Positions 1 through 59,275 of a stretch of DNA of 59,275 nt are shown in pieces. The position numbers and the translations under genes were made by a program. Source of the DNA: a virus. Each line of letters opens with the position of its first letter. The first letter of the stretch is position 1. The stretch is taken from the IMG/VR virus record IMGVR_UViG_3300043499_000045, positions 1-59,275 of that record; one strand, written 5' to 3'. The notes under the pieces are model-generated. The model saw only the letters and a list, made by a program, of their open reading frames with translations, did not search any database and was not told the origin of the DNA.

Positions 1-85
1 AGACCCAGTGTTTGTCGAGGCCCAGAAGTTCGCCAAGAGCGTCAAGGCTGGTGTGATCAAGCCGGACTTCACCAAGGCACCGGAT
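1..85. repeat. Contig-end overlap, left copy, segment 1
   Basis: These 85 bases are identical to 58615..58699. Together with the 99-base match 165..263 = 59177..59275 they show that the contig ends overlap. The two matches are interrupted by unlike sequence, 79 bases here and 477 bases (including an HNH gene) at the right end. Confidence 0.95.
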
Positions 86-115
86 GCAACAGGCGACGAA
101 GACATTCCATTCTAA
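1..115 (+). CDS. 3' end of a second allele of the SSB-like gene (partial)
   Basis: This is the last 37 codons of the single-stranded DNA-binding-like gene whose full copy lies at 57869..58729; the 5' part is outside the window. Bases 1..85 match 58615..58699 exactly. The last codons differ: this copy ends PDATGDEDIPF, the full copy ends PDNGDDSEIPF. Both keep the acidic tip and terminal IPF typical of bacterial and phage SSB C-termini, which bind replication partners. It is the other end of a circular overlap, not a separate gene. Confidence 0.85.
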   Translation, partial: DPVFVEAQKFAKSVKAGVIKPDFTKAPDATGDEDIPF

Positions 116-164
116 TTCCCCTGCGGGGGATACAGCCGGGCGACAGCGGCAAACTAGCGAGTGC

Positions 165-263
165 GGTGGTTGATGGAACTCCGGCCGCATGAGCACTGAA
201 GACTAATCTGCCACACGCCCTGCGATCTACAAACAGAGTGGCTTGAGCCTGGGTATGCCGAGA
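165..263. repeat. Contig-end overlap, left copy, segment 2 (noncoding)
   Basis: These 99 bases are identical to 59177..59275 and lie in the gap between the SSB-like gene and the gene at 293. No reading frame uses them. Short complementary arms are visible (for example TGCGG and CCGCA near 161..190, GGC/GCC near 241..250), so it may be a structured leader, but I cannot assign an RNA family. No clear tRNA fold is present. Confidence 0.9.
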
Positions 264-292
264 AAACTGCCCACCTCCAACAGAAAGGAATT

Positions 293-490
293 ATGGCCCG
301 CATCATTCACACCGACAATTTCGCAGGCGATTATCCCGACGAGAAATTCGTCGAAGGCTTGCCCAGGCTGACCGCACAAAGCGCAAAGACAATTTGCGAC
401 GCCATCAATAGCACGCAGCCCGATAACGCGCCGCGTTTTTACGTCGTCGTTGAAGACGACTACAAACTTCTACCGGGATTTGAACCATGA
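293..490 (+). CDS. Small acidic protein of unknown function
   Basis: 65 aa, not recognised. The start is fixed by the leader AACAGAAAG (279..287) five bases upstream, the same leader used by many small genes of this phage. The protein is acidic with a VVVEDD strand-like stretch near the C-terminus; no membrane segment or metal motif. Its stop overlaps the next start as ATGA (487..490), so the two are probably translationally coupled. It is the first gene after the SSB-like gene on the circular map. Confidence 0.75.
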   Translation: MARIIHTDNFAGDYPDEKFVEGLPRLTAQSAKTICDAINSTQPDNAPRFYVVVEDDYKLLPGFEP

Positions 491-858
491 CAGAACGCAA
501 ACTCTACTCGCCTGCCTGGGAAAAGTACCAACATAAGAATGTGTCCGATCAGGAGCTAGCTGATCTCTTCATGAAGAAGTACGGACACCTCTTCAAGATG
601 CAGGCACCAGATTACACCGTCGGAATCGTCTTCAGCAATAAGCCGGTGCCAGCGAGCAGGTTTAAGCCTCGCTTCGGCAAGCCGCGCCCGTGCTTCTGGG
701 ACGAGCGCAATCAGCGCGACAACTTTCAAGTCTGGACATTTGTCGGTGTCAACATTGGCAACGTCGTAGATTTTCACGTGCCGATGAACCGCCTCGCCGG
801 TATTGTTCGAATCATTAACGCCGAAGTGCGCGCCAGAGGGGAAGTAGTTTCCGTCTAG
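487..858 (+). CDS. Hypothetical protein, 123 aa
   Basis: Not recognised. Starts inside the stop of the upstream gene (ATGA). The N-terminal third is charged and helical in character; it contains KKYGHLF near residue 35, and the phage SF3 helicase has a similar ISKYGHLF string in its N-terminal region, which may be chance. The C-terminal half is rich in V/I/R. Soluble, with no obvious metal-binding residues. Confidence 0.75.
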   Translation: MTERKLYSPAWEKYQHKNVSDQELADLFMKKYGHLFKMQAPDYTVGIVFSNKPVPASRFKPRFGKPRPCFWDERNQRDNFQVWTFVGVNIGNVVDFHVPMNRLAGIVRIINAEVRARGEVVSV

Positions 859-859
859 C

Positions 860-961
860 GTGCTTCAGCTATTCATCAAGGTCGCGCGGGTAATGCTGCT
901 CATTGCAGTCATTATCTGCGCGGCCGTTTTCTTCTACCTCTTCTTTTTTACCACGCCATGA
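860..961 (+). CDS. Very small membrane protein (33 aa)
   Basis: GTG start one base after the previous stop; the stop overlaps the next ATG (ATGA at 958..961), which supports real translation. After a short basic N-terminus (KVAR) it is one continuous hydrophobic helix of about 20 residues ending in Phe-rich sequence, so a single-span inner-membrane peptide is predicted. An alternative in-frame ATG lies at 893. Too short to place in a family. Confidence 0.55.
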   Translation: MLQLFIKVARVMLLIAVIICAAVFFYLFFFTTP

Positions 962-1311
962 GCCATCCATTCTACGACAGGCCCGATTGCATTATCACTG
1001 GCTGCTGGTTCCACAGCCCAGCAGAAAGCAAGCGCCTGCGCGCGGACCTGCACCGCCTGGGAGACTGCTACATCATTGTGGGCAACAGGAACGACGTTGG
1101 CGAGGCCGACTGGCAATACCTGGAGCCGCCCCATTACGACAGGATCATTTCGGTCGACTACCCCGACCATTATTTCGAGCGCCGGGGGATCGTCATGTTT
1201 ACCACCCGATCAGCCATTTTCAATAAGGTTGCAGAAGACTATATCGCGGGCAATATGCGCCTCCCGGAGCCGCCGCCCACGTACCCAGACACGGCAGGCG
1301 ACGCCGCCTGA
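958..1311 (+). CDS. Hypothetical protein, 117 aa
   Basis: Coupled by ATGA overlap to the small membrane protein. Not recognised. The sequence opens with CIITGCWFHSPAES and a following helix, then alternating strands and helices (CYIIVGNRNDVG, IISVDYPDHY), giving the look of a small alpha/beta nucleotide- or nucleoside-binding fold, but no known motif is complete. C-terminal tail is Pro-rich. A longer overlapping frame from 1076 was rejected in favour of this one. Confidence 0.65.
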   Translation: MSHPFYDRPDCIITGCWFHSPAESKRLRADLHRLGDCYIIVGNRNDVGEADWQYLEPPHYDRIISVDYPDHYFERRGIVMFTTRSAIFNKVAEDYIAGNMRLPEPPPTYPDTAGDAA

Positions 1312-1435
1312 CGCAATCGCGCTACACTTTGTTGCATCTCACTTTCGATCAAAAGGGAGGAAGCGTCGAGTTCTGGATTACATTACTTATATCGCAACAA
1401 CGCGATGCAAACACGAAGCACAGAAAGGCTTACCC

Positions 1436-2329
1436 ATGAAATCCTATGACCTCGACTCCAACGCCACCATCAACGAAGAGGAAAACATCGTGACCCAGGC
1501 CATCAGCCCAGCAGCCGACAAGACGGACGACGTGATCACCGACATCACCGCCCCCGAAGAGCAGCCCGCCAGCAACTCGATCCTCGACGCCGCCAGCGAC
1601 GTCGCCAACGAGCAAAGCAAGCGCACCACGCTGGGCAAGAAGGAAAAGGAAGAAGCACCGAAGCGTGTCCCGACCGACCCGGCGGTGCTGGCCCGCGCCA
1701 AGGAATACGCCGCGAGCCTCGACCCGCAGGTGCGCACCGGCAAGATGTCGCGTGTCGCCTTTGTCCGGCACCTCGCTCTCTGGGAAGAAAAAGCGCTGCA
1801 ACGCCCCGACGTCCTCCAGATGGTGTCGGATCAAGCACTTGGCATTAGCCCCGCGACGGCGAGCACGCAATTCCAATTTGCGCGCAGCAACCGCTGGACC
1901 GAACACCAAGAGCGCACCAGCGACCGCCAGTCGGACGCCGAGATTCGCGCAGCCCGCAAGCTCGAAGACGCGCAAGCAAAGCTCAAGGCCCGCGCGGAAC
2001 GCGAAGTGCAGAATCGCCTGGAGCGCGAGGAAAAAGAAGCGGCCCGCGCCAAAGCAGCGGACGAACGCGAGCAGATGCGCCGCGCGAACATCGAAGCGAA
2101 GGAAGCAGCGCGCGTCAAAGCCGCCAACGAGCGCGAAGAGATGCGCCGCGCGAACCTCGAAGCCAAAGAGGCAGCACGCCTGAAGGCAGCGAAGGAGCGC
2201 GACGAGATGCGCGACGCCCTGCGCGAGTCGATCCTGAAGGCCAACCGCGAGGCCCGCGAAAAGGCTGAGCAAGAAGCCGCCGCCCGCGTCGCGGCCCGCG
2301 CCGCCGCAGCTGGCAAAGCCGACGAGTGA
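1436..2329 (+). CDS. Charged coiled-coil protein with three 22-residue repeats
   Basis: 297 aa from the ATG below the leader ACAGAAAGG; a longer open frame to 1076 lacks such a site and overlaps the gene at 958. Residues 1..90 are acidic and disordered-looking. The middle (about 90..175) is a compact helical domain. The C-terminal 110 residues are an almost pure Ala/Arg/Glu/Lys helix with three tandem repeats of the form EAKEAARxKAAxERxEMRRANx. A long single helix or coiled coil is predicted, perhaps a DNA- or RNA-associated scaffold; function unknown. Confidence 0.75.
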   Translation: MKSYDLDSNATINEEENIVTQAISPAADKTDDVITDITAPEEQPASNSILDAASDVANEQSKRTTLGKKEKEEAPKRVPTDPAVLARAKEYAASLDPQVRTGKMSRVAFVRHLALWEEKALQRPDVLQMVSDQALGISPATASTQFQFARSNRWTEHQERTSDRQSDAEIRAARKLEDAQAKLKARAEREVQNRLEREEKEAARAKAADEREQMRRANIEAKEAARVKAANEREEMRRANLEAKEAARLKAAKERDEMRDALRESILKANREAREKAEQEAAARVAARAAAAGKADE

Positions 2330-2338
2330 AACCAGCCC

Positions 2339-2371
2339 GCAGGCACCTGCAAGACCCATGCAGGTGCCTGC
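2339..2371 (+). terminator. 12-bp perfect hairpin after the coiled-coil gene
   Basis: GCAGGCACCTGC, a nine-base loop, then GCAGGTGCCTGC form a perfect 12-bp stem ten bases after the stop at 2329. It is followed only by ATTTCC, so it is a weak intrinsic terminator or an RNA-stabilising hairpin. Directly after it the 14-mer TCCTGAAGTCCTCC occurs twice (2378 and 2400). Confidence 0.5.
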
Positions 2372-2438
2372 ATTTCCTCCTGAAGTCCTCCTGACTTCAT
2401 CCTGAAGTCCTCCCGCCGCCCCCAGAAAGGAATGAGCC

Positions 2439-2648
2439 GTGCCCATTGACCGCGCCAACCGCCCCTACGATCCCCAGGAAGCCCGCAGGCGCAGCGAAGA
2501 CGCCGCCGCCAAGCCGGTGTGGCGTCCCAACCTGACGCCCCCGCCCAAGCCCGGTGTTGGCCTGGGCCTGCTCCTCTGGACGCTGGCCGCAGCCGGGATC
2601 ACCTTCTTCATCATCGTCCTCGCCTTGGTCATGTACCTGCGCGCATGA
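2439..2648 (+). CDS. Small protein with C-terminal membrane anchor
   Basis: 69 aa, GTG start placed by CAGAAAGGA seven bases upstream; the nearby ATG at 2433 leads to a stop after five codons. Residues 1..40 are hydrophilic with Pro-rich sequence (TPPPKPG); residues 42..67 form one hydrophobic span ending at the last residues, so a tail-anchored inner-membrane protein is predicted. Stop overlaps the next ATG. Confidence 0.65.
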   Translation: MPIDRANRPYDPQEARRRSEDAAAKPVWRPNLTPPPKPGVGLGLLLWTLAAAGITFFIIVLALVMYLRA

Positions 2649-2950
2649 CTACACCGGCCGCTTTATCCTGCCCGTTTTGCGGCAGCGCGAACGTTTACAC
2701 GCAAGAGGGAAGCACCTTCCGCTGGATGCTGGCCGAATGCCAAAACTGCGGTGCACGAGGCCCCGAGGTGCGTGTACAAACGCTAGGCAAAGGCACGCGC
2801 GAGGAATGGCTCGCCAAAGGTCGCGCCAACGCTATCGCTGAGTGGAATAGCCGCGCCGAGACGCCCCAGGACATCCCCACGCCGCGCAGCAAGCCCGGTC
2901 CAACCCGCGACAGGCCGACCGAGCCGCGCGAGCCCAAGCCCAAAATTTAG
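2645..2950 (+). CDS. Lar-like zinc protein (restriction alleviation family)
   Basis: 101 aa. Two CxxC pairs, CPFCGS near residue 10 and CQNCGARGP near residue 34, followed by a helix and WNSR near residue 68. This order (CPFCG, CxxCGArGP, then A..WN.R) is the signature of Lar-like proteins. In Rac prophage Lar modulates type I restriction and modification; many phage homologues carry the name without proof. The Pro/Arg-rich tail after residue 70 is extra. Start overlaps the upstream stop by ATGA. Confidence 0.75.
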   Translation: MTTPAALSCPFCGSANVYTQEGSTFRWMLAECQNCGARGPEVRVQTLGKGTREEWLAKGRANAIAEWNSRAETPQDIPTPRSKPGPTRDRPTEPREPKPKI

Positions 2951-2975
2951 CCCGTCAGTGCCCGTGCGGCTGGGC

Positions 2976-3000
2976 TATAATCAAAGCCCCCAACAGAAAG
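2976..3000 (+). promoter_or_regulatory. Promoter -10 and AACAGAAAG leader for 3008
   Basis: GGGCTATAATC gives TATAAT at 2976..2981, and the translation leader AACAGAAAG lies at 2992..3000, seven bases before the ATG. No good -35 is evident. Confidence 0.6.
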
Positions 3001-3007
3001 TTTCCTC

Positions 3008-3262
3008 ATGAAATTGTGCATCACCGCGCTCAACGACGACGAATCCCTTATCCCTTACTACCCACTCACGGCCACCGGCGACGAAGAAGAGTTGACGCAC
3101 CTGATGAATCAGGTGATCCTCGACGATGTACATCTCGAACAAGAATCTGTGCGGTGCAACATGATGGGCCAGTTGCCCACCAACGCTAGGCTGCACCAGT
3201 TAGTCGCTTGGGTCAATCGGCACAGTCGCGATCTAGAGGTGCAATTAGTCATAAACGACTGA
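3008..3262 (+). CDS. Small hypothetical protein, 84 aa
   Basis: Not recognised. Own promoter and leader upstream. Begins MKLCITALNDDES with an acidic stretch at residues 28..45 and a helical C-terminus ending VQLVIND. It is one of the run of small soluble proteins typical of early phage regions. Confidence 0.7.
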   Translation: MKLCITALNDDESLIPYYPLTATGDEEELTHLMNQVILDDVHLEQESVRCNMMGQLPTNARLHQLVAWVNRHSRDLEVQLVIND

Positions 3263-3323
3263 CCAGCAAAATATTTTCGCCAAATCGCCAGAAGCGGGCA
3301 AATTTCGATTACATTAAATGCAT

Positions 3324-3342
3324 CGGCGCAGCGGTTGCGCCG
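3324..3342 (+). promoter_or_regulatory. Leader hairpin upstream of 3360
   Basis: CGGCGCA, five-base loop, TGCGCCG form a 7-bp stem in the 5' leader, between AT-rich sequence (TACATTAAAT near 3310, a possible -10) and the AACAGAAAG at 3345..3353. No T-run follows, so a leader structure or operator is likelier than a terminator. Confidence 0.4.
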
Positions 3343-3359
3343 AAAACAGAAAGCACGAA

Positions 3360-3581
3360 ATGATTAAGCACCTCGAACTGACGCCCGCCAAGACCTACGT
3401 TTCCCGCGACAACGCCATCAAGGCAGTCGAAAAGACCTTCGGCCCGCGCGTCACCGCCGAGAACGGCGAGCGCCTTGACTTTGTCATTGTGGCGAACGCC
3501 GAAGGCCGCTTCTTCCCGATGTTTTTGGGCGAACGTGCATTGCAAGCCGGGATGCACTTCCACTTTTGCGTCGCTAATTAA
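3360..3581 (+). CDS. Small hypothetical protein, 73 aa
   Basis: ATG chosen because AACAGAAAG ends six bases upstream; the longer frame to 3318 would run through the leader hairpin. The product is a mixed alpha/beta soluble protein (LDFVIVANAEGRFFPMFLG in the centre). Its layout of short strands and a KAVEKTFGP helix is common in small phage proteins; no family assigned. Confidence 0.7.
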   Translation: MIKHLELTPAKTYVSRDNAIKAVEKTFGPRVTAENGERLDFVIVANAEGRFFPMFLGERALQAGMHFHFCVAN

Positions 3582-3621
3582 ACAAAAGAGAGGGCGCTAT
3601 ACGCGCCCCAGGAGAACAACT

Positions 3622-3951
3622 ATGTCGTATTTCAAGAATATCCCGCCCCGTCCCAACTGCATCTTTTGCGGCAAGCCCGTCGCAGACGAGGCCTGGGACG
3701 AAGAGTCGCACGGCTGGTTCAGCTATGGACCGAACTGCATGATGTCGCACCCGCAAGGCCGGTACGCCGTCAAGATGACCGAGGGCGAATTGTCGATCAT
3801 CTATGCGGTCAAGCTGACCACGCTGGCCCGCGCGGTGTCGATGGCCGACTACCTGACGCGGTCCAACCCGCAATACAAAGGCAAAGTAAAGTTCGAAGCT
3901 GTCGACCTGGGCAAAGGCATCAGCTACGAGTGCAAGACCAACCACCACTAA
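3622..3951 (+). CDS. Hypothetical protein with N-terminal CxxC
   Basis: 109 aa, start fixed by CAGGAGAAC eight bases upstream. CIFCGKP near residue 14 is a possible half zinc knuckle, with a second Cys in GPNCMMS about 22 residues on and His near it; this could bind one zinc. Remainder is helical (LSIIYAVKLTTLARAVSMADYL). Preceded by a small GC hairpin, GGGCG ctatacg CGCCC, at about 3592..3608. Function unknown. Confidence 0.7.
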   Translation: MSYFKNIPPRPNCIFCGKPVADEAWDEESHGWFSYGPNCMMSHPQGRYAVKMTEGELSIIYAVKLTTLARAVSMADYLTRSNPQYKGKVKFEAVDLGKGISYECKTNHH

Positions 3952-3967
3952 GCAGGAGATTAAAACA

Positions 3968-4168
3968 ATGAGCTTTGAGAACTACGCCGCCAGCATCGCA
4001 GAGAAGGCAGAGGCACGTGCCGCCGCAATGGCAGCGATGCAGCCGCTTTACGAAGCCGCACGCAAGCGCATCCTGCCTGATCTGAAGGATCATGGACTGG
4101 TGGAGGCCATCCGCCGCCATGAGATGCGCAAGCTCGCGATTGATCGCGCTATCAACGAGACACTTTGA
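3968..4168 (+). CDS. Small helical protein, 66 aa
   Basis: Ala/Arg/Glu-rich and predicted all-helical. AGGAGAT is about nine bases upstream of the ATG. Not recognised. Followed by a 104-base gap with a promoter for the next gene. Confidence 0.65.
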   Translation: MSFENYAASIAEKAEARAAAMAAMQPLYEAARKRILPDLKDHGLVEAIRRHEMRKLAIDRAINETL

Positions 4169-4212
4169 AACACTCAAGCTGGCGAACTGAGCAATTCAGC
4201 GTCGCCAGCGCC

Positions 4213-4218
4213 TATAAT
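4213..4218 (+). promoter_or_regulatory. TATAAT -10 box for 4273
   Basis: GCCTATAATCC in the gap before the DUF932-like gene; the leader CCAGAAAGG follows at about 4258, just before the ATG at 4273. A perfect -10 hexamer in noncoding sequence; the -35 is not clear. Confidence 0.55.
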
Positions 4219-4272
4219 CCAAACACCGCAGCAATTGTTGCAGCGGAATTACCCCACCAGAAAGGCTACCCC

Positions 4273-5079
4273 ATGAACAAGCTCCTCGCCCTGACCAACA
4301 CCGACATCGCCCAATACGCTCCGAGCATTTTTGCCGACGAGCCAGCACCCGGTGCCTCCTCCCGCTACCAATTTGTGCGCACCATTGAGGTGATCGACAC
4401 CATGCGCAACGCCGGTTTCGAAGTTGTCCAAGCGTCGCAGTCAAAGACCTACAGCGCCGAGAAAAAGCCTTATGCGAAGCACCTTGTCCGGCTGGTGCAT
4501 CGCGACTACCTTGAAGGCAAACTGCAGGTCGGTGATTTTGTCCCAGAGATCGCCATGACGAACAGCCACAACCGCACGTCGGCCTACCACATGATGGCCG
4601 CGCTGAAGGTGCTGGCCTGCCTTAACGGCATGATGCTTCCCTCAGCGCAATACGGCAACATCCGCGTCTTGCACAATGACCCGCGCATGATGGACCACAT
4701 CATTGACGGCACGGACCTGATCCGCGAAGTGCACATGAACCACGCGCTGCCGCGCATCGAGCGCATGAAGCAGATCGAATTGAGCAAGCAGCAAGCAGTC
4801 GATTTTGCGACTGGTGCGACGCTGCTGAAGTGGGGCGAAAAGCGCCCAGACCACGCCGATGGCCTGCTCTCGGTGCGCCGCGCGGAAGACGATAGCAACA
4901 CGCTCTGGAGCGTCTTCAACCGCGTCCAAGAAAACGCCATGAAGGGCGGCTACCTCGCCCAGGATCGCGGTGGCCGCAACGTGAAGACCGCAGGGATCAA
5001 CTCGGTCAACCGCGACATCGACTTCAACGCAGGCATCTGGACCTTTGCCAACCGCGTGCTGGACATCGTCGCCGCTTAA
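4273..5079 (+). CDS. DUF932-family protein
   Basis: 268 aa. The central part contains the hallmarks of DUF932 (phage and plasmid proteins related to YfjQ/YafZ): FVPEIAMTNSHNRTSAYHM, then a Cys/Asn-Gly step (LACLNGMM) and a long helical C-terminal half. The family role is not established; members are common on plasmids and phages near anti-restriction and replication genes. The ATG was chosen over one at 4165 because the promoter TATAAT and a CCAGAAAGG site lie between them. The gene ends just before the hairpin that leads gene 5126. Confidence 0.8.
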   Translation: MNKLLALTNTDIAQYAPSIFADEPAPGASSRYQFVRTIEVIDTMRNAGFEVVQASQSKTYSAEKKPYAKHLVRLVHRDYLEGKLQVGDFVPEIAMTNSHNRTSAYHMMAALKVLACLNGMMLPSAQYGNIRVLHNDPRMMDHIIDGTDLIREVHMNHALPRIERMKQIELSKQQAVDFATGATLLKWGEKRPDHADGLLSVRRAEDDSNTLWSVFNRVQENAMKGGYLAQDRGGRNVKTAGINSVNRDIDFNAGIWTFANRVLDIVAA

Positions 5080-5082
5080 GAA

Positions 5083-5118
5083 TAGAATGGGGCTTCGGCC
5101 CCAGCCCCCAACAGAAAG
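5083..5118 (+). promoter_or_regulatory. Promoter, UUCG hairpin and leader for 5126
   Basis: TAGAAT (5083..5088) is followed at once by GGGGC TTCG GCCCC (5089..5102), a 5-bp GC stem closed by the very stable UUCG tetraloop, then AACAGAAAG (5110..5118). The hairpin would form close to the 5' end of the transcript, where it could protect the mRNA. It could also act as a short terminator for the upstream gene, though no T-run follows. Confidence 0.55.
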
Positions 5119-5125
5119 GTACATC

Positions 5126-5380
5126 ATGCTTCGCATCAGCCACCACACCGCCGTCGCCGCCTTGACGGAATCGGATTATCCTTTTATCTTTACCGGCGAG
5201 GCTTCGAGCCTGGACATGGTGCCCGGTGAATGGCCCGAATCGTTTGAGCTTGTCGACTTCCCTATCGGCAACGACAAACCCTTTTTCCGATTCAAGGACA
5301 TTGTCGAAGCCGACGAACTCGTCGCTGTCGAATACCGGCAGCAAGACGGCACCATAACCATCCGCGTCTACAACGACTGA
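5126..5380 (+). CDS. Small acidic protein, 84 aa
   Basis: Not recognised. Start given by AACAGAAAG seven bases upstream. Acidic, with predicted beta strands (FELVDFPIG, VAVEYRQQDGTITIRVY). Stop is one base before the next start. Confidence 0.7.
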   Translation: MLRISHHTAVAALTESDYPFIFTGEASSLDMVPGEWPESFELVDFPIGNDKPFFRFKDIVEADELVAVEYRQQDGTITIRVYND

Positions 5381-5381
5381 C

Positions 5382-5594
5382 ATGACGGTCCTACCCTGGG
5401 CCAAGTGGCCTGCGCTCCAGAAGGAGCGCGTGCGCCGAGAGGTCGGATTGCGCATGGACGCCGCGCACGTCGGCACGCGCCACGAGATCATCTGCGCAGC
5501 GCTCTACGAGCTTTATCCATACGCCGTCACGGACGCAACCTACGACGACCTTGTCCGCGATATCTACGCCGACATCAAAAGCAACCAGCAATAA
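5382..5594 (+). CDS. Small helical protein, 70 aa
   Basis: Starts two bases after the previous stop, so probably coupled. N-terminal basic helix (WPALQKERVRREVGLRMD), then a helical C-terminal half. Not recognised. Confidence 0.65.
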   Translation: MTVLPWAKWPALQKERVRREVGLRMDAAHVGTRHEIICAALYELYPYAVTDATYDDLVRDIYADIKSNQQ

Positions 5595-5604
5595 GAGAAC
5601 ATCA

Positions 5605-5784
5605 ATGGGATATCTAATCACGCACGCACTTGCCAATGGGCTAACCGCCAACCTCTCGGTTGCCCGCGCAGGTCAATACGCCATCTATGACGCGACAGGG
5701 AAGTTTTTGGCCTATGCGAAGAGCATCAAAGCGGCCCAGGAATTCGCAAAGAATTTCTCGGTTCCGCTTGCGGCTGGACTATAA
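5605..5784 (+). CDS. Small hypothetical protein, 59 aa
   Basis: ATG chosen because AAGAGAAC lies just upstream and the longer frame would overlap the previous gene. Mixed strand and helix, Ala-rich. Its last codons overlap the TATAAT of the next promoter: the stop TAA lies within the -10 box. Confidence 0.6.
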   Translation: MGYLITHALANGLTANLSVARAGQYAIYDATGKFLAYAKSIKAAQEFAKNFSVPLAAGL

Positions 5785-5785
5785 T
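5780..5785 (+). promoter_or_regulatory. TATAAT overlapping a stop codon, promoter for 5815
   Basis: GGACTATAATC: the -10 hexamer spans 5780..5785 and contains the TAA stop (5782..5784) of the previous gene. The leader CCCAGAAAGG follows. Confidence 0.6.
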
Positions 5786-5814
5786 CAAGCACCAACCCAG
5801 AAAGGCAAAACAGA

Positions 5815-6081
5815 ATGACTCTCTCCCACGTGAACAGGTTCAAGGTCGGCCAGCAGATTCGAGCATACGAATTCAAGCCATGCGCCGGACGCAACGACTG
5901 CTACCACGAAGGCGTGGTGCTCGAAACCAACTACGCCAAGCATGGGTACGAAGCGTACCTAATCAACGTCACCCGGCACGTCTTTGCTGGCGAGAGCGTT
6001 CCTGAAAGCGTCGACCAGCACGTGATCGTCCCACACTTCATCGGCTCGCGCGAATACTCGCACCGCATCATAGCGGTGTAA
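5815..6081 (+). CDS. Small beta-rich protein, 88 aa
   Basis: Soluble, with alternating strands and repeated aromatic/His positions (GYEAYLINVTRHVF, DQHVIVPHFIGSREYSH). Two Cys are at residues 23 and 29. No family assigned. Own promoter at 5780. Confidence 0.65.
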   Translation: MTLSHVNRFKVGQQIRAYEFKPCAGRNDCYHEGVVLETNYAKHGYEAYLINVTRHVFAGESVPESVDQHVIVPHFIGSREYSHRIIAV

Positions 6082-6105
6082 ACCAACCCCAGGAGAACAC
6101 CGCCT

Positions 6106-6510
6106 ATGACATTCAAAGTGCCAAACAAGTACCGCGTGCATACCGGCGAGTACGGCAGCGACGACAGCTATGGCTGCAACGGCGCGTTCTTCATCCCGCG
6201 CGGCCCAGGCAAAGCGTATCGCGACAGCAATGCGCCGTTCAAGGTCATCGCCAGCGACGGCGAAGGCTGGGAGCACGTGAGTGTCAGCTTGCCCAACCGC
6301 ACACCGACCTGGGCTGAGATGGATTCCATGAAGCGCATGTTCTGGGACGACGACGATTGCGTGATGCAACTGCATCCGCCGCGCGCTGACTGGATCAACA
6401 ACCATCCGTACTGCTTGCACCTTTGGCGTCCGGTCAACATAACGATCCCGCAGCCGCCTGGATGGTTGGTCGGCAATCGCGACGCAAACATCGACGAGAC
6501 CGTGACGTGA
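6106..6510 (+). CDS. Conserved phage-type protein, 134 aa
   Basis: The C-terminal half has a pattern I associate with a phage family of unknown function (I believe DUF7694, not certain): WAEMDSMKRMFWDDDDCVMQ, LHPPRADWIN, then CLHLWRP. The conserved W, D/E cluster, HPP and LHLWRP may form an active site or nucleic-acid face. AGGAGAAC is upstream of the ATG. The stop overlaps the GTG start of the next gene. Confidence 0.7.
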   Translation: MTFKVPNKYRVHTGEYGSDDSYGCNGAFFIPRGPGKAYRDSNAPFKVIASDGEGWEHVSVSLPNRTPTWAEMDSMKRMFWDDDDCVMQLHPPRADWINNHPYCLHLWRPVNITIPQPPGWLVGNRDANIDETVT

Positions 6511-6800
6511 AAACGATGATCATTGCTGCCGCACTGGTCGTCTCGACGGCGATCCTTGCCGCCGAATCCGACCAGCATATCGGCACTTGCTTTGCGTACA
6601 TGATGCAAAATCAACACGGCGATGGTGCTAGAGCAGTCGCGAGAATGACTACAGATCTCGAGGCCGCGCAGCACTATGTCATCGCCGGACTACGCAAGAA
6701 GGTCGACGTCGCAGACGCCGCCGCCGCTTGCACGAAGCTGGGGATTAACTTTCGCAATTACAAACCCAGTCCTGTTCTAACCGCAACACAAAAGGATTGA
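6507..6800 (+). CDS. Small exported protein with signal peptide
   Basis: 97 aa from GTG (overlaps the previous stop); an ATG three codons later is an alternative. Residues 1..20 form a classic signal sequence: KTM, a hydrophobic core IIAAALVVSTAIL, and an A-x-A-type site before ESDQ. The mature part of about 75 residues has two Cys (residues about 32 and 80) that could pair in the periplasm. Probably a periplasmic host-directed factor; not recognised. Confidence 0.7.
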   Translation: MKTMIIAAALVVSTAILAAESDQHIGTCFAYMMQNQHGDGARAVARMTTDLEAAQHYVIAGLRKKVDVADAAAACTKLGINFRNYKPSPVLTATQKD

Positions 6801-6802
6801 CC

Positions 6803-6931
6803 ATGCCTCAGAGTTATACGTCCATTGCTGACTCGGCCAACATGAAAACAGAGGTCGCTGCGCCGAAGCCGAAGCCGCCGCCAACACCGCCGCCGAAGAA
6901 ACCAGCGCCGAAGCCAAAGAAAAAGAAGTAA
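6803..6931 (+). CDS. Pro/Lys-rich small basic protein (42 aa)
   Basis: Starts two bases after the previous stop; AAAGGA lies seven bases upstream. The C-terminal two thirds is a low-complexity run of PKP, PPPTPPPKK and KPKKKK, strongly basic and unable to fold on its own. Such tails resemble TonB-like linkers or nucleic-acid-binding tails, but there is no membrane segment. It ends nine bases before the DNA polymerase start. Confidence 0.6.
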   Translation: MPQSYTSIADSANMKTEVAAPKPKPPPTPPPKKPAPKPKKKK

Positions 6932-6940
6932 GTCTGCCGC

Positions 6941-8986
6941 ATGAGTGAGCAGCAGACTTTTTTCTGGGACGACCTTCCCGTCAGCGAGCCGCAGCCCAGG
7001 AAGCGCGGCAATAACAACCGCCCCACGCCGCCGATCCCGGATACAGGCTGGGTAGCCCCCGGCGCTTTCCCCCGGCTGGCCCAGGCCCGCGTTCTGGGCC
7101 TGGACACCGAGACAAAAGACCCGGCGCTGGTCGAGAAAGGCCCAGGCTTCCGCCGCGCCGGTGAAGAGGGCGCGCACATCGTGGGCATGAGCGTCGGCAC
7201 GCCGGACGGTGGGCGCTGGTACTTCCCGATGCGCCATGAGATCGCGCCGGAACAAAACCTCGACCCGGCGCACGTGCTGGCCTGGGCGCGCGATAACATT
7301 TGCACCGAAGGCCAAGCCAAGGTCGGTGCGAATCTATCCTACGACGTCGACGCGCTATGGTCCGAAGGCGTGCAGGTGACGGGACCATTCATCGACGTCC
7401 AGCACGCGGAAGCGTTGATCGACAGCAATCGATTCACCTACAGCCTCGACGCGCTGGGCGAGTCGTACCTGGGCGAGACGAAGGTCAAGACGGACCTCGC
7501 CAAATGGATCGAGCTTGCGTATGGCGACGCCGACAATTATCGCGCGCATATCTGGCACGCACCGCCTTGCTTGGTCGGTCCCTATGCCGAAGGCGACGTC
7601 GACCTGCCGCTGCGCATCTGGGATAAGCAGAAGCCGATCCTAGAGCAGCAGTTGATGATGGGCCTGTTCGATCTAGAGACCGAACTGATCCCGATGATGA
7701 TTGAGATGCGGCAGAACGGCGTGCGCGTCGATATCGAATACGCGAAGCGCCTGGACGACGAATTGACCGCAGGCATCCTTGAGGCCGACGTCCGCTTGCA
7801 GGCGGTGTCCGGTGGCGTGCTGCACAATCTCGACCCGGACAAGGACATCAGCAAGGGCGATCTCGCTGCGCTATTTGACGCGGCCGGTGTTGCCTATCCC
7901 AAGACGGCCACAGGCCAGCCATCGTTCGTCAAGGAATGGCTCGAGCGCGTGCAGCACCCGGCTGGCGAGCTAGTGCGACACCGCCGCCAGCTTCAGAAGT
8001 ACCGCAACACATTCGTGCGCGCCTACGTGCTTGACAAGCATATCAACGGTCGCTTGTACGCGCTCTTTCATCAGCTTAAAGGCGACGAGAATGGTGCGGT
8101 CACCGGCCGCTTTTCCTCGTCGCTTCCAAACCTGCAAAACATTCCATCGCGCGACGAGTATTGGGGACCAAAGATTCGCGCGCTGTTCATTCCCGAGGAA
8201 GGTGAAGAGTGGGTCCGGCATGACTGGTCGCAGATCGAGTACCGGTTCCTTGCCCACTATGCGCGCGGTGACACCGGCGACGCGGTGCGCGAGCGCTATC
8301 GCACAGACCCGACCACGGACTTCCATGAGATGACGCTGGACTTCGTCGCGCCGTTCGCGGGATGGGACATCAGCACAAAGACGCTGCGCAAGCAATGGCG
8401 CAAGCCGGTGAAGGGAATCAACTTCGGGCTTGTTTATGGGATGGGCATCGATGCGCTGATTGCGCACCTGGGCCTATCGCGCGACGAAGCTGAGTACATC
8501 ATTGAGCAATATCATAATGCTGTGCCATTCGTTCGCGCGACTTATAACATCGCCCAGAAGCGCGCGGCCGAGCGTGGCTATATCACGACCTTCGGTGGCC
8601 GTCGCGTGCGCTTCGATCTATTTGAAAAGCACTGGTCGAAGTCAGGCAGCAGCAAGGCGATGCGCTATGACGACGCGGTGGCCGAATGGGGACCGAAGGT
8701 ACGCCGCGCCTATACGCACAAAGCCTTGAACGGTCTGCTGCAAGGCAGCGCGGCAGACCTGATGAAGGAAGCCATGCGGCAGATTCATCGCAGCGGAGCA
8801 ACCAAGGTCATCGGCGTGCCGAAGCTGACGGTGCATGATGAACTTGGTCACAGCGCCAACGCCGCCAGCAAGGCGCATCAGGAAGCAACCAAGGAGGTAA
8901 AACACATCATGGAAACGAGCTTTGAATTATCCGTGCCGGTGATCGCTGAGCAATCGCGCGGTACCAACTGGGGGAACTGCGAATGA
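6941..8986 (+). CDS. polA-like: Family A DNA polymerase with 3'-5' exonuclease
   Basis: 681 aa replicative DNA polymerase. N-terminal DEDD exonuclease: motif I LGLDTETKD (D55, E57), then NLSYDVDALW and a C-terminal exonuclease motif near YAEGDVDLPLRIW. Polymerase: RFSSSLPNLQNIPSR, motif A HDWSQIEYR (D428), motif B RKQWRKPVKGINFGLVYGMG, motif C TVHDE (H632, D633, E634). All catalytic carboxylates are present. No 5' nuclease domain, as usual in phage enzymes. The stop overlaps the next ATG. It should copy the phage genome with the primase and helicase of the leftward unit at 50.6-53.4 kb. Confidence 0.97.
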   Translation: MSEQQTFFWDDLPVSEPQPRKRGNNNRPTPPIPDTGWVAPGAFPRLAQARVLGLDTETKDPALVEKGPGFRRAGEEGAHIVGMSVGTPDGGRWYFPMRHEIAPEQNLDPAHVLAWARDNICTEGQAKVGANLSYDVDALWSEGVQVTGPFIDVQHAEALIDSNRFTYSLDALGESYLGETKVKTDLAKWIELAYGDADNYRAHIWHAPPCLVGPYAEGDVDLPLRIWDKQKPILEQQLMMGLFDLETELIPMMIEMRQNGVRVDIEYAKRLDDELTAGILEADVRLQAVSGGVLHNLDPDKDISKGDLAALFDAAGVAYPKTATGQPSFVKEWLERVQHPAGELVRHRRQLQKYRNTFVRAYVLDKHINGRLYALFHQLKGDENGAVTGRFSSSLPNLQNIPSRDEYWGPKIRALFIPEEGEEWVRHDWSQIEYRFLAHYARGDTGDAVRERYRTDPTTDFHEMTLDFVAPFAGWDISTKTLRKQWRKPVKGINFGLVYGMGIDALIAHLGLSRDEAEYIIEQYHNAVPFVRATYNIAQKRAAERGYITTFGGRRVRFDLFEKHWSKSGSSKAMRYDDAVAEWGPKVRRAYTHKALNGLLQGSAADLMKEAMRQIHRSGATKVIGVPKLTVHDELGHSANAASKAHQEATKEVKHIMETSFELSVPVIAEQSRGTNWGNCE

Positions 8987-9294
8987 TCTATGAATTGTGG
9001 TCGACTGAGACTGATCGGATGCTTGGGACGATTGACATCCCCAGGCACGTGAACGAAGAGCGCGGTGAACGCGTGGTCGTCAGGTCCAAGGAAAAGATCG
9101 AGACGGCCGATGGCAGGAAGTACAACGCCATTGAGGTTCTCGTGTGCCGCATGAAGATGGACAAGCGAGAGTACTGGGCACTCGAGACGAACTTGCCGTT
9201 GCTATTTGTGATGAAGCTTGAAGGCTTCACACCGAAGCTAGAGCGTCCGAGTCTCGCGCAAATGCACTACTTGAACTTGAATCAACATGACTGA
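8983..9294 (+). CDS. Hypothetical protein, 103 aa
   Basis: ATGA overlap with the polymerase stop, so co-translated with it. Mixed alpha/beta: SKEKIETADGRKYNAIEVLVC, then WALETNLPLLFVMKLEGF. Not recognised; its position suggests a replication-associated accessory role but nothing in the sequence proves it. Confidence 0.7.
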   Translation: MIYELWSTETDRMLGTIDIPRHVNEERGERVVVRSKEKIETADGRKYNAIEVLVCRMKMDKREYWALETNLPLLFVMKLEGFTPKLERPSLAQMHYLNLNQHD

Positions 9295-9562
9295 GATCAT
9301 CTATCCGCCCGTCTGGGTGTTCATCAAAGACGGAAGAATCGTTGCCACACATGACGAACAAGCGACCTGGGATGGCATCGTCGGTGTTGAATACTGCGCG
9401 AAGGGACCGGACCAATGGCCGCAAGACTGCGGACTGTCATGGGATGGGCATCGCATCTCCGGTGATCGTGCAAGCATTGACGCTGTGCAGCGCACGTTGC
9501 ATGCTGCACATACAGTGGAGTTGATGCGAGAGCGAATCAAGATTCTAGAGGCACGCAAATGA
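9287..9562 (+). CDS. Hypothetical protein, 91 aa
   Basis: Overlaps the upstream gene by eight bases. N-terminal strands (PPVWVFIKDGRIVATHD) and a C-terminal helix ending ERIKILEARK. Not recognised. Confidence 0.65.
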   Translation: MTEIIYPPVWVFIKDGRIVATHDEQATWDGIVGVEYCAKGPDQWPQDCGLSWDGHRISGDRASIDAVQRTLHAAHTVELMRERIKILEARK

Positions 9563-9936
9563 GTGACGCATACGACAAGATCGACCACTACTTGCGCAAC
9601 AACCTCGACGACACCGACTATACCGAGTATTCGACGGCACTCGATGAAGTGTATGCCGAAGAGCCGAATGGGCAAACAATGCGTGACTTGCTGATGGTTG
9701 CTGAACACATGCAATTGTGGATCAAGGCAGTGCCGGAAGACACACCGCTGCCCGCGATGCCTGGGCTATGCGGTGACTTCATTCAAGGCACGCTAGAACG
9801 AGCGCGCAAAGTTTTGCTCGCAGTCCCATCGCCTGAAGACTGCCAAAGCTGCAACGGCACGGGTAGCGGAGGAATGGGAAGCGGCTGCACCGACTGCAAC
9901 GGCACGGGAATCGACCCACGGTCGATGCTTAAGTGA
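9559..9936 (+). CDS. DnaJ-type zinc-finger protein
   Basis: 125 aa. N-terminal 85 residues are acidic and helical. The C-terminus has two CxxCxGxG-type repeats, CQSCNGTGSGG and CTDCNGTGID (about residues 94..118), the metal-binding motif of DnaJ central domains; two repeats bind one zinc. No J domain is present, so it is not a co-chaperone by itself; phages often carry such stand-alone fingers. ATGA overlap with the upstream gene. Confidence 0.75.
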   Translation: MSDAYDKIDHYLRNNLDDTDYTEYSTALDEVYAEEPNGQTMRDLLMVAEHMQLWIKAVPEDTPLPAMPGLCGDFIQGTLERARKVLLAVPSPEDCQSCNGTGSGGMGSGCTDCNGTGIDPRSMLK

Positions 9937-9939
9937 CCG

Positions 9940-10413
9940 ATGGATGAAGTCGGCTTCTGGTCGGATCGCATCCGGCCAAACCTCGTGCGCAACTGTCAGG
10001 CGATGGGCCTGCGGTTCCACCTGGAGCGCATCGAGAATATCGTCAGCGATGGCACGCCGGACGTCGACTATTGCATCGACGGTATCCAAGGTGGGATCGA
10101 ATTGAAGTTCAGCGACACCGCGCCGGTGCGCGACACGTCCCAGGTGCTAGGGCTGGCCCACGGCATGCGCCGGTCCCAGATCATCTACGCCTCGCGCCGC
10201 GTCTGGGCCGGTGGCCTATGCTGGTGCCTGATCGGCAACCGCCAGGGAACGTGGCTTGTTGACCTGCGGCCCCTGACGCCCGAGCAGATGGCCGACCTAG
10301 CCGTCGCCAGCGCCGCCAGCCTGGGCCAGATGGCCACGTGGCGCTGCGGCCCGCGCATGCCTGCCACCCTACCACTAGCCCTTATCGAACGCCTGCCCAG
10401 GCTCATGCCATGA
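9940..10413 (+). CDS. VRR-NUC/PD-(D/E)XK-like nuclease
   Basis: 157 aa. SDGTPDVDYCIDGIQGGIELKFSD (about residues 31..55) reads as the PD ... ELK core of a restriction-like nuclease of the VRR-NUC or Holliday-junction-resolvase type, with a preceding ERIEN helix and a following helix containing conserved HGMRRSQIIYASR. Probably cuts branched or replication-intermediate DNA. Last gene of rightward unit A; its stop is three bases from the stop of the convergent gene at 10417, and no terminator separates them. Confidence 0.75.
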   Translation: MDEVGFWSDRIRPNLVRNCQAMGLRFHLERIENIVSDGTPDVDYCIDGIQGGIELKFSDTAPVRDTSQVLGLAHGMRRSQIIYASRRVWAGGLCWCLIGNRQGTWLVDLRPLTPEQMADLAVASAASLGQMATWRCGPRMPATLPLALIERLPRLMP

Positions 10414-10416
10414 CGC

Positions 10417-10632
10417 CTACTTTTCCTCTTCTTCTTTCTCCGGGTTGAGAGGGACATAGCTGATGGCGTTTGCCTTGATGCCAACGCTTGCGGCGAACGC
10501 GCCGACTGCCTTCTGCGCTTCGGCCTTCGACTCAAAGAACTTCACGCCTTCAGCGATGGTGGTCTCGCCGTTATCGCTCTTGAAGCGCCAGGACCATACG
10601 CCGGTGGACGCTTGCGTGCATTCGAGTTTCAT
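10417..10632 (-). CDS. YegP-like DUF1508 protein
   Basis: 71 aa. The layout (WSWRFKSDNGETTIAEGVKFFESKAEAQKAV..) matches a single DUF1508 repeat: a strand W.WR.K..NGE.IA.. followed by SKAEA..AI. In bacteria YegP-like proteins are small dimers of unknown role. Strong site AAGGAGATCAC before ATG. Last gene of the leftward lysis and tail operon. Confidence 0.8.
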   Translation of the reverse strand: MKLECTQASTGVWSWRFKSDNGETTIAEGVKFFESKAEAQKAVGAFAASVGIKANAISYVPLNPEKEEEEK

Positions 10633-10641
10633 GTGATCTCC

Positions 10642-11238
10642 TTAAAGGTCAGTTGAACGTGAGCGCGTGCCAAGCGCGGGAGGTGGCTGTCGACTTGCAA
10701 AGGACGACCCGAGCCAAAAGGCCCCGATGGTCGAAAGGGAACCAATGATAGCCGTCACCACGATCAATCGTACTTCATCGGTGTAAATTTGTCCGCCGTT
10801 CGCCCTGAATATTTCCCAAGGGAAAAGGACGACCAGCACCATCATGACGACCAGCCCGAGCATGACGACGGAGATGACGAACGCGGGCTGCGTCAAAAGC
10901 GATAGCGGCTGGCCTTCCGGTGTCCGCATCTGTGCAACGGCAATACTATAGTCGCGTGCCGCCGCTATACCGCCGCCGCCAGCCTCTTGAATCTGGAGGT
11001 AGTTCTTCTCGATGGCCGTCTTCACCGCCGTCGCCTGGACGGGGTCGGCCTTTATAGCTTCGATCACCTCTTGTTCGTTCTTTGCGCCGATGGCATCTTT
11101 GGCAACAGTGAACACGGCTTCGGCCGCTGCTATATTGCGCTGCGAGACTTCAGAGCCCGATCCAAATATCTTCGTCAGCTGCGGCACTAGCTGAATCAGG
11201 CTGGGCAACAGCGCCGCGACGACGGCAGGTATTGGCAT
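10642..11238 (-). CDS. Holin-like protein from internal start (198 aa)
   Basis: In-frame ATG inside the endolysin frame, preceded by AACAGGAGAAAGCT, a strong ribosome-binding site seven bases away that would be pointless unless used. The product starts MPIPAVVAALLPSLIQ, has a long amphipathic helix region, and then two clear hydrophobic spans (FVISVVMLGLVVMMVLVVLF and LIVVTAIIGSLSTIGAFWLG). It matches the pattern of the 'holin of 3TMs' family: N-terminal hydrophobic segment, SGSEVSQRN helix, C-terminal pair of spans. So holin may be made both free and fused to endolysin. Confidence 0.7.
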   Translation of the reverse strand: MPIPAVVAALLPSLIQLVPQLTKIFGSGSEVSQRNIAAAEAVFTVAKDAIGAKNEQEVIEAIKADPVQATAVKTAIEKNYLQIQEAGGGGIAAARDYSIAVAQMRTPEGQPLSLLTQPAFVISVVMLGLVVMMVLVVLFPWEIFRANGGQIYTDEVRLIVVTAIIGSLSTIGAFWLGSSFASRQPPPALGTRSRSTDL

Positions 11239-11880
11239 AGCTTTCTCCTGTTGGAATTCGACGCCGAGGTCCGTGCTGCCGCGAGCGATCTCGGTTGTCT
11301 TGCTGGCGATGTGCGGTAGTTTAGCCTGCGCCACGACCGGCACCATCGGCGGATCGCGTGCGGTGTCTTCGTTCATAAACAGTCCGCCCGCCTCCTCATA
11401 CTCGCGCCTGAATTCCTCCAGCGTAATGACCGGCTGACCATAGGGCGAGCCGGGAAGCGATGCCCATTCTTTGTTGCACTTCAACACCGCAATATGGATA
11501 CGGCCTTCGACAATGTCCTCGAGTGCTTTGCGGCCAGCGATCAAGGCTATCGCGGCAAGGTCTTGCGTCGGCGGTTCGAAGTTCAAGAAGCCGTATTGAT
11601 TGCAGACGCCGTCCCAGGTGCGTTCGAGAATTTGGTAGGCACCGGCCGCAGTCGACGTGAGCCGCTTGCCGTTCTTTAGGGTGACCGTGATGCGCGTGCG
11701 GGGATGATCGGCAAAGTCATCGAACGTGCTATAGATGCCATCGGCCCCCAGGAACAGCTTTCCGCCGAATAGCGTGCGATATCCCTCTTCGCCCTGCGTG
11801 CCCTCGCCATAGCGAAGTGCCCACAGGAACGCCCGCACGTTGCGCTTGACGATATAGTCCGTGAGCGTGATGTCTGCCAT
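10642..11880 (-). CDS. Endolysin (lambda R-like) fused to three-TM holin-like domain
   Basis: 412 aa from the ATG that overlaps the upstream stop (TGATG); a longer frame to 11937 is less likely. Residues 10..175 match the lambda R lytic transglycosylase (GH104): YGEGTQG holds E26, the equivalent of lambda Glu19; then FDDFADHPR, STAAGAYQILERTWD, and EWASLPGSPYGQP. Unlike lambda R (158 aa), the frame continues without a stop for another 210 residues into a holin-type domain with hydrophobic spans. An internal start at 11238 can also produce this C-terminal part alone. The fusion is unusual and could tie the muralytic domain to the membrane. Confidence 0.85.
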   Translation of the reverse strand: MADITLTDYIVKRNVRAFLWALRYGEGTQGEEGYRTLFGGKLFLGADGIYSTFDDFADHPRTRITVTLKNGKRLTSTAAGAYQILERTWDGVCNQYGFLNFEPPTQDLAAIALIAGRKALEDIVEGRIHIAVLKCNKEWASLPGSPYGQPVITLEEFRREYEEAGGLFMNEDTARDPPMVPVVAQAKLPHIASKTTEIARGSTDLGVEFQQEKAMPIPAVVAALLPSLIQLVPQLTKIFGSGSEVSQRNIAAAEAVFTVAKDAIGAKNEQEVIEAIKADPVQATAVKTAIEKNYLQIQEAGGGGIAAARDYSIAVAQMRTPEGQPLSLLTQPAFVISVVMLGLVVMMVLVVLFPWEIFRANGGQIYTDEVRLIVVTAIIGSLSTIGAFWLGSSFASRQPPPALGTRSRSTDL

Positions 11881-12179
11881 CAGTAATAGCGCGATTTTCT
11901 CGGCGGCTTGTAGTCTGGACGATGCGGAACGACCCACATAAGTTTATACCACATGGCAAGGCAATAGATCGCGAGCGCAATGGATATCCATAACGCATCA
12001 GGGTCCGTCTCTTGCCGGATGAAAACATAGTAGGACCGCGAGAACGCGCCCAGGCTAACACCGGCCAGCGCGACGCATTCCATTACGGTCTTGCGCACGT
12101 ACCCAGCGAAGCTCGCAACGAGGGACGAGACTCCGACGAAGAACCAGCAGGCCGAAGATAAGAAAGAGATGTCGATCAT
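11880..12179 (-). CDS. Small membrane protein of lysis cassette
   Basis: 99 aa. Three likely membrane spans: about residues 5..25 (FLSSACWFFVGVSSLVASFAG), 33..52 (VECVALAG.. region) and 62..83 (ALWISIALAIYCLAMWYKLM), then a basic PRKSRYY tail. Size and charge fit a class I-type holin or antiholin. ATGA-type overlap with the gene upstream (12176..12179) and TGATG overlap with the endolysin, so all three are coupled. Confidence 0.7.
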   Translation of the reverse strand: MIDISFLSSACWFFVGVSSLVASFAGYVRKTVMECVALAGVSLGAFSRSYYVFIRQETDPDALWISIALAIYCLAMWYKLMWVVPHRPDYKPPRKSRYY

Positions 12180-12514
12180 TTCTTGTCATCCTTTGGCGGT
12201 GCTGGCGGTGTTGGCGGGGGCGGCTTGCGCAGCCAAGCGTCCAGAAAGCCCGACACGGCGTTTGTCGACTGCACCCATTCCCACACCCGGCTAAGCACGG
12301 ACATGCCGAACAGGCCCAGGAGGAAGCCTGTAAGCCCCTGCGGCAGCGCGAGCCATTGCGCAACCCACTCCGTAGCGTAGAAAGAAAAGAACGCCCCACC
12401 AATCACCATCAGCACGCGCTCAAAAAACGTACCATTGACGAATCGCATCGACACGAGCGCACCTGCAACACCGGCGAAGCGGAGTATCCATTGTTGAATG
12501 TCGTCCCACATCAT
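12176..12514 (-). CDS. Membrane protein of lysis cassette, holin candidate
   Basis: 112 aa from the ATG overlapping the tail-fibre stop (TGATG); GTG one codon earlier is possible. Hydrophobic segments near residues 10..25, 35..55 and 60..80 (FERVLMVIGGAFFSFYAT; GLTGFLLGLFGMSVLSRVW), then a Pro/Lys tail PPPPTPPAPPKDDKK typical of cytoplasmic holin tails. With the two downstream genes this cassette would encode three different small membrane proteins. No Rz/Rz1 spanin pair was recognised. Confidence 0.65.
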   Translation of the reverse strand: MMWDDIQQWILRFAGVAGALVSMRFVNGTFFERVLMVIGGAFFSFYATEWVAQWLALPQGLTGFLLGLFGMSVLSRVWEWVQSTNAVSGFLDAWLRKPPPPTPPAPPKDDKK

Positions 12515-14514
12515 CACGCGTTTATGACCATCACGCCAATTGTGTCGGTATCTGACAAGGTGCCGTCACTCGTTGTGATAGTGATCGTGTCGCCGCCAGT
12601 GAAGGCGCTATTTGGCTTGTAGGTCAGGCCATCGAGTGCAGCGTTGACCTGGGCAAGCGTGCCAGAGATGGCAAGCGAGTTCGTATCATTGCCGGTGATG
12701 CCCGCGCCGGTCTGCATGGCGGTGTCGAATCTGGCCTTGAACGTATTTGCGAATTGATTAGGACTGGTTGCCGTAAGATCGAGGTGCGCGTTATAGCAGC
12801 TTACGCCGCGCAGCGTAGGATTCGCAGCATAGGCCGCATCCCATTCACGCGTGCACTCTGCTATCGTCAGCGAGTCCGTCGTCGTGTTGTAATTAGACGA
12901 GAGTCCCATCAACACCTTTGTCGTAGGCAATGGCGTAGCAAGCCACGTATCAATCTGACCCTTCGGAACGCCAGCCGTCTTGTAGGCAGCGTTGTCGGTG
13001 TACTGCGGCGACACCCACGTCAGACAGCCTGCATTGTGCATCGCCAACATCAGGTTGCGGTTAGCCGTGGAGTTATTCTTCACCGGGAAAGAGATCGAGA
13101 AGTTAGAGCCATACTGCGTCTTCAACTTTCCTGCGATGTAGATCAACTGCGTCGCGTAATCACCGACAGGATCACCTGTCCAATTGTTGAATTCAACACC
13201 GGAGATAGCCGCTGCGCCGCCGAGCCCGTTGATGAATGGCGTCAGCGAAGCGAGCAAGGCGTCCGACTCTTGCTGCGTCTGATAAAAGAACGTATTCCCG
13301 TAGCCACCTATGATGACGACCACTCTTTGCCCGCGTGCAACCACTGATGCTACGTCGCCCGGTGAAGGCGTACCGGCACCCCACGGCCATGACGCTGCGC
13401 CGCCGCCCAGGCCATTGCCGCCGTTGCGAAAGTTGAACAATCCAATGACGTTGAAATTCTGACTCACATTCAAGAGCGATGTCGTATCGTAGGCAGTCCA
13501 GAACGCATAGTTGATCTTCGGCGGAAAACCATCAGCAAGGTTAGCCGCGCCCGTGACGACTGCCTTGAGCTTGCCGTTATTGCAACTCATGTTGACTTGC
13601 ACTGACGTTGAATTCGGATCGGCAACAGAGATCGGAAAGCCATTAGCAACGGAGAATGTCTGCGTGCCATTCATCGACATTGACCGTTGCACTGGCACCG
13701 TGTTGACCGGCGCACCGACAGGAGCCTGAACAGTGATTGCAATGGTGTCGTAGTCCACTAGCGAACCATCTGATGTCGACATTGCAATTTGTCCGGCACC
13801 CGTGAAGCCTGCACTTGGTGTATAGACCAGCGTTGCAAGTGCTGCGTTGATTTGCGCTTGCGTGCCAGAGATCGTGACAAGCCCCGTATTGTTGCCGGTC
13901 ACTGAAGCGCCGCCAGCAGCGGACACACCGCACGCACCGCCTGTCATCGTCAGCGTCGTCGTCAGTGATGGCGTGTCGGCATCGTAGACGCTGATGTTTG
14001 CGCTCGCCAGATTGAGTGCCGTTTGATAGGCTGTCGTCTTCGCACTTGTCACAGTATTGACAGGCGGCTGCGGCGTTGGGGGCGGTGGCGTCCCGATGCC
14101 AACGGTCACGTTGAAGCTGTCAGTGTCGACGTTGAGTCCGTCCGTAGTGCGCAGCGTAATAACGGCCGTCACGTCTGTCGCAGGCGGTGGGCGATAGTAC
14201 ATCCCGTTCAGCGCGCGATTCACATTGGCAACCGAGCCAGAGACAATGACGCGCGTCGTGTTGTTATATGAGATGAACGTTGCTGGATTCGGGATCACTT
14301 CGACCGTGCCGACCGAGCAGCTAACCGTGGTCGTAATGATCGGCGTATCGACGTCCGCAATCTTCACGACGTTGCCGCCGCTCTCGGAGAATTGCTTCGC
14401 CGTGCCTTGCGGCGTTGTCTGCGCCGCTACTGGCACCGTGTTAACCGACGGTGCGTTTACCGGAATGCCGGTCGGCGCAAGCCTGATCGTTCTTTGTGCA
14501 AAGATGCGCGGCAT
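12514..14514 (-). CDS. Tail fibre-like protein: three cadherin-like repeats with inserted GH18-like domain
   Basis: 666 aa. Three related beta-sandwich repeats begin with NTVPV/VNTVTS at about residues 25, 152 and 270 and end with a strand such as TSDGxLxDxDTI. The third is split: its first part ends near residue 327, its second half resumes near 603 (TGNDTNSLAISGTLAQVNAALDGLTYKP), and between lies a foreign TIM-barrel-like domain. That insert has KINYAFW, the GH18-type VVVIIGGYGN and a later SCYNAHLD strand. The expected DxxDxDxE site reads SGVEFNNW (438..445), so the acid/base Glu is missing; it may bind chitin-like or cell-surface glycans without cutting. Last large structural gene before lysis. 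Confidence 0.75.
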   Translation of the reverse strand: MPRIFAQRTIRLAPTGIPVNAPSVNTVPVAAQTTPQGTAKQFSESGGNVVKIADVDTPIITTTVSCSVGTVEVIPNPATFISYNNTTRVIVSGSVANVNRALNGMYYRPPPATDVTAVITLRTTDGLNVDTDSFNVTVGIGTPPPPTPQPPVNTVTSAKTTAYQTALNLASANISVYDADTPSLTTTLTMTGGACGVSAAGGASVTGNNTGLVTISGTQAQINAALATLVYTPSAGFTGAGQIAMSTSDGSLVDYDTIAITVQAPVGAPVNTVPVQRSMSMNGTQTFSVANGFPISVADPNSTSVQVNMSCNNGKLKAVVTGAANLADGFPPKINYAFWTAYDTTSLLNVSQNFNVIGLFNFRNGGNGLGGGAASWPWGAGTPSPGDVASVVARGQRVVVIIGGYGNTFFYQTQQESDALLASLTPFINGLGGAAAISGVEFNNWTGDPVGDYATQLIYIAGKLKTQYGSNFSISFPVKNNSTANRNLMLAMHNAGCLTWVSPQYTDNAAYKTAGVPKGQIDTWLATPLPTTKVLMGLSSNYNTTTDSLTIAECTREWDAAYAANPTLRGVSCYNAHLDLTATSPNQFANTFKARFDTAMQTGAGITGNDTNSLAISGTLAQVNAALDGLTYKPNSAFTGGDTITITTSDGTLSDTDTIGVMVINA

Positions 14515-14523
14515 GATGTGCCC

Positions 14524-14931
14524 TTAAACCGCAGTCATCCGAAAGATTCGGAAGCCGATGCCATCGCTCGAAATGATTGCAGCGTTGCCAACTGAGATCG
14601 ACTTCGACGTTGGAGTACCGCCGGAATCTGTGAAGAAGCCAATACCGGCAACGTTGACGGACGCTGAGCCTGTCACGACGTTGATGACGAACGAGAACCC
14701 GTCTACCAAGCATTCCGCATGAAGCGTGAAGACCACGTTGCTCGCTCTGACATCGGCGCAGCAGCCGTTGTCGCCCAGGCGCATCTGCCTGCTAGCCGTC
14801 ACGTCTGTGCCCGGTGCGTCGGGGTCGAGCGCGCTGGTCCGCACGCGCGTCATGCCCTGCGTGTACAGATCATTCAGCCGGTCGATATAGTCCTTCTTGC
14901 CATAGTCGAAGGGGCGTAGTGAAGTAGCCAT
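14524..14931 (-). CDS. Tail-tip associated protein, 135 aa
   Basis: Not recognised. ATG overlaps the previous stop (TGATG). N-terminal helix (YGKKDYIDRLNDLYTQGMTRV), C-terminal beta-rich region. Its place between the tail tip and fibre genes suggests a small tip or fibre-adaptor protein. Confidence 0.6.
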   Translation of the reverse strand: MATSLRPFDYGKKDYIDRLNDLYTQGMTRVRTSALDPDAPGTDVTASRQMRLGDNGCCADVRASNVVFTLHAECLVDGFSFVINVVTGSASVNVAGIGFFTDSGGTPTSKSISVGNAAIISSDGIGFRIFRMTAV

Positions 14932-15785
14932 CACACTTCCTCCATCGCAACGCGTGCGACATATTGGTCATAATTGGATTGAGACAATTGCGCGTTCTCG
15001 GCAAACTTGCCCCATAGCTGATAACTCTGCTCGAGCAACGTGTCATCATCTTCAGGGAACAGACTCACGAACATCGGTTCAGTCGTGCCGTTCAATCGAA
15101 TGAATCGCATCAGCGATGCACGATCTTCCGAGTTCATATTGCCAAGTTCAAACTCGATGCGCCGCCACTTCGGGCCGCGCTCGCCGCGCAGGTCGCCAGC
15201 TTCGGTGCGCTTGTTCTTGCTCGAGTCTACGTACGTGACGCTGTGCCCAAAGTTGAAGTTGTACGTTGGCGACCAAACCGCACCTGCGATTAAGCGGCCG
15301 ACCTCAATATAGGTATCTGGATTATTGAGATCGTAGAAGTGCACTTCGAGTTTGCGCACCGCATGCGCGCCCGGTATCCATAGCACGCCGTAACCGCCGT
15401 AGCCATAGGAGAAGAGCGACGCGCCGCCGCGCTGGTAGAAGTTCTCGCCTAGCGGTGTGCCCCACAGGAATTGCCCCAGACCGGGAGCCGCAGCGCACTC
15501 GACAAGCCCGGTGTCGAACGCAGGCTGGAGGTCTGTCTCACGCGTATAGCCAACTGCGCGCATGGTTGCTTGCGCTGTGAAGTTATTGAACGCAGCGACG
15601 ACGCAACTAATTTGTTCAGCAGTCGTCCACGTTGAAATAACACCGGCGTTGACATCGGCAGCACGCCACACTTTGGCCTTGAGGTTTGAGCGAAGGTTCG
15701 CAGCGACGAGAGCGCCTGCTTCGCTCGAAGCAATGATCGTCGCACGATCTATTGCGTTGTCCCAGACGATACGAAGATTGCTCAT
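14931..15785 (-). CDS. Tail-tip protein, 284 aa
   Basis: Not recognised by family. Begins with LRIVWDNAIDRATIIASSEAG and is beta-rich with many Gly/Tyr (FSYGYGGYGVLWIPGAH). Middle RKLEVHFYDLNNPDTYIEVGRLIAG and the closing SLFPEDDDTLLEQSYQLWGKF suggest a beta-sandwich tail component similar to other siphovirus distal proteins. Co-directional with the giant tip protein and the fibre gene. Confidence 0.65.
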   Translation of the reverse strand: MSNLRIVWDNAIDRATIIASSEAGALVAANLRSNLKAKVWRAADVNAGVISTWTTAEQISCVVAAFNNFTAQATMRAVGYTRETDLQPAFDTGLVECAAAPGLGQFLWGTPLGENFYQRGGASLFSYGYGGYGVLWIPGAHAVRKLEVHFYDLNNPDTYIEVGRLIAGAVWSPTYNFNFGHSVTYVDSSKNKRTEAGDLRGERGPKWRRIEFELGNMNSEDRASLMRFIRLNGTTEPMFVSLFPEDDDTLLEQSYQLWGKFAENAQLSQSNYDQYVARVAMEEV

Positions 15786-15792
15786 GATGATC

Positions 15793-16299
15793 CTAGTGCT
15801 GAATGATTAGTGCCCAGGCGACGAACTCTTTTGCTGCCCACGTGCACGTCGCAAAGACCGACCCATTCAACACTTGGTATTTACCTGGGAACGGCAAGCT
15901 GCGCGGATAGCTGGTCATCTCTATCGTCCTGACGTTTGGATCAGCGGACGGCGTCAAGATGATGCCGTGCTCTGACACTGGCTGTTCTTCATACGATATG
16001 AAATCGTAATCCAGCTTCGTTGAATTCCACGCGGTGTTCACTTTACCGACGTGCCAAGTTATAGGCGTGTTGGTTGCGATGCCGCTGAACTGAATCCATA
16101 GCGTCTGTCTCACCAGACCCGTCGAGCCCGGTTGAATGCGGTACAAGGGATGATTCGAAGCGCCCCACGTGCCTGCGTCCGAAGTCATTTTAATGCCTGT
16201 GTAGCCAGCAATAATGCTCTCTTGAACAGGCTGCACAGGAACAACGCGCAACGGTGCGAAGCGCATCAACTTATCCCGCTCATTAACTATGTTCGACAT
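15793..16299 (-). CDS. Tail-tip protein, 168 aa
   Basis: Not recognised. Starts with TAATG overlap of the giant protein's stop. Beta-rich (SGIATNTPITWHVGKVNTAW, GKYQVLNGSVFATCTW). Likely a small tail-tip or baseplate subunit by position. Confidence 0.6.
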   Translation of the reverse strand: MSNIVNERDKLMRFAPLRVVPVQPVQESIIAGYTGIKMTSDAGTWGASNHPLYRIQPGSTGLVRQTLWIQFSGIATNTPITWHVGKVNTAWNSTKLDYDFISYEEQPVSEHGIILTPSADPNVRTIEMTSYPRSLPFPGKYQVLNGSVFATCTWAAKEFVAWALIIQH

Positions 16300-19200
16300 T
16301 AGATCAACACCTTTATTGTGACCTGGGACGACAGCCAGTTTACAGCGACCGAAATGACTTGTCCCGTCTTGCCTGCGGACAAACCAAACCGACGATGAAA
16401 GACAGTCATCGGCGCACCCACTGGCGTGAACATCAAATTAGCAAATCCAACGAACTCATAAACATGCCGCTGTGAAGAACGTAGATTCACTCGACGACCG
16501 CATTCGGTCAAAGCACTCTGTCTATCCAACAACAGCGAGTTCTCTTGTTCCGGTTGTCCCGGTATGCCGTACTTCGAGCGCATAAGTTGCTCGTCGATGG
16601 CAATCGTGAGCCACTCCCGCGCATACATCGACTTATGATCTTCAGGGACACCCTGTGCAGTGTCTTCTTGCACCGTCCAGTTCTTGCAATAGCCCAGGAC
16701 GCCACCGGGCACCAATGGCAGACGATCCGCGATATGCATCGAGCCCAATACCATGTCCGACTCAGTAACGACGATGGGCGCTGCGGCAGCGGTGCTGGCG
16801 CTTTCGACCTTCACACCCGTCACGAACATCCACGAATCAACATTGCCGGGTTTGGTATCCCACTTGCGCAGCATCACGCGAATATAGTACGTGTTCGATC
16901 TCGTTATTGCCGTGTCAGTGACTCGCGTATAGAGACTATAGTCCGTTGGATAAGGCCCGCCTTGTCCCTGTGCATCGTTAGACGCAGAAGCGGCCAAAGG
17001 TGACGAGCCAAGCAACGTGCCGTTCTGTGTGTATTCCCAGAAGCAAACTTCAACCCGGCATCTGTGCGCGCCTGTATATGCACTCACGGTGTATTGCTTA
17101 CCGGGCTCGACGATAATTGGAGCACTCGCGTACTCATAATAGTAGGCTGGATTTGTCGGGCCAGAGGCCTGATGCGAGAAGAACACAAACTGACCCGGTA
17201 TATTCCAAACGCCAGCACCGTTAAGATTGATGGATGTCGCAAATGGAAAAGCAGGATCAGGCACGATGCCGCCATTGGTGCCGCTATAGGACCAACCATC
17301 TGTCCCAGAAGTGAAGTCGCCGTTATAGACAAGTGTTCTCGATTCCGTTGATGGCGGCAGTTGCAGCTTCACGAGTTGCGCCTTGCCAAGCGCAGTCATC
17401 GTCAGACGCGCACCAATCGACGAAGCGATTGTTTGACATGCTTCGAGCACAGTCATACGCTCTGTCGTATATAAGCCGACCGGATATTTGTTGGCAATAT
17501 CAAATGCTGTGAAGTTGTCGGTATCAATATCTGCCGACGTGAAACGGTTCACCGCCTCTGTGCCGTGCTCCATCATCAAACGCCTGATGATAGGAGCCAC
17601 GGTGTTCACGTAGCCAGTGCCAGGATGCCCACCGCCAAGTTTGTCGCCCTGCAAGCTGCAAGTGATCCGGCCATACGGCTGCTTCGACAACTTGAACGAC
17701 ATCGGCGCACCCGTCATGAATATGTAATCGACAGGGATGCCGTTATCGCGAACCTCGAACACGCCTTCGGCTGCGTGGTTGTGATACGCGTAATAGAGCT
17801 GTTTCGGATCGGTCAACACCGGCGTGACGTTATGACATTCACCAACCGAGAACGGCAAGAGCCGATCAGCGTTGGTTGTGGTGCCGCCCACTTTGTCTTC
17901 GTGCAATGGTATGTCGAGCCGGAAGAACTTATCGCGCAAGCGCACGTTCACGGTGTCGCGCTGGCTGCTGTCAACGTCTTCAATATTGCCGTCGAATATT
18001 TGCCTGAAGTCCCTGCGCGGCCAAGACGCATCACCGACATAGGCTTTGAATTCTTTGTACAGCCAAATGCGGTCGAACATCCAATCAAGGTCGCCGGTGG
18101 AATTGTCTAGCTCGATATCACCATACGATTGATTGCCGCTTAAATTGAGGTCGATGGTTTGTGCAAACTCAAGCCCGCCGCGCATCAGCGGTGAATAATA
18201 AACAGACGCGCCATCTTCAATCTTTGTGACGAAGCCGGACGACGCAAAGTAGACAAGCTCCGTGTTGCTGGTGATCGGCTCTACGCATCGTGTCTCGATC
18301 AACACGACACGAACTGCGCGCTCGTCTTCCAGCCACGTCGCAAACTGCGCATCACTAATCGGCGCTCGCGGCGTGTACGTCGGGTAGACTATCGGCGGCT
18401 TAACGATGCTTGGGACAAAGTCAAACGCAGGCCAAGGCACGCACTCCAGAAGATACCGTGCCGCGCCTGCTTGCGAGACGTAGCCATAGCGATGCGCAGT
18501 CTGCGCCGTCGTGGATAGGCTATAGGTTGCGGGCAGCGCTGTCGATGTCTGCTTGCCTGGGATGTACGAGACCGTGTCCGGCGCTGAGAGGCTAAATGTC
18601 CGCGACAGCGCAACGGAGAACGTGACGCGGCCGGACCATGCATCCGGCGTCGTCGCGTAATAGCTTGTCCCAGACGCTATCGAATTCTTTGACGGGACGG
18701 CGGTCGTCCCAACCGTCACCGTCGCAGCGTACGTCGTGCTCGCGGCAACCGAGTTTGTGTTGGCACCGCTGACGGCCACCTGCCCGGTGGTCTTGAAGCT
18801 AAACGACGACGCGTCGCTGATGACCCGCGTGTTGATGACCGAAGTCGTCGTCGGCGTGGAGACAATGAACTCCACCGGCAGCGCCATCGAGAGCCGCGCG
18901 AAGCTGGTTGTCGTCGTTGCTGGCAGGCTAACACCGGCAAACGGCAATGACGACGCAACCGACGAACGATCCGCATAGCCGTATGCATCGCGCGCATTCG
19001 ACGCGTAGGTTGCCTTCGCTGCATCACTTGGCGTGATCAGCGTAAAGCCAGCCGTCACGTCCTTTGCGGTGTAGCCGTAGGTCGCTCCAGTTGCATCCGA
19101 AGCGACGACGCGAATCTGACCACTTGTTGCCGATGCACCCGACCACCCGTACGAGCGACTGCCTGCATTGGTAACAAGATTGAGCGACGCATAAGCATCG

Positions 19201-22200
19201 ATCAATCGGAGAAGGAACGATGTCGAATCTGCGCTTGACGGAATGATGCGGCCAAGCGCCACCGTCGTCGACTGCGGCGAGAAGTCGTAAAGGACATTGA
19301 GCGCAATCGATGTCCGGCTTAGCGACGTCGCTGCGCCGGACCAGCCATAGGAAGCGGGCAACGCGTTAGTGACGCGTGCCTGATATGCATAGGCGTTGAT
19401 CGCGTTAAGGTTGAACGATGCAGACGAGGCATCGGACGCGTAGACGAACCCTTGTCCTTCAAATGTGTTCTGCGGTGAATAACTGTACGTTGCGTTCAGC
19501 GCAACAGAGCTTCTGCTTAGCGATGCCGATGCCGATGCGCCTGACCAACCATAGGAGGCAGCAGGCAACGTGCTAACGACGCGGTCTTGATAAGCGTATG
19601 CACTCGCTGCGTTTGTACTGAACGACGTTGACGAGGCAACGGACGTATAGACTAACCCTAGCGATTCCGTTGTGTTCTTTGCGTCGACTGTATAGGTCGC
19701 GGGCAAAGCAACCGACACTTGCGAGATCGGCTGAACAAAGATCGTGTTCGTCGTCGGCGCATAATTGCCGCTGTACCCAATCGCTACGGTCGACGAAATG
19801 AGCGCAACAAAATCGGCGGTGACCGTCGCCGGTGTGTATGCATAACCGGCCGCATTCGCCGTCGATGGGATGATGCGGCCAATCGAGACGGTCGTCGTTG
19901 CTGTCGGGCTATAGGCATAGCTGGCAAGCGCGGCAGTCGTGGCAACACCGGCGCTGGCCTGGGAAACGCCTTGCGAGAATGCCCCAGGCTGGCCGTTCGA
20001 GACCCTGCCAATGCTGCCATAGCCTAGTGCCCCGCCAAGCGCCCACGAGCCCGCGCCTGCGTTGCTAAGCCCAGCAATGGTCGACGTGGCCGCAGCCAGC
20101 CCCATCAGCGGGTAGGTCAGCGCCTGGGCGACGCTGAAGGCCTGGGCGCTCGACGCCGTCGTCGCCGTTGCCGCCTGGGCGTACGTCGCGGGCAGCGCTT
20201 CCGATGGCACGTCGACGCGCCCGAGCGTGTAGGCGCTGGTCGCATCGGCTTCGGCAAGATCGTATGTTGCCGGATCTGCCGTCGACGTGATCGTCTGCTT
20301 CAGCCCGGTGTAGTATTGCAGTTTGTACGGCGAGACGATGCGCGAGTTGCGCGCATTCATCCACATGCGCTGCAAGTAAAGCCCGCCTGTTGTCGTCTGC
20401 TGACCCGCGCCCCAGATCTCGACGACAAGTATGTCATTATCGAGAACGTTTGCCGACGCGCCTGCGAAGCGTTGCTCTAGTCGTGGATCATCATTCGGCG
20501 CACGCCACTCGATGCCAGCTTGCGCCGCTGGATCGGAAAATATCTGTTTGACGACCGTGCCCGTCGATGGCCGATACACATAGATGACCGGCCAGAAATA
20601 CGAATGCGAGTTGACGCTGCCCGCGCCGATAGAGACTTCATATTCCCAGACCTGCGCGGGAATCGTTTGCGCTGCAAGCGGCAGCGAAGAGAACCGGCCA
20701 ATGTAGTACGACTGCGGTGCAGCTAGGTTGTTCTTCGCAGCGACACTCAACGCAGTCTGCGGTGGCGTCACGTCGTTAGGCGCAACCTCCGACCATAGAT
20801 ACTCGTTCGCGATTGTCGTCGCACTGCCTGTCACCGCAAACGGCAGGTTCGACGGCGCATTCTTTCCGGCACTCGGCGCTGTGCCCGCTATGAACGAAGT
20901 AAACCACAGCGGCGAGTGCGGCAAGTACAGAACTTTGTACTGCGAATAGATCGGTGATGTCTTGTCCGTGATCCGCCATGTCTGCGTGTTCGCTGCGGCT
21001 GTCGTGTGCTGAGCAACTGCCCAGGCTTCGACGACCAGCATGTCGCCGTCTTGCACCGTGACCGCCGCACCGGCCATGTTGCGCGTTGCCGTAGCAGGCG
21101 ACGCAGGCCATTCATTCGTGCCGACATACGACCCATCAAAGATGTGACCGACAACCGTGCCCGTCGACGGACGCCACACATACATGACCGGCGCGAAGAA
21201 CGTCTTCGATGCAGTCGCGCCCTCGCCAACAATCGCTGCATAATTCCAGTTCTGCGCCTGGATAGTTTGCGCAGCGAGTGGACGCGACACGAACCGGCCG
21301 AAGTAGAACGACTGCGGTGTCGTGTTCGCAAATGACGAGATCGTGCGATTGACGACGTTGCCGGTGCCGCCCCACCAATCATGCAGCACACCGTCGATAC
21401 CGGCATTCGCTGCGTCCTTATGCTGACCGCGCGGCAGATAGGTGACGTTCGCGTATCGCCCGCCGGTGATCGTGATGTTCGATGCATCACCGATGCAATA
21501 GAAGGTGGTGACGCCGCTGAAGTACGGCTCGCCTGATGCCGCTAATAACGCAAACGTCGCCAGCGACGCAGCACTGGTGACGTTTACGCTCGACGTTGCA
21601 GGGAAGGAACCGGTCTGCGTTGCGAAGCTGGCCGCATCCGCAATGCTTGCGTAGACACGCGTTACCGATGATGTCGCATTAGCCGCAGCCGTCGCATAAG
21701 ATGCCGCTGGGGTCGGTACGCTGTACGCTTGAAAAACATCCGTTGTCGGTGTTGTCGTCGATACCGAATAGGATGCAGCCGACGCGATGCTTGAGATATT
21801 GACAACACCGATCTGAATTGTCGATGTCGCGTCGCCCATCACCATCGGGGCAAAGTTCAGCGGTCCAGCCCTGATCTCGATGTTGTCCGATGCGCTCTTC
21901 ACCGACGCCGCATACGTTGCCGCAGGCGATGGGACGCTGTTGGTGATCCTCAGCACCGTCGCCGTCGTGTTCGTTGACGGCGTGTACGAATAGCTGGCCG
22001 CATTCGCGACGCTACTGGTCAACACCGGCGCACGCCCCACGGTCGATGTCGCATCGGCACCGAGCATTGGCGAGAAGAGCAAGCCTGACGCAACGCTACT
22101 GAGCACAGCGACGTCTGTCGCCGCGCCCATTCCCATCGGCGGATAGGTCAACGGGTCCGCGACGCTAATCGTCTGCGCGCCAGTAGGTGCCGCTGTGCCC

Positions 22201-22886
22201 CACGTCAGCGCATTCGTGAAGTTGATCCACGAGCTAACTGTATTGATGCCGATAGAGCGTGGGCACGCGCCGGACATATCCTGATATGGATAGACATTGC
22301 CCCACATCTCGACGACAAGCACGTCGCCGTTTTCGCAAGTGACAGGACTCGATAACGAGTTCGCTGCTGTTAAACCAGTAAACGCCGTCGTCGCCGTTGC
22401 ATTGAGCGAGAAGAAGTCGAACTCATTGACGACGTTGCCAGAAGCAAACCACTCGACGTTCTTGTTCGCTGTCGGTCCCAGGTTGTTGCGGCCATCCCAG
22501 ATATAGCCGACAACCTGTTGCGTATTTGGACGCCAGATATAAATGACAGGACAAGCGTGCGTCGCCCCCGAACCGCTCGTCTGACCGGCCCAGAATGTGA
22601 CCGTCAATTCCTGCTGCGGAATAGTTTGCGCAGCAAGATAGGGTGAACTGAATCGGGAGAAATAGAATGACTGCGCCTTCGTTGCGTCGTCGGTGTCATT
22701 CGGCGCAGTGATAACAACCTGCGTGCCGCCCTTAGCCGTTGTCGTGATGGCTTTCTCAACACTGGCGGCTGCGGCTTCAAAGTATTTAGCAGGCGCAGCA
22801 CGCGGCAGGTTCGGGTGCTTCGACCCGCCTGTCGGTGGCGCTACAGGTACACCGTCACCGAAGAAGAGTTTGAACGTGAGTGCCAT
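16299..22886 (-). CDS. Giant tail-tip/adhesin fusion protein, 2195 aa
   Basis: Structural, surface-exposed. Three long related modules of roughly 200 residues occupy about 1..210, 470..700 and 700..890; each has LAAQTI near its start, VMYVWRP or VIYVYRP near the middle and DGDxLVVExW near the end. Between and after them are many Ala/Ser/Thr-rich repeats of about 30-40 residues (SxALPATYxxx patterns), roughly 250..460 and 890..1490. The C-terminal 700 residues form the conserved tip part (WLEDERAVRVVLIETRC, DFRQIFDGNIEDVDSSQRDTV), with an inserted jelly-roll of CBM4/9 type (LVYNGDFTSGTDGWSYSG) near 1845..2020. TAATG overlap with the upstream gene. Likely the tail hub and receptor-binding fibre in one chain. 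Confidence 0.75.
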   Translation of the reverse strand: MALTFKLFFGDGVPVAPPTGGSKHPNLPRAAPAKYFEAAAASVEKAITTTAKGGTQVVITAPNDTDDATKAQSFYFSRFSSPYLAAQTIPQQELTVTFWAGQTSGSGATHACPVIYIWRPNTQQVVGYIWDGRNNLGPTANKNVEWFASGNVVNEFDFFSLNATATTAFTGLTAANSLSSPVTCENGDVLVVEMWGNVYPYQDMSGACPRSIGINTVSSWINFTNALTWGTAAPTGAQTISVADPLTYPPMGMGAATDVAVLSSVASGLLFSPMLGADATSTVGRAPVLTSSVANAASYSYTPSTNTTATVLRITNSVPSPAATYAASVKSASDNIEIRAGPLNFAPMVMGDATSTIQIGVVNISSIASAASYSVSTTTPTTDVFQAYSVPTPAASYATAAANATSSVTRVYASIADAASFATQTGSFPATSSVNVTSAASLATFALLAASGEPYFSGVTTFYCIGDASNITITGGRYANVTYLPRGQHKDAANAGIDGVLHDWWGGTGNVVNRTISSFANTTPQSFYFGRFVSRPLAAQTIQAQNWNYAAIVGEGATASKTFFAPVMYVWRPSTGTVVGHIFDGSYVGTNEWPASPATATRNMAGAAVTVQDGDMLVVEAWAVAQHTTAAANTQTWRITDKTSPIYSQYKVLYLPHSPLWFTSFIAGTAPSAGKNAPSNLPFAVTGSATTIANEYLWSEVAPNDVTPPQTALSVAAKNNLAAPQSYYIGRFSSLPLAAQTIPAQVWEYEVSIGAGSVNSHSYFWPVIYVYRPSTGTVVKQIFSDPAAQAGIEWRAPNDDPRLEQRFAGASANVLDNDILVVEIWGAGQQTTTGGLYLQRMWMNARNSRIVSPYKLQYYTGLKQTITSTADPATYDLAEADATSAYTLGRVDVPSEALPATYAQAATATTASSAQAFSVAQALTYPLMGLAAATSTIAGLSNAGAGSWALGGALGYGSIGRVSNGQPGAFSQGVSQASAGVATTAALASYAYSPTATTTVSIGRIIPSTANAAGYAYTPATVTADFVALISSTVAIGYSGNYAPTTNTIFVQPISQVSVALPATYTVDAKNTTESLGLVYTSVASSTSFSTNAASAYAYQDRVVSTLPAASYGWSGASASASLSRSSVALNATYSYSPQNTFEGQGFVYASDASSASFNLNAINAYAYQARVTNALPASYGWSGAATSLSRTSIALNVLYDFSPQSTTVALGRIIPSSADSTSFLLRLIDAYASLNLVTNAGSRSYGWSGASATSGQIRVVASDATGATYGYTAKDVTAGFTLITPSDAAKATYASNARDAYGYADRSSVASSLPFAGVSLPATTTTSFARLSMALPVEFIVSTPTTTSVINTRVISDASSFSFKTTGQVAVSGANTNSVAASTTYAATVTVGTTAVPSKNSIASGTSYYATTPDAWSGRVTFSVALSRTFSLSAPDTVSYIPGKQTSTALPATYSLSTTAQTAHRYGYVSQAGAARYLLECVPWPAFDFVPSIVKPPIVYPTYTPRAPISDAQFATWLEDERAVRVVLIETRCVEPITSNTELVYFASSGFVTKIEDGASVYYSPLMRGGLEFAQTIDLNLSGNQSYGDIELDNSTGDLDWMFDRIWLYKEFKAYVGDASWPRRDFRQIFDGNIEDVDSSQRDTVNVRLRDKFFRLDIPLHEDKVGGTTTNADRLLPFSVGECHNVTPVLTDPKQLYYAYHNHAAEGVFEVRDNGIPVDYIFMTGAPMSFKLSKQPYGRITCSLQGDKLGGGHPGTGYVNTVAPIIRRLMMEHGTEAVNRFTSADIDTDNFTAFDIANKYPVGLYTTERMTVLEACQTIASSIGARLTMTALGKAQLVKLQLPPSTESRTLVYNGDFTSGTDGWSYSGTNGGIVPDPAFPFATSINLNGAGVWNIPGQFVFFSHQASGPTNPAYYYEYASAPIIVEPGKQYTVSAYTGAHRCRVEVCFWEYTQNGTLLGSSPLAASASNDAQGQGGPYPTDYSLYTRVTDTAITRSNTYYIRVMLRKWDTKPGNVDSWMFVTGVKVESASTAAAAPIVVTESDMVLGSMHIADRLPLVPGGVLGYCKNWTVQEDTAQGVPEDHKSMYAREWLTIAIDEQLMRSKYGIPGQPEQENSLLLDRQSALTECGRRVNLRSSQRHVYEFVGFANLMFTPVGAPMTVFHRRFGLSAGKTGQVISVAVNWLSSQVTIKVLI
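18400..20250 (-). repeat. Ala/Ser/Thr-rich tandem repeat tract in giant tip protein
   Basis: Encodes about 600 residues made of degenerate repeats of 30-40 aa around the pattern ALPATYxYSPxxTTxxxxRV. Individual copies differ, so it is an old, drifted expansion. Ends are approximate. Confidence 0.6.
21500..22200 (-). repeat. Second repeat tract in giant tip protein
   Basis: Encodes about 220 residues of the same Ala/Ser/Thr repeat type, placed between the first and second large modules. Boundaries approximate. Confidence 0.55.
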
Positions 22887-23110
22887 TAGAGATACTCGCC
22901 GCTCAGCGTGCAGCTAGGGAACTTGCTGATCGTGGGCATGACCGGGCAATCGAGTACCGGCTTGGGATTCGTCATCCCTGCCCAGCATTCACCGCACTGA
23001 CAGCACACGCCGTCGATGCGCCATCTAACGCCGTTCTCAACGTTGCGATAGATGACGCTCGTCGGCGCGCGCGACTCGATGAACACCGCCGCGACGCAAG
23101 TTGCTTCCAC
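22886..23110 (-). CDS. Small Cys-rich tail-region protein
   Basis: 74 aa with seven Cys, including CCQCGEC in the centre, then CPVM and SCTLSG; likely binds a metal ion, perhaps Fe-S or zinc, as some siphovirus tail-tip proteins do. GTG start five bases after the previous stop; the site upstream is weak, so the start is uncertain. Lies in the position of the distal-tail / minor-tail genes, between 23115 and the giant tip gene. Confidence 0.6.
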   Translation of the reverse strand: MEATCVAAVFIESRAPTSVIYRNVENGVRWRIDGVCCQCGECWAGMTNPKPVLDCPVMPTISKFPSCTLSGEYL

Positions 23111-23114
23111 GACT

Positions 23115-23558
23115 TTAAGCGTCGGTGAAGATCACGCCTGGGGATGCGTTGCTGAACTTCACAGTGAATGAGTCACCGTCATTCAGGGTCACGTTCGAGC
23201 CATGATCCCACCACATGACAAGAGCATCGACCGGAGCCGACGCAGTGTCGTTGTATAGCCCGTAGTAGCGGAACGGACCAATCGCCGCGCCCGCCGCCGT
23301 GATGACAACTTGCGCGCCTTTCACCTCCATTGTGCCTGCGGGATTTTCCGCGTTGGTCACAGTGACGGTTGCGCCGCCGCCAGCACCGCCCGTATAGCCG
23401 GTGCCTGACGTAGCGAGTTGCGCGGCTTGCGAAAGCATCGTGTGCGTGGCAACAGGCAACGTCGCAGACAGGAACAGTTTGAACACATGCGACTGCCAGT
23501 TATGCACGCCTTTATTCTTTTGAATGACGTAGTCGTTGTACTTGTTTGCTGTAGGCAT
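23115..23558 (-). CDS. Tail protein, 147 aa
   Basis: AAAGGAGTTCACTCAA before ATG. Begins MPTANKYNDYVIQKNKGVHNW, a pattern I know from phage proteins located right after the tape measure. A Gly-rich loop near residues 52..62 and a beta-rich C-terminus follow (FTVKFSNASPGVIF). Likely a tail-tip component. Confidence 0.65.
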   Translation of the reverse strand: MPTANKYNDYVIQKNKGVHNWQSHVFKLFLSATLPVATHTMLSQAAQLATSGTGYTGGAGGGATVTVTNAENPAGTMEVKGAQVVITAAGAAIGPFRYYGLYNDTASAPVDALVMWWDHGSNVTLNDGDSFTVKFSNASPGVIFTDA

Positions 23559-23572
23559 TTGAGTGAACTCCT

Positions 23573-26500
23573 TTAGGCCAGTACAGGCCGTGAACGAGAT
23601 TGATAGACGCGCTGGCGCGCGGCCCGAATAGTTGCTTCGCTTTGCACTTGCGCTGCTTGCGCAGCCGCTGTGAACGTCGCACCGATAGTGTTGCCTGCAT
23701 CCTGCCGATTCTCTTTGCGCAGTGATGCGACCTCTTGACGCAGCGCACGCAACTCCCCTGAGAAGTCCGGCAGACCGCGAACGAAGTTCGACTCCTGTGC
23801 AGGCAAGACCAATTCATCTTTGTGAAGCAACGCAGGATAATTGTTGAACGGAACCCGCGACAGACCTTCGGCGTGCGGATAGCCCAGCGTATAAAGATCA
23901 GTGCGCGCGGACAGGAACTGAGTCAAGGCTGTATAAACATCAATGAGATGATTATCGATGTTCACGAGATAGCCGACCGACAACTCGAGGTTCTTCAACG
24001 ATGCCTCTGCATAGTTCTGCCGTATCTTTGTCTCAGCCGCCGCGCCTTCCATTTCCTTCGTGATCTGGTTAAACAACTCGGTGTAGCCTTCGCCTGAGCC
24101 GTAGTAATCCCTGCCGCCTTGCAGCAAGGCCCGCGCAGCCTCTTGCATACGCGATACGTCTTCAGCTTGGTATCCACCTGCCTCCGCTTTGTTGCGTGCC
24201 GAACCGTATTGATTCTGAAGCTCCCACATCCTTGCACTTGGATCGAGCGTCGTCAGGGTCTCGTCGACCTTCAACGAAGCATTGAAGTCCAAGAACGATT
24301 GCGTGGCGGACTTCATCGCGTCACGCGTCTCGATCAAGGTACTCTTGTGACGCTCATAAGCATCGCGCAAAGTATCAAACGCTTTGTCGTACCTTTCCTG
24401 TGCCTTGATAGCACCGTCCGTCGACTCTTTGAGTTCAGCGAACGCGCCAGCAACTTTCATCAGCGCAATATAACGCTGTCTGTCCCCCTCGACTTCGAGG
24501 TTAAGACCTTCAACGATCTCACGAAAACGCGCAGGCGTATAACTACGCAAAATTGCTTCTGAAAAGCCTGTCCACCCACTACCCGATTCATTGAGTTGCA
24601 CGGCCATCTGTTGATAAGCCAAAGACTCGCGCTCTTTGTCGGTGTAGAACTTCTCTTGATACGTCGCAACACCGGACGCCAAACTATCGACACCGCCAGC
24701 AAGCAGGACGAGCTTCTTCGCTGCGTCTTCCGATATCTTGCCCAGGTAGGATGTCTTCAGACCCATCGCCTGCACGTGCGCTTGCAGACCAGCAAGCGAA
24801 TCGGTGCTTGACCGCGCGGCTGTGTCGAGCTTGGCAAAGGCATCGCTTGCAGCAAGCATTGACGCGTATTGACGTTGCCCTAGTTCTGTCGTGAGATCAA
24901 TCGCTTCAACTTGCTTGCGAAACCATTCCTTGTCATAGGAACGAAGAATCTCTTCCGACCATCCTTGCCACCCCGAGCCAGCAGCGTTAAGTTGATTCGC
25001 CAACTGCTGATAACCGATGCTTAATTGCTCTGCCTCGCTGTAGTAGTTGGCGATGTAACTCGACATGTTCGACGACAACTGTTCAACACCGCCGGAGAGT
25101 TCTGCGAGCGCAACTGCGGCTTCAAGCGAGATGCCCTGAAGCTCTTTCATGTTGCCGCCCATCGCTTGCATTGCTTTCCAGTATTGTCCGACAGCCGCGA
25201 CTTGCTCGAATGCCCCGAGCTTCGCTTGATCCGTCATGCCCACAGTGATCTTGTCAAAGTAGGCAAGCATCTGCGGCTCCATGCCAGAGTTGCGCAACGC
25301 TTCGACCATCACCGTTGCCGATCCTTCGGCCAACGCCTTCGCCAATTCTTCCGGTGTGCGTCCGGCTTCTCTGTTCACCGACTCGCTGACCTCGCTGCGA
25401 ATGTGCACCATCGACGGCGCTGTGCCAGCCGGGTCCATCGAGTAGCCAACGCCGAATTGCATATTCTGATTCGACGATCCAAGCAACGTCGCCATGCGCC
25501 GATACTGAGAGTTCAAATCCGACACCGCACGTGCGGCGTTGGTGTCCATCTGATTACCGTATGCGCCGATCAACGTGCCACTATCCAAGCCGAACGAGCC
25601 TTCGACCTTTGGCCCGCCTTTGTGCTTGCCCCACTTCTTGTACGCTGCATAAGCGGCAATCGCCGCGAGCGCGACCCACCCGGCAACCGGCACCGCAGCG
25701 AGCGCAGCACTCGCGCCCGCACCGGCACCACCGGCTGCACCGGCACCGGCTGCACCGGCCAGGGTGCCGCCTTCCGCAGCCATGATGCCCGTCGAGGCCA
25801 TGTAGCCCTCAAAGGCCGCGCCAGCCGCCCCGCTGGTCGACATGATGGGTCCGGCCGCGCCCACCCCTGACAACGCCAAGCCGCCGCCTGTAGCCCCGGC
25901 GTAGCCCGCCGCAATATTGCCCACCGCGCCACCGACCCCTGCGCCGCCCGCCATCCCTGACAAGCCCATGCCGCTGCTGTAGGCGTTGTACATCCCGTAC
26001 ATGCTTGTCGCGTTGCCCATGTTGATGCCGCCACCGCCAGCACCGCCGCCGCTACCGCCGCCAGAAAATGCGGCCATGACTGTCGGACGAAGAATCATCG
26101 TCCTGAATAGATTCTTGATGTAGTCGGATGCAGAGCGACCGCCTTGCATGAGTTGATCGGCAAACGATTGTCCGACCTGCTCCCAGGCTTTGTCGTATTC
26201 CTTCTTCGCTTCATCCGCTAACTTCTTATGCGCCTCAAGCAACTCTGTGCCCTTCAACGCATTCACGACTCTTTGTTGATCCGAAATTTGCTGCTGATAA
26301 AAGGCACGGCTAACCGGATCGGCCTTGACCATCTCAAGCGTATCTTTCAATCGCAGCAACGTCGTCTCGGCAATCTCGCTCTTCAGCTTGCCGAAGTTTT
26401 TGAGTTCTGTTTCTGCCGCCGTCGCCGCTTCTGCTGATGCCTTTAGCGTAGCGGCATCATCTGTTGCCGCCTTGTCGATCATCTTTTGCTCAAGCTCGAC

Positions 26501-28024
26501 GTACTTCTCCATCGCTTCAGCTTGCTCTTTGAGCTGTTGCACATAGAACGGTTGCTGCTTCAGCAGCGAATCAACAATAGTGCGGTACTGCTCTTCGGTG
26601 TAGTTGCGCTTCTTGCTTTCGGCATTAATGATCTTCATCGAGTCGATGAAGTCATCGTTGTATCCAGCAGCCTTCGCAGTGCCGCCGCCGACGATCTTGT
26701 CGAAATCATCGGCTTGTTTTTGCGCTAGCTTGATTGCATCTTCGGCAGCCTTCTTCGCAATCTTTGCGAGTTCATCTGCCTTCTTCTTGGCGTCCGCTAT
26801 TTCTTTGTCGGTTTGCCCCTGACGTATTCTTTCCTTCGCCTCTTCTGAACCTTCACCGCCCGCTGCCATTGCCGCTGCTTCTCGCGCAGCCTTGGACATC
26901 AGATCGAGCTTCTTTTGAAAACTTCCCTTGAAGCCTTGCGTGTTGCCAAAAGAGATCGCGGCAAAATCTTCGGACCAAATAGATTTTATCTTCTCGCCCA
27001 AATCTTCTACGGTCTTGTATGCCGCTGAAAAGTCCATCGTACCCAAGTCGATGATGACTTTAATTAACGACACTACAGCATTGATGACACTTTCAACAAC
27101 CCGGTAGATCAACTGAAAAGCAGTGATTGCACCAGCAAGCCCGTGCCCGACAGCTTCAGAAAAACTGTTCGCCCCTTGATTCGCACCGAGTGCATCAGCC
27201 GCATCGCCCATCCCAAACATGGATGCAGTCGTCTCTTTAATCACGAGCTTGAATGCCTCGGTCGCAGGTACAGTGCCAACTAGTATCGCTTGAATGTATT
27301 GTCGCGACTTCGATGTGAATTCAGCGTTAGCGTCATTCAAGCCATCGACCGACTGAATCATTTCATTATTGAGTCGCGTTGCGAACGCTGTCTCATCTGC
27401 GAGAACCTTTATTGCCTTACCTAGTTCAGCAGCACCTCGGCCAGCCACAGCCTGCAATATCTCTGTCTTTTCAACGCCATCTGCGTACTTGCCCATTGCA
27501 ACACCGAGCGCCGCAACGCGTTCTGCCGGGTCCAGCTTTATGAAGTCTTCGTACTTGATGTTGATGCGCGCCAACGCTCGCGCTGCTTTGTCGCCTTCTT
27601 CATCGGTCGCCTTGAGTATCCGCGTCATCGCACTCATGTGGCCTGCCATGCTTTGCATGGATATACCGGCCACATCTGCCGCCGTCTGGAGCTTCGCAAT
27701 GTTGACCGCAGATGCGCCTGTCATATCGGCAAGGTCTGCGTAATCACCCGCCTCTGACATCAATGCATAAAGTTGCTTGACGGCATCAATTGCTATCTGC
27801 ACACCCTTCTGAATAGCGTCAGCAAAAAGAGCACCCTTGACCGACGCCGCAGTCATTTGATCTTCAAAACTCTTTACATCGCTGGCACCCTTCTTCGCGC
27901 CTTTGCCAACACCTTCAGCGGCCTTCTCTGCTTTCTCAGCAGACTTCGAAAAGTCATCGAGCGCCCTTCTCCCGTCGTCAACTTGACGCGAGTCAAGACC
28001 GATGCCAAGTGTAGTTATGTCCAC
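23573..28024 (-). CDS. Tape measure protein
   Basis: 1483 aa, GTG start with GAGGAG about eight bases upstream. N-terminal DUF-like domain and ADLADMTGASAVNIAKLQTA typical of tape measures, Lys/Ala/Glu coiled coils (about 370..640), a lambda gpH-like segment FADQLMQGGRSASDYIKNLF, and a long Gly/Ala hydrophobic tract (about 660..800) with GGSGGGAGGGG and AALAAVPVAGWVALAAIAAYA that could enter the host membrane. The C-terminal third has two similar blocks around AASVEQLSSN / GGVDSLASGV. By the usual 1.5 angstrom per residue, tail length would be near 220 nm. It follows the tail chaperones, as expected. Confidence 0.9.
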   Translation of the reverse strand: MDITTLGIGLDSRQVDDGRRALDDFSKSAEKAEKAAEGVGKGAKKGASDVKSFEDQMTAASVKGALFADAIQKGVQIAIDAVKQLYALMSEAGDYADLADMTGASAVNIAKLQTAADVAGISMQSMAGHMSAMTRILKATDEEGDKAARALARINIKYEDFIKLDPAERVAALGVAMGKYADGVEKTEILQAVAGRGAAELGKAIKVLADETAFATRLNNEMIQSVDGLNDANAEFTSKSRQYIQAILVGTVPATEAFKLVIKETTASMFGMGDAADALGANQGANSFSEAVGHGLAGAITAFQLIYRVVESVINAVVSLIKVIIDLGTMDFSAAYKTVEDLGEKIKSIWSEDFAAISFGNTQGFKGSFQKKLDLMSKAAREAAAMAAGGEGSEEAKERIRQGQTDKEIADAKKKADELAKIAKKAAEDAIKLAQKQADDFDKIVGGGTAKAAGYNDDFIDSMKIINAESKKRNYTEEQYRTIVDSLLKQQPFYVQQLKEQAEAMEKYVELEQKMIDKAATDDAATLKASAEAATAAETELKNFGKLKSEIAETTLLRLKDTLEMVKADPVSRAFYQQQISDQQRVVNALKGTELLEAHKKLADEAKKEYDKAWEQVGQSFADQLMQGGRSASDYIKNLFRTMILRPTVMAAFSGGGSGGGAGGGGINMGNATSMYGMYNAYSSGMGLSGMAGGAGVGGAVGNIAAGYAGATGGGLALSGVGAAGPIMSTSGAAGAAFEGYMASTGIMAAEGGTLAGAAGAGAAGGAGAGASAALAAVPVAGWVALAAIAAYAAYKKWGKHKGGPKVEGSFGLDSGTLIGAYGNQMDTNAARAVSDLNSQYRRMATLLGSSNQNMQFGVGYSMDPAGTAPSMVHIRSEVSESVNREAGRTPEELAKALAEGSATVMVEALRNSGMEPQMLAYFDKITVGMTDQAKLGAFEQVAAVGQYWKAMQAMGGNMKELQGISLEAAVALAELSGGVEQLSSNMSSYIANYYSEAEQLSIGYQQLANQLNAAGSGWQGWSEEILRSYDKEWFRKQVEAIDLTTELGQRQYASMLAASDAFAKLDTAARSSTDSLAGLQAHVQAMGLKTSYLGKISEDAAKKLVLLAGGVDSLASGVATYQEKFYTDKERESLAYQQMAVQLNESGSGWTGFSEAILRSYTPARFREIVEGLNLEVEGDRQRYIALMKVAGAFAELKESTDGAIKAQERYDKAFDTLRDAYERHKSTLIETRDAMKSATQSFLDFNASLKVDETLTTLDPSARMWELQNQYGSARNKAEAGGYQAEDVSRMQEAARALLQGGRDYYGSGEGYTELFNQITKEMEGAAAETKIRQNYAEASLKNLELSVGYLVNIDNHLIDVYTALTQFLSARTDLYTLGYPHAEGLSRVPFNNYPALLHKDELVLPAQESNFVRGLPDFSGELRALRQEVASLRKENRQDAGNTIGATFTAAAQAAQVQSEATIRAARQRVYQSRSRPVLA

Positions 28025-28027
28025 AGA

Positions 28028-28339
28028 CTACTCCTCGACTTCTTCGGCAGGCTTCTTCTCGTCGTCAGCAGATGCATCGCGCAAAGCCTTATCCATACGA
28101 ACGAGCGTGTCGAATTCCCACGGCGTCGGCTCAATGTTTCGGTTAGCAAAGAAGGCGCGCAACTCTGCCTCTGAGATAGCTGCAAAGCCACCAAAGCCCG
28201 GTGTGCGCGTGCTGCTAAGACGAATGAACCACTCCCAAAGATAGTCAGTCCCAGGAGGCAGCACATGGCTGCGAAGTTCAGTGAGTTCGTCAGGAGCAAC
28301 ACCCGTCATCCTTTCAACAACATGCAGCGTCTCGATCAA
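28028..28339 (-). CDS. Tail assembly chaperone, downstream (T-like) frame
   Basis: 103 codons from the first start-like codon, a TTG at 28339 with no ribosome-binding site. The sequence LWEWFIRLSSTRTPGFGGFAAIS with a following PTPWEFDTLVRMD helix is the usual tail-assembly-chaperone pattern. The frame is open upstream through the slippery site at 28418..28426, so it is most likely made only as the extension of the G-like protein: 132 codons of the upstream frame plus 130 of this one, 262 aa. A lambda GT-like product would guide tube subunits onto the tape measure. Confidence 0.8.
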   Translation of the reverse strand: MIETLHVVERMTGVAPDELTELRSHVLPPGTDYLWEWFIRLSSTRTPGFGGFAAISEAELRAFFANRNIEPTPWEFDTLVRMDKALRDASADDEKKPAEEVEE

Positions 28340-28341
28340 CG

Positions 28342-28815
28342 CTACGCCGTCTTTACCTCTTTTGCCACCGCGAGCACCGGCTTCGACGTATGAGCAGATG
28401 TCGACTGTGATGGCTTCAAAAAACCCGCCTCATCCTCGAGTGCTGCAAGGATGCGATCCTTCCAACTTGGTTTGACGGCAAGTATCTGCGTCACACGTTC
28501 CTTGACGAATGGCGCTGGTTGACCCTTGGACGTAAAGCCAAACCATCCGACGACTACCGCAGCGGCAATCTCGAACTCGTTTTGCCGCAACGTAGCGTCA
28601 AGCTGCTCCGCACCTTCTTCGCTCTTGAGATCAAAGCGCGTGCGTTTGACCGCCTGCCGACGAATGGCCTTCTGCCGCTGACCCGACAACGTGCGCTGGT
28701 ACTCTTCCGAGTCTTTGCCGACGATGATGAAGCCATCGGTCGGCTCGCCCTCTTCATCCCAGGCAACAGCAACGCGCTGCGTGTTGGGCTCTTCCTGAAC
28801 TTGATCTAATTCCAT
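28342..28815 (-). CDS. Tail assembly chaperone, upstream (G-like) frame
   Basis: 157 aa, helical and charged, with ATLRQNEFEIAAAVVVGWFGF in the middle. GGAAGTGAT lies upstream of the ATG. It lies between the tail tube/GH12 genes and the tape measure, as in lambda-like phages. Near its 3' end the mRNA contains GCG GGT TTT TTG, a canonical -1 slip site. Most ribosomes should terminate at 28342 giving 157 aa; a minority would shift to the T-like frame. Confidence 0.8.
   Translation of the reverse strand: MELDQVQEEPNTQRVAVAWDEEGEPTDGFIIVGKDSEEYQRTLSGQRQKAIRRQAVKRTRFDLKSEEGAEQLDATLRQNEFEIAAAVVVGWFGFTSKGQPAPFVKERVTQILAVKPSWKDRILAALEDEAGFLKPSQSTSAHTSKPVLAVAKEVKTA
28418..28426 (-). promoter_or_regulatory. 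Programmed -1 frameshift site GGGTTTTTT
   Basis: On the coding strand the heptamer G GGT TTT fits X XXY YYZ in the 0 frame (codons GGT and TTT, with the G of the preceding GCG). After a -1 shift, every codon from 28420 to the stop at 28028 is open; I translated the join as FEAITVDICSYVEAGARGGK and onward with no stop. Arrangement matches the lambda G/GT chaperone system. Confidence 0.85.
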
Positions 28816-28816
28816 A

Positions 28817-30136
28817 TCACTTCCATATTCTGTAGTTGCTCACTTGCACATCACCCGTGCCTTCGACGGATTCGACGCCGCACTCGATATCGACGAGATG
28901 CTCGTTGCCTGTTGCGAATGGCTTGCCATCCTTGGCCGTGCGCGTCGTGAGATGGTTCAAGATCGTGGCAAGGTTCAGCGTGCCGGGATCGATCTTGGTA
29001 GACGGCACAAAACAGATGAACGCCCAGCCACCAGCGAACGGCCGCACAAAGAACACGTGCCAGAGATGACCATCAAGCGTCACGTCATGGCTGTACCAAC
29101 CCGGATTACGCCCCGTTGGATACGCACCATAGCCACCCCAGTTGTCGAGGATGATCATGATCTCATGCGAGATCGGTGGGCACTTGAAGCCGTGAATCTG
29201 TTGCGGACTATCCTGCAACCAGATGTCGAAGGTCAGTTGACCCAAACCTTGCGGGCGTCCCGTTGGATACCGATAATCGAATGAACAGTAGATCGGCGGC
29301 AGTCGACCATTCGCGGGTATCGGCAAGAACGACCCAGGCGTCGCACCAGATGGTGCCTTGGTTGAGACGCTTCCATCAGGCAACGTGATAGCGAAGCCGC
29401 TTGGATTATTCCAATCCGATTGATACCCAGGCTTTGCACCAAACAGCACGGCGTGATAGCCCTTGACCTCGGATGATCCCTTCGGCACTTTCCAAGCAAC
29501 ACGCCACGCGACTTCACCATTCGGGCCAACGGTTGCACCGCGCCCGAATGACGATTCGTACTTGTTGCCGGTGACGCCTGTGTAGGTGCCGCGCGTCATA
29601 CCGGCCGTGCCCCACATATTGTCTTCGAGCCAGTACGTGACGTCCTTGCCCATCTGGAGCATATTATTGTGCGACTGCACTAGCGGGATATCCGCTGATG
29701 GTGCCGGTGTCGGCCCAGGTGCAGGCGATGGCGCTGGCGATGACGGCGGTGCTGATGTCGAGACGCGCGGATCGAAGGAATCGACCCACGTATTGTTTTG
29801 CCACTTCCACCAGCCACCAGCGTTGTTCTTTTGATAGACGACGCCGCTGTGATAAAGCAGCAGCGCCACGTTCGACGAAACGGTATCAACGCCGTCGCGA
29901 CGAATCTTGTCGTTGGCCACGGACCACCGCACGCCTTGGCTATCGAAGATGGCAGGCGCAGGCGGCAGCGTCGTGCCGCTGGGGCTCTCGGCTTGCACCG
30001 CAGGCGGTGCCGGTGTCGGCCCAGGTGCAGGCGATGGTGGCGTCGGAGACGGCGCTGGTGATGGCGCAGGCGCAGGCGTGAACGTGCCCGAGAACGTACC
30101 GACGAATGTGCCTGTGAGCTTGTCGCCATCTGCCAT
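28817..30136 (-). CDS. Virion-associated GH12-like glucanase with Pro-rich linkers
   Basis: 439 aa. Pro/Ala/Ser linkers (about 21..46 and 129..148) separate a short N-terminus, a small W-rich module (64..123, VYQKNNAGGWWKWQNNTW) and a catalytic-looking domain (150..439). That domain follows GH12 (endo-beta-1,4-glucanase/xyloglucanase): NNMLQMG.., a WRVAWKVP strand, LTFDIWLQDS, the nucleophile strand HEIMIIL (E325), and the acid/base strand IECGVES (E422), followed by VQVSNYRIW. Both Glu are present, so hydrolysis of a beta-glucan or similar polymer is plausible. AGGAGAAGC before ATG; directly follows the tail tube gene. The module may adorn the tail. Confidence 0.75.
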   Translation of the reverse strand: MADGDKLTGTFVGTFSGTFTPAPAPSPAPSPTPPSPAPGPTPAPPAVQAESPSGTTLPPAPAIFDSQGVRWSVANDKIRRDGVDTVSSNVALLLYHSGVVYQKNNAGGWWKWQNNTWVDSFDPRVSTSAPPSSPAPSPAPGPTPAPSADIPLVQSHNNMLQMGKDVTYWLEDNMWGTAGMTRGTYTGVTGNKYESSFGRGATVGPNGEVAWRVAWKVPKGSSEVKGYHAVLFGAKPGYQSDWNNPSGFAITLPDGSVSTKAPSGATPGSFLPIPANGRLPPIYCSFDYRYPTGRPQGLGQLTFDIWLQDSPQQIHGFKCPPISHEIMIILDNWGGYGAYPTGRNPGWYSHDVTLDGHLWHVFFVRPFAGGWAFICFVPSTKIDPGTLNLATILNHLTTRTAKDGKPFATGNEHLVDIECGVESVEGTGDVQVSNYRIWK

Positions 30137-30157
30137 GATGCTTCTCCTGAGTTTTGT

Positions 30158-31381
30158 TTACGAAGGAACGACCGCGCTGTCCTGAAGCTCAATCGTCGTC
30201 GCGTTTGCAGCCAGCAACGGCCCGCCGACATCGTTGAACAGCGCGACGAAGTTGTACGTGCGCTTCAGCCCTGTCTCAACGTCATCAGGCGTACTGGAAT
30301 TGAGCTTGATCTTATGCAGCGAAAACGTATTGAAGTCCGCCGTGTCTGCATTGCTTGCCGCCAGCGCAGAGACGATACTCGTCTCGACTTCATCATCGTA
30401 AAGATCGGGAATGTCTGCACTGTCATAGTAGGCCGTGAAGCTTCCGCTCGCCATCAGCTTCCCGGTGAACACGTCCGGTCGGATCACGTCACCGACGACC
30501 GGGTCAGCCACCGCACCGCGAGCATCGAGATTGAATGAAAGATCGGTGACCGTGCCGCGACGCGTGCCATTCACGATCAGCGCACCGCCAGCCGCCACCA
30601 TGACGCCGGTTGTCGTTTCATTCGTCGGTGCCGAAAAATAGCGCGTCGCAGCTTTGGTCTGGTCAAGGCCAAGGAAGGTCCAGTCCAGTCCAGCGTTACC
30701 CGACCCAGGCAAGCGCACATTCACCGACGCCGCTTTGCAGTCCTGATTGATCTGGCTGCGCGGCACCTCGGGGAACCATTCCTCGAAGGTGTAGTAGATG
30801 TCGGTGTGCCCCGTCTCAGGCACGAACGTGATGCCGCCTGGGAATGTGAACGTGCAGCCTGAAACGGTCGACTCAATCGTCGGCGCTTTGCGGTTGAGAG
30901 GCAGCACTGAAATGCTCAGTGCCGACACCGCAGTGATCAGATAGTTCCGCCGCGAGTTCGTGTTGAGACCCAGCGTCGGGCGAATGACGCGGCCGATCTT
31001 TGCGCCGTCCGTCAGCCACGAGCCAAGCGTGCGGACGAAGGTATATGTCGGGCCAGTGCCAGCGACAGAGACCGTCACGGCGCTGATGGGCGCGATGGCT
31101 GTGAACTCGCGCATCAGCAACGCTGCGAAGAAGTCCGCAAACGTACCCGGCGAAAATAGCGAGGACACCGAGCCATTGACAGTCACCGCGCCATGACGCG
31201 ACGACATGAGTTGCTTGCGCGATGTCTGTTCAGATTCAGTCGTGTACGATTCTTTCGTGCGGTCGAAGGTCGATGTGTCGCGACGAATGACTTGCCCGCC
31301 GACGCTTGGGACCGCAGGCGTACCCTTTACAGTTTGCCGCTTTGCGATCAAGAGTTTGTTTGCACCTTTTGCGATTGCCAT
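30158..31381 (-). CDS. Major tail tube protein
   Basis: 407 aa. Starts MAIAKGANKLLIAKRQTVKGTPA and contains the usual tail-tube features: RRDTSTFDRTKESYTTESEQTS, SGSVSSLFSPGTFADFFAALL, then beta-rich domains and a C-terminal Ig-like part (VNGTRRGTVTDLSFNLDARG). It forms the hexameric tube around the tape measure. Larger than lambda V, with extra surface domains. Located between the tail terminator and the GH12-like gene. Confidence 0.88.
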   Translation of the reverse strand: MAIAKGANKLLIAKRQTVKGTPAVPSVGGQVIRRDTSTFDRTKESYTTESEQTSRKQLMSSRHGAVTVNGSVSSLFSPGTFADFFAALLMREFTAIAPISAVTVSVAGTGPTYTFVRTLGSWLTDGAKIGRVIRPTLGLNTNSRRNYLITAVSALSISVLPLNRKAPTIESTVSGCTFTFPGGITFVPETGHTDIYYTFEEWFPEVPRSQINQDCKAASVNVRLPGSGNAGLDWTFLGLDQTKAATRYFSAPTNETTTGVMVAAGGALIVNGTRRGTVTDLSFNLDARGAVADPVVGDVIRPDVFTGKLMASGSFTAYYDSADIPDLYDDEVETSIVSALAASNADTADFNTFSLHKIKLNSSTPDDVETGLKRTYNFVALFNDVGGPLLAANATTIELQDSAVVPS

Positions 31382-31412
31382 GATGTGTCCTCAAAGAACA
31401 ACGCGTTGATCT

Positions 31413-31820
31413 TCAACTATCTACTTGCGCTTGCCAATAGATAGTCACCGGAATCTTCCACTGTCCCTCGTCAGGCACACCAGCAGCCACGACAGGAACT
31501 TCAGTAATGATCGTTGAAATGCCGCCTTCGACTAACGTCGTGCCCCGACGAAAATGAGCACGTAATGCGTCAACCCGGTTCTCAGCGTCCCTCGGACCTT
31601 TACCCTGCGGATAGCACAACGCAACCTGCATCATTCCTTGCTCGATGATCGTGAGCGTATCCATCGTCTTGATCGGTGAATTGGGAATCATCTTCACTTC
31701 TTGGTACACCGAGCCATCGGCCGGTGGCGAGAAGAACACGTTGTCCCAAGCTGTAGGCAAAGCCGGTGCAAGCGCCGCTAGATGCTTCTCGAGTGCACGA
31801 CGGATTTGCGGCATGCTCAT
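31413..31820 (-). CDS. Tail terminator (DUF4128-like)
   Basis: 135 aa. MPQIRRALEKHLAAL, then YQEVKMIPNSPIKTMDTLTIIEQGMMQVALCYPQGKGPR..AE.RVD.LR.HFRRG is the pattern of DUF4128 tail-terminator / tail-completion proteins, which cap the tube and dock it to the head. ATGA overlap with the upstream gene. Confidence 0.85.
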   Translation of the reverse strand: MSMPQIRRALEKHLAALAPALPTAWDNVFFSPPADGSVYQEVKMIPNSPIKTMDTLTIIEQGMMQVALCYPQGKGPRDAENRVDALRAHFRRGTTLVEGGISTIITEVPVVAAGVPDEGQWKIPVTIYWQAQVDS

Positions 31821-32218
31821 TTAACGTCCCTAACTTCCGACGCTATATATGCCGTATAGCTTTGCACAGTTGCGCGCACAATACCTGGAGGTGAAGGAGC
31901 CTTCTTCGACCAACCATATTCCAGACGCCTCGCGTATGGCAACGAGTTAGTGACGTAGAGAACACCGCCAGCCCGCACATTTGCAAAGGCCGCAGTGATG
32001 CGCGCTATGGTCGTCGACCCATCAGGATCGACTGCCTCGATAGTCGACGTATTTGGCGAGCCAATACCGGGCATCCAGTTTCCGCGAAACCGGCCGGTGT
32101 CGACTGGCGACATCTCAACCATGCGACCGCCCATTTGAATGATGGCCCTTCGCACGATCACGTCCATCGACAGATTCGTCTTGCGTTGGAATTTCCTGAT
32201 GTCTTCGCTGAAGCTCAT
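31817..32218 (-). CDS. HK97 gp10-like head-tail protein
   Basis: 133 aa. ATG with AGAGG upstream; a longer frame starting at 32245 would overlap the previous gene. MSPVDTGRFRGNW is the classic motif of the HK97 gp10/minor tail family, followed by SLPYARRLEYGWSKKAPSPPGIVRATVQ. It joins the connector to the tail. Confidence 0.85.
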   Translation of the reverse strand: MSFSEDIRKFQRKTNLSMDVIVRRAIIQMGGRMVEMSPVDTGRFRGNWMPGIGSPNTSTIEAVDPDGSTTIARITAAFANVRAGGVLYVTNSLPYARRLEYGWSKKAPSPPGIVRATVQSYTAYIASEVRDVK

Positions 32219-32219
32219 G

Positions 32220-32591
32220 TCATGTACCTCTTGCCTGCACTTCATGCAGCACGACTACGCCAGCAGGTTGTAGCGGGCGTGACTCCACCACTTCGAGACG
32301 ATATGCACCAAGCGTGACGACATCACCGCTCTGCGGCATCGTGCCCAAGTTAGGAGCAATAAGCACGCGACGATCTCCACTTTGTATGAGACTACCGTCG
32401 ACTTCACGTTGCGCATATTCAAACTCAACACCATTTGCACTCCACACTTGTTCGCCGCCATCTTCGACGACGCCTTGATCTGGATCGTATCCGCTACCTG
32501 CGGCTGAGCGCGTGAGCAGAACGATCTGACCTAGCTCATTGAGCAGGTCGACCGCCGCCTGGGCTAGCTCGCCGTATAGCGCAGATGCCAT
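32220..32591 (-). CDS. Head closure/connector protein
   Basis: 123 aa, TGATG overlap with the upstream stop. Beta-rich: TRSAAGSGYDPDQGVV, SGDRRVLIAPNLGTMPQSGDVV, LEVVESRPLQPAGVVVLHEVQARG. The position and the small beta-barrel character fit a head-closure (stopper) protein. Confidence 0.75.
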   Translation of the reverse strand: MASALYGELAQAAVDLLNELGQIVLLTRSAAGSGYDPDQGVVEDGGEQVWSANGVEFEYAQREVDGSLIQSGDRRVLIAPNLGTMPQSGDVVTLGAYRLEVVESRPLQPAGVVVLHEVQARGT

Positions 32592-33055
32592 CACACTCTT
32601 TCAAAAGTCACAGCGCCATACCCTGACGAGTTTGTGTACGTCAGGCCATAGAGCAAGTCTGTGATAACTGGATACCGCGCCGCTTCGCTCGTAATAGTCG
32701 GCTGACCATAACGCAGCGTCAGCGGCCCAACTGTTTTCTCGAGGACCGGCGCAGAAGGCAGGTCGCCATACAAACTACCTTCGACGTGCCGCCGCGCGGC
32801 TTCGGCTGTTGCGGCAGCGACGTTCGGATGCACGCGCGCCGTCGCCGGTGTCGTCGTGGTGTCCCACAATGCCTCGGGCAACAGACGACGCGCATAGATG
32901 AATTGTGTCCCACGTCGCAGTGCTGCTTCACGCTCGCTTGTCGACTTATTGTCCCAAACGTTTTTCGCGTATCCGAGAGCCGTCAAATATGCATTGGCAT
33001 CCTCTAGGCTGATAAAGGAATCATAACCGGGAGCCGGGTAGACGGCTACTGGCAT
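32591..33055 (-). CDS. Head-tail adaptor (DnaT-like)
   Basis: 154 aa. SFISLEDANAYLTALGY, REAALRRGTQFIYARRL and a C-terminal VITDLLYGLTY are the pattern of phage proteins labelled 'DnaT-like' or connector adaptor; in phages they form the adaptor ring under the portal, so a DNA-replication role is not implied. Confidence 0.8.
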   Translation of the reverse strand: MPVAVYPAPGYDSFISLEDANAYLTALGYAKNVWDNKSTSEREAALRRGTQFIYARRLLPEALWDTTTTPATARVHPNVAAATAEAARRHVEGSLYGDLPSAPVLEKTVGPLTLRYGQPTITSEAARYPVITDLLYGLTYTNSSGYGAVTFERV

Positions 33056-33061
33056 GATGCT

Positions 33062-33406
33062 TCAAGCCTCTTCTTCCTTGACGCGTTTCCAGCCGGAACG
33101 CTCATGGATTTTCACGTTGTCCGCATCGATCTCAGCTTCGACGCCCTCAGCATTCACCATCCGCACAGGCGCAGCATCCGCGCTCGACACCGGCTGCGAG
33201 CTATCGACAACCGCCGTCATGCCTGTCTCTGCACTTGGCCCAGTCGACGGCGCACCGTTAGCTGGCTCGCTTGCGTACGCTGGCAACGCCTTTGCGTTCT
33301 GCCGGACCTCGACGCCGCCTGTCGGCTGGATGTCCTGAGCAATCTTTTCGACGAGCGCAGCTTCATCGTCAACGATAGATGCGCTTGCCTTCTTTGCAGT
33401 TGTCAT
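33062..33406 (-). CDS. Small structural-region protein, 114 aa
   Basis: ATG with GAGAGGCTAAAG upstream. Ala/Ser/Val-rich, low complexity, with a small C-terminal GWKRVKEEE end. Probably a virion accessory or disordered protein; not recognised. It is preceded by an intrinsic terminator (33421..33448), so it may need readthrough or its own promoter. Confidence 0.6.
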   Translation of the reverse strand: MTTAKKASASIVDDEAALVEKIAQDIQPTGGVEVRQNAKALPAYASEPANGAPSTGPSAETGMTAVVDSSQPVSSADAAPVRMVNAEGVEAEIDADNVKIHERSGWKRVKEEEA

Positions 33407-33420
33407 CTTTAGCCTCTCGA

Positions 33421-33448
33421 TTAAAAAGCTCCGGCCGTTGGGCCGGAG
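33421..33448 (-). terminator. Intrinsic terminator
   Basis: Read leftward: CTCCGGCC CAAC GGCCGGAG, a perfect 8-bp GC stem with a four-base loop, followed by CTTTTTAA. It lies between genes 33489 and 33062 and probably reduces transcription from the head genes into the connector and tail genes. An antitermination system or partial readthrough would be needed. Confidence 0.85.
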
Positions 33449-33488
33449 TAACTTACGTCCGCCAACTACGGACACAGGAGAACGCCGG

Positions 33489-33728
33489 TTAGGGTTTGTT
33501 CAGAGGATTGATCGTCGGCTCGTCGCCGCCTGGGGCAGTCGTCGGGCCGCTTTGTTCGTCTTCCGGTGGCTCGGGCACATTCTCGCCGCGCGCACGCCGC
33601 GCTTCGCGTTCGGCCTTCGCCTCGGGCGAGTGACCGCGCCCAGCTTCGCCGCTCTTGCCGGGTGCGCCGCCGCCTTGACCGGGTGCGTTGCTACGACCTT
33701 GCGAGCCTGGATCGTCGGGTTTTGCCAT
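33489..33728 (-). CDS. Disordered Gly/Pro-rich protein, 79 aa
   Basis: ATG with CAGGAGAATTTCTC upstream. Low-complexity sequence rich in Gly, Pro, Ala, Glu (GNAPGQGGGAPGKSGEAGRG), with no fold. Similar small disordered proteins occur among phage head decoration genes. Function unknown. Confidence 0.55.
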   Translation of the reverse strand: MAKPDDPGSQGRSNAPGQGGGAPGKSGEAGRGHSPEAKAEREARRARGENVPEPPEDEQSGPTTAPGGDEPTINPLNKP

Positions 33729-33800
33729 GAGAAATTCTCCTGAAAGAGTAAAGAGCCTTGGATTCGTAGCTGTAGCAGCCACGTCGTTCTCACGTCGCGC

Positions 33801-34349
33801 TTAGCGCGCGTTGTGACGGTCGACCAATTCCGCGAGTTCTGCTTTCTTCGCATCGGCCGGGAATTGAACATTCTTCTCTTTGAGCGCAGTGCGCATCTCG
33901 TCGGTCGTCATGCCTTCAGATGCGCGCGACGTTTCCTTCGCTTGCTGGTACCCTGCGCGCGGATCGACAGGCGCGTCCTTGCCGACCTCGTCGATGTCCA
34001 ACGGCCGACCCGACGTGGTCATCGGATTCATTGCCGTGGGTGCCACGTCCGGCACCGCCTTGACGACCTGACTGCGGCCATACTTCTCGGCCGACAGACC
34101 CGTCTGCAACTCGGCGTCCGCGCCTTGCAGTTGCGGGATGTTGACGGCGTCGTCGCCTTCGCCCTTCAGACGCGGATCGAATTGCATGCCGATCAGCTTG
34201 CGTGACTCTTCGTCGATCTCGTAGTCCTGCCCAGGCGACGAGAGAATCTCACGTGCGTCGATGGGCTCGAAGTATTGGACGCCTTCAGTCGCTTCCAATT
34301 TCTTGTTGAGCGCTTCATCGTCGCCGGTATAGCGTAGTCCGATTTTCAT
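33801..34349 (-). CDS. Head-region protein with C-terminal HeH/LEM-like domain
   Basis: 182 aa. ATG with AAGGAGCACACA upstream; the longer frame was rejected. Acidic N-terminal region (QYFEPIDAREILSSPGQDYEID). The last 36 residues (MTTDEMRTALKEKNVQFPADAKKAELAELVDRHNAR) fit the HeH/SAP-like helix-extended-helix module that often ends phage head proteins and binds DNA. Confidence 0.7.
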   Translation of the reverse strand: MKIGLRYTGDDEALNKKLEATEGVQYFEPIDAREILSSPGQDYEIDEESRKLIGMQFDPRLKGEGDDAVNIPQLQGADAELQTGLSAEKYGRSQVVKAVPDVAPTAMNPMTTSGRPLDIDEVGKDAPVDPRAGYQQAKETSRASEGMTTDEMRTALKEKNVQFPADAKKAELAELVDRHNAR

Positions 34350-34359
34350 TGTGTGCTCC

Positions 34360-34740
34360 TTATGGCTTTGCCAGGAAGATCGTGCTGTTGATCGTCGGCG
34401 TAGCACCGCTGGTGTCGTTGAAGGCACGGATGTAACGGTAGTAGACGCCGCTGACCTCGTTGTTGAACGGGATCTCGAGACGCCCCGTCGTCTTCACTTC
34501 GCGTGCTGCGAGTTCGACCGGCGTGCCAAAGGCAAGCAGGAGCGAGCCTTGGATGCGCACGGTGTAGGCGTTGCCGCCAGATACGTCGACGGCGCTGGTG
34601 TCGACAACAGCGATGGCATCCAAGTGCGCATCGCCTACGTCAACGACGCGAGCAGCACCGGCCACTTGCGCGGCAGCGTCAACGGTAACAACGCCTGCGT
34701 CTTTCAGCAGCGTCAGATTGTCATAAGTGCGAGAAGCCAT
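34360..34740 (-). CDS. Small head protein (decoration candidate)
   Basis: 126 aa, AAGGAGAACAAAC before ATG, immediately downstream of the capsid gene. Beta-rich and Ala/Val-rich (VVDTSAVDVSGGNAYTVRIQGS). A decoration or cement protein would be expected here; I do not recognise the family. Confidence 0.6.
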   Translation of the reverse strand: MASRTYDNLTLLKDAGVVTVDAAAQVAGAARVVDVGDAHLDAIAVVDTSAVDVSGGNAYTVRIQGSLLLAFGTPVELAAREVKTTGRLEIPFNNEVSGVYYRYIRAFNDTSGATPTINSTIFLAKP

Positions 34741-34751
34741 GTTTGTTCTCC

Positions 34752-35678
34752 TTAAGCAACGAGTGCTGCGTTGCTGATGTGCCGAATGCGCGCAGCGGCA
34801 CGACCGTGTTCAATCACGATGCCGTTGTACCATTCGACCCGAGTGCGGAACACTGGCGCGGCTTGCAGCTCGCCCAGGTCGCGAACGTCCATTGGGCCGT
34901 TCTGGATTCCTTGGATGCGGCCGGGACCGATGCTCAGGATATAGAGCGACGTTGCCGTTGCCGGACCCGATGCCGCTGCTTCGTCGAAGCCCAGGATGTC
35001 GTCGCCGCCGTTCGCACCGTATGCGACGAGCAACGGGATATCGTTGTAGTTCGAGATGCGCCGACCAAATGCGTCCGCGCTGTAGGTCACGAAGCCTGCG
35101 ACGGCCGTCGTGCGCGCCGCTGCCGTGAACTTCCGGCGCATGGCTTTGGACATCAGATAGTGCGTCGGGTTGTCGACGGTATCGGTTGCGTCGTCGATCA
35201 CACCGAGCGATAACGGAGAGCCGCCTGATGCCGCGCCTGCCGAAATGACTTGCGCATTCACCAGACGCTTCTGCAGGCCGTCGAACTCGCGTGGGTTGGT
35301 CGATGAATCGCCCTTGATGAACTTCTGCGTCCAGCCCGCCGCGAGGGACTTCACTTTCATGCGCTCATGCGTTGCGCGCACACCTTGGCCTTGCGTCTGG
35401 ATGATGAAGCGGTCCACGTCCAGATCGCCGCCAGCAATCACCAGTGCTTCGGTCTGCGGATTCAGCACGCCGGACGACTCCGGGAATGCCTCGTTCACGC
35501 CCCGGAAGCTGATGCCTGGGAGCGAGCCTTCGCGGTTGTACTTCAGTGCGTTACCTGCGATGTCATCGAACGGCAAGACCTGGAGGATGTCCGATTCTTG
35601 CGCAAACATTTCGATGACGGCAGAGCGCACGATGTCGCCAGAGTTCAGCTTGGCGGCTTCGACGAGTGTCAGTGCCAT
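34752..35678 (-). CDS. Major capsid protein
   Basis: 308 aa, HK97-fold-type. After LTLVEAAKLNSGDIVRSAVIEMFAQ come FDDIAGNALKYNREGSLPGISFRG (N-arm/E-loop), IQTQGQGVRATHERM, then YLMSKAMRRKFTAAARTTAV in the P domain and IPLLVAYGANGGDDILG before the A-domain strands. It lies between the scaffold and head-accessory genes. No separate N-terminal protease domain is seen. Confidence 0.85.
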   Translation of the reverse strand: MALTLVEAAKLNSGDIVRSAVIEMFAQESDILQVLPFDDIAGNALKYNREGSLPGISFRGVNEAFPESSGVLNPQTEALVIAGGDLDVDRFIIQTQGQGVRATHERMKVKSLAAGWTQKFIKGDSSTNPREFDGLQKRLVNAQVISAGAASGGSPLSLGVIDDATDTVDNPTHYLMSKAMRRKFTAAARTTAVAGFVTYSADAFGRRISNYNDIPLLVAYGANGGDDILGFDEAAASGPATATSLYILSIGPGRIQGIQNGPMDVRDLGELQAAPVFRTRVEWYNGIVIEHGRAAARIRHISNAALVA

Positions 35679-35703
35679 TTGATCACCTTAAAGGATGTCA
35701 CCT

Positions 35704-36504
35704 CTAGCGCGATGCCCCCACCGCCTGCTGAGCGCGGTATTGGGTTATGCGTGCCTCGGGCGGGAGTTTTGAAAGATCGGGACCGCCTTTGGCAGCGCCG
35801 TTGGTGCCCATTGCACCGGAACCCTGTGCCCTCGGCCAGAGGTGTGGCGCGTTCTCGCGCAGCGATGCAGCCCACTCCTCGGGTGTGAGTGGCGTCTTGC
35901 CATCCTTCCCGAAGACAACGGTATCGCCGTTCATAGCGATCACGTTGCCATCGTCGTCGATGGTCCAGCCCGCGCCCTTAGCGCGCAGCACGATGTCCTC
36001 AGTTGCTTCAGGCAGCGCTCCTGCCTTCTGCGATGCCTTGATGATTGATTCGGCCATTGCGCGTTCGGCCAGCTTGTCGGCCTTCGCTTTCAGCTTGTCG
36101 GCCCGCGCGGTTTCCGCCTTGACCTTCTTGTCCCAATCCGCAGCCATACGTTCGGTGCGCTTATTGAGCACCTCGTCTAGCTTGCCTTGCTTGATCAGGC
36201 CCGCCTCTTCATCGTCCACAAACCTCTTGAGGATGGTGCGAACGGCTTCAGGATCGATGCCTTCGAACTGCGCGAGGTTGGCCTTGAGTTCTTTCTCCTT
36301 GCCAATCAACTCGCCGTTCTTTGCCTTCAGCCCTGCGACCTGCTCATTGACAGCCGCCTCGATCATGCCTTGCACGACGGGCTTCAGGTTCTCGGGAATT
36401 GCCGGTGGGGCTGGGGGCGGTGGAGGTGGTGGAGCGCCGCCGCCGCCTGGAGGATCAGGATCGGGTGCGCGGTATTTCATCATGACATTTCGCGTCAGGT
36501 ACAT
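35704..36504 (-). CDS. Scaffold protein
   Basis: 266 aa. After a Pro-rich start (GGGGAPPPPPPPAPPA, residues 18..33) it is a long charged coiled coil (about 50..160: NGELIGKEKELKANLAQFEG, DKLKAKADKLAERA), followed by a shorter C-terminal domain. This is typical of phage scaffolding proteins encoded directly upstream of the capsid gene. A strong AAGGGG lies 10 bases before the ATG. Confidence 0.8.
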   Translation of the reverse strand: MYLTRNVMMKYRAPDPDPPGGGGAPPPPPPPAPPAIPENLKPVVQGMIEAAVNEQVAGLKAKNGELIGKEKELKANLAQFEGIDPEAVRTILKRFVDDEEAGLIKQGKLDEVLNKRTERMAADWDKKVKAETARADKLKAKADKLAERAMAESIIKASQKAGALPEATEDIVLRAKGAGWTIDDDGNVIAMNGDTVVFGKDGKTPLTPEEWAASLRENAPHLWPRAQGSGAMGTNGAAKGGPDLSKLPPEARITQYRAQQAVGASR

Positions 36505-36507
36505 GCT

Positions 36508-36822
36508 TCAATTCCCCTTGGGAGTTGGATCGGATGCGATGGATTCCATGTCCCAGATCATCGCGGTGGTAATGCCGCCCATCAGGCAATCGAAGCAGAC
36601 GCAGGCGTAGATGACCGTGCCGCCAGTTGGCCCGCGCCTGCCCTGGATAGCGCCGTTCACGACGCGGGCGTAGGTCTGGGAGCCGCAGCGTTTGCATCGC
36701 AACAGCCCCCGACGTAACGGCCGTGCCTTGGCCCGCAGCAGCACCGCCAGCTTAGGAGGAGGTGCAGCCGATGCGATGAGTGTTAAGCCGGACATAAGCA
36801 AACCACGGACACGGTACGCCAT
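36508..36822 (-). CDS. Small zinc-ribbon-like protein
   Basis: 104 aa. CKRCG and CVCFDC pairs (about residues 43..48 and 74..79) suggest a zinc ribbon. N-terminus is basic (LRAKARPLRRGLLR). The start is uncertain: ATG at 36822 lacks a good site and another lies at 36795. First gene of the leftward head/tail unit after the divergent gap. Confidence 0.55.
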   Translation of the reverse strand: MAYRVRGLLMSGLTLIASAAPPPKLAVLLRAKARPLRRGLLRCKRCGSQTYARVVNGAIQGRRGPTGGTVIYACVCFDCLMGGITTAMIWDMESIASDPTPKGN

Positions 36823-36923
36823 GTCCGGCGCAAAACCAAGGCATATTTGCTAACACATTGTTGCTAGCTGGGCAATAGCCAAATCAATCCCCACTAATTT
36901 AGTCGGGATTATGGCTGGCCCTA
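36823..36923 (-). promoter_or_regulatory. Divergent gap: probable start region of leftward structural unit
   Basis: About 100 AT-richer bases between gene 36508 (leftward) and the promoter of gene 36987 (rightward). There is a short palindrome ACTAA-T-TTAGT near 36893. No convincing sigma70 promoter is seen on the leftward strand, so a middle or late promoter needing another factor is possible. Confidence 0.4.
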
Positions 36924-36980
36924 TTGCGTTACGCTTTAACGGCGTGCTATAGTTGGGCCATCGCAACCCCAAACAGAAAG
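36924..36980 (+). promoter_or_regulatory. Promoter and leader for 36987
   Basis: TTGCGT (36924..36929), 18-base spacer, TATAGT (36948..36953) within GTGCTATAGT (extended -10), then AACAGAAAG (36972..36980) six bases before ATG. Almost the same 60-base module is found at 37599..37655, and its centre GTTACGCTTTAACGxCGTGC also precedes 40848. Confidence 0.8.
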
Positions 36981-36986
36981 CACGAA

Positions 36987-37553
36987 ATGAACGCCAACCA
37001 CACATTCACCCGAGTCCGCGTGATCGAAGACGAAGCCGCTTACGAAGCCGCCATCAAGCGCCGGATCAAGAACGCCTCGCAAGACAAGTTCTTCCGCGAG
37101 AACACCGACGCCCAGGAAGTCCTCGACTGCCTGCGCCAAGCGTCCAACTGGTCCGAGTTTGCAAAATCCCTGATGGCTTCCTACGAAGAGCGCGGAACGC
37201 TAAGCCCTGCCCAATTGAACGCAGGTCGCAGCATGCTTGCCAAGCAGAAAGAAAAAGCAGCCGCGAAGGTCGCAGCCCGCAACGCACCGGCAACCTCTGG
37301 ACGCCACCTGAGCACAATCGGCCAGCGCGAGACCTTTACGCTGACGATCAATAAGCTGATGGAAATGGAAGGCATGTACGGCACCTCCTACCTGCATATT
37401 TGCGCCGACGCCAACGGCAACTCGGTGGTGTACAAAGGCACTTCGGAGCTTGGCAAGCAAGGCGAGACGGTAACGGTCAAGGCAACGATCAAAGAGCACA
37501 CTGCTTACAACGGCGTTGCCCAGACGACGATCAACCGCCCCAAAGTGCTGTAA
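36987..37553 (+). CDS. Hypothetical protein, 188 aa
   Basis: First gene of the rightward 8-kb island. Start set by AACAGAAAG. N-terminal half is highly charged and helical (RVIEDEAAYEAAIKRRIKNA), middle Lys/Ala-rich (AKQKEKAAAKVAARNAPA), C-terminal half beta-rich (FTLTINKLMEMEGMYGTSYL, VTVKATIKEHTAYNG). Not recognised. Followed by an intrinsic terminator. Confidence 0.7.
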   Translation: MNANHTFTRVRVIEDEAAYEAAIKRRIKNASQDKFFRENTDAQEVLDCLRQASNWSEFAKSLMASYEERGTLSPAQLNAGRSMLAKQKEKAAAKVAARNAPATSGRHLSTIGQRETFTLTINKLMEMEGMYGTSYLHICADANGNSVVYKGTSELGKQGETVTVKATIKEHTAYNGVAQTTINRPKVL

Positions 37554-37564
37554 AGCAGGCAAAG

Positions 37565-37590
37565 CCCGACCAAGCAGGTCGGGTTTATTT
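37565..37590 (+). terminator. Intrinsic terminator
   Basis: CCCGACC, five-base loop, GGTCGGG, then TTTATTT. A clear rho-independent terminator just after gene 36987 and just before the next promoter, so the two genes are separate transcription units. Confidence 0.85.
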
Positions 37591-37598
37591 AGCCCCTA

Positions 37599-37655
37599 TT
37601 GCGTTACGCTTTAACCGCACGCTATAATTGCGCCATCGACACCCCAAACAGAAAG
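37599..37655 (+). promoter_or_regulatory. Promoter and leader for 37662
   Basis: TTGCGT (37599..37604), 18 bases, TATAAT (37623..37628), then AACAGAAAG (37647..37655). Near-duplicate of the module at 36924. Confidence 0.8.
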
Positions 37656-37661
37656 CAGCAA

Positions 37662-37877
37662 ATGACCTCCAAGCCCACCGCCGCCGCAGCCTACGCGATG
37701 CACGTCGCTAACATCGAAGCCCAGATCGCCACCTTGCAAGCCAAGCTCGCCAAGCACAAAACCACGCCGGTCAAGCCCGGTTCCGACAGCTTCGCCTCCT
37801 GGGGCAAAGTAGGCGACCTCGCGCACGTCAGCGAAACCCTGACCGAGATCAACGAATTCTTCGGCAGCGCACTGTGA
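37662..37877 (+). CDS. Small helical protein, 71 aa
   Basis: Ala/Lys-rich N-terminal helix (AYAMHVANIEAQIATLQAKL) with a heptad-like pattern, then a short C-terminal acidic helix. Possible coiled-coil dimer. Stop overlaps the next GTG. Not recognised. Confidence 0.65.
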   Translation: MTSKPTAAAAYAMHVANIEAQIATLQAKLAKHKTTPVKPGSDSFASWGKVGDLAHVSETLTEINEFFGSAL

Positions 37878-38071
37878 AAATTAACCCCCCACTCATGGCC
37901 GTCGATTACACCCTGAACGAATTGCGCGCACGCCTGCCAGCGCTGCGCGAGCAAAGGGAAAACCCCAGCGTCGCATCAAGCTACAATCGCTTGGTCGGAA
38001 AGATCGACGCACTGGAAGCGGTTAAACGCTTGCTAGAAACCGGTTCCTACTTTGAACTGCGACTACTCTGA
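37874..38071 (+). CDS. Small helical protein, 65 aa
   Basis: GTG start overlapping the previous stop (GTGA); an ATG seven codons on is an alternative. Predicted two helices (LNELRARLPALREQRENP; VGKIDALEAVKRLLE). Not recognised. Confidence 0.6.
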   Translation: MKINPPLMAVDYTLNELRARLPALREQRENPSVASSYNRLVGKIDALEAVKRLLETGSYFELRLL

Positions 38072-38081
38072 AAGGCAAAGC

Positions 38082-38276
38082 ATGAAGCAACGCGACAAGG
38101 AAAACACGGTGGACGAGATGGTCGTCTACTTTAATAGGCACCCCAACATCCGCACGGCAACTCGGACGCTAAGCGTACAGAACGTCGAAGACCTGGAGGA
38201 ACTTGGCTTTCGAGTTAGGCCAGTGCGCGGTGAATCTGGCGTGTACCGCCGTTGTTTAATTGAGCGACGCGATTGA
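38082..38276 (+). CDS. Small protein, 64 aa
   Basis: CTGAAAGGCAAAGC before the ATG. Charged, with an ELGFRVRPV strand. Its stop lies just before the TATAAT of the next gene. Not recognised. Confidence 0.6.
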   Translation: MKQRDKENTVDEMVVYFNRHPNIRTATRTLSVQNVEDLEELGFRVRPVRGESGVYRRCLIERRD

Positions 38277-38279
38277 TGG

Positions 38280-38305
38280 TATAATTGCGGCACACCAACA
38301 GAAAG
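38280..38305 (+). promoter_or_regulatory. Promoter -10 and leader for 38312
   Basis: TATAAT 38280..38285 and AACAGAAAG 38297..38305, the same spacing as at 39080/39097. The string ATAATTGCGGCACACCAACA is shared with 39081 onward. Confidence 0.7.
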
Positions 38306-38311
38306 CACAGA

Positions 38312-38500
38312 ATGAAGATCAGCAAGCAAGACCTCACGATGACCCTGGGCACCGCCGCCGACATGGTCGCACGCGCGGACAAATTTGAGCCGCACCAATT
38401 GGCAAGGGCGCGTGTTGTGGTCGCCTACTGGGCTGCGCTGCGCGCCAAGCAAGCTCGCACAAAAGCAACAAAAGCCGCAAAGACTTGCGTGACGCGATAA
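38312..38500 (+). CDS. Small basic helical protein, 62 aa
   Basis: Starts MKISKQDLTMTLG, ends in a Lys/Ala-rich helix (RAKQARTKATKAAKTC) that could bind nucleic acid. Its last codons contain the TTGCGT -35 of the next promoter. Not recognised. Confidence 0.6.
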   Translation: MKISKQDLTMTLGTAADMVARADKFEPHQLARARVVVAYWAALRAKQARTKATKAAKTCVTR

Positions 38501-38541
38501 CGCGATGCTATAATTGCCACATCGCAACCCCAAACAGAAAG
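38485..38541 (+). promoter_or_regulatory. Promoter and leader for 38548
   Basis: TTGCGT (38485..38490), 18 bases, TATAAT (38509..38514), AACAGAAAG (38533..38541). The -35 lies in the coding end of the gene upstream; the string GTGACGCGATAACxxGATGCTATAAT recurs at 40031..40056. Confidence 0.8.
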
Positions 38542-38547
38542 CACCAA

Positions 38548-38808
38548 ATGACCAAAGTCAAAGCCCACCTCCTGAGCATCGCCCTGATCAAAGGCAACCT
38601 GAAGCTGGCCGCGCACCTCGCCATGCTGGCATCCATTGAATACGGCAACACGGTCAACCTCGACAACGCCTACGCAAAGGTCAAGGACGCGATTACGCCG
38701 AAGCAATGGTCGGGATACCTGGGCGCATTGGCAAAGGATGGTGTGTATGCACCTTGCACCGACCCGGACTTCGCTGGCTTCTACGGCACCTTGACCACAT
38801 ACGCCTAA
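38548..38808 (+). CDS. Small helical protein, 86 aa
   Basis: Predicted all-helical N-terminal two thirds (LLSIALIKGNLKLAAHLAML), and a C-terminal region with GVYAPCTDPDFAGFYG. Not recognised. Confidence 0.65.
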   Translation: MTKVKAHLLSIALIKGNLKLAAHLAMLASIEYGNTVNLDNAYAKVKDAITPKQWSGYLGALAKDGVYAPCTDPDFAGFYGTLTTYA

Positions 38809-38814
38809 AGCAAA

Positions 38815-38860
38815 ACAGCCCGCAAGGGCTGTGCTACAATACCTGCACACCAACAGAAAG
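38815..38860 (+). promoter_or_regulatory. Hairpin, promoter -10 and leader for 38867
   Basis: ACAGCCC GCAA GGGCTGT (38815..38832), a 7-bp stem with a GCAA tetraloop just after the previous gene, is followed directly by GTGCTACAAT (TACAAT 38835..38840) and AACAGAAAG (38852..38860). The hairpin may end the upstream transcript or be an operator. Confidence 0.6.
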
Positions 38861-38866
38861 CACAGA

Positions 38867-39076
38867 ATGAAAATCGAAACCGCCGCCGAAGTCCTCGCAA
38901 CCGTCAAGGTGCTCGAAGCACGCGCACGCAAAGTGCCGAAGCCAGCGCGCAACGCCTATCACCAGATCGCCAAGCGTCGCATCGCTGACGCGCGCCTCTT
39001 TGCCGACAAGAACCTGGACCACGCCATTGCTTGCATCCGCGAGGCACGCCACTGCTTGGAACTGATTGTGTACTGA
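38867..39076 (+). CDS. Small helical protein, 69 aa
   Basis: Helical, basic, with IETAAEVLATVKVLEARARK and KRRIADARLFADKNLDHAIA. The second half reads like a short TPR-type helix pair. Not recognised. Confidence 0.6.
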   Translation: MKIETAAEVLATVKVLEARARKVPKPARNAYHQIAKRRIADARLFADKNLDHAIACIREARHCLELIVY

Positions 39077-39105
39077 TGCTATAATTGCGGCACACCAACA
39101 GAAAG
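39056..39105 (+). promoter_or_regulatory. Promoter and leader for 39112
   Basis: TTGGAA (39056..39061, in the end of the gene upstream), 18 bases, TATAAT (39080..39085), AACAGAAAG (39097..39105). Confidence 0.75.
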
Positions 39106-39111
39106 CAGATA

Positions 39112-39372
39112 ATGACACGCAAGACAACCGAACAAATCGAAGAAGGCCGCTGGATGCGCGGCATCAACCGCGACATCGAGAAGCACGACAAGATCAGCAA
39201 GCTCGAAGACAAGATCATCGCATCGTGCATCATTGGCACGCTCATGCGCGAAGGCAAGACGGTTCACTACATTAACTTGACGAACCGCAAAGGCCAATAC
39301 ACCGGCAAGATCAAGACTGGCACGCACGACGCGCTGCTCGACTACCTCATTCGCAACAAATACGTCCGCTGA
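39112..39372 (+). CDS. Small protein, 86 aa
   Basis: N-terminal charged helices, then strands (SCIIGTLMREGKTVHYINLT) and a C-terminal helix. Not recognised. Three bases separate it from the next gene. Confidence 0.6.
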   Translation: MTRKTTEQIEEGRWMRGINRDIEKHDKISKLEDKIIASCIIGTLMREGKTVHYINLTNRKGQYTGKIKTGTHDALLDYLIRNKYVR

Positions 39373-39374
39373 TC

Positions 39375-39605
39375 ATGAAACACGCAAAATTCTTCGAAGC
39401 CAACCCAAACGCAACCCTGGACTTCTTTGGCAAGTTCACCCGGCAAGAGCTGCAGGCAATGAACGAGCCAGCGTGGAAGGAGCTGCGCCGCCTGGACAAC
39501 ACCGGCGACAAGCTAGCGTTCCGCGCCTATATGCGGCTGCACGAAGGCCCACGCGGTCTGATCAACTGCATCATGGCCGACCACGATCTGCCGAACAGAT
39601 TTTAA
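39375..39605 (+). CDS. Small helical protein, 76 aa
   Basis: Starts two bases after the previous stop, so probably expressed with it. Helical, WKELRRLDNTGDKLAFRAYM. Not recognised. Confidence 0.6.
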   Translation: MKHAKFFEANPNATLDFFGKFTRQELQAMNEPAWKELRRLDNTGDKLAFRAYMRLHEGPRGLINCIMADHDLPNRF

Positions 39606-39635
39606 TTTCCCAACCACCGCCAAAGAAAGCAAAGC

Positions 39636-40034
39636 ATGACATTCAAACTCTCAGCAGAACAAACAAGGGCGCGCGACGCGCTGGCCGTACGCCTCGAAGA
39701 GGAACGCGCCAAGGTCGACACCGCCGTGACCGACTTCAACGACGCGCTGACCATCGCGCGCAACACGCTGCAAGAAGCGCTCGACGCCTATAACGGCGTG
39801 CTTAGCGAAGCGCGCTTCTTCGCCGCCGACGTTTCCCAGGACTGGGAGAACGACTTCGAAGAGAAGTCCGAGCGTTGGCAGGAAAGCGAGAAGGGCGAAG
39901 GCGTGCGCGAGATGATCGAAGCGTGGCAAAACGTCGACCTCGAAGACCTGGAGATCGACATGCCCGACGCCGAGATCGACCTGAACGTGGACACGCACGA
40001 CGAAACGCTGACCAACCTCCCGACCGAAGCGTGA
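39636..40034 (+). CDS. Acidic coiled-coil protein, 132 aa
   Basis: Starts MTFKLSAEQTRARDAL; long acidic helix, then a very acidic tail (DLEDLEIDMPDAEIDLNVD). The charge pattern resembles DNA mimic or anti-restriction proteins, but this is only a resemblance. AAAGAAAGC is upstream of the ATG. Confidence 0.65.
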   Translation: MTFKLSAEQTRARDALAVRLEEERAKVDTAVTDFNDALTIARNTLQEALDAYNGVLSEARFFAADVSQDWENDFEEKSERWQESEKGEGVREMIEAWQNVDLEDLEIDMPDAEIDLNVDTHDETLTNLPTEA

Positions 40035-40050
40035 CGCGATAACAGGATGC

Positions 40051-40083
40051 TATAATCGCATCATGCCCACCCGAAACAGAAAG
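40051..40083 (+). promoter_or_regulatory. Promoter -10 and leader for 40090
   Basis: TATAAT 40051..40056 in GGATGCTATAATCGC; AACAGAAAG 40075..40083 six bases before the ATG. Confidence 0.75.
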
Positions 40084-40089
40084 CTAGAA

Positions 40090-40266
40090 ATGATGACGAA
40101 CCGACCGCTCACGCTCTGGAGCCGCCGTACCAACGCCGCCGTTGGCAACCATTGGGTCGCTGAGCGCGGCGTGACCGAAGCGACCGCCCAGGAATGGCTC
40201 GCGGTGTTCCGCAAGGACGAGCCGAACGTGATTTTCGTCGCTTGCGCGCACCGGCCGCGCGGCTAA
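40090..40266 (+). CDS. Small protein, 58 aa
   Basis: MMTNRPLTLWSRRTNAAVGNHW, then helix and an FVACAHRPRG end. The ATG after AACAGAAAG was chosen; a second ATG follows directly. Not recognised. Confidence 0.6.
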   Translation: MMTNRPLTLWSRRTNAAVGNHWVAERGVTEATAQEWLAVFRKDEPNVIFVACAHRPRG

Positions 40267-40273
40267 AATTAAA

Positions 40274-40305
40274 CACGCCGTTATGGGATAACGGCGTGCT
40301 ATAAT
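40274..40305 (+). promoter_or_regulatory. Perfect 11-bp inverted repeat abutting a -10 box
   Basis: CACGCCGTTAT GGG ATAACGGCGTG (40274..40298) followed at once by CTATAATC (TATAAT 40300..40305). A perfect dyad where the -35 and spacer should be is a good operator candidate; as a terminator it lacks a T-run. The centre, ATAACGGCGTGCTATAAT, resembles other promoter modules in the island. Confidence 0.6.
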
Positions 40306-40341
40306 CGAAGCATGCAAACCACCCCCCACCTTGGAGCCCCC

Positions 40342-40596
40342 ATGACGAAACCCGTAGGCCAGATCGAGTGGCGCGACGAAAGCGGCCGGAAACACTGGGC
40401 CGAGTTCTACTTGGCCGCTGACAACTCCTGGGGCGCGCTGAACGGTTTCCCTTTTGAGATCGAGTTCAACAAAACGGGACAAAAACGCTTTGCCCAGATT
40501 TTGCGGACGGTGGTGCACGTCGCCATCGACGAGGACGAGACCGGCAAGCCCATCACCGACAAATGGACCGTCAAGCGCACCGACTTCCCTGCCTGA
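40342..40596 (+). CDS. Small beta-rich protein, 84 aa
   Basis: ATG chosen after TTGGAGCCCCC; an upstream ATG at 40312 lacks such a site. Mixed fold with WRDESGRKHWAEFYLAADNSWG and KITDKWTVKRTDFPA. Not recognised. Confidence 0.6.
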   Translation: MTKPVGQIEWRDESGRKHWAEFYLAADNSWGALNGFPFEIEFNKTGQKRFAQILRTVVHVAIDEDETGKPITDKWTVKRTDFPA

Positions 40597-40606
40597 AAGA
40601 ACACCG

Positions 40607-40852
40607 ATGAACTTCCCTAGCGCTCCCGCAAACAACCCCCTGGACGCTGGCTCGCAAGCCAGCGACAAAACCTTCTTTGGCGAGTTTGACCGCTACGCCC
40701 TCTTTGCGGTCCACACGCGCTTCGACGCGGTCCAATGGTTTGTGGCCGACGCCGAGCTGCCTGACCCAGTGACCGGCAAGCCAAGCATTATCCGGCAAGC
40801 GGCAACGCCAGAAGAAGCGGTTGCAGGGTTACGCTTTAACGACGTGCTATAA
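40607..40852 (+). CDS. Small protein, 81 aa
   Basis: N-terminal disordered stretch, then FGEFDRYALFAVHTRFDAVQWFVADAELPDP. The pattern of a small protein whose last residues (RFNDVL) are coded by the next promoter: its TAA stop is inside the TATAAT at 40848. Not recognised. Confidence 0.6.
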   Translation: MNFPSAPANNPLDAGSQASDKTFFGEFDRYALFAVHTRFDAVQWFVADAELPDPVTGKPSIIRQAATPEEAVAGLRFNDVL

Positions 40853-40873
40853 TCTGGGCACACCAACAGAAAG
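40848..40873 (+). promoter_or_regulatory. Promoter -10 overlapping a stop, and leader for 40880
   Basis: GGTTACGCTTTAACGACGTGCTATAAT ends the previous gene; TATAAT 40848..40853 includes that gene's stop. AACAGAAAG 40865..40873. Confidence 0.75.
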
Positions 40874-40879
40874 CCCAGC

Positions 40880-41035
40880 ATGAACAAGATCAAAGTCACC
40901 ATCAAATGTCGCGGCCAAGCCGAAGTCACAAAGGTCGTCCACGCCGACGACCTGAGCGCCGCGATGGACATTGTCCAAAACGAGATGGAAGCCGCTGGGT
41001 TTTTTGTTGAATTTCTCAGCGCCAGCTTCGCCTAA
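40880..41035 (+). CDS. Very small protein (51 aa)
   Basis: MNKIKVTIKCRGQAEVTKVV followed by a helix and FFVEFLSASFA. Beta-alpha-beta character. Start set by the AACAGAAAG six bases upstream. Not recognised. Confidence 0.6.
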   Translation: MNKIKVTIKCRGQAEVTKVVHADDLSAAMDIVQNEMEAAGFFVEFLSASFA

Positions 41036-41049
41036 GTAGAAAGCAAAAC

Positions 41050-41244
41050 ATGACCGCCAAGCAATACGTTATCCGCGCAACCCAGATCAAAGGTCTGGAC
41101 CTCATCAAGCCCACGAAAGGCAACCCCGGCATCCTTGCCATCGACTACACCCGCAAGGTGGGCGGCGTCCACCCCTGCGTCATCGACGCACGGACCTGGG
41201 CCGAAGCCCAGACCCAACTCAATAACTACTACATGGTGGGCTGA
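41050..41244 (+). CDS. Small protein, 64 aa
   Basis: TAGAAAGCAAAAC before ATG. Strands and a C-terminal helix, ILAIDYTRKVGGVHPCVIDA. Not recognised. Confidence 0.6.
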   Translation: MTAKQYVIRATQIKGLDLIKPTKGNPGILAIDYTRKVGGVHPCVIDARTWAEAQTQLNNYYMVG

Positions 41245-41253
41245 AGCCCTTTT

Positions 41254-41418
41254 ATGAAATACGCTCAAGAACTCCGCGCGCAGGCGCAAGCGCTGCGCAT
41301 CAAAGCCCGCACGATGATCGTGCTGCACGCATGGCGACTATTGATTCAGGCCCGCCAGCTTGAAGCCGAAGCCGACGCCATCGAAGCACGCATCGCTTTA
41401 CGCGAGATGGAAGAATGA
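41254..41418 (+). CDS. Small helical protein (54 aa)
   Basis: Nine bases after the previous stop, ending with an ATGA overlap into the next gene. Nearly all helix: QELRAQAQALRIKART, LLIQARQLEAEADAIEARIA. Probable short coiled coil. Not recognised. Confidence 0.6.
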   Translation: MKYAQELRAQAQALRIKARTMIVLHAWRLLIQARQLEAEADAIEARIALREMEE

Positions 41419-41861
41419 CCGCACTAACCATTGCAGAACGCCAATCGCTTTACCGCGCGCGACGCACCTTAGAAGGCAAGACCGAAGTGCGTGGTATATA
41501 CTTGCAGCCAGAGCAACACGCAGCGTTGCGCGCAATTGCCCGCACGCAGATTAACCAAACCAACAGAAAGGTACCACTCATGCAACCCAGCGTCGGCGCT
41601 TTGCCGCAAACCAAGAACATGATCTTCGTCCCGGCGCACATGGCGCTTGTCGAGACGGACGCACCCACCATCGCCGTCAAGCTGGGCGAGAAGGGATATT
41701 GGCCGGTGTACCACCCGAGCCATGAAGAGTTGAACGAGCGATATGCAAGCGAAGCGGTGCTTCGATCCGCAGTGCAGGCGTCGATGTTTGGATGGGATGC
41801 ACCTATCGCACGCGAAGCAATCGAGTGGCTCGCAGAAGCAGACGATGCGTCGGCCGCGTGA
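41415..41861 (+). CDS. Probable two-part frame: small protein joined to downstream small protein
   Basis: 148 aa as one open frame, but an AACAGAAAG leader (41562..41570) and an ATG at 41580 lie inside it in frame. Residues 1..55 look like a small DNA-binding or plasmid-type domain (IAERQSLYRARRTLEGK..VRGIYL). From 41580 a second product of 93 aa would start MQPSVGALPQTKNMIFVPAHMALVE. So this may be two genes where the first has no stop before the second. The stop overlaps the next gene's start by 17 bases. Confidence 0.55.
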   Translation: MTALTIAERQSLYRARRTLEGKTEVRGIYLQPEQHAALRAIARTQINQTNRKVPLMQPSVGALPQTKNMIFVPAHMALVETDAPTIAVKLGEKGYWPVYHPSHEELNERYASEAVLRSAVQASMFGWDAPIAREAIEWLAEADDASAA

Positions 41862-42489
41862 CAATCAGCGCAGCAGGGTCTACGCCTGGGAGAAGTTCGT
41901 CACAAAAACGACGCACTGGACCGGTACCTTCAAGACCCTGGAAGAGTGCCAAAACTACCTAACCCCGATCTGGCGCACGGAGCGCGGGCGCTATGGGCGC
42001 GCTAGGGTTGCCCCACCGCCCATCGAACGGCCCGCCTGGGGCCAGCGTAGCGCCATTGCCCACCATTCCCACCGCATTACCCTGCCGACCTGGGCGCGCA
42101 ATCCGTGGGTCATCCTCCACGAGGCCGCGCACCGGCTGACACCGCGCGATGAAGCGCATGGCCCACGCTTTGTGGGCGTCCTGATGGGCCTTGCCTGCCG
42201 CCACCTGGGATACAACGCCGACGAGCTTATGGCTGCGGCCGATGACATGGGCGTAAATTATCATGTGCGCTCAATAGGCAGCGTGCCGGTGCTTGCGCCG
42301 CGCGGTCCATCGTGGCACGTCGAGCGCGCTGTGCGCGACGAAGGACCGATGACGGAAATGGATATCGCGTGCTGGTGCAATCTAACCTATTTGCAAGTGC
42401 GCGGAGCTGCGCTACATTTGATCAAAACGGGCCGCGCGAGATGGCTGCGTAAGAAATTAGTGCTGCTATCAAACGAAGGTACAACATGA
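41845..42489 (+). CDS. HExxH zinc metallopeptidase-like protein
   Basis: 214 aa. WVILHEAAHRLTPRDEAHGPRF: HEAAH at 92..96 with a third ligand candidate H105, the pattern of small zinc peptidases (TIGR04338-like). The C-terminal 50 residues read like a winged-helix (DIACWCNLTYLQVRGAALHLIKTG), which could target DNA or a protein. Next to the methyltransferase cluster, ATGA overlap with the first of them. Substrate unknown; host-protein cleavage is a possibility. Confidence 0.7.
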   Translation: MRRPRDNQRSRVYAWEKFVTKTTHWTGTFKTLEECQNYLTPIWRTERGRYGRARVAPPPIERPAWGQRSAIAHHSHRITLPTWARNPWVILHEAAHRLTPRDEAHGPRFVGVLMGLACRHLGYNADELMAAADDMGVNYHVRSIGSVPVLAPRGPSWHVERAVRDEGPMTEMDIACWCNLTYLQVRGAALHLIKTGRARWLRKKLVLLSNEGTT

Positions 42490-43163
42490 GTCCAGTGGTC
42501 ATCGGGAACGCAACGCTCTACCTGGGCGATTGCGCTGAGATACTTTTATCCTTGCCAAAGGTCGACGCGGTCATCACCGATCCGCCTTATGGCATCGGCG
42601 CATCGTCCAAGAAGTTTATCAACGGCACCTCGAAATGGAGCAAGGACTACTACGAGGACGTTTGCTGGGACACTGCGCCGCCCGATAACATGTTGATCAA
42701 ACTGGTCGTCGCAATGGGCGAGGTCGCGATCCTCTGGGGCGGCAACTACTTCGACCTCCCGCCTTCGCGCTGCTACCTCGTCTGGGATAAAATGATCCGC
42801 GACTTCAGCTACGCCGACTGCGAGTTCGCCTGGACGAATCAAGACGCCAACGCTCGCATCAAATCGCTGAGCACCGCCGCTGCAACTGGCGACGGCCGCG
42901 TCCATCCAACGCAAAAACCACTCGAGCTTATGCACTGGTGCATCGCGCAATGCAAAAACAACCCGCAGACCGTGCTCGACCCATTCATGGGGTCAGGGAC
43001 CACCGGCGTTGCTGCTGTACAATTGGGCCGCAGCTTTATTGGGATTGAGCGCCTGCCAAAGTACTTCGACATCGCTTGCGAGCGAATCGCGCTGGCCTAC
43101 GCGCAGCGTCCCCTCTTTGAGCCCGAACCATTTAAACCACCCGTGCAACTGAGGATCGAATGA
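42486..43163 (+). CDS. DNA methyltransferase, beta class, copy 1
   Basis: 225 aa. Motif IV DPPYG (32..36) comes first and motif I DPFMGSGTTGVAA is near the C-terminus, the order of beta-class N6-adenine/N4-cytosine methyltransferases. Middle part about 50..140 (WSKDYYEDVCWDTAPPDN, ILWGGNYF) probably holds target recognition. Its first 35 residues and last 30 residues are close to those of the two genes downstream. ATGA overlaps at both ends indicate one operon. Confidence 0.9.
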   Translation: MSPVVIGNATLYLGDCAEILLSLPKVDAVITDPPYGIGASSKKFINGTSKWSKDYYEDVCWDTAPPDNMLIKLVVAMGEVAILWGGNYFDLPPSRCYLVWDKMIRDFSYADCEFAWTNQDANARIKSLSTAAATGDGRVHPTQKPLELMHWCIAQCKNNPQTVLDPFMGSGTTGVAAVQLGRSFIGIERLPKYFDIACERIALAYAQRPLFEPEPFKPPVQLRIE

Positions 43164-43909
43164 ATAGCCCCGTCATCGTCGGAGACGCAACGCTCTACCT
43201 GGGCGATTGCCGCGAGATACTTCCATCGCTGCCAAAGGTCGACGCCGTCATCACCGACCCACCCTACTCGGAGCAGTGCCACACCGGGCACGACGCTGGC
43301 TCGCGCGCTGGCAACGACGGCGCTGTGCGCTCGACACTTGGCTACTCGGCGCTGACCCAGGCCGACGTGCTTGCGCTGGCCGACGCCTACGTCGCTGCGT
43401 CGGTGTCCTGGGTCGTCTGGATGACCGATAGCAACCTCGCCATGCAAGTGCGCGCAGCGTTGGAGCAACGGGGGCTTTGTACATTCTCGCCGCTGCCGTT
43501 CTACCAACCTGGACGCAGCATTCGCCTATCGGGCGACGGGCCGTCAAGCTGGACGGACTGGATCGTCGTCGCACGCACAAAGGCCGCGCACAAATGGGGC
43601 ACGCTGCCTGGAGGCTACATCGCTGGGCCTGGATGGAATGATAAGGCACTCATGGGCGGCAAACCAACCGCGCTCATGGACGCACTGGTCATGGACTACA
43701 CGCGCCTGGGCGCGACGGTGCTCGACTCGCACATGGGCGCTGGGACGACCGGCATCTCTTGCATGAGGACCGGCCGCAAGTTCATCGGCTGCGAGATAGA
43801 CCCTGCGACCTTCGACATCGCCTGCCACCGCATCGAGCAAGCGTACAACCAACGGCCGCTCTTCATGCCCGAGCCGCTGAAGCCGCAAGAGCAACTCGGA
43901 CTGATCTAA
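43160..43909 (+). CDS. DNA methyltransferase, beta class, copy 2
   Basis: 249 aa. Motif IV here is DPPYS (33..37), in the same local context as copies 1 and 3. Motif I is DSHMGAGTTGIS. The middle region (SEQCHTGHDAGSRAGNDGAV, WVVWMTDSNLAMQVRAALE) is unlike the other two, so specificity should differ. Overlaps copy 1 by ATGA; copy 3 begins directly after its stop. Confidence 0.88.
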   Translation: MNSPVIVGDATLYLGDCREILPSLPKVDAVITDPPYSEQCHTGHDAGSRAGNDGAVRSTLGYSALTQADVLALADAYVAASVSWVVWMTDSNLAMQVRAALEQRGLCTFSPLPFYQPGRSIRLSGDGPSSWTDWIVVARTKAAHKWGTLPGGYIAGPGWNDKALMGGKPTALMDALVMDYTRLGATVLDSHMGAGTTGISCMRTGRKFIGCEIDPATFDIACHRIEQAYNQRPLFMPEPLKPQEQLGLI

Positions 43910-44599
43910 ATGCACAAAGTCATCATCGAGAACGCGACGCTCTACCTGGGCGATTGCCGCGACATCCTGCCGACGCTGGGCAAAGTCGATGCCGTCATCA
44001 CCGACCCACCTTATGGCATCAACTACGGGAAGCTGATGAAGGGAAAAGGCGACGGGAACGGCGGCTTAGATCGCAATCGATGGAAGGACTACGCTGCGTT
44101 CGACTGGGACACTGATCGCCCAAGCCGCGAGGTCTTTGACTTGCTGCGCGACGTCAGCAAGCAGCAGATAATTTGGGGCGGCAACTACTTCGCTGATCTT
44201 CTCCCGCCATCCATGCAGTGGTTGGTGTGGGATAAGTGCCAAACGTTTTCGCTCGCTGACTTTGAGCTTGCCTGGACGTCGCAGCAGAAAGCCGCACGCC
44301 TCTTCCGGCTATCTCGCCCAGAAGCCCTGCAAGATGGTCGCCAGCACCCGACGCAGAAGCCGATTGCGTTGATGAAATGGTGCATTGCAATTGTCAGCGA
44401 CGCACTCGAGATCGTTGATCCATTCATGGGATCAGGGACCACCGGCGTTGCTGCAGTCGAAATGCGCAAAGGCTTCATCGGCATCGAGCGCGAGCCTGCG
44501 TACTTCGATATCGCGTGCAAGCGCATCGCGCACGCCTACAACCAGCCGCCACTCTTTGACGAACCAATGAATCCGCAAGAGCAGATCGGGCTAATTTAA
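43910..44599 (+). CDS. DNA methyltransferase, beta class, copy 3
   Basis: 229 aa. DPPYG (32..36) and DPFMGSGTTGVAAVEMRKGF, and a middle closer to copy 1 (IIWGGNYFADLLPPSMQWLVWDK) than to copy 2. With no cognate restriction endonuclease in sight it probably protects phage DNA or alters expression. Confidence 0.9.
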   Translation: MHKVIIENATLYLGDCRDILPTLGKVDAVITDPPYGINYGKLMKGKGDGNGGLDRNRWKDYAAFDWDTDRPSREVFDLLRDVSKQQIIWGGNYFADLLPPSMQWLVWDKCQTFSLADFELAWTSQQKAARLFRLSRPEALQDGRQHPTQKPIALMKWCIAIVSDALEIVDPFMGSGTTGVAAVEMRKGFIGIEREPAYFDIACKRIAHAYNQPPLFDEPMNPQEQIGLI

Positions 44600-44607
44600 T
44601 TGTGTGC

Positions 44608-44641
44608 TACAATCTGGGCTGGATTTAACGCAAACAGAAAG
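44608..44641 (+). promoter_or_regulatory. Promoter -10 and leader for 44650
   Basis: TGTGCTACAAT (TACAAT 44608..44613) and AACAGAAAG (44633..44641), eight bases before the ATG. Confidence 0.7.
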
Positions 44642-44649
44642 GCACCAAC

Positions 44650-44889
44650 ATGGCAAAGATTAAGCTCAAGACCTTCAAAGGCATCGTGGCCGCGCGCCAG
44701 AACGCGCTGTACACAATGGCAAACGGCGACAAGGTCTACGCAATGGGCGGCGAGATGGCCGAAGTCGGCGCAGAGATCAAGTACGTCGCAAGCCCCTCCA
44801 GCCGCACGGTACAAATGGGCGGCAGGTCGAACGCCTGGGCCGAGAGCCGCGACGACTACAGCAAAATGTTTTTCAGGCAATACGAATGA
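44650..44889 (+). CDS. Small basic protein, 79 aa
   Basis: MAKIKLKTFKGIVAARQNALYTM, mixed fold, basic N-terminus. Not recognised. ATGA overlap with the next gene. Confidence 0.6.
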   Translation: MAKIKLKTFKGIVAARQNALYTMANGDKVYAMGGEMAEVGAEIKYVASPSSRTVQMGGRSNAWAESRDDYSKMFFRQYE

Positions 44890-45086
44890 GATTCGTCACC
44901 TGCAGCCGCGCGCTGTACCGGGTCACCGAGCGCAACTACCGCCGCCTCATGCTCGCCATCGCGCGCAATGAGGAGGTCGACATCAATAAGTTTGGCATCC
45001 GCCTGGGCGTCATCGACGCGGATATCACCAAACTCGATCCCTATAGCGGACAACTCGCGCTAGGCACGCCGCCGCGCAAACGCTAA
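44886..45086 (+). CDS. Small basic protein, 66 aa
   Basis: RALYRVTERNYRRLMLAIARNEE, helical and basic, then LGVIDADITKLDPYSG. Last gene of the rightward island; its stop (45084..45086) overlaps the stop of the convergent gene by two bases, and no terminator lies between. Confidence 0.6.
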   Translation: MRFVTCSRALYRVTERNYRRLMLAIARNEEVDINKFGIRLGVIDADITKLDPYSGQLALGTPPRKR

Positions 45087-45289
45087 CGGCACAGCAGCCG
45101 CCTGCGATAGTCCTTCTCGCTTTCGCCAGCGCGCTGCGGTGGCTTCGCATCGGTCCCATTCAGGTGGTCCGGCAGCTGCAGCTTCGAACGCTTCGTGCGC
45201 ACCGGCACCTGCGGCACCGCCTCTTCGAGCTTCTTCAACATCTCGCTGAAGTCGGCCGCGTCTTCAATTGCCCGATTCATCATTTGCAT
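45083..45289 (-). CDS. Small charged protein, 68 aa
   Basis: AGGAGAGCAAG before the ATG, closely following the small membrane gene. Helical N-terminus (EDAADFSEMLKKLEEAV), then a basic, Pro-rich tail. Not recognised; sits at the end of leftward unit B. Confidence 0.6.
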   Translation of the reverse strand: MQMMNRAIEDAADFSEMLKKLEEAVPQVPVRTKRSKLQLPDHLNGTDAKPPQRAGESEKDYRRRLLCR

Positions 45290-45298
45290 CTTGCTCTC

Positions 45299-45439
45299 CT
45301 ATATGCTGCGCGATACCAAGAGCGACGCCATCCAGCACGCAAGGCCCGCCGCCATGAGATTCAGACGACCCGCTGTAACACCGACAGCCGCCAAGATAAA
45401 CAGCACCAACGCTGCGATTAAAAATGCCATACCAATCAT
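45299..45439 (-). CDS. Very small membrane protein (46 aa)
   Basis: AAAGGTGAATC before the ATG; the stop is followed by the ribosome-binding site of the next gene. Two hydrophobic spans, MAFLIAALVLFILAAVGVTA and LMAAGLACWMASLLVSRS. Frame chosen over a same-strand 60-aa frame, which has no fold and no site. Holin-like or signalling peptide; function unknown. Confidence 0.65.
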   Translation of the reverse strand: MIGMAFLIAALVLFILAAVGVTAGRLNLMAAGLACWMASLLVSRSI

Positions 45440-45449
45440 GATTCACCTT

Positions 45450-46568
45450 TCACAATCCCGCCCTCTTGAAAGCGTCGGCGTTGCGCTTGCGCAGCACGTC
45501 GAGGTTGATATCCTCGCCGCTTGCGTTGCGCATATCCTCCAGCGATAGGTTGCCCTCAGAGAACAACTTAGCGCGCGTGTCGCCTAGCACCTGCCGCTGC
45601 CTCGCTGGCGTCTGGTCAGCGAGCCATTCTTCGTAGGTCGTCTTCGCGGGCACTTGCCCGTCCATCGCTGAGCGCGTGCCTGGATCAAAGTCCTCCCACT
45701 CGCCAACGTCACCCGTCGCACCAAGTTCCTTCCACGACTTAGTGAGCTGCACGTACGTCGACCTGCATTGCCAATGCAGCCGCCCAGGTCCAGCCCCCCA
45801 CGGAAATTCATGGTCGATAGGTTTGTGATCGAGCGTGTACGTCTTGCCGTCACGCATCTGACATTGGGGCGTCGTCCGATTGTCCAGCGTCGACAACCAT
45901 TGCAACCCCTTCAGGATATCCTCATTGGCTTCGGTCACCATATCCTTCGCAAAGTGCGCCGTGTGCGATAGCGCCGTGCGCACAACCGCCGCCGCTTCCC
46001 GCCGCGTGATCTCCAGCGCGCCGTCGCGATACTTGTTCTCGCGCGTCCCGCGCAGGTCGCGCACGATCTGATCGGTCGTCCTATTTTGCACGTAGCCATC
46101 GGCAATCGTGCGCCGGATTAACCGCGCCTTGCTTGCCTCTTGGTCCTTGAGGAACTCGGACAGCAACGCACCTTGGAATGGCCGCGACATCGCACCGGCG
46201 TAGGCTTGCGTCACGCTGACGCGCGCGATGTCGAAGGATGGCGGCATATTGCGCGCGAGCATCCCCTCTTGGAATTGAAGCTCCAGCGCCGTCAAGCCCC
46301 TGATCTCTTCGCGCAACGTGCTATCGACCTCGGCGTACATGGTGTGGTTTAGATCGCGCACGCTCTCTAGCATAACCTCGAGCCGCTTGATCGTAAAACG
46401 CTCCGGGTCCATCGTCTCGAGCTTTGTGATTAGCTCAGTGAATAGCGCCGCGTCCGCGCGATTCAAGATCGTTATTATGCGACGCACCACGTTGTTGGAA
46501 TAGGCGCGCAGATTCACGGCGTGATCGATCTGCGCATCTCGCAACGCGACGTTGACGGATTCGGCCAC
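45450..46568 (-). CDS. MuF-like minor head protein
   Basis: 372 aa. N-terminal helical part; C-terminal domain with the MuF pattern WLSTLDNRTTPQCQMRDGKT, then GRLHWQCRSTYVQL, where the Cys/His residues probably bind zinc. MuF-type proteins enter the capsid with the portal and help DNA ejection. Located directly after portal, as in many phages. Confidence 0.88.
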   Translation of the reverse strand: MAESVNVALRDAQIDHAVNLRAYSNNVVRRIITILNRADAALFTELITKLETMDPERFTIKRLEVMLESVRDLNHTMYAEVDSTLREEIRGLTALELQFQEGMLARNMPPSFDIARVSVTQAYAGAMSRPFQGALLSEFLKDQEASKARLIRRTIADGYVQNRTTDQIVRDLRGTRENKYRDGALEITRREAAAVVRTALSHTAHFAKDMVTEANEDILKGLQWLSTLDNRTTPQCQMRDGKTYTLDHKPIDHEFPWGAGPGRLHWQCRSTYVQLTKSWKELGATGDVGEWEDFDPGTRSAMDGQVPAKTTYEEWLADQTPARQRQVLGDTRAKLFSEGNLSLEDMRNASGEDINLDVLRKRNADAFKRAGL

Positions 46569-46571
46569 GAC

Positions 46572-48236
46572 CTACCTTGCCCGCGCCTTGGCACGCCTTT
46601 CCGGGGGCGCTGGGGGCACGACCTTGATCGGGGGCGTTGGGGGCTTTGCAGCCCCATTCCCGCCCGCCCCTGCGCCTGCCGCCGCCGCTGCGGCCGTAGC
46701 CGCCAGCCCAGGCGGCGTGACGCCGGGAAGCCCAGGCGCAGGCACGCCCATCATGCCGAGCGGTTCCTCTTCCTCGACGTCCTTGTCGATATCTTCGTTG
46801 CTGCGCTCAGTAGCAATAAGCCCAAGCCGCCGATAAAAATCGCGCACGTCATTCTTCGCCAGCAAGCCGCTCTGCCACGACTTAATGAGTTCAGCCATGA
46901 GTTGCGGATTCGCCTGTAGCTGGACGAAGTCCTGCTGTATCTTAAACGCGTCGGCATAATCCGCCTCTGCTGGCATGTCCATGAAGGCCGCACAGAAGCC
47001 TATGGCACGTTGATAGGCTTCGCTCACGTTCGATACGCATAGCGATAGGACGGAAGTCGTTGCCTCGCGATCATTATTTTCACCAGTCGCAGTCTTGTTT
47101 GCCTTGGTCCCTTCAATCATGCGCGCACCGACTGCGATCATCTGCGCCTCTTTGTGCACCATCGCATCAGCCGCTAGCGTGTTGGGCTGCGCTTGCTCCA
47201 TCCCAAACGCCGCGCCTTGCGGCAATAGGATCGGGCTGCGCGAGCCGATGTACATCTTCTGCCCGGTGTACCTGCGCTCGCCGTTGTTATCGAGCACGTA
47301 CGGATTCTGCATGAAGTCGCGCCATTGCTCCGTGAGGCCACTGATCCACGGCTGCACTTGCCCGCAGAAGAAAACACTGTCCTCATAATCCGCGCTGTTG
47401 CGGAAGTGCGCGAGGTTCAATTGCGCGAGCCCGTATAGCGGGGCTGGATCGATGTTCGCATCGTTGTTATTCGAACCGATGAACGTGAATGGGATGTCCG
47501 TGAGCACCTTGCCTTTGCTGCGCAGCTCCACGGCGTCGATGATATCCTCTTCCCCCGTTGCCACATTCTTGACCGTGCCCAGCGCAACGAGCCGCTTCGT
47601 CTTTGTGACGCCAGTGTCCTCACGCCACAGCCGCACCTGCACGTTGCCCGCCTCATTGCGCGTGATCTCGCGCCATTGCTTCACGATAACGATGCCCCAC
47701 TCGCCATCCTCTTCCTCGGCTTCCTCTTCGAGGACGATCATGCACAGCGACGCTTTGCCATCGACGATGTCATACCGCCAATTGATGATCGACTCAGCGT
47801 GGTACGCCTTGATGACCGGATGCCCCAGCGCCTCGGACCAATCGACAAACAAACCATGCCGACCGACTGCGAGGTTATTGTTTAGCGTCGCCTGCGACTG
47901 CTGATAAAGGCTAACGCCCAGGCCATCACAATCTTTGAGCAAGTACTCGAGCTGCGTGGGCAACTCGGTCACTGGATCGCGATGGAAGGCCAGCCCGACC
48001 AAGCCCTCGAGTGTGAATTGGGTCGCCGGGTACCACACCGCACGCGAGCGATAGGCTTTGTTGCGCGCTACGTTCTCGACGCTCGCATCGGTCGAGTTAA
48101 GCATGGGCAAGTAGGCGTCACCGCGCAGCGCGTTGTCGCCGGACACGACATCGCGCACGACGGCCCACCGCTCTTTGATCGTCAGAGGGACGCGGTTGAA
48201 CGAGACATCCGCGACGAGTCCAGTTGGTGCGCTCAT
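46572..48236 (-). CDS. Portal protein (DUF4055 family)
   Basis: 554 aa. Resembles the DUF4055 portal family: VPLTIKERWAVVRDVVSGDNALR, YPATQFTLEGLVGLAFHRDP, LAVGRHGLFVDW, then the wing/stem with ALYRRRALAQLNLAHFRNSADYEDS-type sequence (LAQLNLAHFRNSADYEDSVF seen) and a Pro/Ala-rich C-terminal tail (GLPGVTPPGLAATAAAAAAG) after residue 490. Forms the dodecameric vertex for packaging. ATGA overlap with the gene upstream. Confidence 0.88.
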   Translation of the reverse strand: MSAPTGLVADVSFNRVPLTIKERWAVVRDVVSGDNALRGDAYLPMLNSTDASVENVARNKAYRSRAVWYPATQFTLEGLVGLAFHRDPVTELPTQLEYLLKDCDGLGVSLYQQSQATLNNNLAVGRHGLFVDWSEALGHPVIKAYHAESIINWRYDIVDGKASLCMIVLEEEAEEEDGEWGIVIVKQWREITRNEAGNVQVRLWREDTGVTKTKRLVALGTVKNVATGEEDIIDAVELRSKGKVLTDIPFTFIGSNNNDANIDPAPLYGLAQLNLAHFRNSADYEDSVFFCGQVQPWISGLTEQWRDFMQNPYVLDNNGERRYTGQKMYIGSRSPILLPQGAAFGMEQAQPNTLAADAMVHKEAQMIAVGARMIEGTKANKTATGENNDREATTSVLSLCVSNVSEAYQRAIGFCAAFMDMPAEADYADAFKIQQDFVQLQANPQLMAELIKSWQSGLLAKNDVRDFYRRLGLIATERSNEDIDKDVEEEEPLGMMGVPAPGLPGVTPPGLAATAAAAAAGAGAGGNGAAKPPTPPIKVVPPAPPERRAKARAR

Positions 48237-48445
48237 GGTTGTTTCTTCCCGCTAAGCCAGCGAGTCAGCGCGCCACGCAAGCCGCCGATCATCTCTTGCT
48301 GCTCCGAGTCGCTTGCGAGCGTGGTTGCAATGCGGGATACCAGCACCGCCCGCCATTCGGGTCGCCCTTGCCACGCACCATCGGTTACGTTGTCGATGAA
48401 CTCTCGGCACTCCGTCAAGAGCGCTCGTTGATCTGCGGATAGCAT
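48233..48445 (-). CDS. Small helical protein, 70 aa
   Basis: AAGGAGAAAGCT before ATG; the longer frame was rejected. Helical with ADQRALLTECREFIDN. Lies between large terminase and portal. Not recognised. Confidence 0.6.
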   Translation of the reverse strand: MLSADQRALLTECREFIDNVTDGAWQGRPEWRAVLVSRIATTLASDSEQQEMIGGLRGALTRWLSGKKQP

Positions 48446-48458
48446 AGCTTTCTCCTTT

Positions 48459-49916
48459 TCAACCGTTGGTGCTGAATCCAATGCTGATCGTCATGGCGTC
48501 GCTCGCCGTCTTCAGCAAGCGATAGCCCGCCTCGTCTGCGACGTGGTCCTCTGCGTCGGTGTCGATGTCATCCGGGTCACGCTCCAAGCGCGGCAACACT
48601 GGGATCGTGCGAATGAACTGCGGACAAGTGTTGAAGACGAACAGGCCAGCGTCTTCCATGCGAGGCTTGAGGGACGCGGCCATACGCCCACGCATCAACG
48701 CCCACCGCCGCTTGCGCGAGCCTGGAGTCTTGTCGGCCTTCGTCCAGTAGACGCCTAACGCTGCTTGCTGCTTCGCTGGGCTATCGCCGTTGATCTCGTC
48801 AAAGATACTCGAGTCCGCAGGCCCAGGCGTACACCGCATGTGCATCGCCCATTCCTTCTGCCGTTCGATGATGCCTTGCGCAATGGTGCGGTCAGTCAGG
48901 CGCAGCCCTTGATTCGGTTTCCCATTCCAGCCATACCACTCGTTGATGCGGAAGAGCGTGCCGCGCGGGAATGACCAACGCTTGCCCGTTGCGAGATAGC
49001 ACTCAGTGCCATCGCTCTCGGCCCACCAGCCAATCGAGAAAGGCTTGCTGCTGCCCCAGTCGAACGACCTATCGACCGCCCATGATGGCGGGATGGCAAA
49101 TGGCTCAATGACGTGGATGTCACGCCGCCACACGTCGTCGAACATACCGCCAGCGACGATATCCCAATCGCCCTCAAGCATGGCGCGCACCAGCGCCGGG
49201 TTGCCCAGGCCCGCAAGCCGCGCACGATAGGTTGGATCAGACTTCAGCAGCGCAGGATTGTCTGCGAGCTTTGCTGGGATGAACGCACGCTTCAGCCCGC
49301 CGTCCTCTTCCGGCATTTGGCGAACTTCAAACGGCGCAGCGTAGTCGATGAACGTGGCCTTGACCCAATTATGCCCAATACCGCCAGGATTGCCGGAGAC
49401 GAGCACGCGCGGGAAGAGGCCAGCATATTCGGCAGGCACGACAAGACCCACCATGCGGACACGTCCGCGCAGGTACGTATACATTGGCTCGGTCCAGTGC
49501 GTGATCTCATCGATAAGCAGCACATGAATCTCAGCGCCTTGATAGTTATAAACGTCATGCTCGTACTGGCAGTGACAAAGGTGAATAACGGAGCCGTTAT
49601 AGAAGCGTATCTGCCCCAACGAATGATTGATCTTGCACCATCGGCACATGATCCAAACGGCCAGCATCAAAGGGAAGGACGTCGGTCCCTCCATGTGATT
49701 CTTATTGAGGTCAGGGAACGTGCGCCGGAAAATATAGACCTGCAAGCCTGGGATTGCAATGCACCAAGCGATAGCAGCAACGCGCATCAAATAGCTCTTG
49801 CCACCACCGGCCGCGCCGCCATACAAAAGCTCCGTCGCCTTCGACAAGAAGGCGAGGCCTTGCTTGAATTGCAACCGAAGAATCGTTCCCAGGTCAGGTG
49901 TCGGATTCTGGCTCAC
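48459..49916 (-). CDS. terL: Large terminase subunit
   Basis: 485 aa from GTG; an in-frame TTG at 49931 is a possible earlier start. ATPase: Walker A YGGAAGGGKSYL (near residue 35), Walker B VLLIDEITHW. C-terminal RNase H-like nuclease: SFDWGSSKPFSIGWW with the first acidic residue and a late DPDDIDTDAEDH acid cluster. It translocates DNA into the prohead and cuts it. Overlaps the small subunit gene. Confidence 0.95.
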   Translation of the reverse strand: MSQNPTPDLGTILRLQFKQGLAFLSKATELLYGGAAGGGKSYLMRVAAIAWCIAIPGLQVYIFRRTFPDLNKNHMEGPTSFPLMLAVWIMCRWCKINHSLGQIRFYNGSVIHLCHCQYEHDVYNYQGAEIHVLLIDEITHWTEPMYTYLRGRVRMVGLVVPAEYAGLFPRVLVSGNPGGIGHNWVKATFIDYAAPFEVRQMPEEDGGLKRAFIPAKLADNPALLKSDPTYRARLAGLGNPALVRAMLEGDWDIVAGGMFDDVWRRDIHVIEPFAIPPSWAVDRSFDWGSSKPFSIGWWAESDGTECYLATGKRWSFPRGTLFRINEWYGWNGKPNQGLRLTDRTIAQGIIERQKEWAMHMRCTPGPADSSIFDEINGDSPAKQQAALGVYWTKADKTPGSRKRRWALMRGRMAASLKPRMEDAGLFVFNTCPQFIRTIPVLPRLERDPDDIDTDAEDHVADEAGYRLLKTASDAMTISIGFSTNG

Positions 49917-50319
49917 CGGCCTTGCCCTCAATGGTCACGCGCAACACCGGGGGCGCTAGGGGCTGACCACCGGGGCCTGTGACCTCCGTTCGCGTCAGCT
50001 TGGGGGCAACGTACTCGGCCAGCCTGCCAATCAGGTCCACGGCCCGCGCAGGGTCGGCCGCGATGGGGAAGCGCACGGTCTCGCGCTGGCCTTCTTGGTT
50101 GGTTTGGTATTCGCCTGGGACGCCGTTGGCCACGCGCTCCAACCATAGGCGCACGTTGTCCGCGTTCTCGTCGATCAGGTCTTGGACGATGGTCTTGAAC
50201 TCGCGCGTCACTTTGTTTTGCACACCCTTCTTGCGACCCGAGTTCTCGGGCTTATGACCTCGGAAGTTCCACCCTTGCGAGCGATCTTCGTCTTCTGGTC
50301 GATCTGGTTCATTGCTCAT
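49894..50319 (-). CDS. terS: Small terminase subunit
   Basis: 141 aa from the ATG below the promoter at 50365..50391; the longer frame was rejected. NFRGHKPENSGRKKGVQNKVTREF followed by a helical middle is the N-terminal DNA-recognition region of many phage small terminases. No good ribosome-binding site is visible before the ATG. It should recognise the packaging site, possibly near its own gene. Confidence 0.8.
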   Translation of the reverse strand: MSNEPDRPEDEDRSQGWNFRGHKPENSGRKKGVQNKVTREFKTIVQDLIDENADNVRLWLERVANGVPGEYQTNQEGQRETVRFPIAADPARAVDLIGRLAEYVAPKLTRTEVTGPGGQPLAPPVLRVTIEGKAGEPESDT

Positions 50320-50364
50320 AATTCGCTGAGAAACGCTGAGAGAGCGTAAGTCAAAGATCGGAGA

Positions 50365-50391
50365 AGTATAGGACGAATCGCGAAGTGTCAA
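50365..50391 (-). promoter_or_regulatory. Sigma70-like promoter for terS
   Basis: On the leftward strand TTGACA (50391..50386), 15 bases, TATACT (50370..50365). Both hexamers are near-perfect but the spacer is short. It would start late transcription at about 50358, before the terS start. Confidence 0.7.
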
Positions 50392-50472
50392 CCGATAAAC
50401 ACCGCAAATGCGCGGCCCAGGCGTGGAGGACGCCGCCAGCTTCAGCCCAGCAATGCCGCCAAAAGCAAAAAA

Positions 50473-50584
50473 GCAAAACTTCAAATCTTCTAACCTTTCC
50501 GAGTTTGGCGGTACGAAGGCATGTAAAGCATTACATGCCCCCCTATAGCGACATCGAGAGATCTTAGAAGATTTGAAGTTTTGC
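50473..50584 (-). terminator. 21-bp inverted repeat with following T-run, and nested hairpin
   Basis: Arms GCAAAACTTCAAATCTTCTAA (one base over 20 is avoided in text elsewhere; positions 50473..50493) and the exact reverse complement 50564..50584, 70 bases apart. Read leftward the second arm is followed by TTTTTTGCTTTT, which fits a long intrinsic terminator. The inside carries GGCATGTAA agca TTACATGCC. It lies just after the helicase stop. Confidence 0.7.
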
Positions 50585-50618
50585 CCCCCCTCGGTGTGCC
50601 GTTTTGATTCCTTGGACC

Positions 50619-52415
50619 TCACATTTCAGCGCCTTGATCTAGTTCAGCGCCGCTGCCGCTGCCGTTCGCCTCGCGGTATAGCTGCACGCCTCGCGGTGAT
50701 AGCCGGACCCATCGCAGATTTGGTCCTGTCTTGCCGTGCGCCACTTTCATCGGTGGCATTTTGTATTCGACTGGCGGTTCGACTTCATCATCGATCCACA
50801 CGCGCTCTCTTTCTTTGCAATAAACAAGAAGGTACTTTTTCTTTCTTGGCATCTTGATGCCTTCAGCGTCGCACCATCGCCTGTACATAGCAAAGAGTGC
50901 AGTTGCGCTAACCTCGCGCCGTTGAAACCCTTCTTTTAACGCTGCCCACTTCGCGCGCTTTTCTTCTGATCCACCTGAACCTGCGAGTAGGTCTAGCTCG
51001 CTCGTTTCTGCAAGCCCGATATATTCTGTCGCCTCTTGAATGAACGCACCGAATTCATCCATCTCTTGTCGGTGTGCAGCAATTTGTCGTTTGATGCTGT
51101 CTGGCACCTTAATTCCATAGGCGAGATATTTAGGAACGGCGCTAACCATCCAGCGCAGCAGCACGGAGCGTCCCTCTGGTGTTTTGCATTTCTCCAGTAG
51201 CAGTTGATCCCACAGATATTTCGCCGTCCCTGCTTCGACTTCTTCTTCAGGTCCGAATCGTGCTGGCGTCGCGGTCAGATATACGCGTGCCCATACCGCA
51301 TCATCCTCGGCCACGATAATTGGTTTGTAGTTTGTCGCGAGCGTGATCTTATGCGTGCTCTGAGTCGTTTTATAGTTCTGATGCGAAGAGCGTGCGTTGA
51401 TCGTATCGTCGCCAGTGATTGACTTGATGACCTCTGGTCTTAGATCAGAATGCTCGCGCGTCTCGGACCCATGTGCGAAGCGTATGCCATCCAACCCGGC
51501 CAGCGCAAACTGATCGTTATTGTCGGTGTTCCTTTTCGATTCCAAGAAGCCAAGCGGGAGTTTATAGGCGTAGGAGCCAAGGCAAGTAGCGACCGAATCA
51601 ATGAGCAAGCTCTTGCCGTTGCGTGTTTTGCCAAACAGGATCATGAGTGCGTGATCCCTGCGCAAGCCGGTGCAGCAATAGCCGAACCATTTATGTGCGA
51701 ACTCGTATATCTGATCGTCGCCGTCGAATATCTTTCGGACGGCGTCTTCGAACCATTTGTAATCGATGTCTGGGTCATAGACCGTGCGTGTGCTTCGCGT
51801 CAAATAATCCGAAGGCTTCCACCATGACAACTCGCCGGTGCGAAGGTCGAGCAATCCGTTCGCACAATTCAGCTTTAGGCGATCTGGATTCATGGTGACG
51901 CGTCTTGTCATGTGCAGCGTCTTCAAATGGTTATAGGCCATCGTAGAGATTGCGGCTATCGTATTAGCGCGGCTCCAGCGGATCACCAGCTTCCTCAATT
52001 GATCAAGCTCGCGCGTCAGGCGGTCCCGATCTTCCGGTGTTGCCAAGTTAAGCGCAGCCTGCGTAGCAGCATATCCTTCGCGGATAACATCTTTCCACAT
52101 CGTCCCCATCCACGCGTTAATTGCTTCGCGCACGCCATCGGTCGTCCACATTCCAGTTTCTTCGCGATAGATGGAAAGCTCGCTCTTACCTGAATCCTGA
52201 CTCGAGTCATCCATGCAAAACAGGTGTCCGTACTTGCTGATGAATGCGTGTTTAAGATCGACGTCTAGGATGCCCAGGCCGTCTGCTGTCGCGTGATCTT
52301 CTAAGTTAGGAGTTGCGACCTTGAAGCGAATAGTTTTTGGTTTTAACCTTTCTCGTCTCTCCCTTTCTAGTCTTTCTGGATCGTTCATTCGCTCGTCGAA
52401 CTCTTCGGGATTCAT
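50619..52415 (-). CDS. SF3/D5-like DNA helicase
   Basis: 598 aa. Residues 60..200 are a primase-helicase type linker domain (LNCANGLLDLRTGELSWW, WFGYCCTG). SF3 ATPase: Walker A ILFGKTRNGKS, Walker B region FALAGLDGIRFAHGSE, sensor-like TLATNYKPII, and C-terminal winged domain. D5-type helicases unwind at the fork and couple to primase. ATGA-type overlap with the primase gene. Confidence 0.88.
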   Translation of the reverse strand: MNPEEFDERMNDPERLERERRERLKPKTIRFKVATPNLEDHATADGLGILDVDLKHAFISKYGHLFCMDDSSQDSGKSELSIYREETGMWTTDGVREAINAWMGTMWKDVIREGYAATQAALNLATPEDRDRLTRELDQLRKLVIRWSRANTIAAISTMAYNHLKTLHMTRRVTMNPDRLKLNCANGLLDLRTGELSWWKPSDYLTRSTRTVYDPDIDYKWFEDAVRKIFDGDDQIYEFAHKWFGYCCTGLRRDHALMILFGKTRNGKSLLIDSVATCLGSYAYKLPLGFLESKRNTDNNDQFALAGLDGIRFAHGSETREHSDLRPEVIKSITGDDTINARSSHQNYKTTQSTHKITLATNYKPIIVAEDDAVWARVYLTATPARFGPEEEVEAGTAKYLWDQLLLEKCKTPEGRSVLLRWMVSAVPKYLAYGIKVPDSIKRQIAAHRQEMDEFGAFIQEATEYIGLAETSELDLLAGSGGSEEKRAKWAALKEGFQRREVSATALFAMYRRWCDAEGIKMPRKKKYLLVYCKERERVWIDDEVEPPVEYKMPPMKVAHGKTGPNLRWVRLSPRGVQLYREANGSGSGAELDQGAEM

Positions 52416-53380
52416 GTATTATCTCCATAGAAAGGTCCGCGCGTGCGCTGGCCCAATCGAATAACTTCATCAGCGACCCAGGACTCGAGGTCGCCCCAGT
52501 TGCGTGTCTCGCAATGGCCGTGGTGGCACTTGAAGCCGCCCATGTAGCCATTCTTTTTCATAGGGGGTGCCACGGCAGCGCCGGTGTTTGCGCGGGCGGT
52601 ATGTCCATCGATCCAAGGACACGTAATATCCATCCATCCAGACCCCGTCGAATTCTTGACGCGCTTGAGCAGCTTGAGCGCTTCCTTGACGATCTCGTAT
52701 CCGCGTTTGCGTTCGATGGTCACACCGTCAGTTGGCTCAGCGTAGTTCCGGTGGCGTTCGACGAGGTGGAATGTTCTGGTGAAGTCTTGCCAAGAGGTGC
52801 GGATGCTTGGATTCCATTGCCACACCCTGCAGCGCCAAGGCTTGCCGTCGACAAGCGACGTCGGCTTGCCGTTGATGCCTTCAGGCAAGCGCAGCACGCG
52901 GGTTACGCCTGCCATACCTGGATCAGCGCCGCCGCCTGTTAGCTTCTCGATGATCAGGCGAATGGCGTCTGTGACGTGGTCGACGTCAGCGCGCGGTTCG
53001 TCCAAGAAGAACGACGCCTGGAAGTTCCCAGGCGATGTCTCGATGACCAACGTTGGTTGAAGCTCGCGCGGGATATCCGCGAGCGAGATCTTTGTACCAA
53101 TGTCATCGATCATAATGCACCACGTTCGACTGAACTGCGCCTTGCGCCGTTTGAATCGACCTTCTTCTTCATGGAACGAACTGATCGCTACATAATTATT
53201 TCGGTCGTGGTGCAAAGGACAAGCAACGCCGTTATGCCACGGCACGCCGATCCATGCTTTAGGGTCAGCCTCGCTCGGATTCCCTTTTAATGAGCAGAGG
53301 ATGGCTCGTTCATCTGGTCCTAAACCTTTGAAAAGTTCGGCCAGCACAATGTCGTTGGTCACGCCAACTTGGAGGGGCAC
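52412..53380 (-). CDS. DNA primase, RepB/AEP-like
   Basis: 322 aa. CIMIDDIGTKI is followed by LVIETSPGNFQASFFLDEP, the pattern of RepB-like archaeo-eukaryotic primases; MIDD supplies the metal-binding carboxylates. A C-terminal zinc-type part has ITCPWIDGHT and GGFKCHHGHC. GTG start because CCAGAAAGG lies eight bases upstream and a promoter is present. With helicase it should form a replisome core. Confidence 0.8.
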   Translation of the reverse strand: MPLQVGVTNDIVLAELFKGLGPDERAILCSLKGNPSEADPKAWIGVPWHNGVACPLHHDRNNYVAISSFHEEEGRFKRRKAQFSRTWCIMIDDIGTKISLADIPRELQPTLVIETSPGNFQASFFLDEPRADVDHVTDAIRLIIEKLTGGGADPGMAGVTRVLRLPEGINGKPTSLVDGKPWRCRVWQWNPSIRTSWQDFTRTFHLVERHRNYAEPTDGVTIERKRGYEIVKEALKLLKRVKNSTGSGWMDITCPWIDGHTARANTGAAVAPPMKKNGYMGGFKCHHGHCETRNWGDLESWVADEVIRLGQRTRGPFYGDNT

Positions 53381-53433
53381 TTTCTGGACCTTTCTGGTGT
53401 TGCTGCTGGGCTAGCCCGTAGGCTTGGCCCTAC

Positions 53434-53461
53434 ATTCTACTCGATTTTCCTGGGATGGCAA
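53434..53461 (-). promoter_or_regulatory. Leftward promoter for primase unit
   Basis: TTGCCA (53461..53456), 16 bases, TAGAAT (53439..53434). Drives unit B. It faces the rightward promoter at 53485. Confidence 0.7.
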
Positions 53462-53484
53462 GTGGTGCTGAACCATTGGGGTTA

Positions 53485-53512
53485 TTGACACAGCGGCAAA
53501 TTATGCTACAGT
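53485..53512 (+). promoter_or_regulatory. Rightward promoter for unit A
   Basis: TTGACA (53485..53490), 16 bases, TACAGT (53507..53512) within TGCTACAGT (extended -10). Leader CCAGAAAGG follows. Together with 53434..53461 this is a divergent control region. Confidence 0.8.
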
Positions 53513-53542
53513 CCGGCCACCCGCAAACCAGAAAGGTCAGAA

Positions 53543-53797
53543 ATGGAATTGAACTGCTTATTCGAAAACGCCCGCTACATCGTCTGCCAGATCAAAGGCA
53601 GTGGTGCGCTCCATAGCGAAGGCATCGAAGTCGTCAGCAAAGAGAATCACTGCGCCGCGTACCTTACCGGCAGCATGAGAAAAGTCTTCATGCGTCAGAT
53701 GAAAAGCTGGCGCGCACAAACCCCGAACGAAGATGAAGTCGAAGCGCGCCTCGACGAGTTTCTCGTGCTCAACACGAACCCCCTTGTCCTGCACTAG
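53543..53797 (+). CDS. DUF3567-like protein
   Basis: 84 aa. Layout: N-terminal NCLFENARYIVCQI, then GIEVVSKENHCAAYLTGSM, a basic helix, and a C-terminal EDEVEARLDEFL..NTNPLVLH. DUF3567 proteins of Betaproteobacteria have the same order, with EIVDK near residue 30 and PVVLH/PVVMH at the end. Host-derived or host-mimicking; family function unknown. First gene of unit A. Confidence 0.7.
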   Translation: MELNCLFENARYIVCQIKGSGALHSEGIEVVSKENHCAAYLTGSMRKVFMRQMKSWRAQTPNEDEVEARLDEFLVLNTNPLVLH

Positions 53798-53818
53798 CGG
53801 ACAAACAGAAAGCCAGAA

Positions 53819-54370
53819 ATGAACGCCCAAACCCCACCAAGCTCGTGGCCGAACAAATGGCCGCACCCGACCACCAAGCCCTACACCGCAGAAGTGCAAC
53901 TCATCCACATTCCCCCAGGCACCAGATTCGGCAAGCTAACCGTTATCAAACGAGGAGAAAACATTGGCAAGAACCGCAGCCTCTTAGTCGAGTGCGATTG
54001 CGGCACCTTCAAGACCGTCCAAGCGCGGTACCTGCGAAGCGGCACAACGACGTCTTGCGGCTGCGCGCGAACCAACACCGCCAATAGCGGCATCAAGAGC
54101 AGCCATCCGTTGTACCAGATATGGAAGAACATGCACGGCCGTTGCTATAACAGGAAGCACGGTGGCTATAGCGGCTGCGGTGGCCTGGGCATCAAGGTCT
54201 GCGAGCGCTGGCACAACTTTGCGGTGTTTATCTCGGACATGGGCGAGCGTCCACCGAAGACGCAACTCGTGCGAGTGAAACCGATGCAAGACTATACGCC
54301 AGAGAATACACGCTGGCTGACTCCAATGAAGAAACGCGCGGTGCAAATTGAACACGCCACTGCCGCATAA
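53819..54370 (+). CDS. AP2/HNH-type homing endonuclease-like protein
   Basis: 183 aa. N-terminal strand-rich domain with CDCGTFKTVQARYLRSGTTTSCGC, a zinc- or AP2-like DNA-binding module, then WKNMHGRCYNRKHGG, GIKVCERWHNFAVFISDMGERP and YTPENTRWLTP, a pattern shared by many phage homing-endonuclease-related proteins. The typical catalytic H/N/H set is not evident in full. Likely DNA-binding or mobile gene. Confidence 0.65.
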   Translation: MNAQTPPSSWPNKWPHPTTKPYTAEVQLIHIPPGTRFGKLTVIKRGENIGKNRSLLVECDCGTFKTVQARYLRSGTTTSCGCARTNTANSGIKSSHPLYQIWKNMHGRCYNRKHGGYSGCGGLGIKVCERWHNFAVFISDMGERPPKTQLVRVKPMQDYTPENTRWLTPMKKRAVQIEHATAA

Positions 54371-55916
54371 TTTCAAGTACAAGACCGCGCCACGCGGCAA
54401 GCAGCGCGAGGTCATCGACGCGACCTGGGACCAGCCGATGCACGCCTTTTTGTGTCGGCCCGGTACCGGGAAGACAAAACTCGGCCTGGACACGGCCGCA
54501 GCCAATTTCCTCGTTGGGCGGATCGACGCGCTGCTGGTTATTTGTCCTGAAGGCGTCGACCGACAATGGATTGAGGAAGGCGTCCCCAAGCATTGCGCGG
54601 TGCCGACCATTTGCGGCAACTATTACTCGTCCATTGGGAAAACCGCTTTTACGAAGCTGGAGCGAATGGTGCTGGCAACACCGCCCAATGACACGCTCTT
54701 CATTCTCACCATGAGCTTCGACGCCTTGCAGACGACGCGCGGCAAGAGACTCGTGCAATTGCTGCAAACGGTCAAACGCTACATGTGCAACGTCGACGAA
54801 AGTCATCGCGTGAGCAATCCGAAGTCGGACGTATACAAAGCGGTGAAACCTGTTATGCGCATGGCCCGCGTCCGGCGCATCGGGACCGGCACGCTGATCC
54901 GGCAAAATCCGTTCAGCGCATGGGGTCAGTTTGAGCTAATGAGCGACGCGATGCTAGGCTACTCGAGCTTGGCGGCGTTCAAGAGCACCTACGCCATGAT
55001 GCTCGCACCGAGCAGCCCGTTGGTGCAGCACATCACAAAAGACCTCAAGGCCAAGGGGCGGCTGCGGCATGACCGCCAAGGCAACCCGATCTATCCCGCG
55101 ATCATTGCCAAGGATGAAGAGGACCGGCCGATATACAAAAACCTGGGCGACCTGCGCAAGCGCATCGAGAAGGTCTCGTCCTTCTTGACGCTGGAGGATG
55201 TCAATGGCACGGAGCCAAACATCAATCAAGACCCACGCTACGTCACGCTGGAGCCGCATCAGCAGGCAAGCTATGACGAGCTTATAAAGTGGGGCGTGAC
55301 GCAAGCCCCAGGTGGCCAGCTAACCGCCGAGGGGGCGCTGGCGCTGGCGATCCGGCTGGCGCAGGTTGTGGGGGGCTTTGCCCCGAGCGATGATGACCCA
55401 CAGGCGCAGCCCATCACGCCAGCGGGCAAGAATCCGAAGGTGCAAGAGCTGCTCCAGATCGCCCAGGATTGCGAGGGCGAGAAGCTCGTTATCTGGTGTC
55501 GCTTCTCTGCGGAGATCGATATTGTGGTCGACACGCTCGCAGAGGAATATGGGGCGGCTGCTGTGACCCAATATCACGGCCGCATGACGGGAAGAGAGAA
55601 GGACGCAAGTAAGAAACGCTTCATCGCTGACCCGGCGTGTCGGTTCTTTGTCGGTCAGCAGAAGTCAGGCGGCACCGGCCTGGATGGTTTGCAAGGCGTG
55701 GCGAGCTACATGGTTTTTTACAGCAACGATTATTCTGCGCTCGAACGTTTGCAAGCCATCAGCCGCCTCGCGCGCACGGACGGTGCAAATACGGTGCAGG
55801 TCTACGACCTGATGGCGCAGCACACCATAGACGAGGACATCGTGCGTTGCTTGCAAGCCGCACGGGACGTCAGCGAGGTTGTCCTACAGGCAGCAATTGC
55901 CCATGTTTGGACATAG
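54348..55916 (+). CDS. SNF2-like DNA helicase/translocase
   Basis: 522 aa, TTG start overlapping the previous gene by 23 bases. Walker A FLCRPGTGKTKL (near residue 37), motif II NVDESHRV, and the C-terminal RecA-like half with LVIWCRFSAEIDIVV, QYHGRMTGREK, GGTGLDGLQ and SRLARTDGANTVQVYDL. All SF2/SNF2 helicase elements are in place. Possibly remodels DNA-protein complexes or drives recombination. Confidence 0.85.
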   Translation: MNTPLPHNFKYKTAPRGKQREVIDATWDQPMHAFLCRPGTGKTKLGLDTAAANFLVGRIDALLVICPEGVDRQWIEEGVPKHCAVPTICGNYYSSIGKTAFTKLERMVLATPPNDTLFILTMSFDALQTTRGKRLVQLLQTVKRYMCNVDESHRVSNPKSDVYKAVKPVMRMARVRRIGTGTLIRQNPFSAWGQFELMSDAMLGYSSLAAFKSTYAMMLAPSSPLVQHITKDLKAKGRLRHDRQGNPIYPAIIAKDEEDRPIYKNLGDLRKRIEKVSSFLTLEDVNGTEPNINQDPRYVTLEPHQQASYDELIKWGVTQAPGGQLTAEGALALAIRLAQVVGGFAPSDDDPQAQPITPAGKNPKVQELLQIAQDCEGEKLVIWCRFSAEIDIVVDTLAEEYGAAAVTQYHGRMTGREKDASKKRFIADPACRFFVGQQKSGGTGLDGLQGVASYMVFYSNDYSALERLQAISRLARTDGANTVQVYDLMAQHTIDEDIVRCLQAARDVSEVVLQAAIAHVWT

Positions 55917-55937
55917 CGTCCGATTATCCTCTACAAT
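55907..55937 (+). promoter_or_regulatory. Promoter for 55972
   Basis: TTGGAC (55907..55912), 19 bases, TACAAT (55932..55937), then CCTAGAAAGGGAG before the ATG. The -35 sits in the end of the helicase gene. Confidence 0.55.
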
Positions 55938-55971
55938 ACTCAATCTTTCACCCCTAGAAAGGGAGCCAATC

Positions 55972-56337
55972 ATGAAACCCGGCCGCGTTTTTATTACCCA
56001 GAATCCCATGCGTCGCAACGTCTACAACGAGCTTGTATATAAGTACGACCTCACGGCTGCGCGCGAGTTTGGCACGCTTGATGTGCTCCTGCCATCAGGC
56101 CCGGTGTTAATCTCGCCCCAGCTTTCCGTCGCGCAGATGCGCGCGAAGCTGCGCGACTTCAAACCGAACGACTGGCTGCTTTGCCTGGGCGACCCGGTGG
56201 TCATCGCAGCGGCAAGCGCCATCATTGCCGAGGTGAATGGCGGCATCGTTCCGGTGCTAGTGTGGGACCGGCAGGTCAAGAAATACTTGTCGATAGTCAT
56301 CGACATTCATCCCGCGACGGCCGAAGCCGTGGCATAA
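55972..56337 (+). CDS. Hypothetical protein, 121 aa
   Basis: ATG after CTAGAAAGGGAGCC. Mixed alpha/beta with RVFITQNPMRRN and LLCLGDPVVIAAASAI. A similar protein without known function occurs before SSB genes in some phages. Its stop overlaps the -10 of the next promoter. Confidence 0.7.
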   Translation: MKPGRVFITQNPMRRNVYNELVYKYDLTAAREFGTLDVLLPSGPVLISPQLSVAQMRAKLRDFKPNDWLLCLGDPVVIAAASAIIAEVNGGIVPVLVWDRQVKKYLSIVIDIHPATAEAVA

Positions 56338-56338
56338 T
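56333..56338 (+). promoter_or_regulatory. CATAAT -10 overlapping a stop
   Basis: GGCATAATC: CATAAT contains the TAA of the previous gene; the leader TTAGAAAGG follows, before the ATG at 56363. Confidence 0.45.
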
Positions 56339-56362
56339 CACCCCACTTAGAAAGGACGAAAG

Positions 56363-56644
56363 ATGCTGATCAAAATACAAAGCGTGCTCACGAATGTATG
56401 GCACACCGAAGACCTGCCAGTGACCCAGGAGGAACTCGACTCTTGGAAAAACGGCAGGCTCGTGCAGGAAGTATTTCCGCACCTCACTCCCGACCAACGG
56501 CAGTTCCTCATCTCCGGCGTGACTGCAGAGGAATGGGAGAAAGCGTTTGGCGACGAGGACAATATCGACCCGCGCGATCTTGTCAAGATCGCGATGACGG
56601 CTGGCAAGACCGTCATTGTCATCGACCAGAGGTCGCCGGAATGA
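56363..56644 (+). CDS. Small protein, 93 aa
   Basis: Contains VQEVFPHLTPDQRQFLISGVTAEEWEKAFG, a motif common to small phage proteins (F.L....RQFL.SG). Function unknown. ATGA overlap downstream. Confidence 0.7.
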   Translation: MLIKIQSVLTNVWHTEDLPVTQEELDSWKNGRLVQEVFPHLTPDQRQFLISGVTAEEWEKAFGDEDNIDPRDLVKIAMTAGKTVIVIDQRSPE

Positions 56645-56865
56645 CGCTCGCAGAAGAACGTCAGCGCCTCGATCTCGACGTGCGCATCATGGAGAAAAAG
56701 GGTTTCGCCGCAGCGCTCTTTGGCGTGATGTCGCACGCCACCATAAGCGGTTCGCGCCAGCACGGCAAAGCCCTGTACGACATTCTGCAAGCGGTCTATC
56801 GGGACATCGAATTGCTCGAGACGCAGAAGGCCATCAACGCTCAACAGGAGGCACGCTATTCATGA
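56641..56865 (+). CDS. Small helical protein, 74 aa
   Basis: Helical, DLDVRIMEKKGFAAALFGVM and a C-terminal YRDIELLETQKAINAQQEA. ATGA overlaps at both ends. Not recognised. Confidence 0.65.
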   Translation: MTLAEERQRLDLDVRIMEKKGFAAALFGVMSHATISGSRQHGKALYDILQAVYRDIELLETQKAINAQQEARYS

Positions 56866-57065
56866 CCGCCGTCGCATATCTACGCCCAGACAACACCGAG
56901 AACAATTGCACGGTCTCAGGTGACCCAGAAGGAAAGGTCGGCCGCGCCCACGCCTGGATGTGGGAAAGCGCCGAGAGCAACTATCGCATCTGCACCACGT
57001 GCGGTCGACGCGAGTTCAATAGCCGCAGCAAACAGGAGCCGCAAGATGATCCACGGCCCGATTAA
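56862..57065 (+). CDS. Small protein with C-terminal CxxC, 67 aa
   Basis: AGGAGGCACGCTATTC before ATG, the strongest ribosome-binding site in this cluster. CTTCGRRE near residue 45 and another Cys near residue 16 may bind metal. Not recognised. Overlaps the next gene by 20 bases. Confidence 0.65.
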   Translation: MTAVAYLRPDNTENNCTVSGDPEGKVGRAHAWMWESAESNYRICTTCGRREFNSRSKQEPQDDPRPD

Positions 57066-57270
57066 ACAGGATCGAGATTATATCGAGCTTGTCACCGGCA
57101 TGACATTCACGGTGCTTGCCGCGAACACCGATGGCACGCTCAACACCGAGACGGTGCTGGAGGTGCTGGGCACGGAAGTGCCGTGCGTTGTGTACTATAA
57201 TCCGCACCATATTACGAAGACAATCGTGTGTGCAGAGACTGCATTTAGAGAAAGGTTCGAAGAGAAATGA
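57046..57270 (+). CDS. Small protein, 74 aa
   Basis: CAGGAGCCGCAAG before ATG. Beta-rich (DYIELVTGMTFTVLAANTDG; CVVYYNPHHITKTIVCAE). Contains TATAAT (57196..57201) within its codons, a possible promoter for the SSB genes. Confidence 0.65.
   Translation: MIHGPIKQDRDYIELVTGMTFTVLAANTDGTLNTETVLEVLGTEVPCVVYYNPHHITKTIVCAETAFRERFEEK
57196..57201 (+). promoter_or_regulatory. Possible promoter inside 57046, for the SSB operon
   Basis: GTACTATAATCC; the leader AGAAAGG follows about 50 bases later, before ATG 57267. Intragenic, so less certain. Confidence 0.4.
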
Positions 57271-57872
57271 ACGACGACAACATACCCAACTTCAGCGACT
57301 TCACGGACGGCGCAGCCCCAGACTTCAGCGGTGTCGAAGCCGAGCCGCCGCGCGAGGACCACTTGCAGATGCTTGGCTCAATGGCTGCGAAGCTGCGCGA
57401 GAAGATCAACGCCGTCGCAGACGCCCAGGCCAAGCTCGACCTCCTGACCGCCGACCTGAACCGGTACCAGCTTGGCGTCTTGCCTGAAGCGATGGAGCTA
57501 GCCGGTGTTGCGGACTACACGCTGACCGATGGCACGCGGCTTCTCATGCGACCGGACGTCAAGGCCAGCATCAGCATCGACAACCGCCCGTTCGCACACG
57601 GCTGGTTGCGCGAGAATGGCCACGGCGGCGTCGTGAAAGAATCTTTTCTGGTAGACTTGCGCACGTTGACCCCAGCGCAGCGCACGCAGCTTTATCACTC
57701 CATCATGGCTACGTACGAAGTGATGCCCGAGGTTCAAGAGTCAGTGCACGCAGCGACGCTGAAGTCGCTGGTAAAGGAATTGCTGGAGAAAGGCACCGCC
57801 CTGCCGCCTTCCATCAGCGTGTTTCAGTTCAAAAAGGCAGAGTTAAAAGAGATCAAGAAAGCGACGAAATGA
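57267..57872 (+). CDS. SSB-neighbour phage protein, 201 aa
   Basis: Acidic N-terminus, then coiled-coil helix (about 35..75), and TDGTRLLMRPDVKASI, AHGWLRENGHGGVVK, RTLTPAQRTQLY. This family regularly precedes phage SSB genes; function unknown, perhaps recombination-related. ATGA overlap with SSB. Confidence 0.75.
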   Translation: MNDDNIPNFSDFTDGAAPDFSGVEAEPPREDHLQMLGSMAAKLREKINAVADAQAKLDLLTADLNRYQLGVLPEAMELAGVADYTLTDGTRLLMRPDVKASISIDNRPFAHGWLRENGHGGVVKESFLVDLRTLTPAQRTQLYHSIMATYEVMPEVQESVHAATLKSLVKELLEKGTALPPSISVFQFKKAELKEIKKATK

Positions 57873-58729
57873 CCGACCAAACAACCGCACCGACAACACC
57901 GGCGCAATCCCAGGACGCACCCGAGGCATCAGCCAACGCAGTCGTCCCCAAACCGAACGGCGCTATGACCGAGACTGCAGGCGACGACTTCAGCGGCTTC
58001 GCTGGCGAAGGCTTCCAAGGTGCGACGAAGGACGACCTCGCGATTCCTTTCCTGTCCATCTTGCAATCGAATAGCCCCCAGGTGAAGCGCAGCGAGGGCG
58101 AATATATCGAAGGCGCGTTCGAAGGCATGTTGTACAACAGCGTGACGCGCGAAGTGCTGGACCCGGTGAAGGACAAGATTCTGATCATACCGTGCGTCTA
58201 CGAACGGTACTTCATCGAATGGCGCGTGCGCGAGAATGGCGGTGGCTTCAAAGGCCAGCACAGCGTCGAGGACGGCGAGACGCTCTTGACGAAGTCCATG
58301 CGCGACGACAAGAACCGCGACATCCTGGAGAACGGCAACCAGCTAAACGACACGCGCACCTTCTACGTCATGGTCTACAACGAGACCGAAGGCTACGCGA
58401 CGCCCGCGCTGATCACCATGACCTCGACGCAGATCAAGAAGGCGAAGCAATGGTATATGCAGCAGAATATGCTGAAGCTCAAAGGCCCGCACGGTCCCTA
58501 TACGCCGCCGATGTACGCCAGCAAGTGGCGCGTTGTCACGGTCCCTGAGAGCAACGAGAAAGGTTCTTGGATGGGCTGGGCCTTCTCGCATGAAGGTTAT
58601 CTCAAAGGCCCGCAAGACCCAGTGTTTGTCGAGGCCCAGAAGTTCGCCAAGAGCGTCAAGGCTGGTGTGATCAAGCCGGACTTCACCAAGGCACCGGATA
58701 ATGGCGATGATTCTGAGATCCCGTTCTAG
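57869..58729 (+). CDS. Putative single-stranded DNA-binding protein
   Basis: 286 aa. Disordered N-terminus, conserved body (DDLAIPFLSILQSNSPQV, ILIIPCVYERYFIEWRV, MYASKWRVVTVPES) and the acidic tip GDDSEIPF, equal in form to the IPF tip of bacterial SSB. Family members in phages are often annotated as SSB or Gp2.5-like; no exact match is claimed. It lies in the replication unit and its 3' end is polymorphic in the contig. Confidence 0.75.
   Translation: MTDQTTAPTTPAQSQDAPEASANAVVPKPNGAMTETAGDDFSGFAGEGFQGATKDDLAIPFLSILQSNSPQVKRSEGEYIEGAFEGMLYNSVTREVLDPVKDKILIIPCVYERYFIEWRVRENGGGFKGQHSVEDGETLLTKSMRDDKNRDILENGNQLNDTRTFYVMVYNETEGYATPALITMTSTQIKKAKQWYMQQNMLKLKGPHGPYTPPMYASKWRVVTVPESNEKGSWMGWAFSHEGYLKGPQDPVFVEAQKFAKSVKAGVIKPDFTKAPDNGDDSEIPF
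58615..58699. repeat. Contig-end overlap, right copy, segment 1
   Basis: Identical to bases 1..85. It lies inside the SSB-like gene and marks the left boundary of the region that differs between the two assembled alleles. Confidence 0.95.
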
Positions 58730-58731
58730 TC

Positions 58732-59169
58732 ATGCCCACTAAGCCTTGCATCAAATGCCTAAAAGAAAAGCCTCTCGAGGCTTTTTATCGGCACGCCATG
58801 ATGGCCGATGGGCATTTGAACAAGTGTAAAGAATGTGTGCGTGCATACGTTACCCAATATCGCCAAGAGAACAGCGAGAAGGTTCGAGCCTATGATCTTG
58901 AGCGATCTAAGTTGCCGTATCGAGTTGCGATGATGAAGCAGATAGTTGCCGATTACAAAGTAGATTATCCGAAGCGGGTCAAGGCGACGAATGCGGTGCA
59001 GCATGCGCTAAGGGATGGCCGATTGTCGAGACAACCGTGCTGGGTCTGCGGCGAGAAAGCCGTCGCTCATCATGCAGACTATGACCGGCCGCTTGACGTT
59101 GTATGGCTTTGTCAGGCGCATCACAAACAAACGCACGCACTAATAAACAGCCCGGCGACAGGGGCTTAG
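58732..59169 (+). CDS. HNH endonuclease-like protein (mobile gene)
   Basis: 145 aa. Two zinc ribbon-like parts: N-terminal CIKCLKEKPLEAFY..CKEC and C-terminal CWVCGEKAVAHHADYD..WLCQAHHKQTH, with HHADYD and CQAHH resembling an HNH core. It starts two bases after the SSB stop and is absent from the left-end allele, consistent with a free-standing homing endonuclease. Base use is a little more AT-rich than the neighbours. Confidence 0.8.
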   Translation: MPTKPCIKCLKEKPLEAFYRHAMMADGHLNKCKECVRAYVTQYRQENSEKVRAYDLERSKLPYRVAMMKQIVADYKVDYPKRVKATNAVQHALRDGRLSRQPCWVCGEKAVAHHADYDRPLDVVWLCQAHHKQTHALINSPATGA

Positions 59170-59176
59170 CTCGCGA

Positions 59177-59275
59177 GGTGGTTGATGGAACTCCGGCCGC
59201 ATGAGCACTGAAGACTAATCTGCCACACGCCCTGCGATCTACAAACAGAGTGGCTTGAGCCTGGGTATGCCGAGA
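59177..59275. repeat. Contig-end overlap, right copy, segment 2 (noncoding)
   Basis: Identical to bases 165..263 and running to the last base of the window. On a circular map the sequence continues at base 264. Confidence 0.95.

Follow-up and report, generated by a model that had tools for sequence, protein, structure and literature searches.

A candidate HNH homing endonuclease at the C-terminal tail codons of SSB-type genes in phages

The window analysed here, the whole 59,275 nucleotides of IMG/VR virus record IMGVR_UViG_3300043499_000045, carries two versions of one locus at its two ends, one with an HNH gene directly behind an SSB-like gene, and one lacking it. Sequence comparison makes it highly probable that the encoded protein is a free-standing HNH homing endonuclease, whose homing site is the DNA for the C-terminal tip (D-D-I-P-F, stop) of SSB-type proteins. 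The original prediction had read the locus as a homing-endonuclease insertion with a converted flank, and this is still the best reading in light of related phages that lack the gene (L005, L007-L010) or carry it (L006), and of isolated sister phages. It did not contain the wider pattern, in which such genes lie behind SSB-type tail codons in unrelated genes, and this is the more interesting part. On balance, we favor a widespread HNH family that uses one protein motif as its homing site, namely the D-D-I-P-F tip DNA of SSBs and of other replication proteins that have an SSB-like tail; such a family would invade unrelated genes, in viruses that infect several bacterial phyla, would sometimes leave an in-frame extension, and may mask or alter the tip by which the SSB contacts its partners.

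Two alleles at the ends of one contig

Direct string comparison bore out the predicted overlap of the contig ends. Bases 1-85 equal 58615-58699 and bases 165-263 equal 59177-59275, both exactly, and between these matches lie 79 bp (86-164) in the left allele versus 477 bp (58700-59176) in the right. All features are on the plus strand. The left allele opens with a copy of the 3' part of the target gene (1..85), followed at 86..131 by a tail reading ATGDEDIPF, a TAA stop and a short C/G hairpin. The right allele does hold the predicted HNH endonuclease-like gene, an intronless reading frame of 438 bp with an ATG start (58732..59169; 145 aa), and the 99 bp at the contig end (59177..59275), identical to 165-263, form the node at which the alleles rejoin. 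Differences between the alleles are limited to the immediate flanks; by blastn, 132-263 and 59147-59275 are 92.5% identical, and homology in the 3' flank reaches ~33 bp into the nominally different stretch.

The genome lengths implied by the two versions, 58,614 and 59,012 bp, are both correct, and the proposed circular map holds in that the HNH-containing version closes at 59,012 bp. A second IMG/VR contig, IMGVR_UViG_3300043587_000028 (L004/L095), is 100% identical to the window over 52808-59275 (6,468 bp) and continues past the junction into 132-5404 at 99.81%, with seven mismatches and one gap that are expected because the alleles differ there. Since this contig traverses the HNH-containing junction without a break, the junction is real. 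The record is classed in IMG/VR as a virus contig without end repeats, and a simple terminal repeat of a linear genome was rejected, as the ends differ within the overlap and L004 passes through the junction. The HNH-less allele is seen in the first ~164 bp of one contig only, and an exact DNA search of viral contigs with its core returned no match. The contig end falls exactly 99 bp past the point where the alleles rejoin, and 99 is a common assembler k-mer size. The simplest graph would be a closed loop from 165 to 59176 (59,012 bp) carrying the HNH allele, joined at the same node by what looks like a graph tip of the HNH-less allele, bases 1-164; this tip shares just 85 bp of identity with the main path, which would have been too little for the assembler to fuse its other end. 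From these contig ends we infer a population mixture of both alleles in one sample, in which a sister phage present alongside could have supplied the left tip.

It is unlikely, in our estimation, that the left end is instead a chimera, with bases 1-164 drawn from a second related phage and not a variant of the window genome. The sequence private to the tip amounts to only 164 bp, and its non-coding element E1 (described below) closely resembles the one in another phage, L006, as a chimera might predict. The flanking 85 and 99 bp are, however, identical to the main genome, whereas known relatives share only about 73-84% DNA identity with the window, and a chimera with a near-identical sister phage would be the same thing as an allele mixture.

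The HNH protein, its target gene and the adjoining elements

The HNH protein matches phrog_2340, annotated "endonuclease" (E 4.6e-31), and the HNH endonuclease family phrog_2255 (E 9.3e-8), and has weak similarity to the endonuclease VII family phrog_1035 (E 1e-14). Alignment with 39 relatives delineates an N-terminal module (58747..58836) with four invariant cysteines (C6, C9, C32, C35), and a C-terminal beta-beta-alpha-metal (HNH) module (59038..59148) comprising a CxxC pair, the run HHxDYxxPLxVxWLC, and H131 and H135; C103, C106, H113, H114, D116, C127, H131 and H135 are invariant across the same relatives. The predicted model (pLDDT 94.7) arranges the Cys4 module, long helices and the beta-beta-alpha-metal module from N- to C-terminus, with strands at 111-114 and 123-126 and a helix at 128-139, such that motif and predicted fold agree in assigning the protein to the HNH class. 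It matched no curated Pfam HNH or NCBIfam model, a PDB sequence search found nothing, and a fold search against PDB gave no significant hit, the best nuclease being Hpy99I (E 0.48).

The target gene (57869..58729, 286 aa) belongs to the Pam3_Gp34/phrog_2402 family and adjoins a Pam3 gp33-like gene. Its earlier label as SSB-like rests on the acidic IPF tail and on position, and the family has no known function; the predicted model (pLDDT 45) is too poor to judge an OB fold, and no relative of the protein was found in PDB. Translation confirmed the difference in tails, in that the right copy ends NGDDSEIPF, followed by TAG, two bases and the ATG of the HNH gene, and the HNH-less copy ends ATGDEDIPF and TAA. 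I-P-F is kept between the alleles through synonymous codons (CCG TTC for P-F in the HNH-containing allele), and the codons before it differ. The recoded last codons, stop and two spacer bases (58700..58731), unlike the left allele, are the probable converted 5' flank and homing site. The HNH gene lies inside neither an intron nor an intein, the target reading frame ending before it begins. No Rfam intron matched in the window or at the site, and neither E1 nor the insertion site matched Rfam at gathering or permissive thresholds; a group I intron or known RNA at the site was accordingly rejected.

It had been proposed to look for the HNH-less allele in related phages, and five (L005, L007-L010; target-gene identity 76-83%) have no HNH gene behind the target gene. 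L006 has a 56% HNH homologue at the same place, and the site is therefore polymorphic in the lineage as well as within the contig. In the HNH tree, built to look for independent arrivals in the window and in L006, both proteins fall in one seven-member group without resolved internal order. Among deposited phages, no DNA relative of the locus was found.

Behind the target gene lies E1, a two-hairpin non-coding element that spans 132..206 in the HNH-less allele and 59147..59218 in the HNH-containing allele, with further copies in L006 (5281-5355), L007 (907-992), L008 (4869-4945) and L009 (4825-4908). Its cells are 92.8% paired, 13 are changed on both sides, and its covariation score was reached in 0 of 500 shuffles, although covariation drawn from six related sequences is only suggestive. 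The HNH gene terminates within the first hairpin of E1, the hairpin lying inside its 3' coding end, and the alleles meet inside E1 on the 3' side. In the HNH-containing allele the 5' half of E1 (TTAGCTCGCGAGG) resembles L007 and L008, while its 3' half shows no difference from the left allele; two pairs in the second stem are mismatched. The converted tract appears to run from ~58700 to 59176, and its flank probably came from a related phage, as the chimeric halves of E1 and the mismatched second stem fit a short donor tract. A hammerhead reading of the CTGAAGA motif of E1 was rejected by eye, since the core does not match. A second conserved non-coding element, E2 (206..277; CTGCCACACGCC...GTGGCTTG..., also CTGCCACACGCC...GTGGC...), recurs in L005 (from 4882), L006 (from 5355) and L009 (from 2915); it stands behind the target gene with or without E1, and in L009 at another intergenic place, as if the two elements were modular. 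Surveys by pattern for E1 and E2 gave matches of which most seem fortuitous for patterns of the lengths searched. On the minus strand of another phage contig (L093, ~3678-3715) there is a possible E1-like hairpin showing a GTTGATGG...GAGCACTGAAG pattern. Elsewhere in the window are families of 70-140 bp direct repeats with 76-88% identity (42498-44599 and 36919-38553), and a large imperfect palindrome of 112 bp (50473-50584), 77% identical to its reverse complement.

E1 bears on whether the left allele is an ancestral empty site at all, or one that lost its HNH gene by deletion. Such deletions do occur, as in the coliphage ECO340P2 considered below, and the left-allele E1 is close to that of the HNH-containing L006, in which the HNH frame continues into E1. 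Yet the left allele has a clean stop, a hairpin of its own and no recognizable remnant of an HNH 5' end, and the corresponding sites in L005 and L007-L010 are simple and HNH-less; we consequently hold secondary loss to be quite improbable, and continue to read the left allele as an empty site.

Insertion sites in relatives and isolated phages

To place the window in context, we took the 80 top-scoring viral relatives of the HNH protein, three of which were cut by a contig end, leaving 77 assessable. A tail of the form [DEGSNT][IVL]P[FYW] ends no more than 75 bp upstream in 76 of the 77, and in the remaining one (L085) the upstream gene ends DFPDTEPF. Under a strict test, which required an open frame with the motif and a stop soon after, 75 of the 77 passed versus 140 of 21,625 random positions (0.65%), though independent events are fewer than these counts because some of the 80 are near-duplicates, and some lineages may have the adjacency by descent. 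The two misses were L081, which is cut short close to a contig end, and L077, in which a single frame of 250 codons (3695-4444) joins an SSB-like protein, a DDDIPF tail, a linker and the HNH. A looser, any-frame control was satisfied by 2.7% of random positions. In a separate scan of GTDB genomes, each of the 12 full-length relatives lies behind a ...PF or ...PW tail; the records are named for Verrucomicrobiales, Lentisphaeria, Spirochaetes, Bacteroides, Myroides, several Proteobacteria and others. A 13th match (L250) covers just 62 residues and has a different context. Matches of the HNH in Staphylococcus phages overlap polA.

Among 64 upstream genes scanned, Pfam identified SSB PF00436 in 12 and Pam3_Gp34 in two, and PHROG assigned phrog_18154 to 22, phrog_7364 to 18 and phrog_44 to 12, all three annotated as single-strand DNA binding protein; the gene upstream in L013 is phrog_743. 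In L046, L052, L053, L054, L057 and L060, a small phrog_23504/phrog_31018 protein ending IPF or LPF, which is not a recognized SSB, precedes the HNH. Because the upstream genes are a mixture of unrelated families, the adjacency does not trace to one event, and the comparison points to a fixed insertion site in similar DNA of unrelated hosts. Among distinct tails that precede an HNH gene, the proline codon is CCT in 43 of 61 and the phenylalanine codon TTT in 53 of 61, a bias suggestive of a mobile unit that begins within the I-P-F codons and regenerates them.

Isolated phages supply filled, empty and decayed sites. Within Phapecoctavirus, Mt1B1_P17 and ZCKP1 read DDDIPFAPIGLQYGRNFLHCF, a stop and then the HNH gene; ESCO5, ukendt and ECO340P1 read DDDIPF and stop; in AV125, nepoznato and phiWec188 an HNH gene of a second type abuts the stop codon; and ECO340P2 keeps the extension but has lost the middle of its HNH gene while retaining the two ends, a deletion remnant that represents a stage of decay. 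Among Drexlerviridae, the site is filled in ACG-M12 and phiEB49, and empty in G8, EC3a and PCEc3. In the Seunavirus KE23, the HNH gene follows ...DDDTPFAPIGLQYANHAIYVL and the stop of a DNA primase/helicase with a DxDTPF end; KE22, which is 99.1% identical to KE23 over the matched region, reads ...DNDTPF and stop without an HNH gene. The tail codons, and not the SSB gene as such, therefore predict the site. Upstream divergence near the filled coliphage sites is only slight. Taken together, the window alleles, KE23 and KE22, and Mt1B1_P17 and ESCO5 are instances of presence and absence at one site in genomes otherwise nearly identical. In several named phages (L220, L222, L219, L224, L225, L252), IPF is followed by additional in-frame residues such as APIGLQYGRNFLHCF, and similar extensions follow unrelated SSBs and a primase/helicase; as the inserted unit adds this extension, the SSB tip is no longer the C-terminus.

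It is very improbable that the HNH protein is instead the working part of a recombination cassette (an endonuclease VII-like resolvase or an SSB-recruited nuclease), kept beside the SSB by joint action and varying in presence as cassettes ordinarily do, since its weak endonuclease VII similarity and the Erf/Sak4 annealing proteins and RecE-like exonucleases among several neighbors are offset by its absence from most near-identical sisters, its loss by deletion, its occurrence at tail codons of primase/helicase and small non-recognized-SSB proteins, and an insertion that replaces the stop codon and lengthens the partner's tail.

A homing model and its relation to known systems

Intronless homing is established in T4: the allele that lacks the gene is nicked or cut by a free-standing nuclease, and its repair brings in the gene along with short flanking stretches (PMC2988022). 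By a similar route, the enzyme described here would, in a mixed infection, cleave one or both strands at the tail codons of a genome without the HNH gene, and repair would copy in the HNH gene and a short flank from the HNH-containing genome. The tail would thereby be rewritten with other codons of the same protein character or, in other phages, acquire a short in-frame C-terminal extension; with a recoded or extended tail, the product would presumably remain functional and the DNA would cease to be attacked. The filled allele would presumably be safe because its site is recoded or displaced. The window may have caught both states, as a closed HNH-containing circle of 59,012 bp and a 164-bp HNH-less graph tip. 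Escape by mutation would be hindered because the targeted codons are under protein constraint, as described for inteins and group I introns (PMC2814812). Under the homing reading, a selfish gene is linked to a short motif that is constrained by its function in DNA replication proteins, and the natural filled, empty, decayed and fused sites, including those in isolated coliphages, make homing, resistance through recoding and the cost of SSB-tip extension measurable.

Other homing families clustered near essential genes have been described, with no SSB-tail class among them (PMC10448857), and our search, mostly of openly accessible papers, found none on an HNH family at SSB-tail codons, which does not prove novelty. 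The closest parallel in target is SegG of T4, a free-standing GIY-YIG homing endonuclease with insertion site 32/59, which targets gene 32, the T4 SSB (PMC2988022). Both are free-standing nuclease genes that adjoin a phage SSB or SSB-like gene, the target of SegG and the putative target here, with co-conversion of flanks in T4 and probably in the window. Unlike the window gene, segG adjoins gene 32 at its promoter end and contains its promoters, and it is a single gene of another nuclease family, whereas the window HNH belongs to a family apparently tied to one motif at C-terminal tip codons. The Mob endonucleases of T4 and Aeh1 (MobE; PMC2988022) are likewise HNH proteins of intronless genes and are preferentially inherited in mixed infection, but their target genes differ, and their HNH module is N-terminal with a C-terminal DNA-binding region, the reverse of the N-terminal Cys4 and C-terminal HNH arrangement predicted here. 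F-CphI of cyanophage S-PM2 (PMC6083498), an Endo VII-motif homing endonuclease, is also free-standing and has a C-terminal zinc-bound catalytic module, and the window HNH for its part has the weak endonuclease VII similarity (phrog_1035) given above; F-CphI has, however, a DHDH core and targets psbA, in contrast to the HHxDYxxPLxVxWLC core and SSB-type tail of the window HNH. Finally, the proposed strategy resembles that of inteins and group I introns (PMC2814812) in homing into codons that the host protein can hardly change, but it differs in requiring no splicing, as the HNH gene follows the tail, and the protein simply ends there or gains a short extension.
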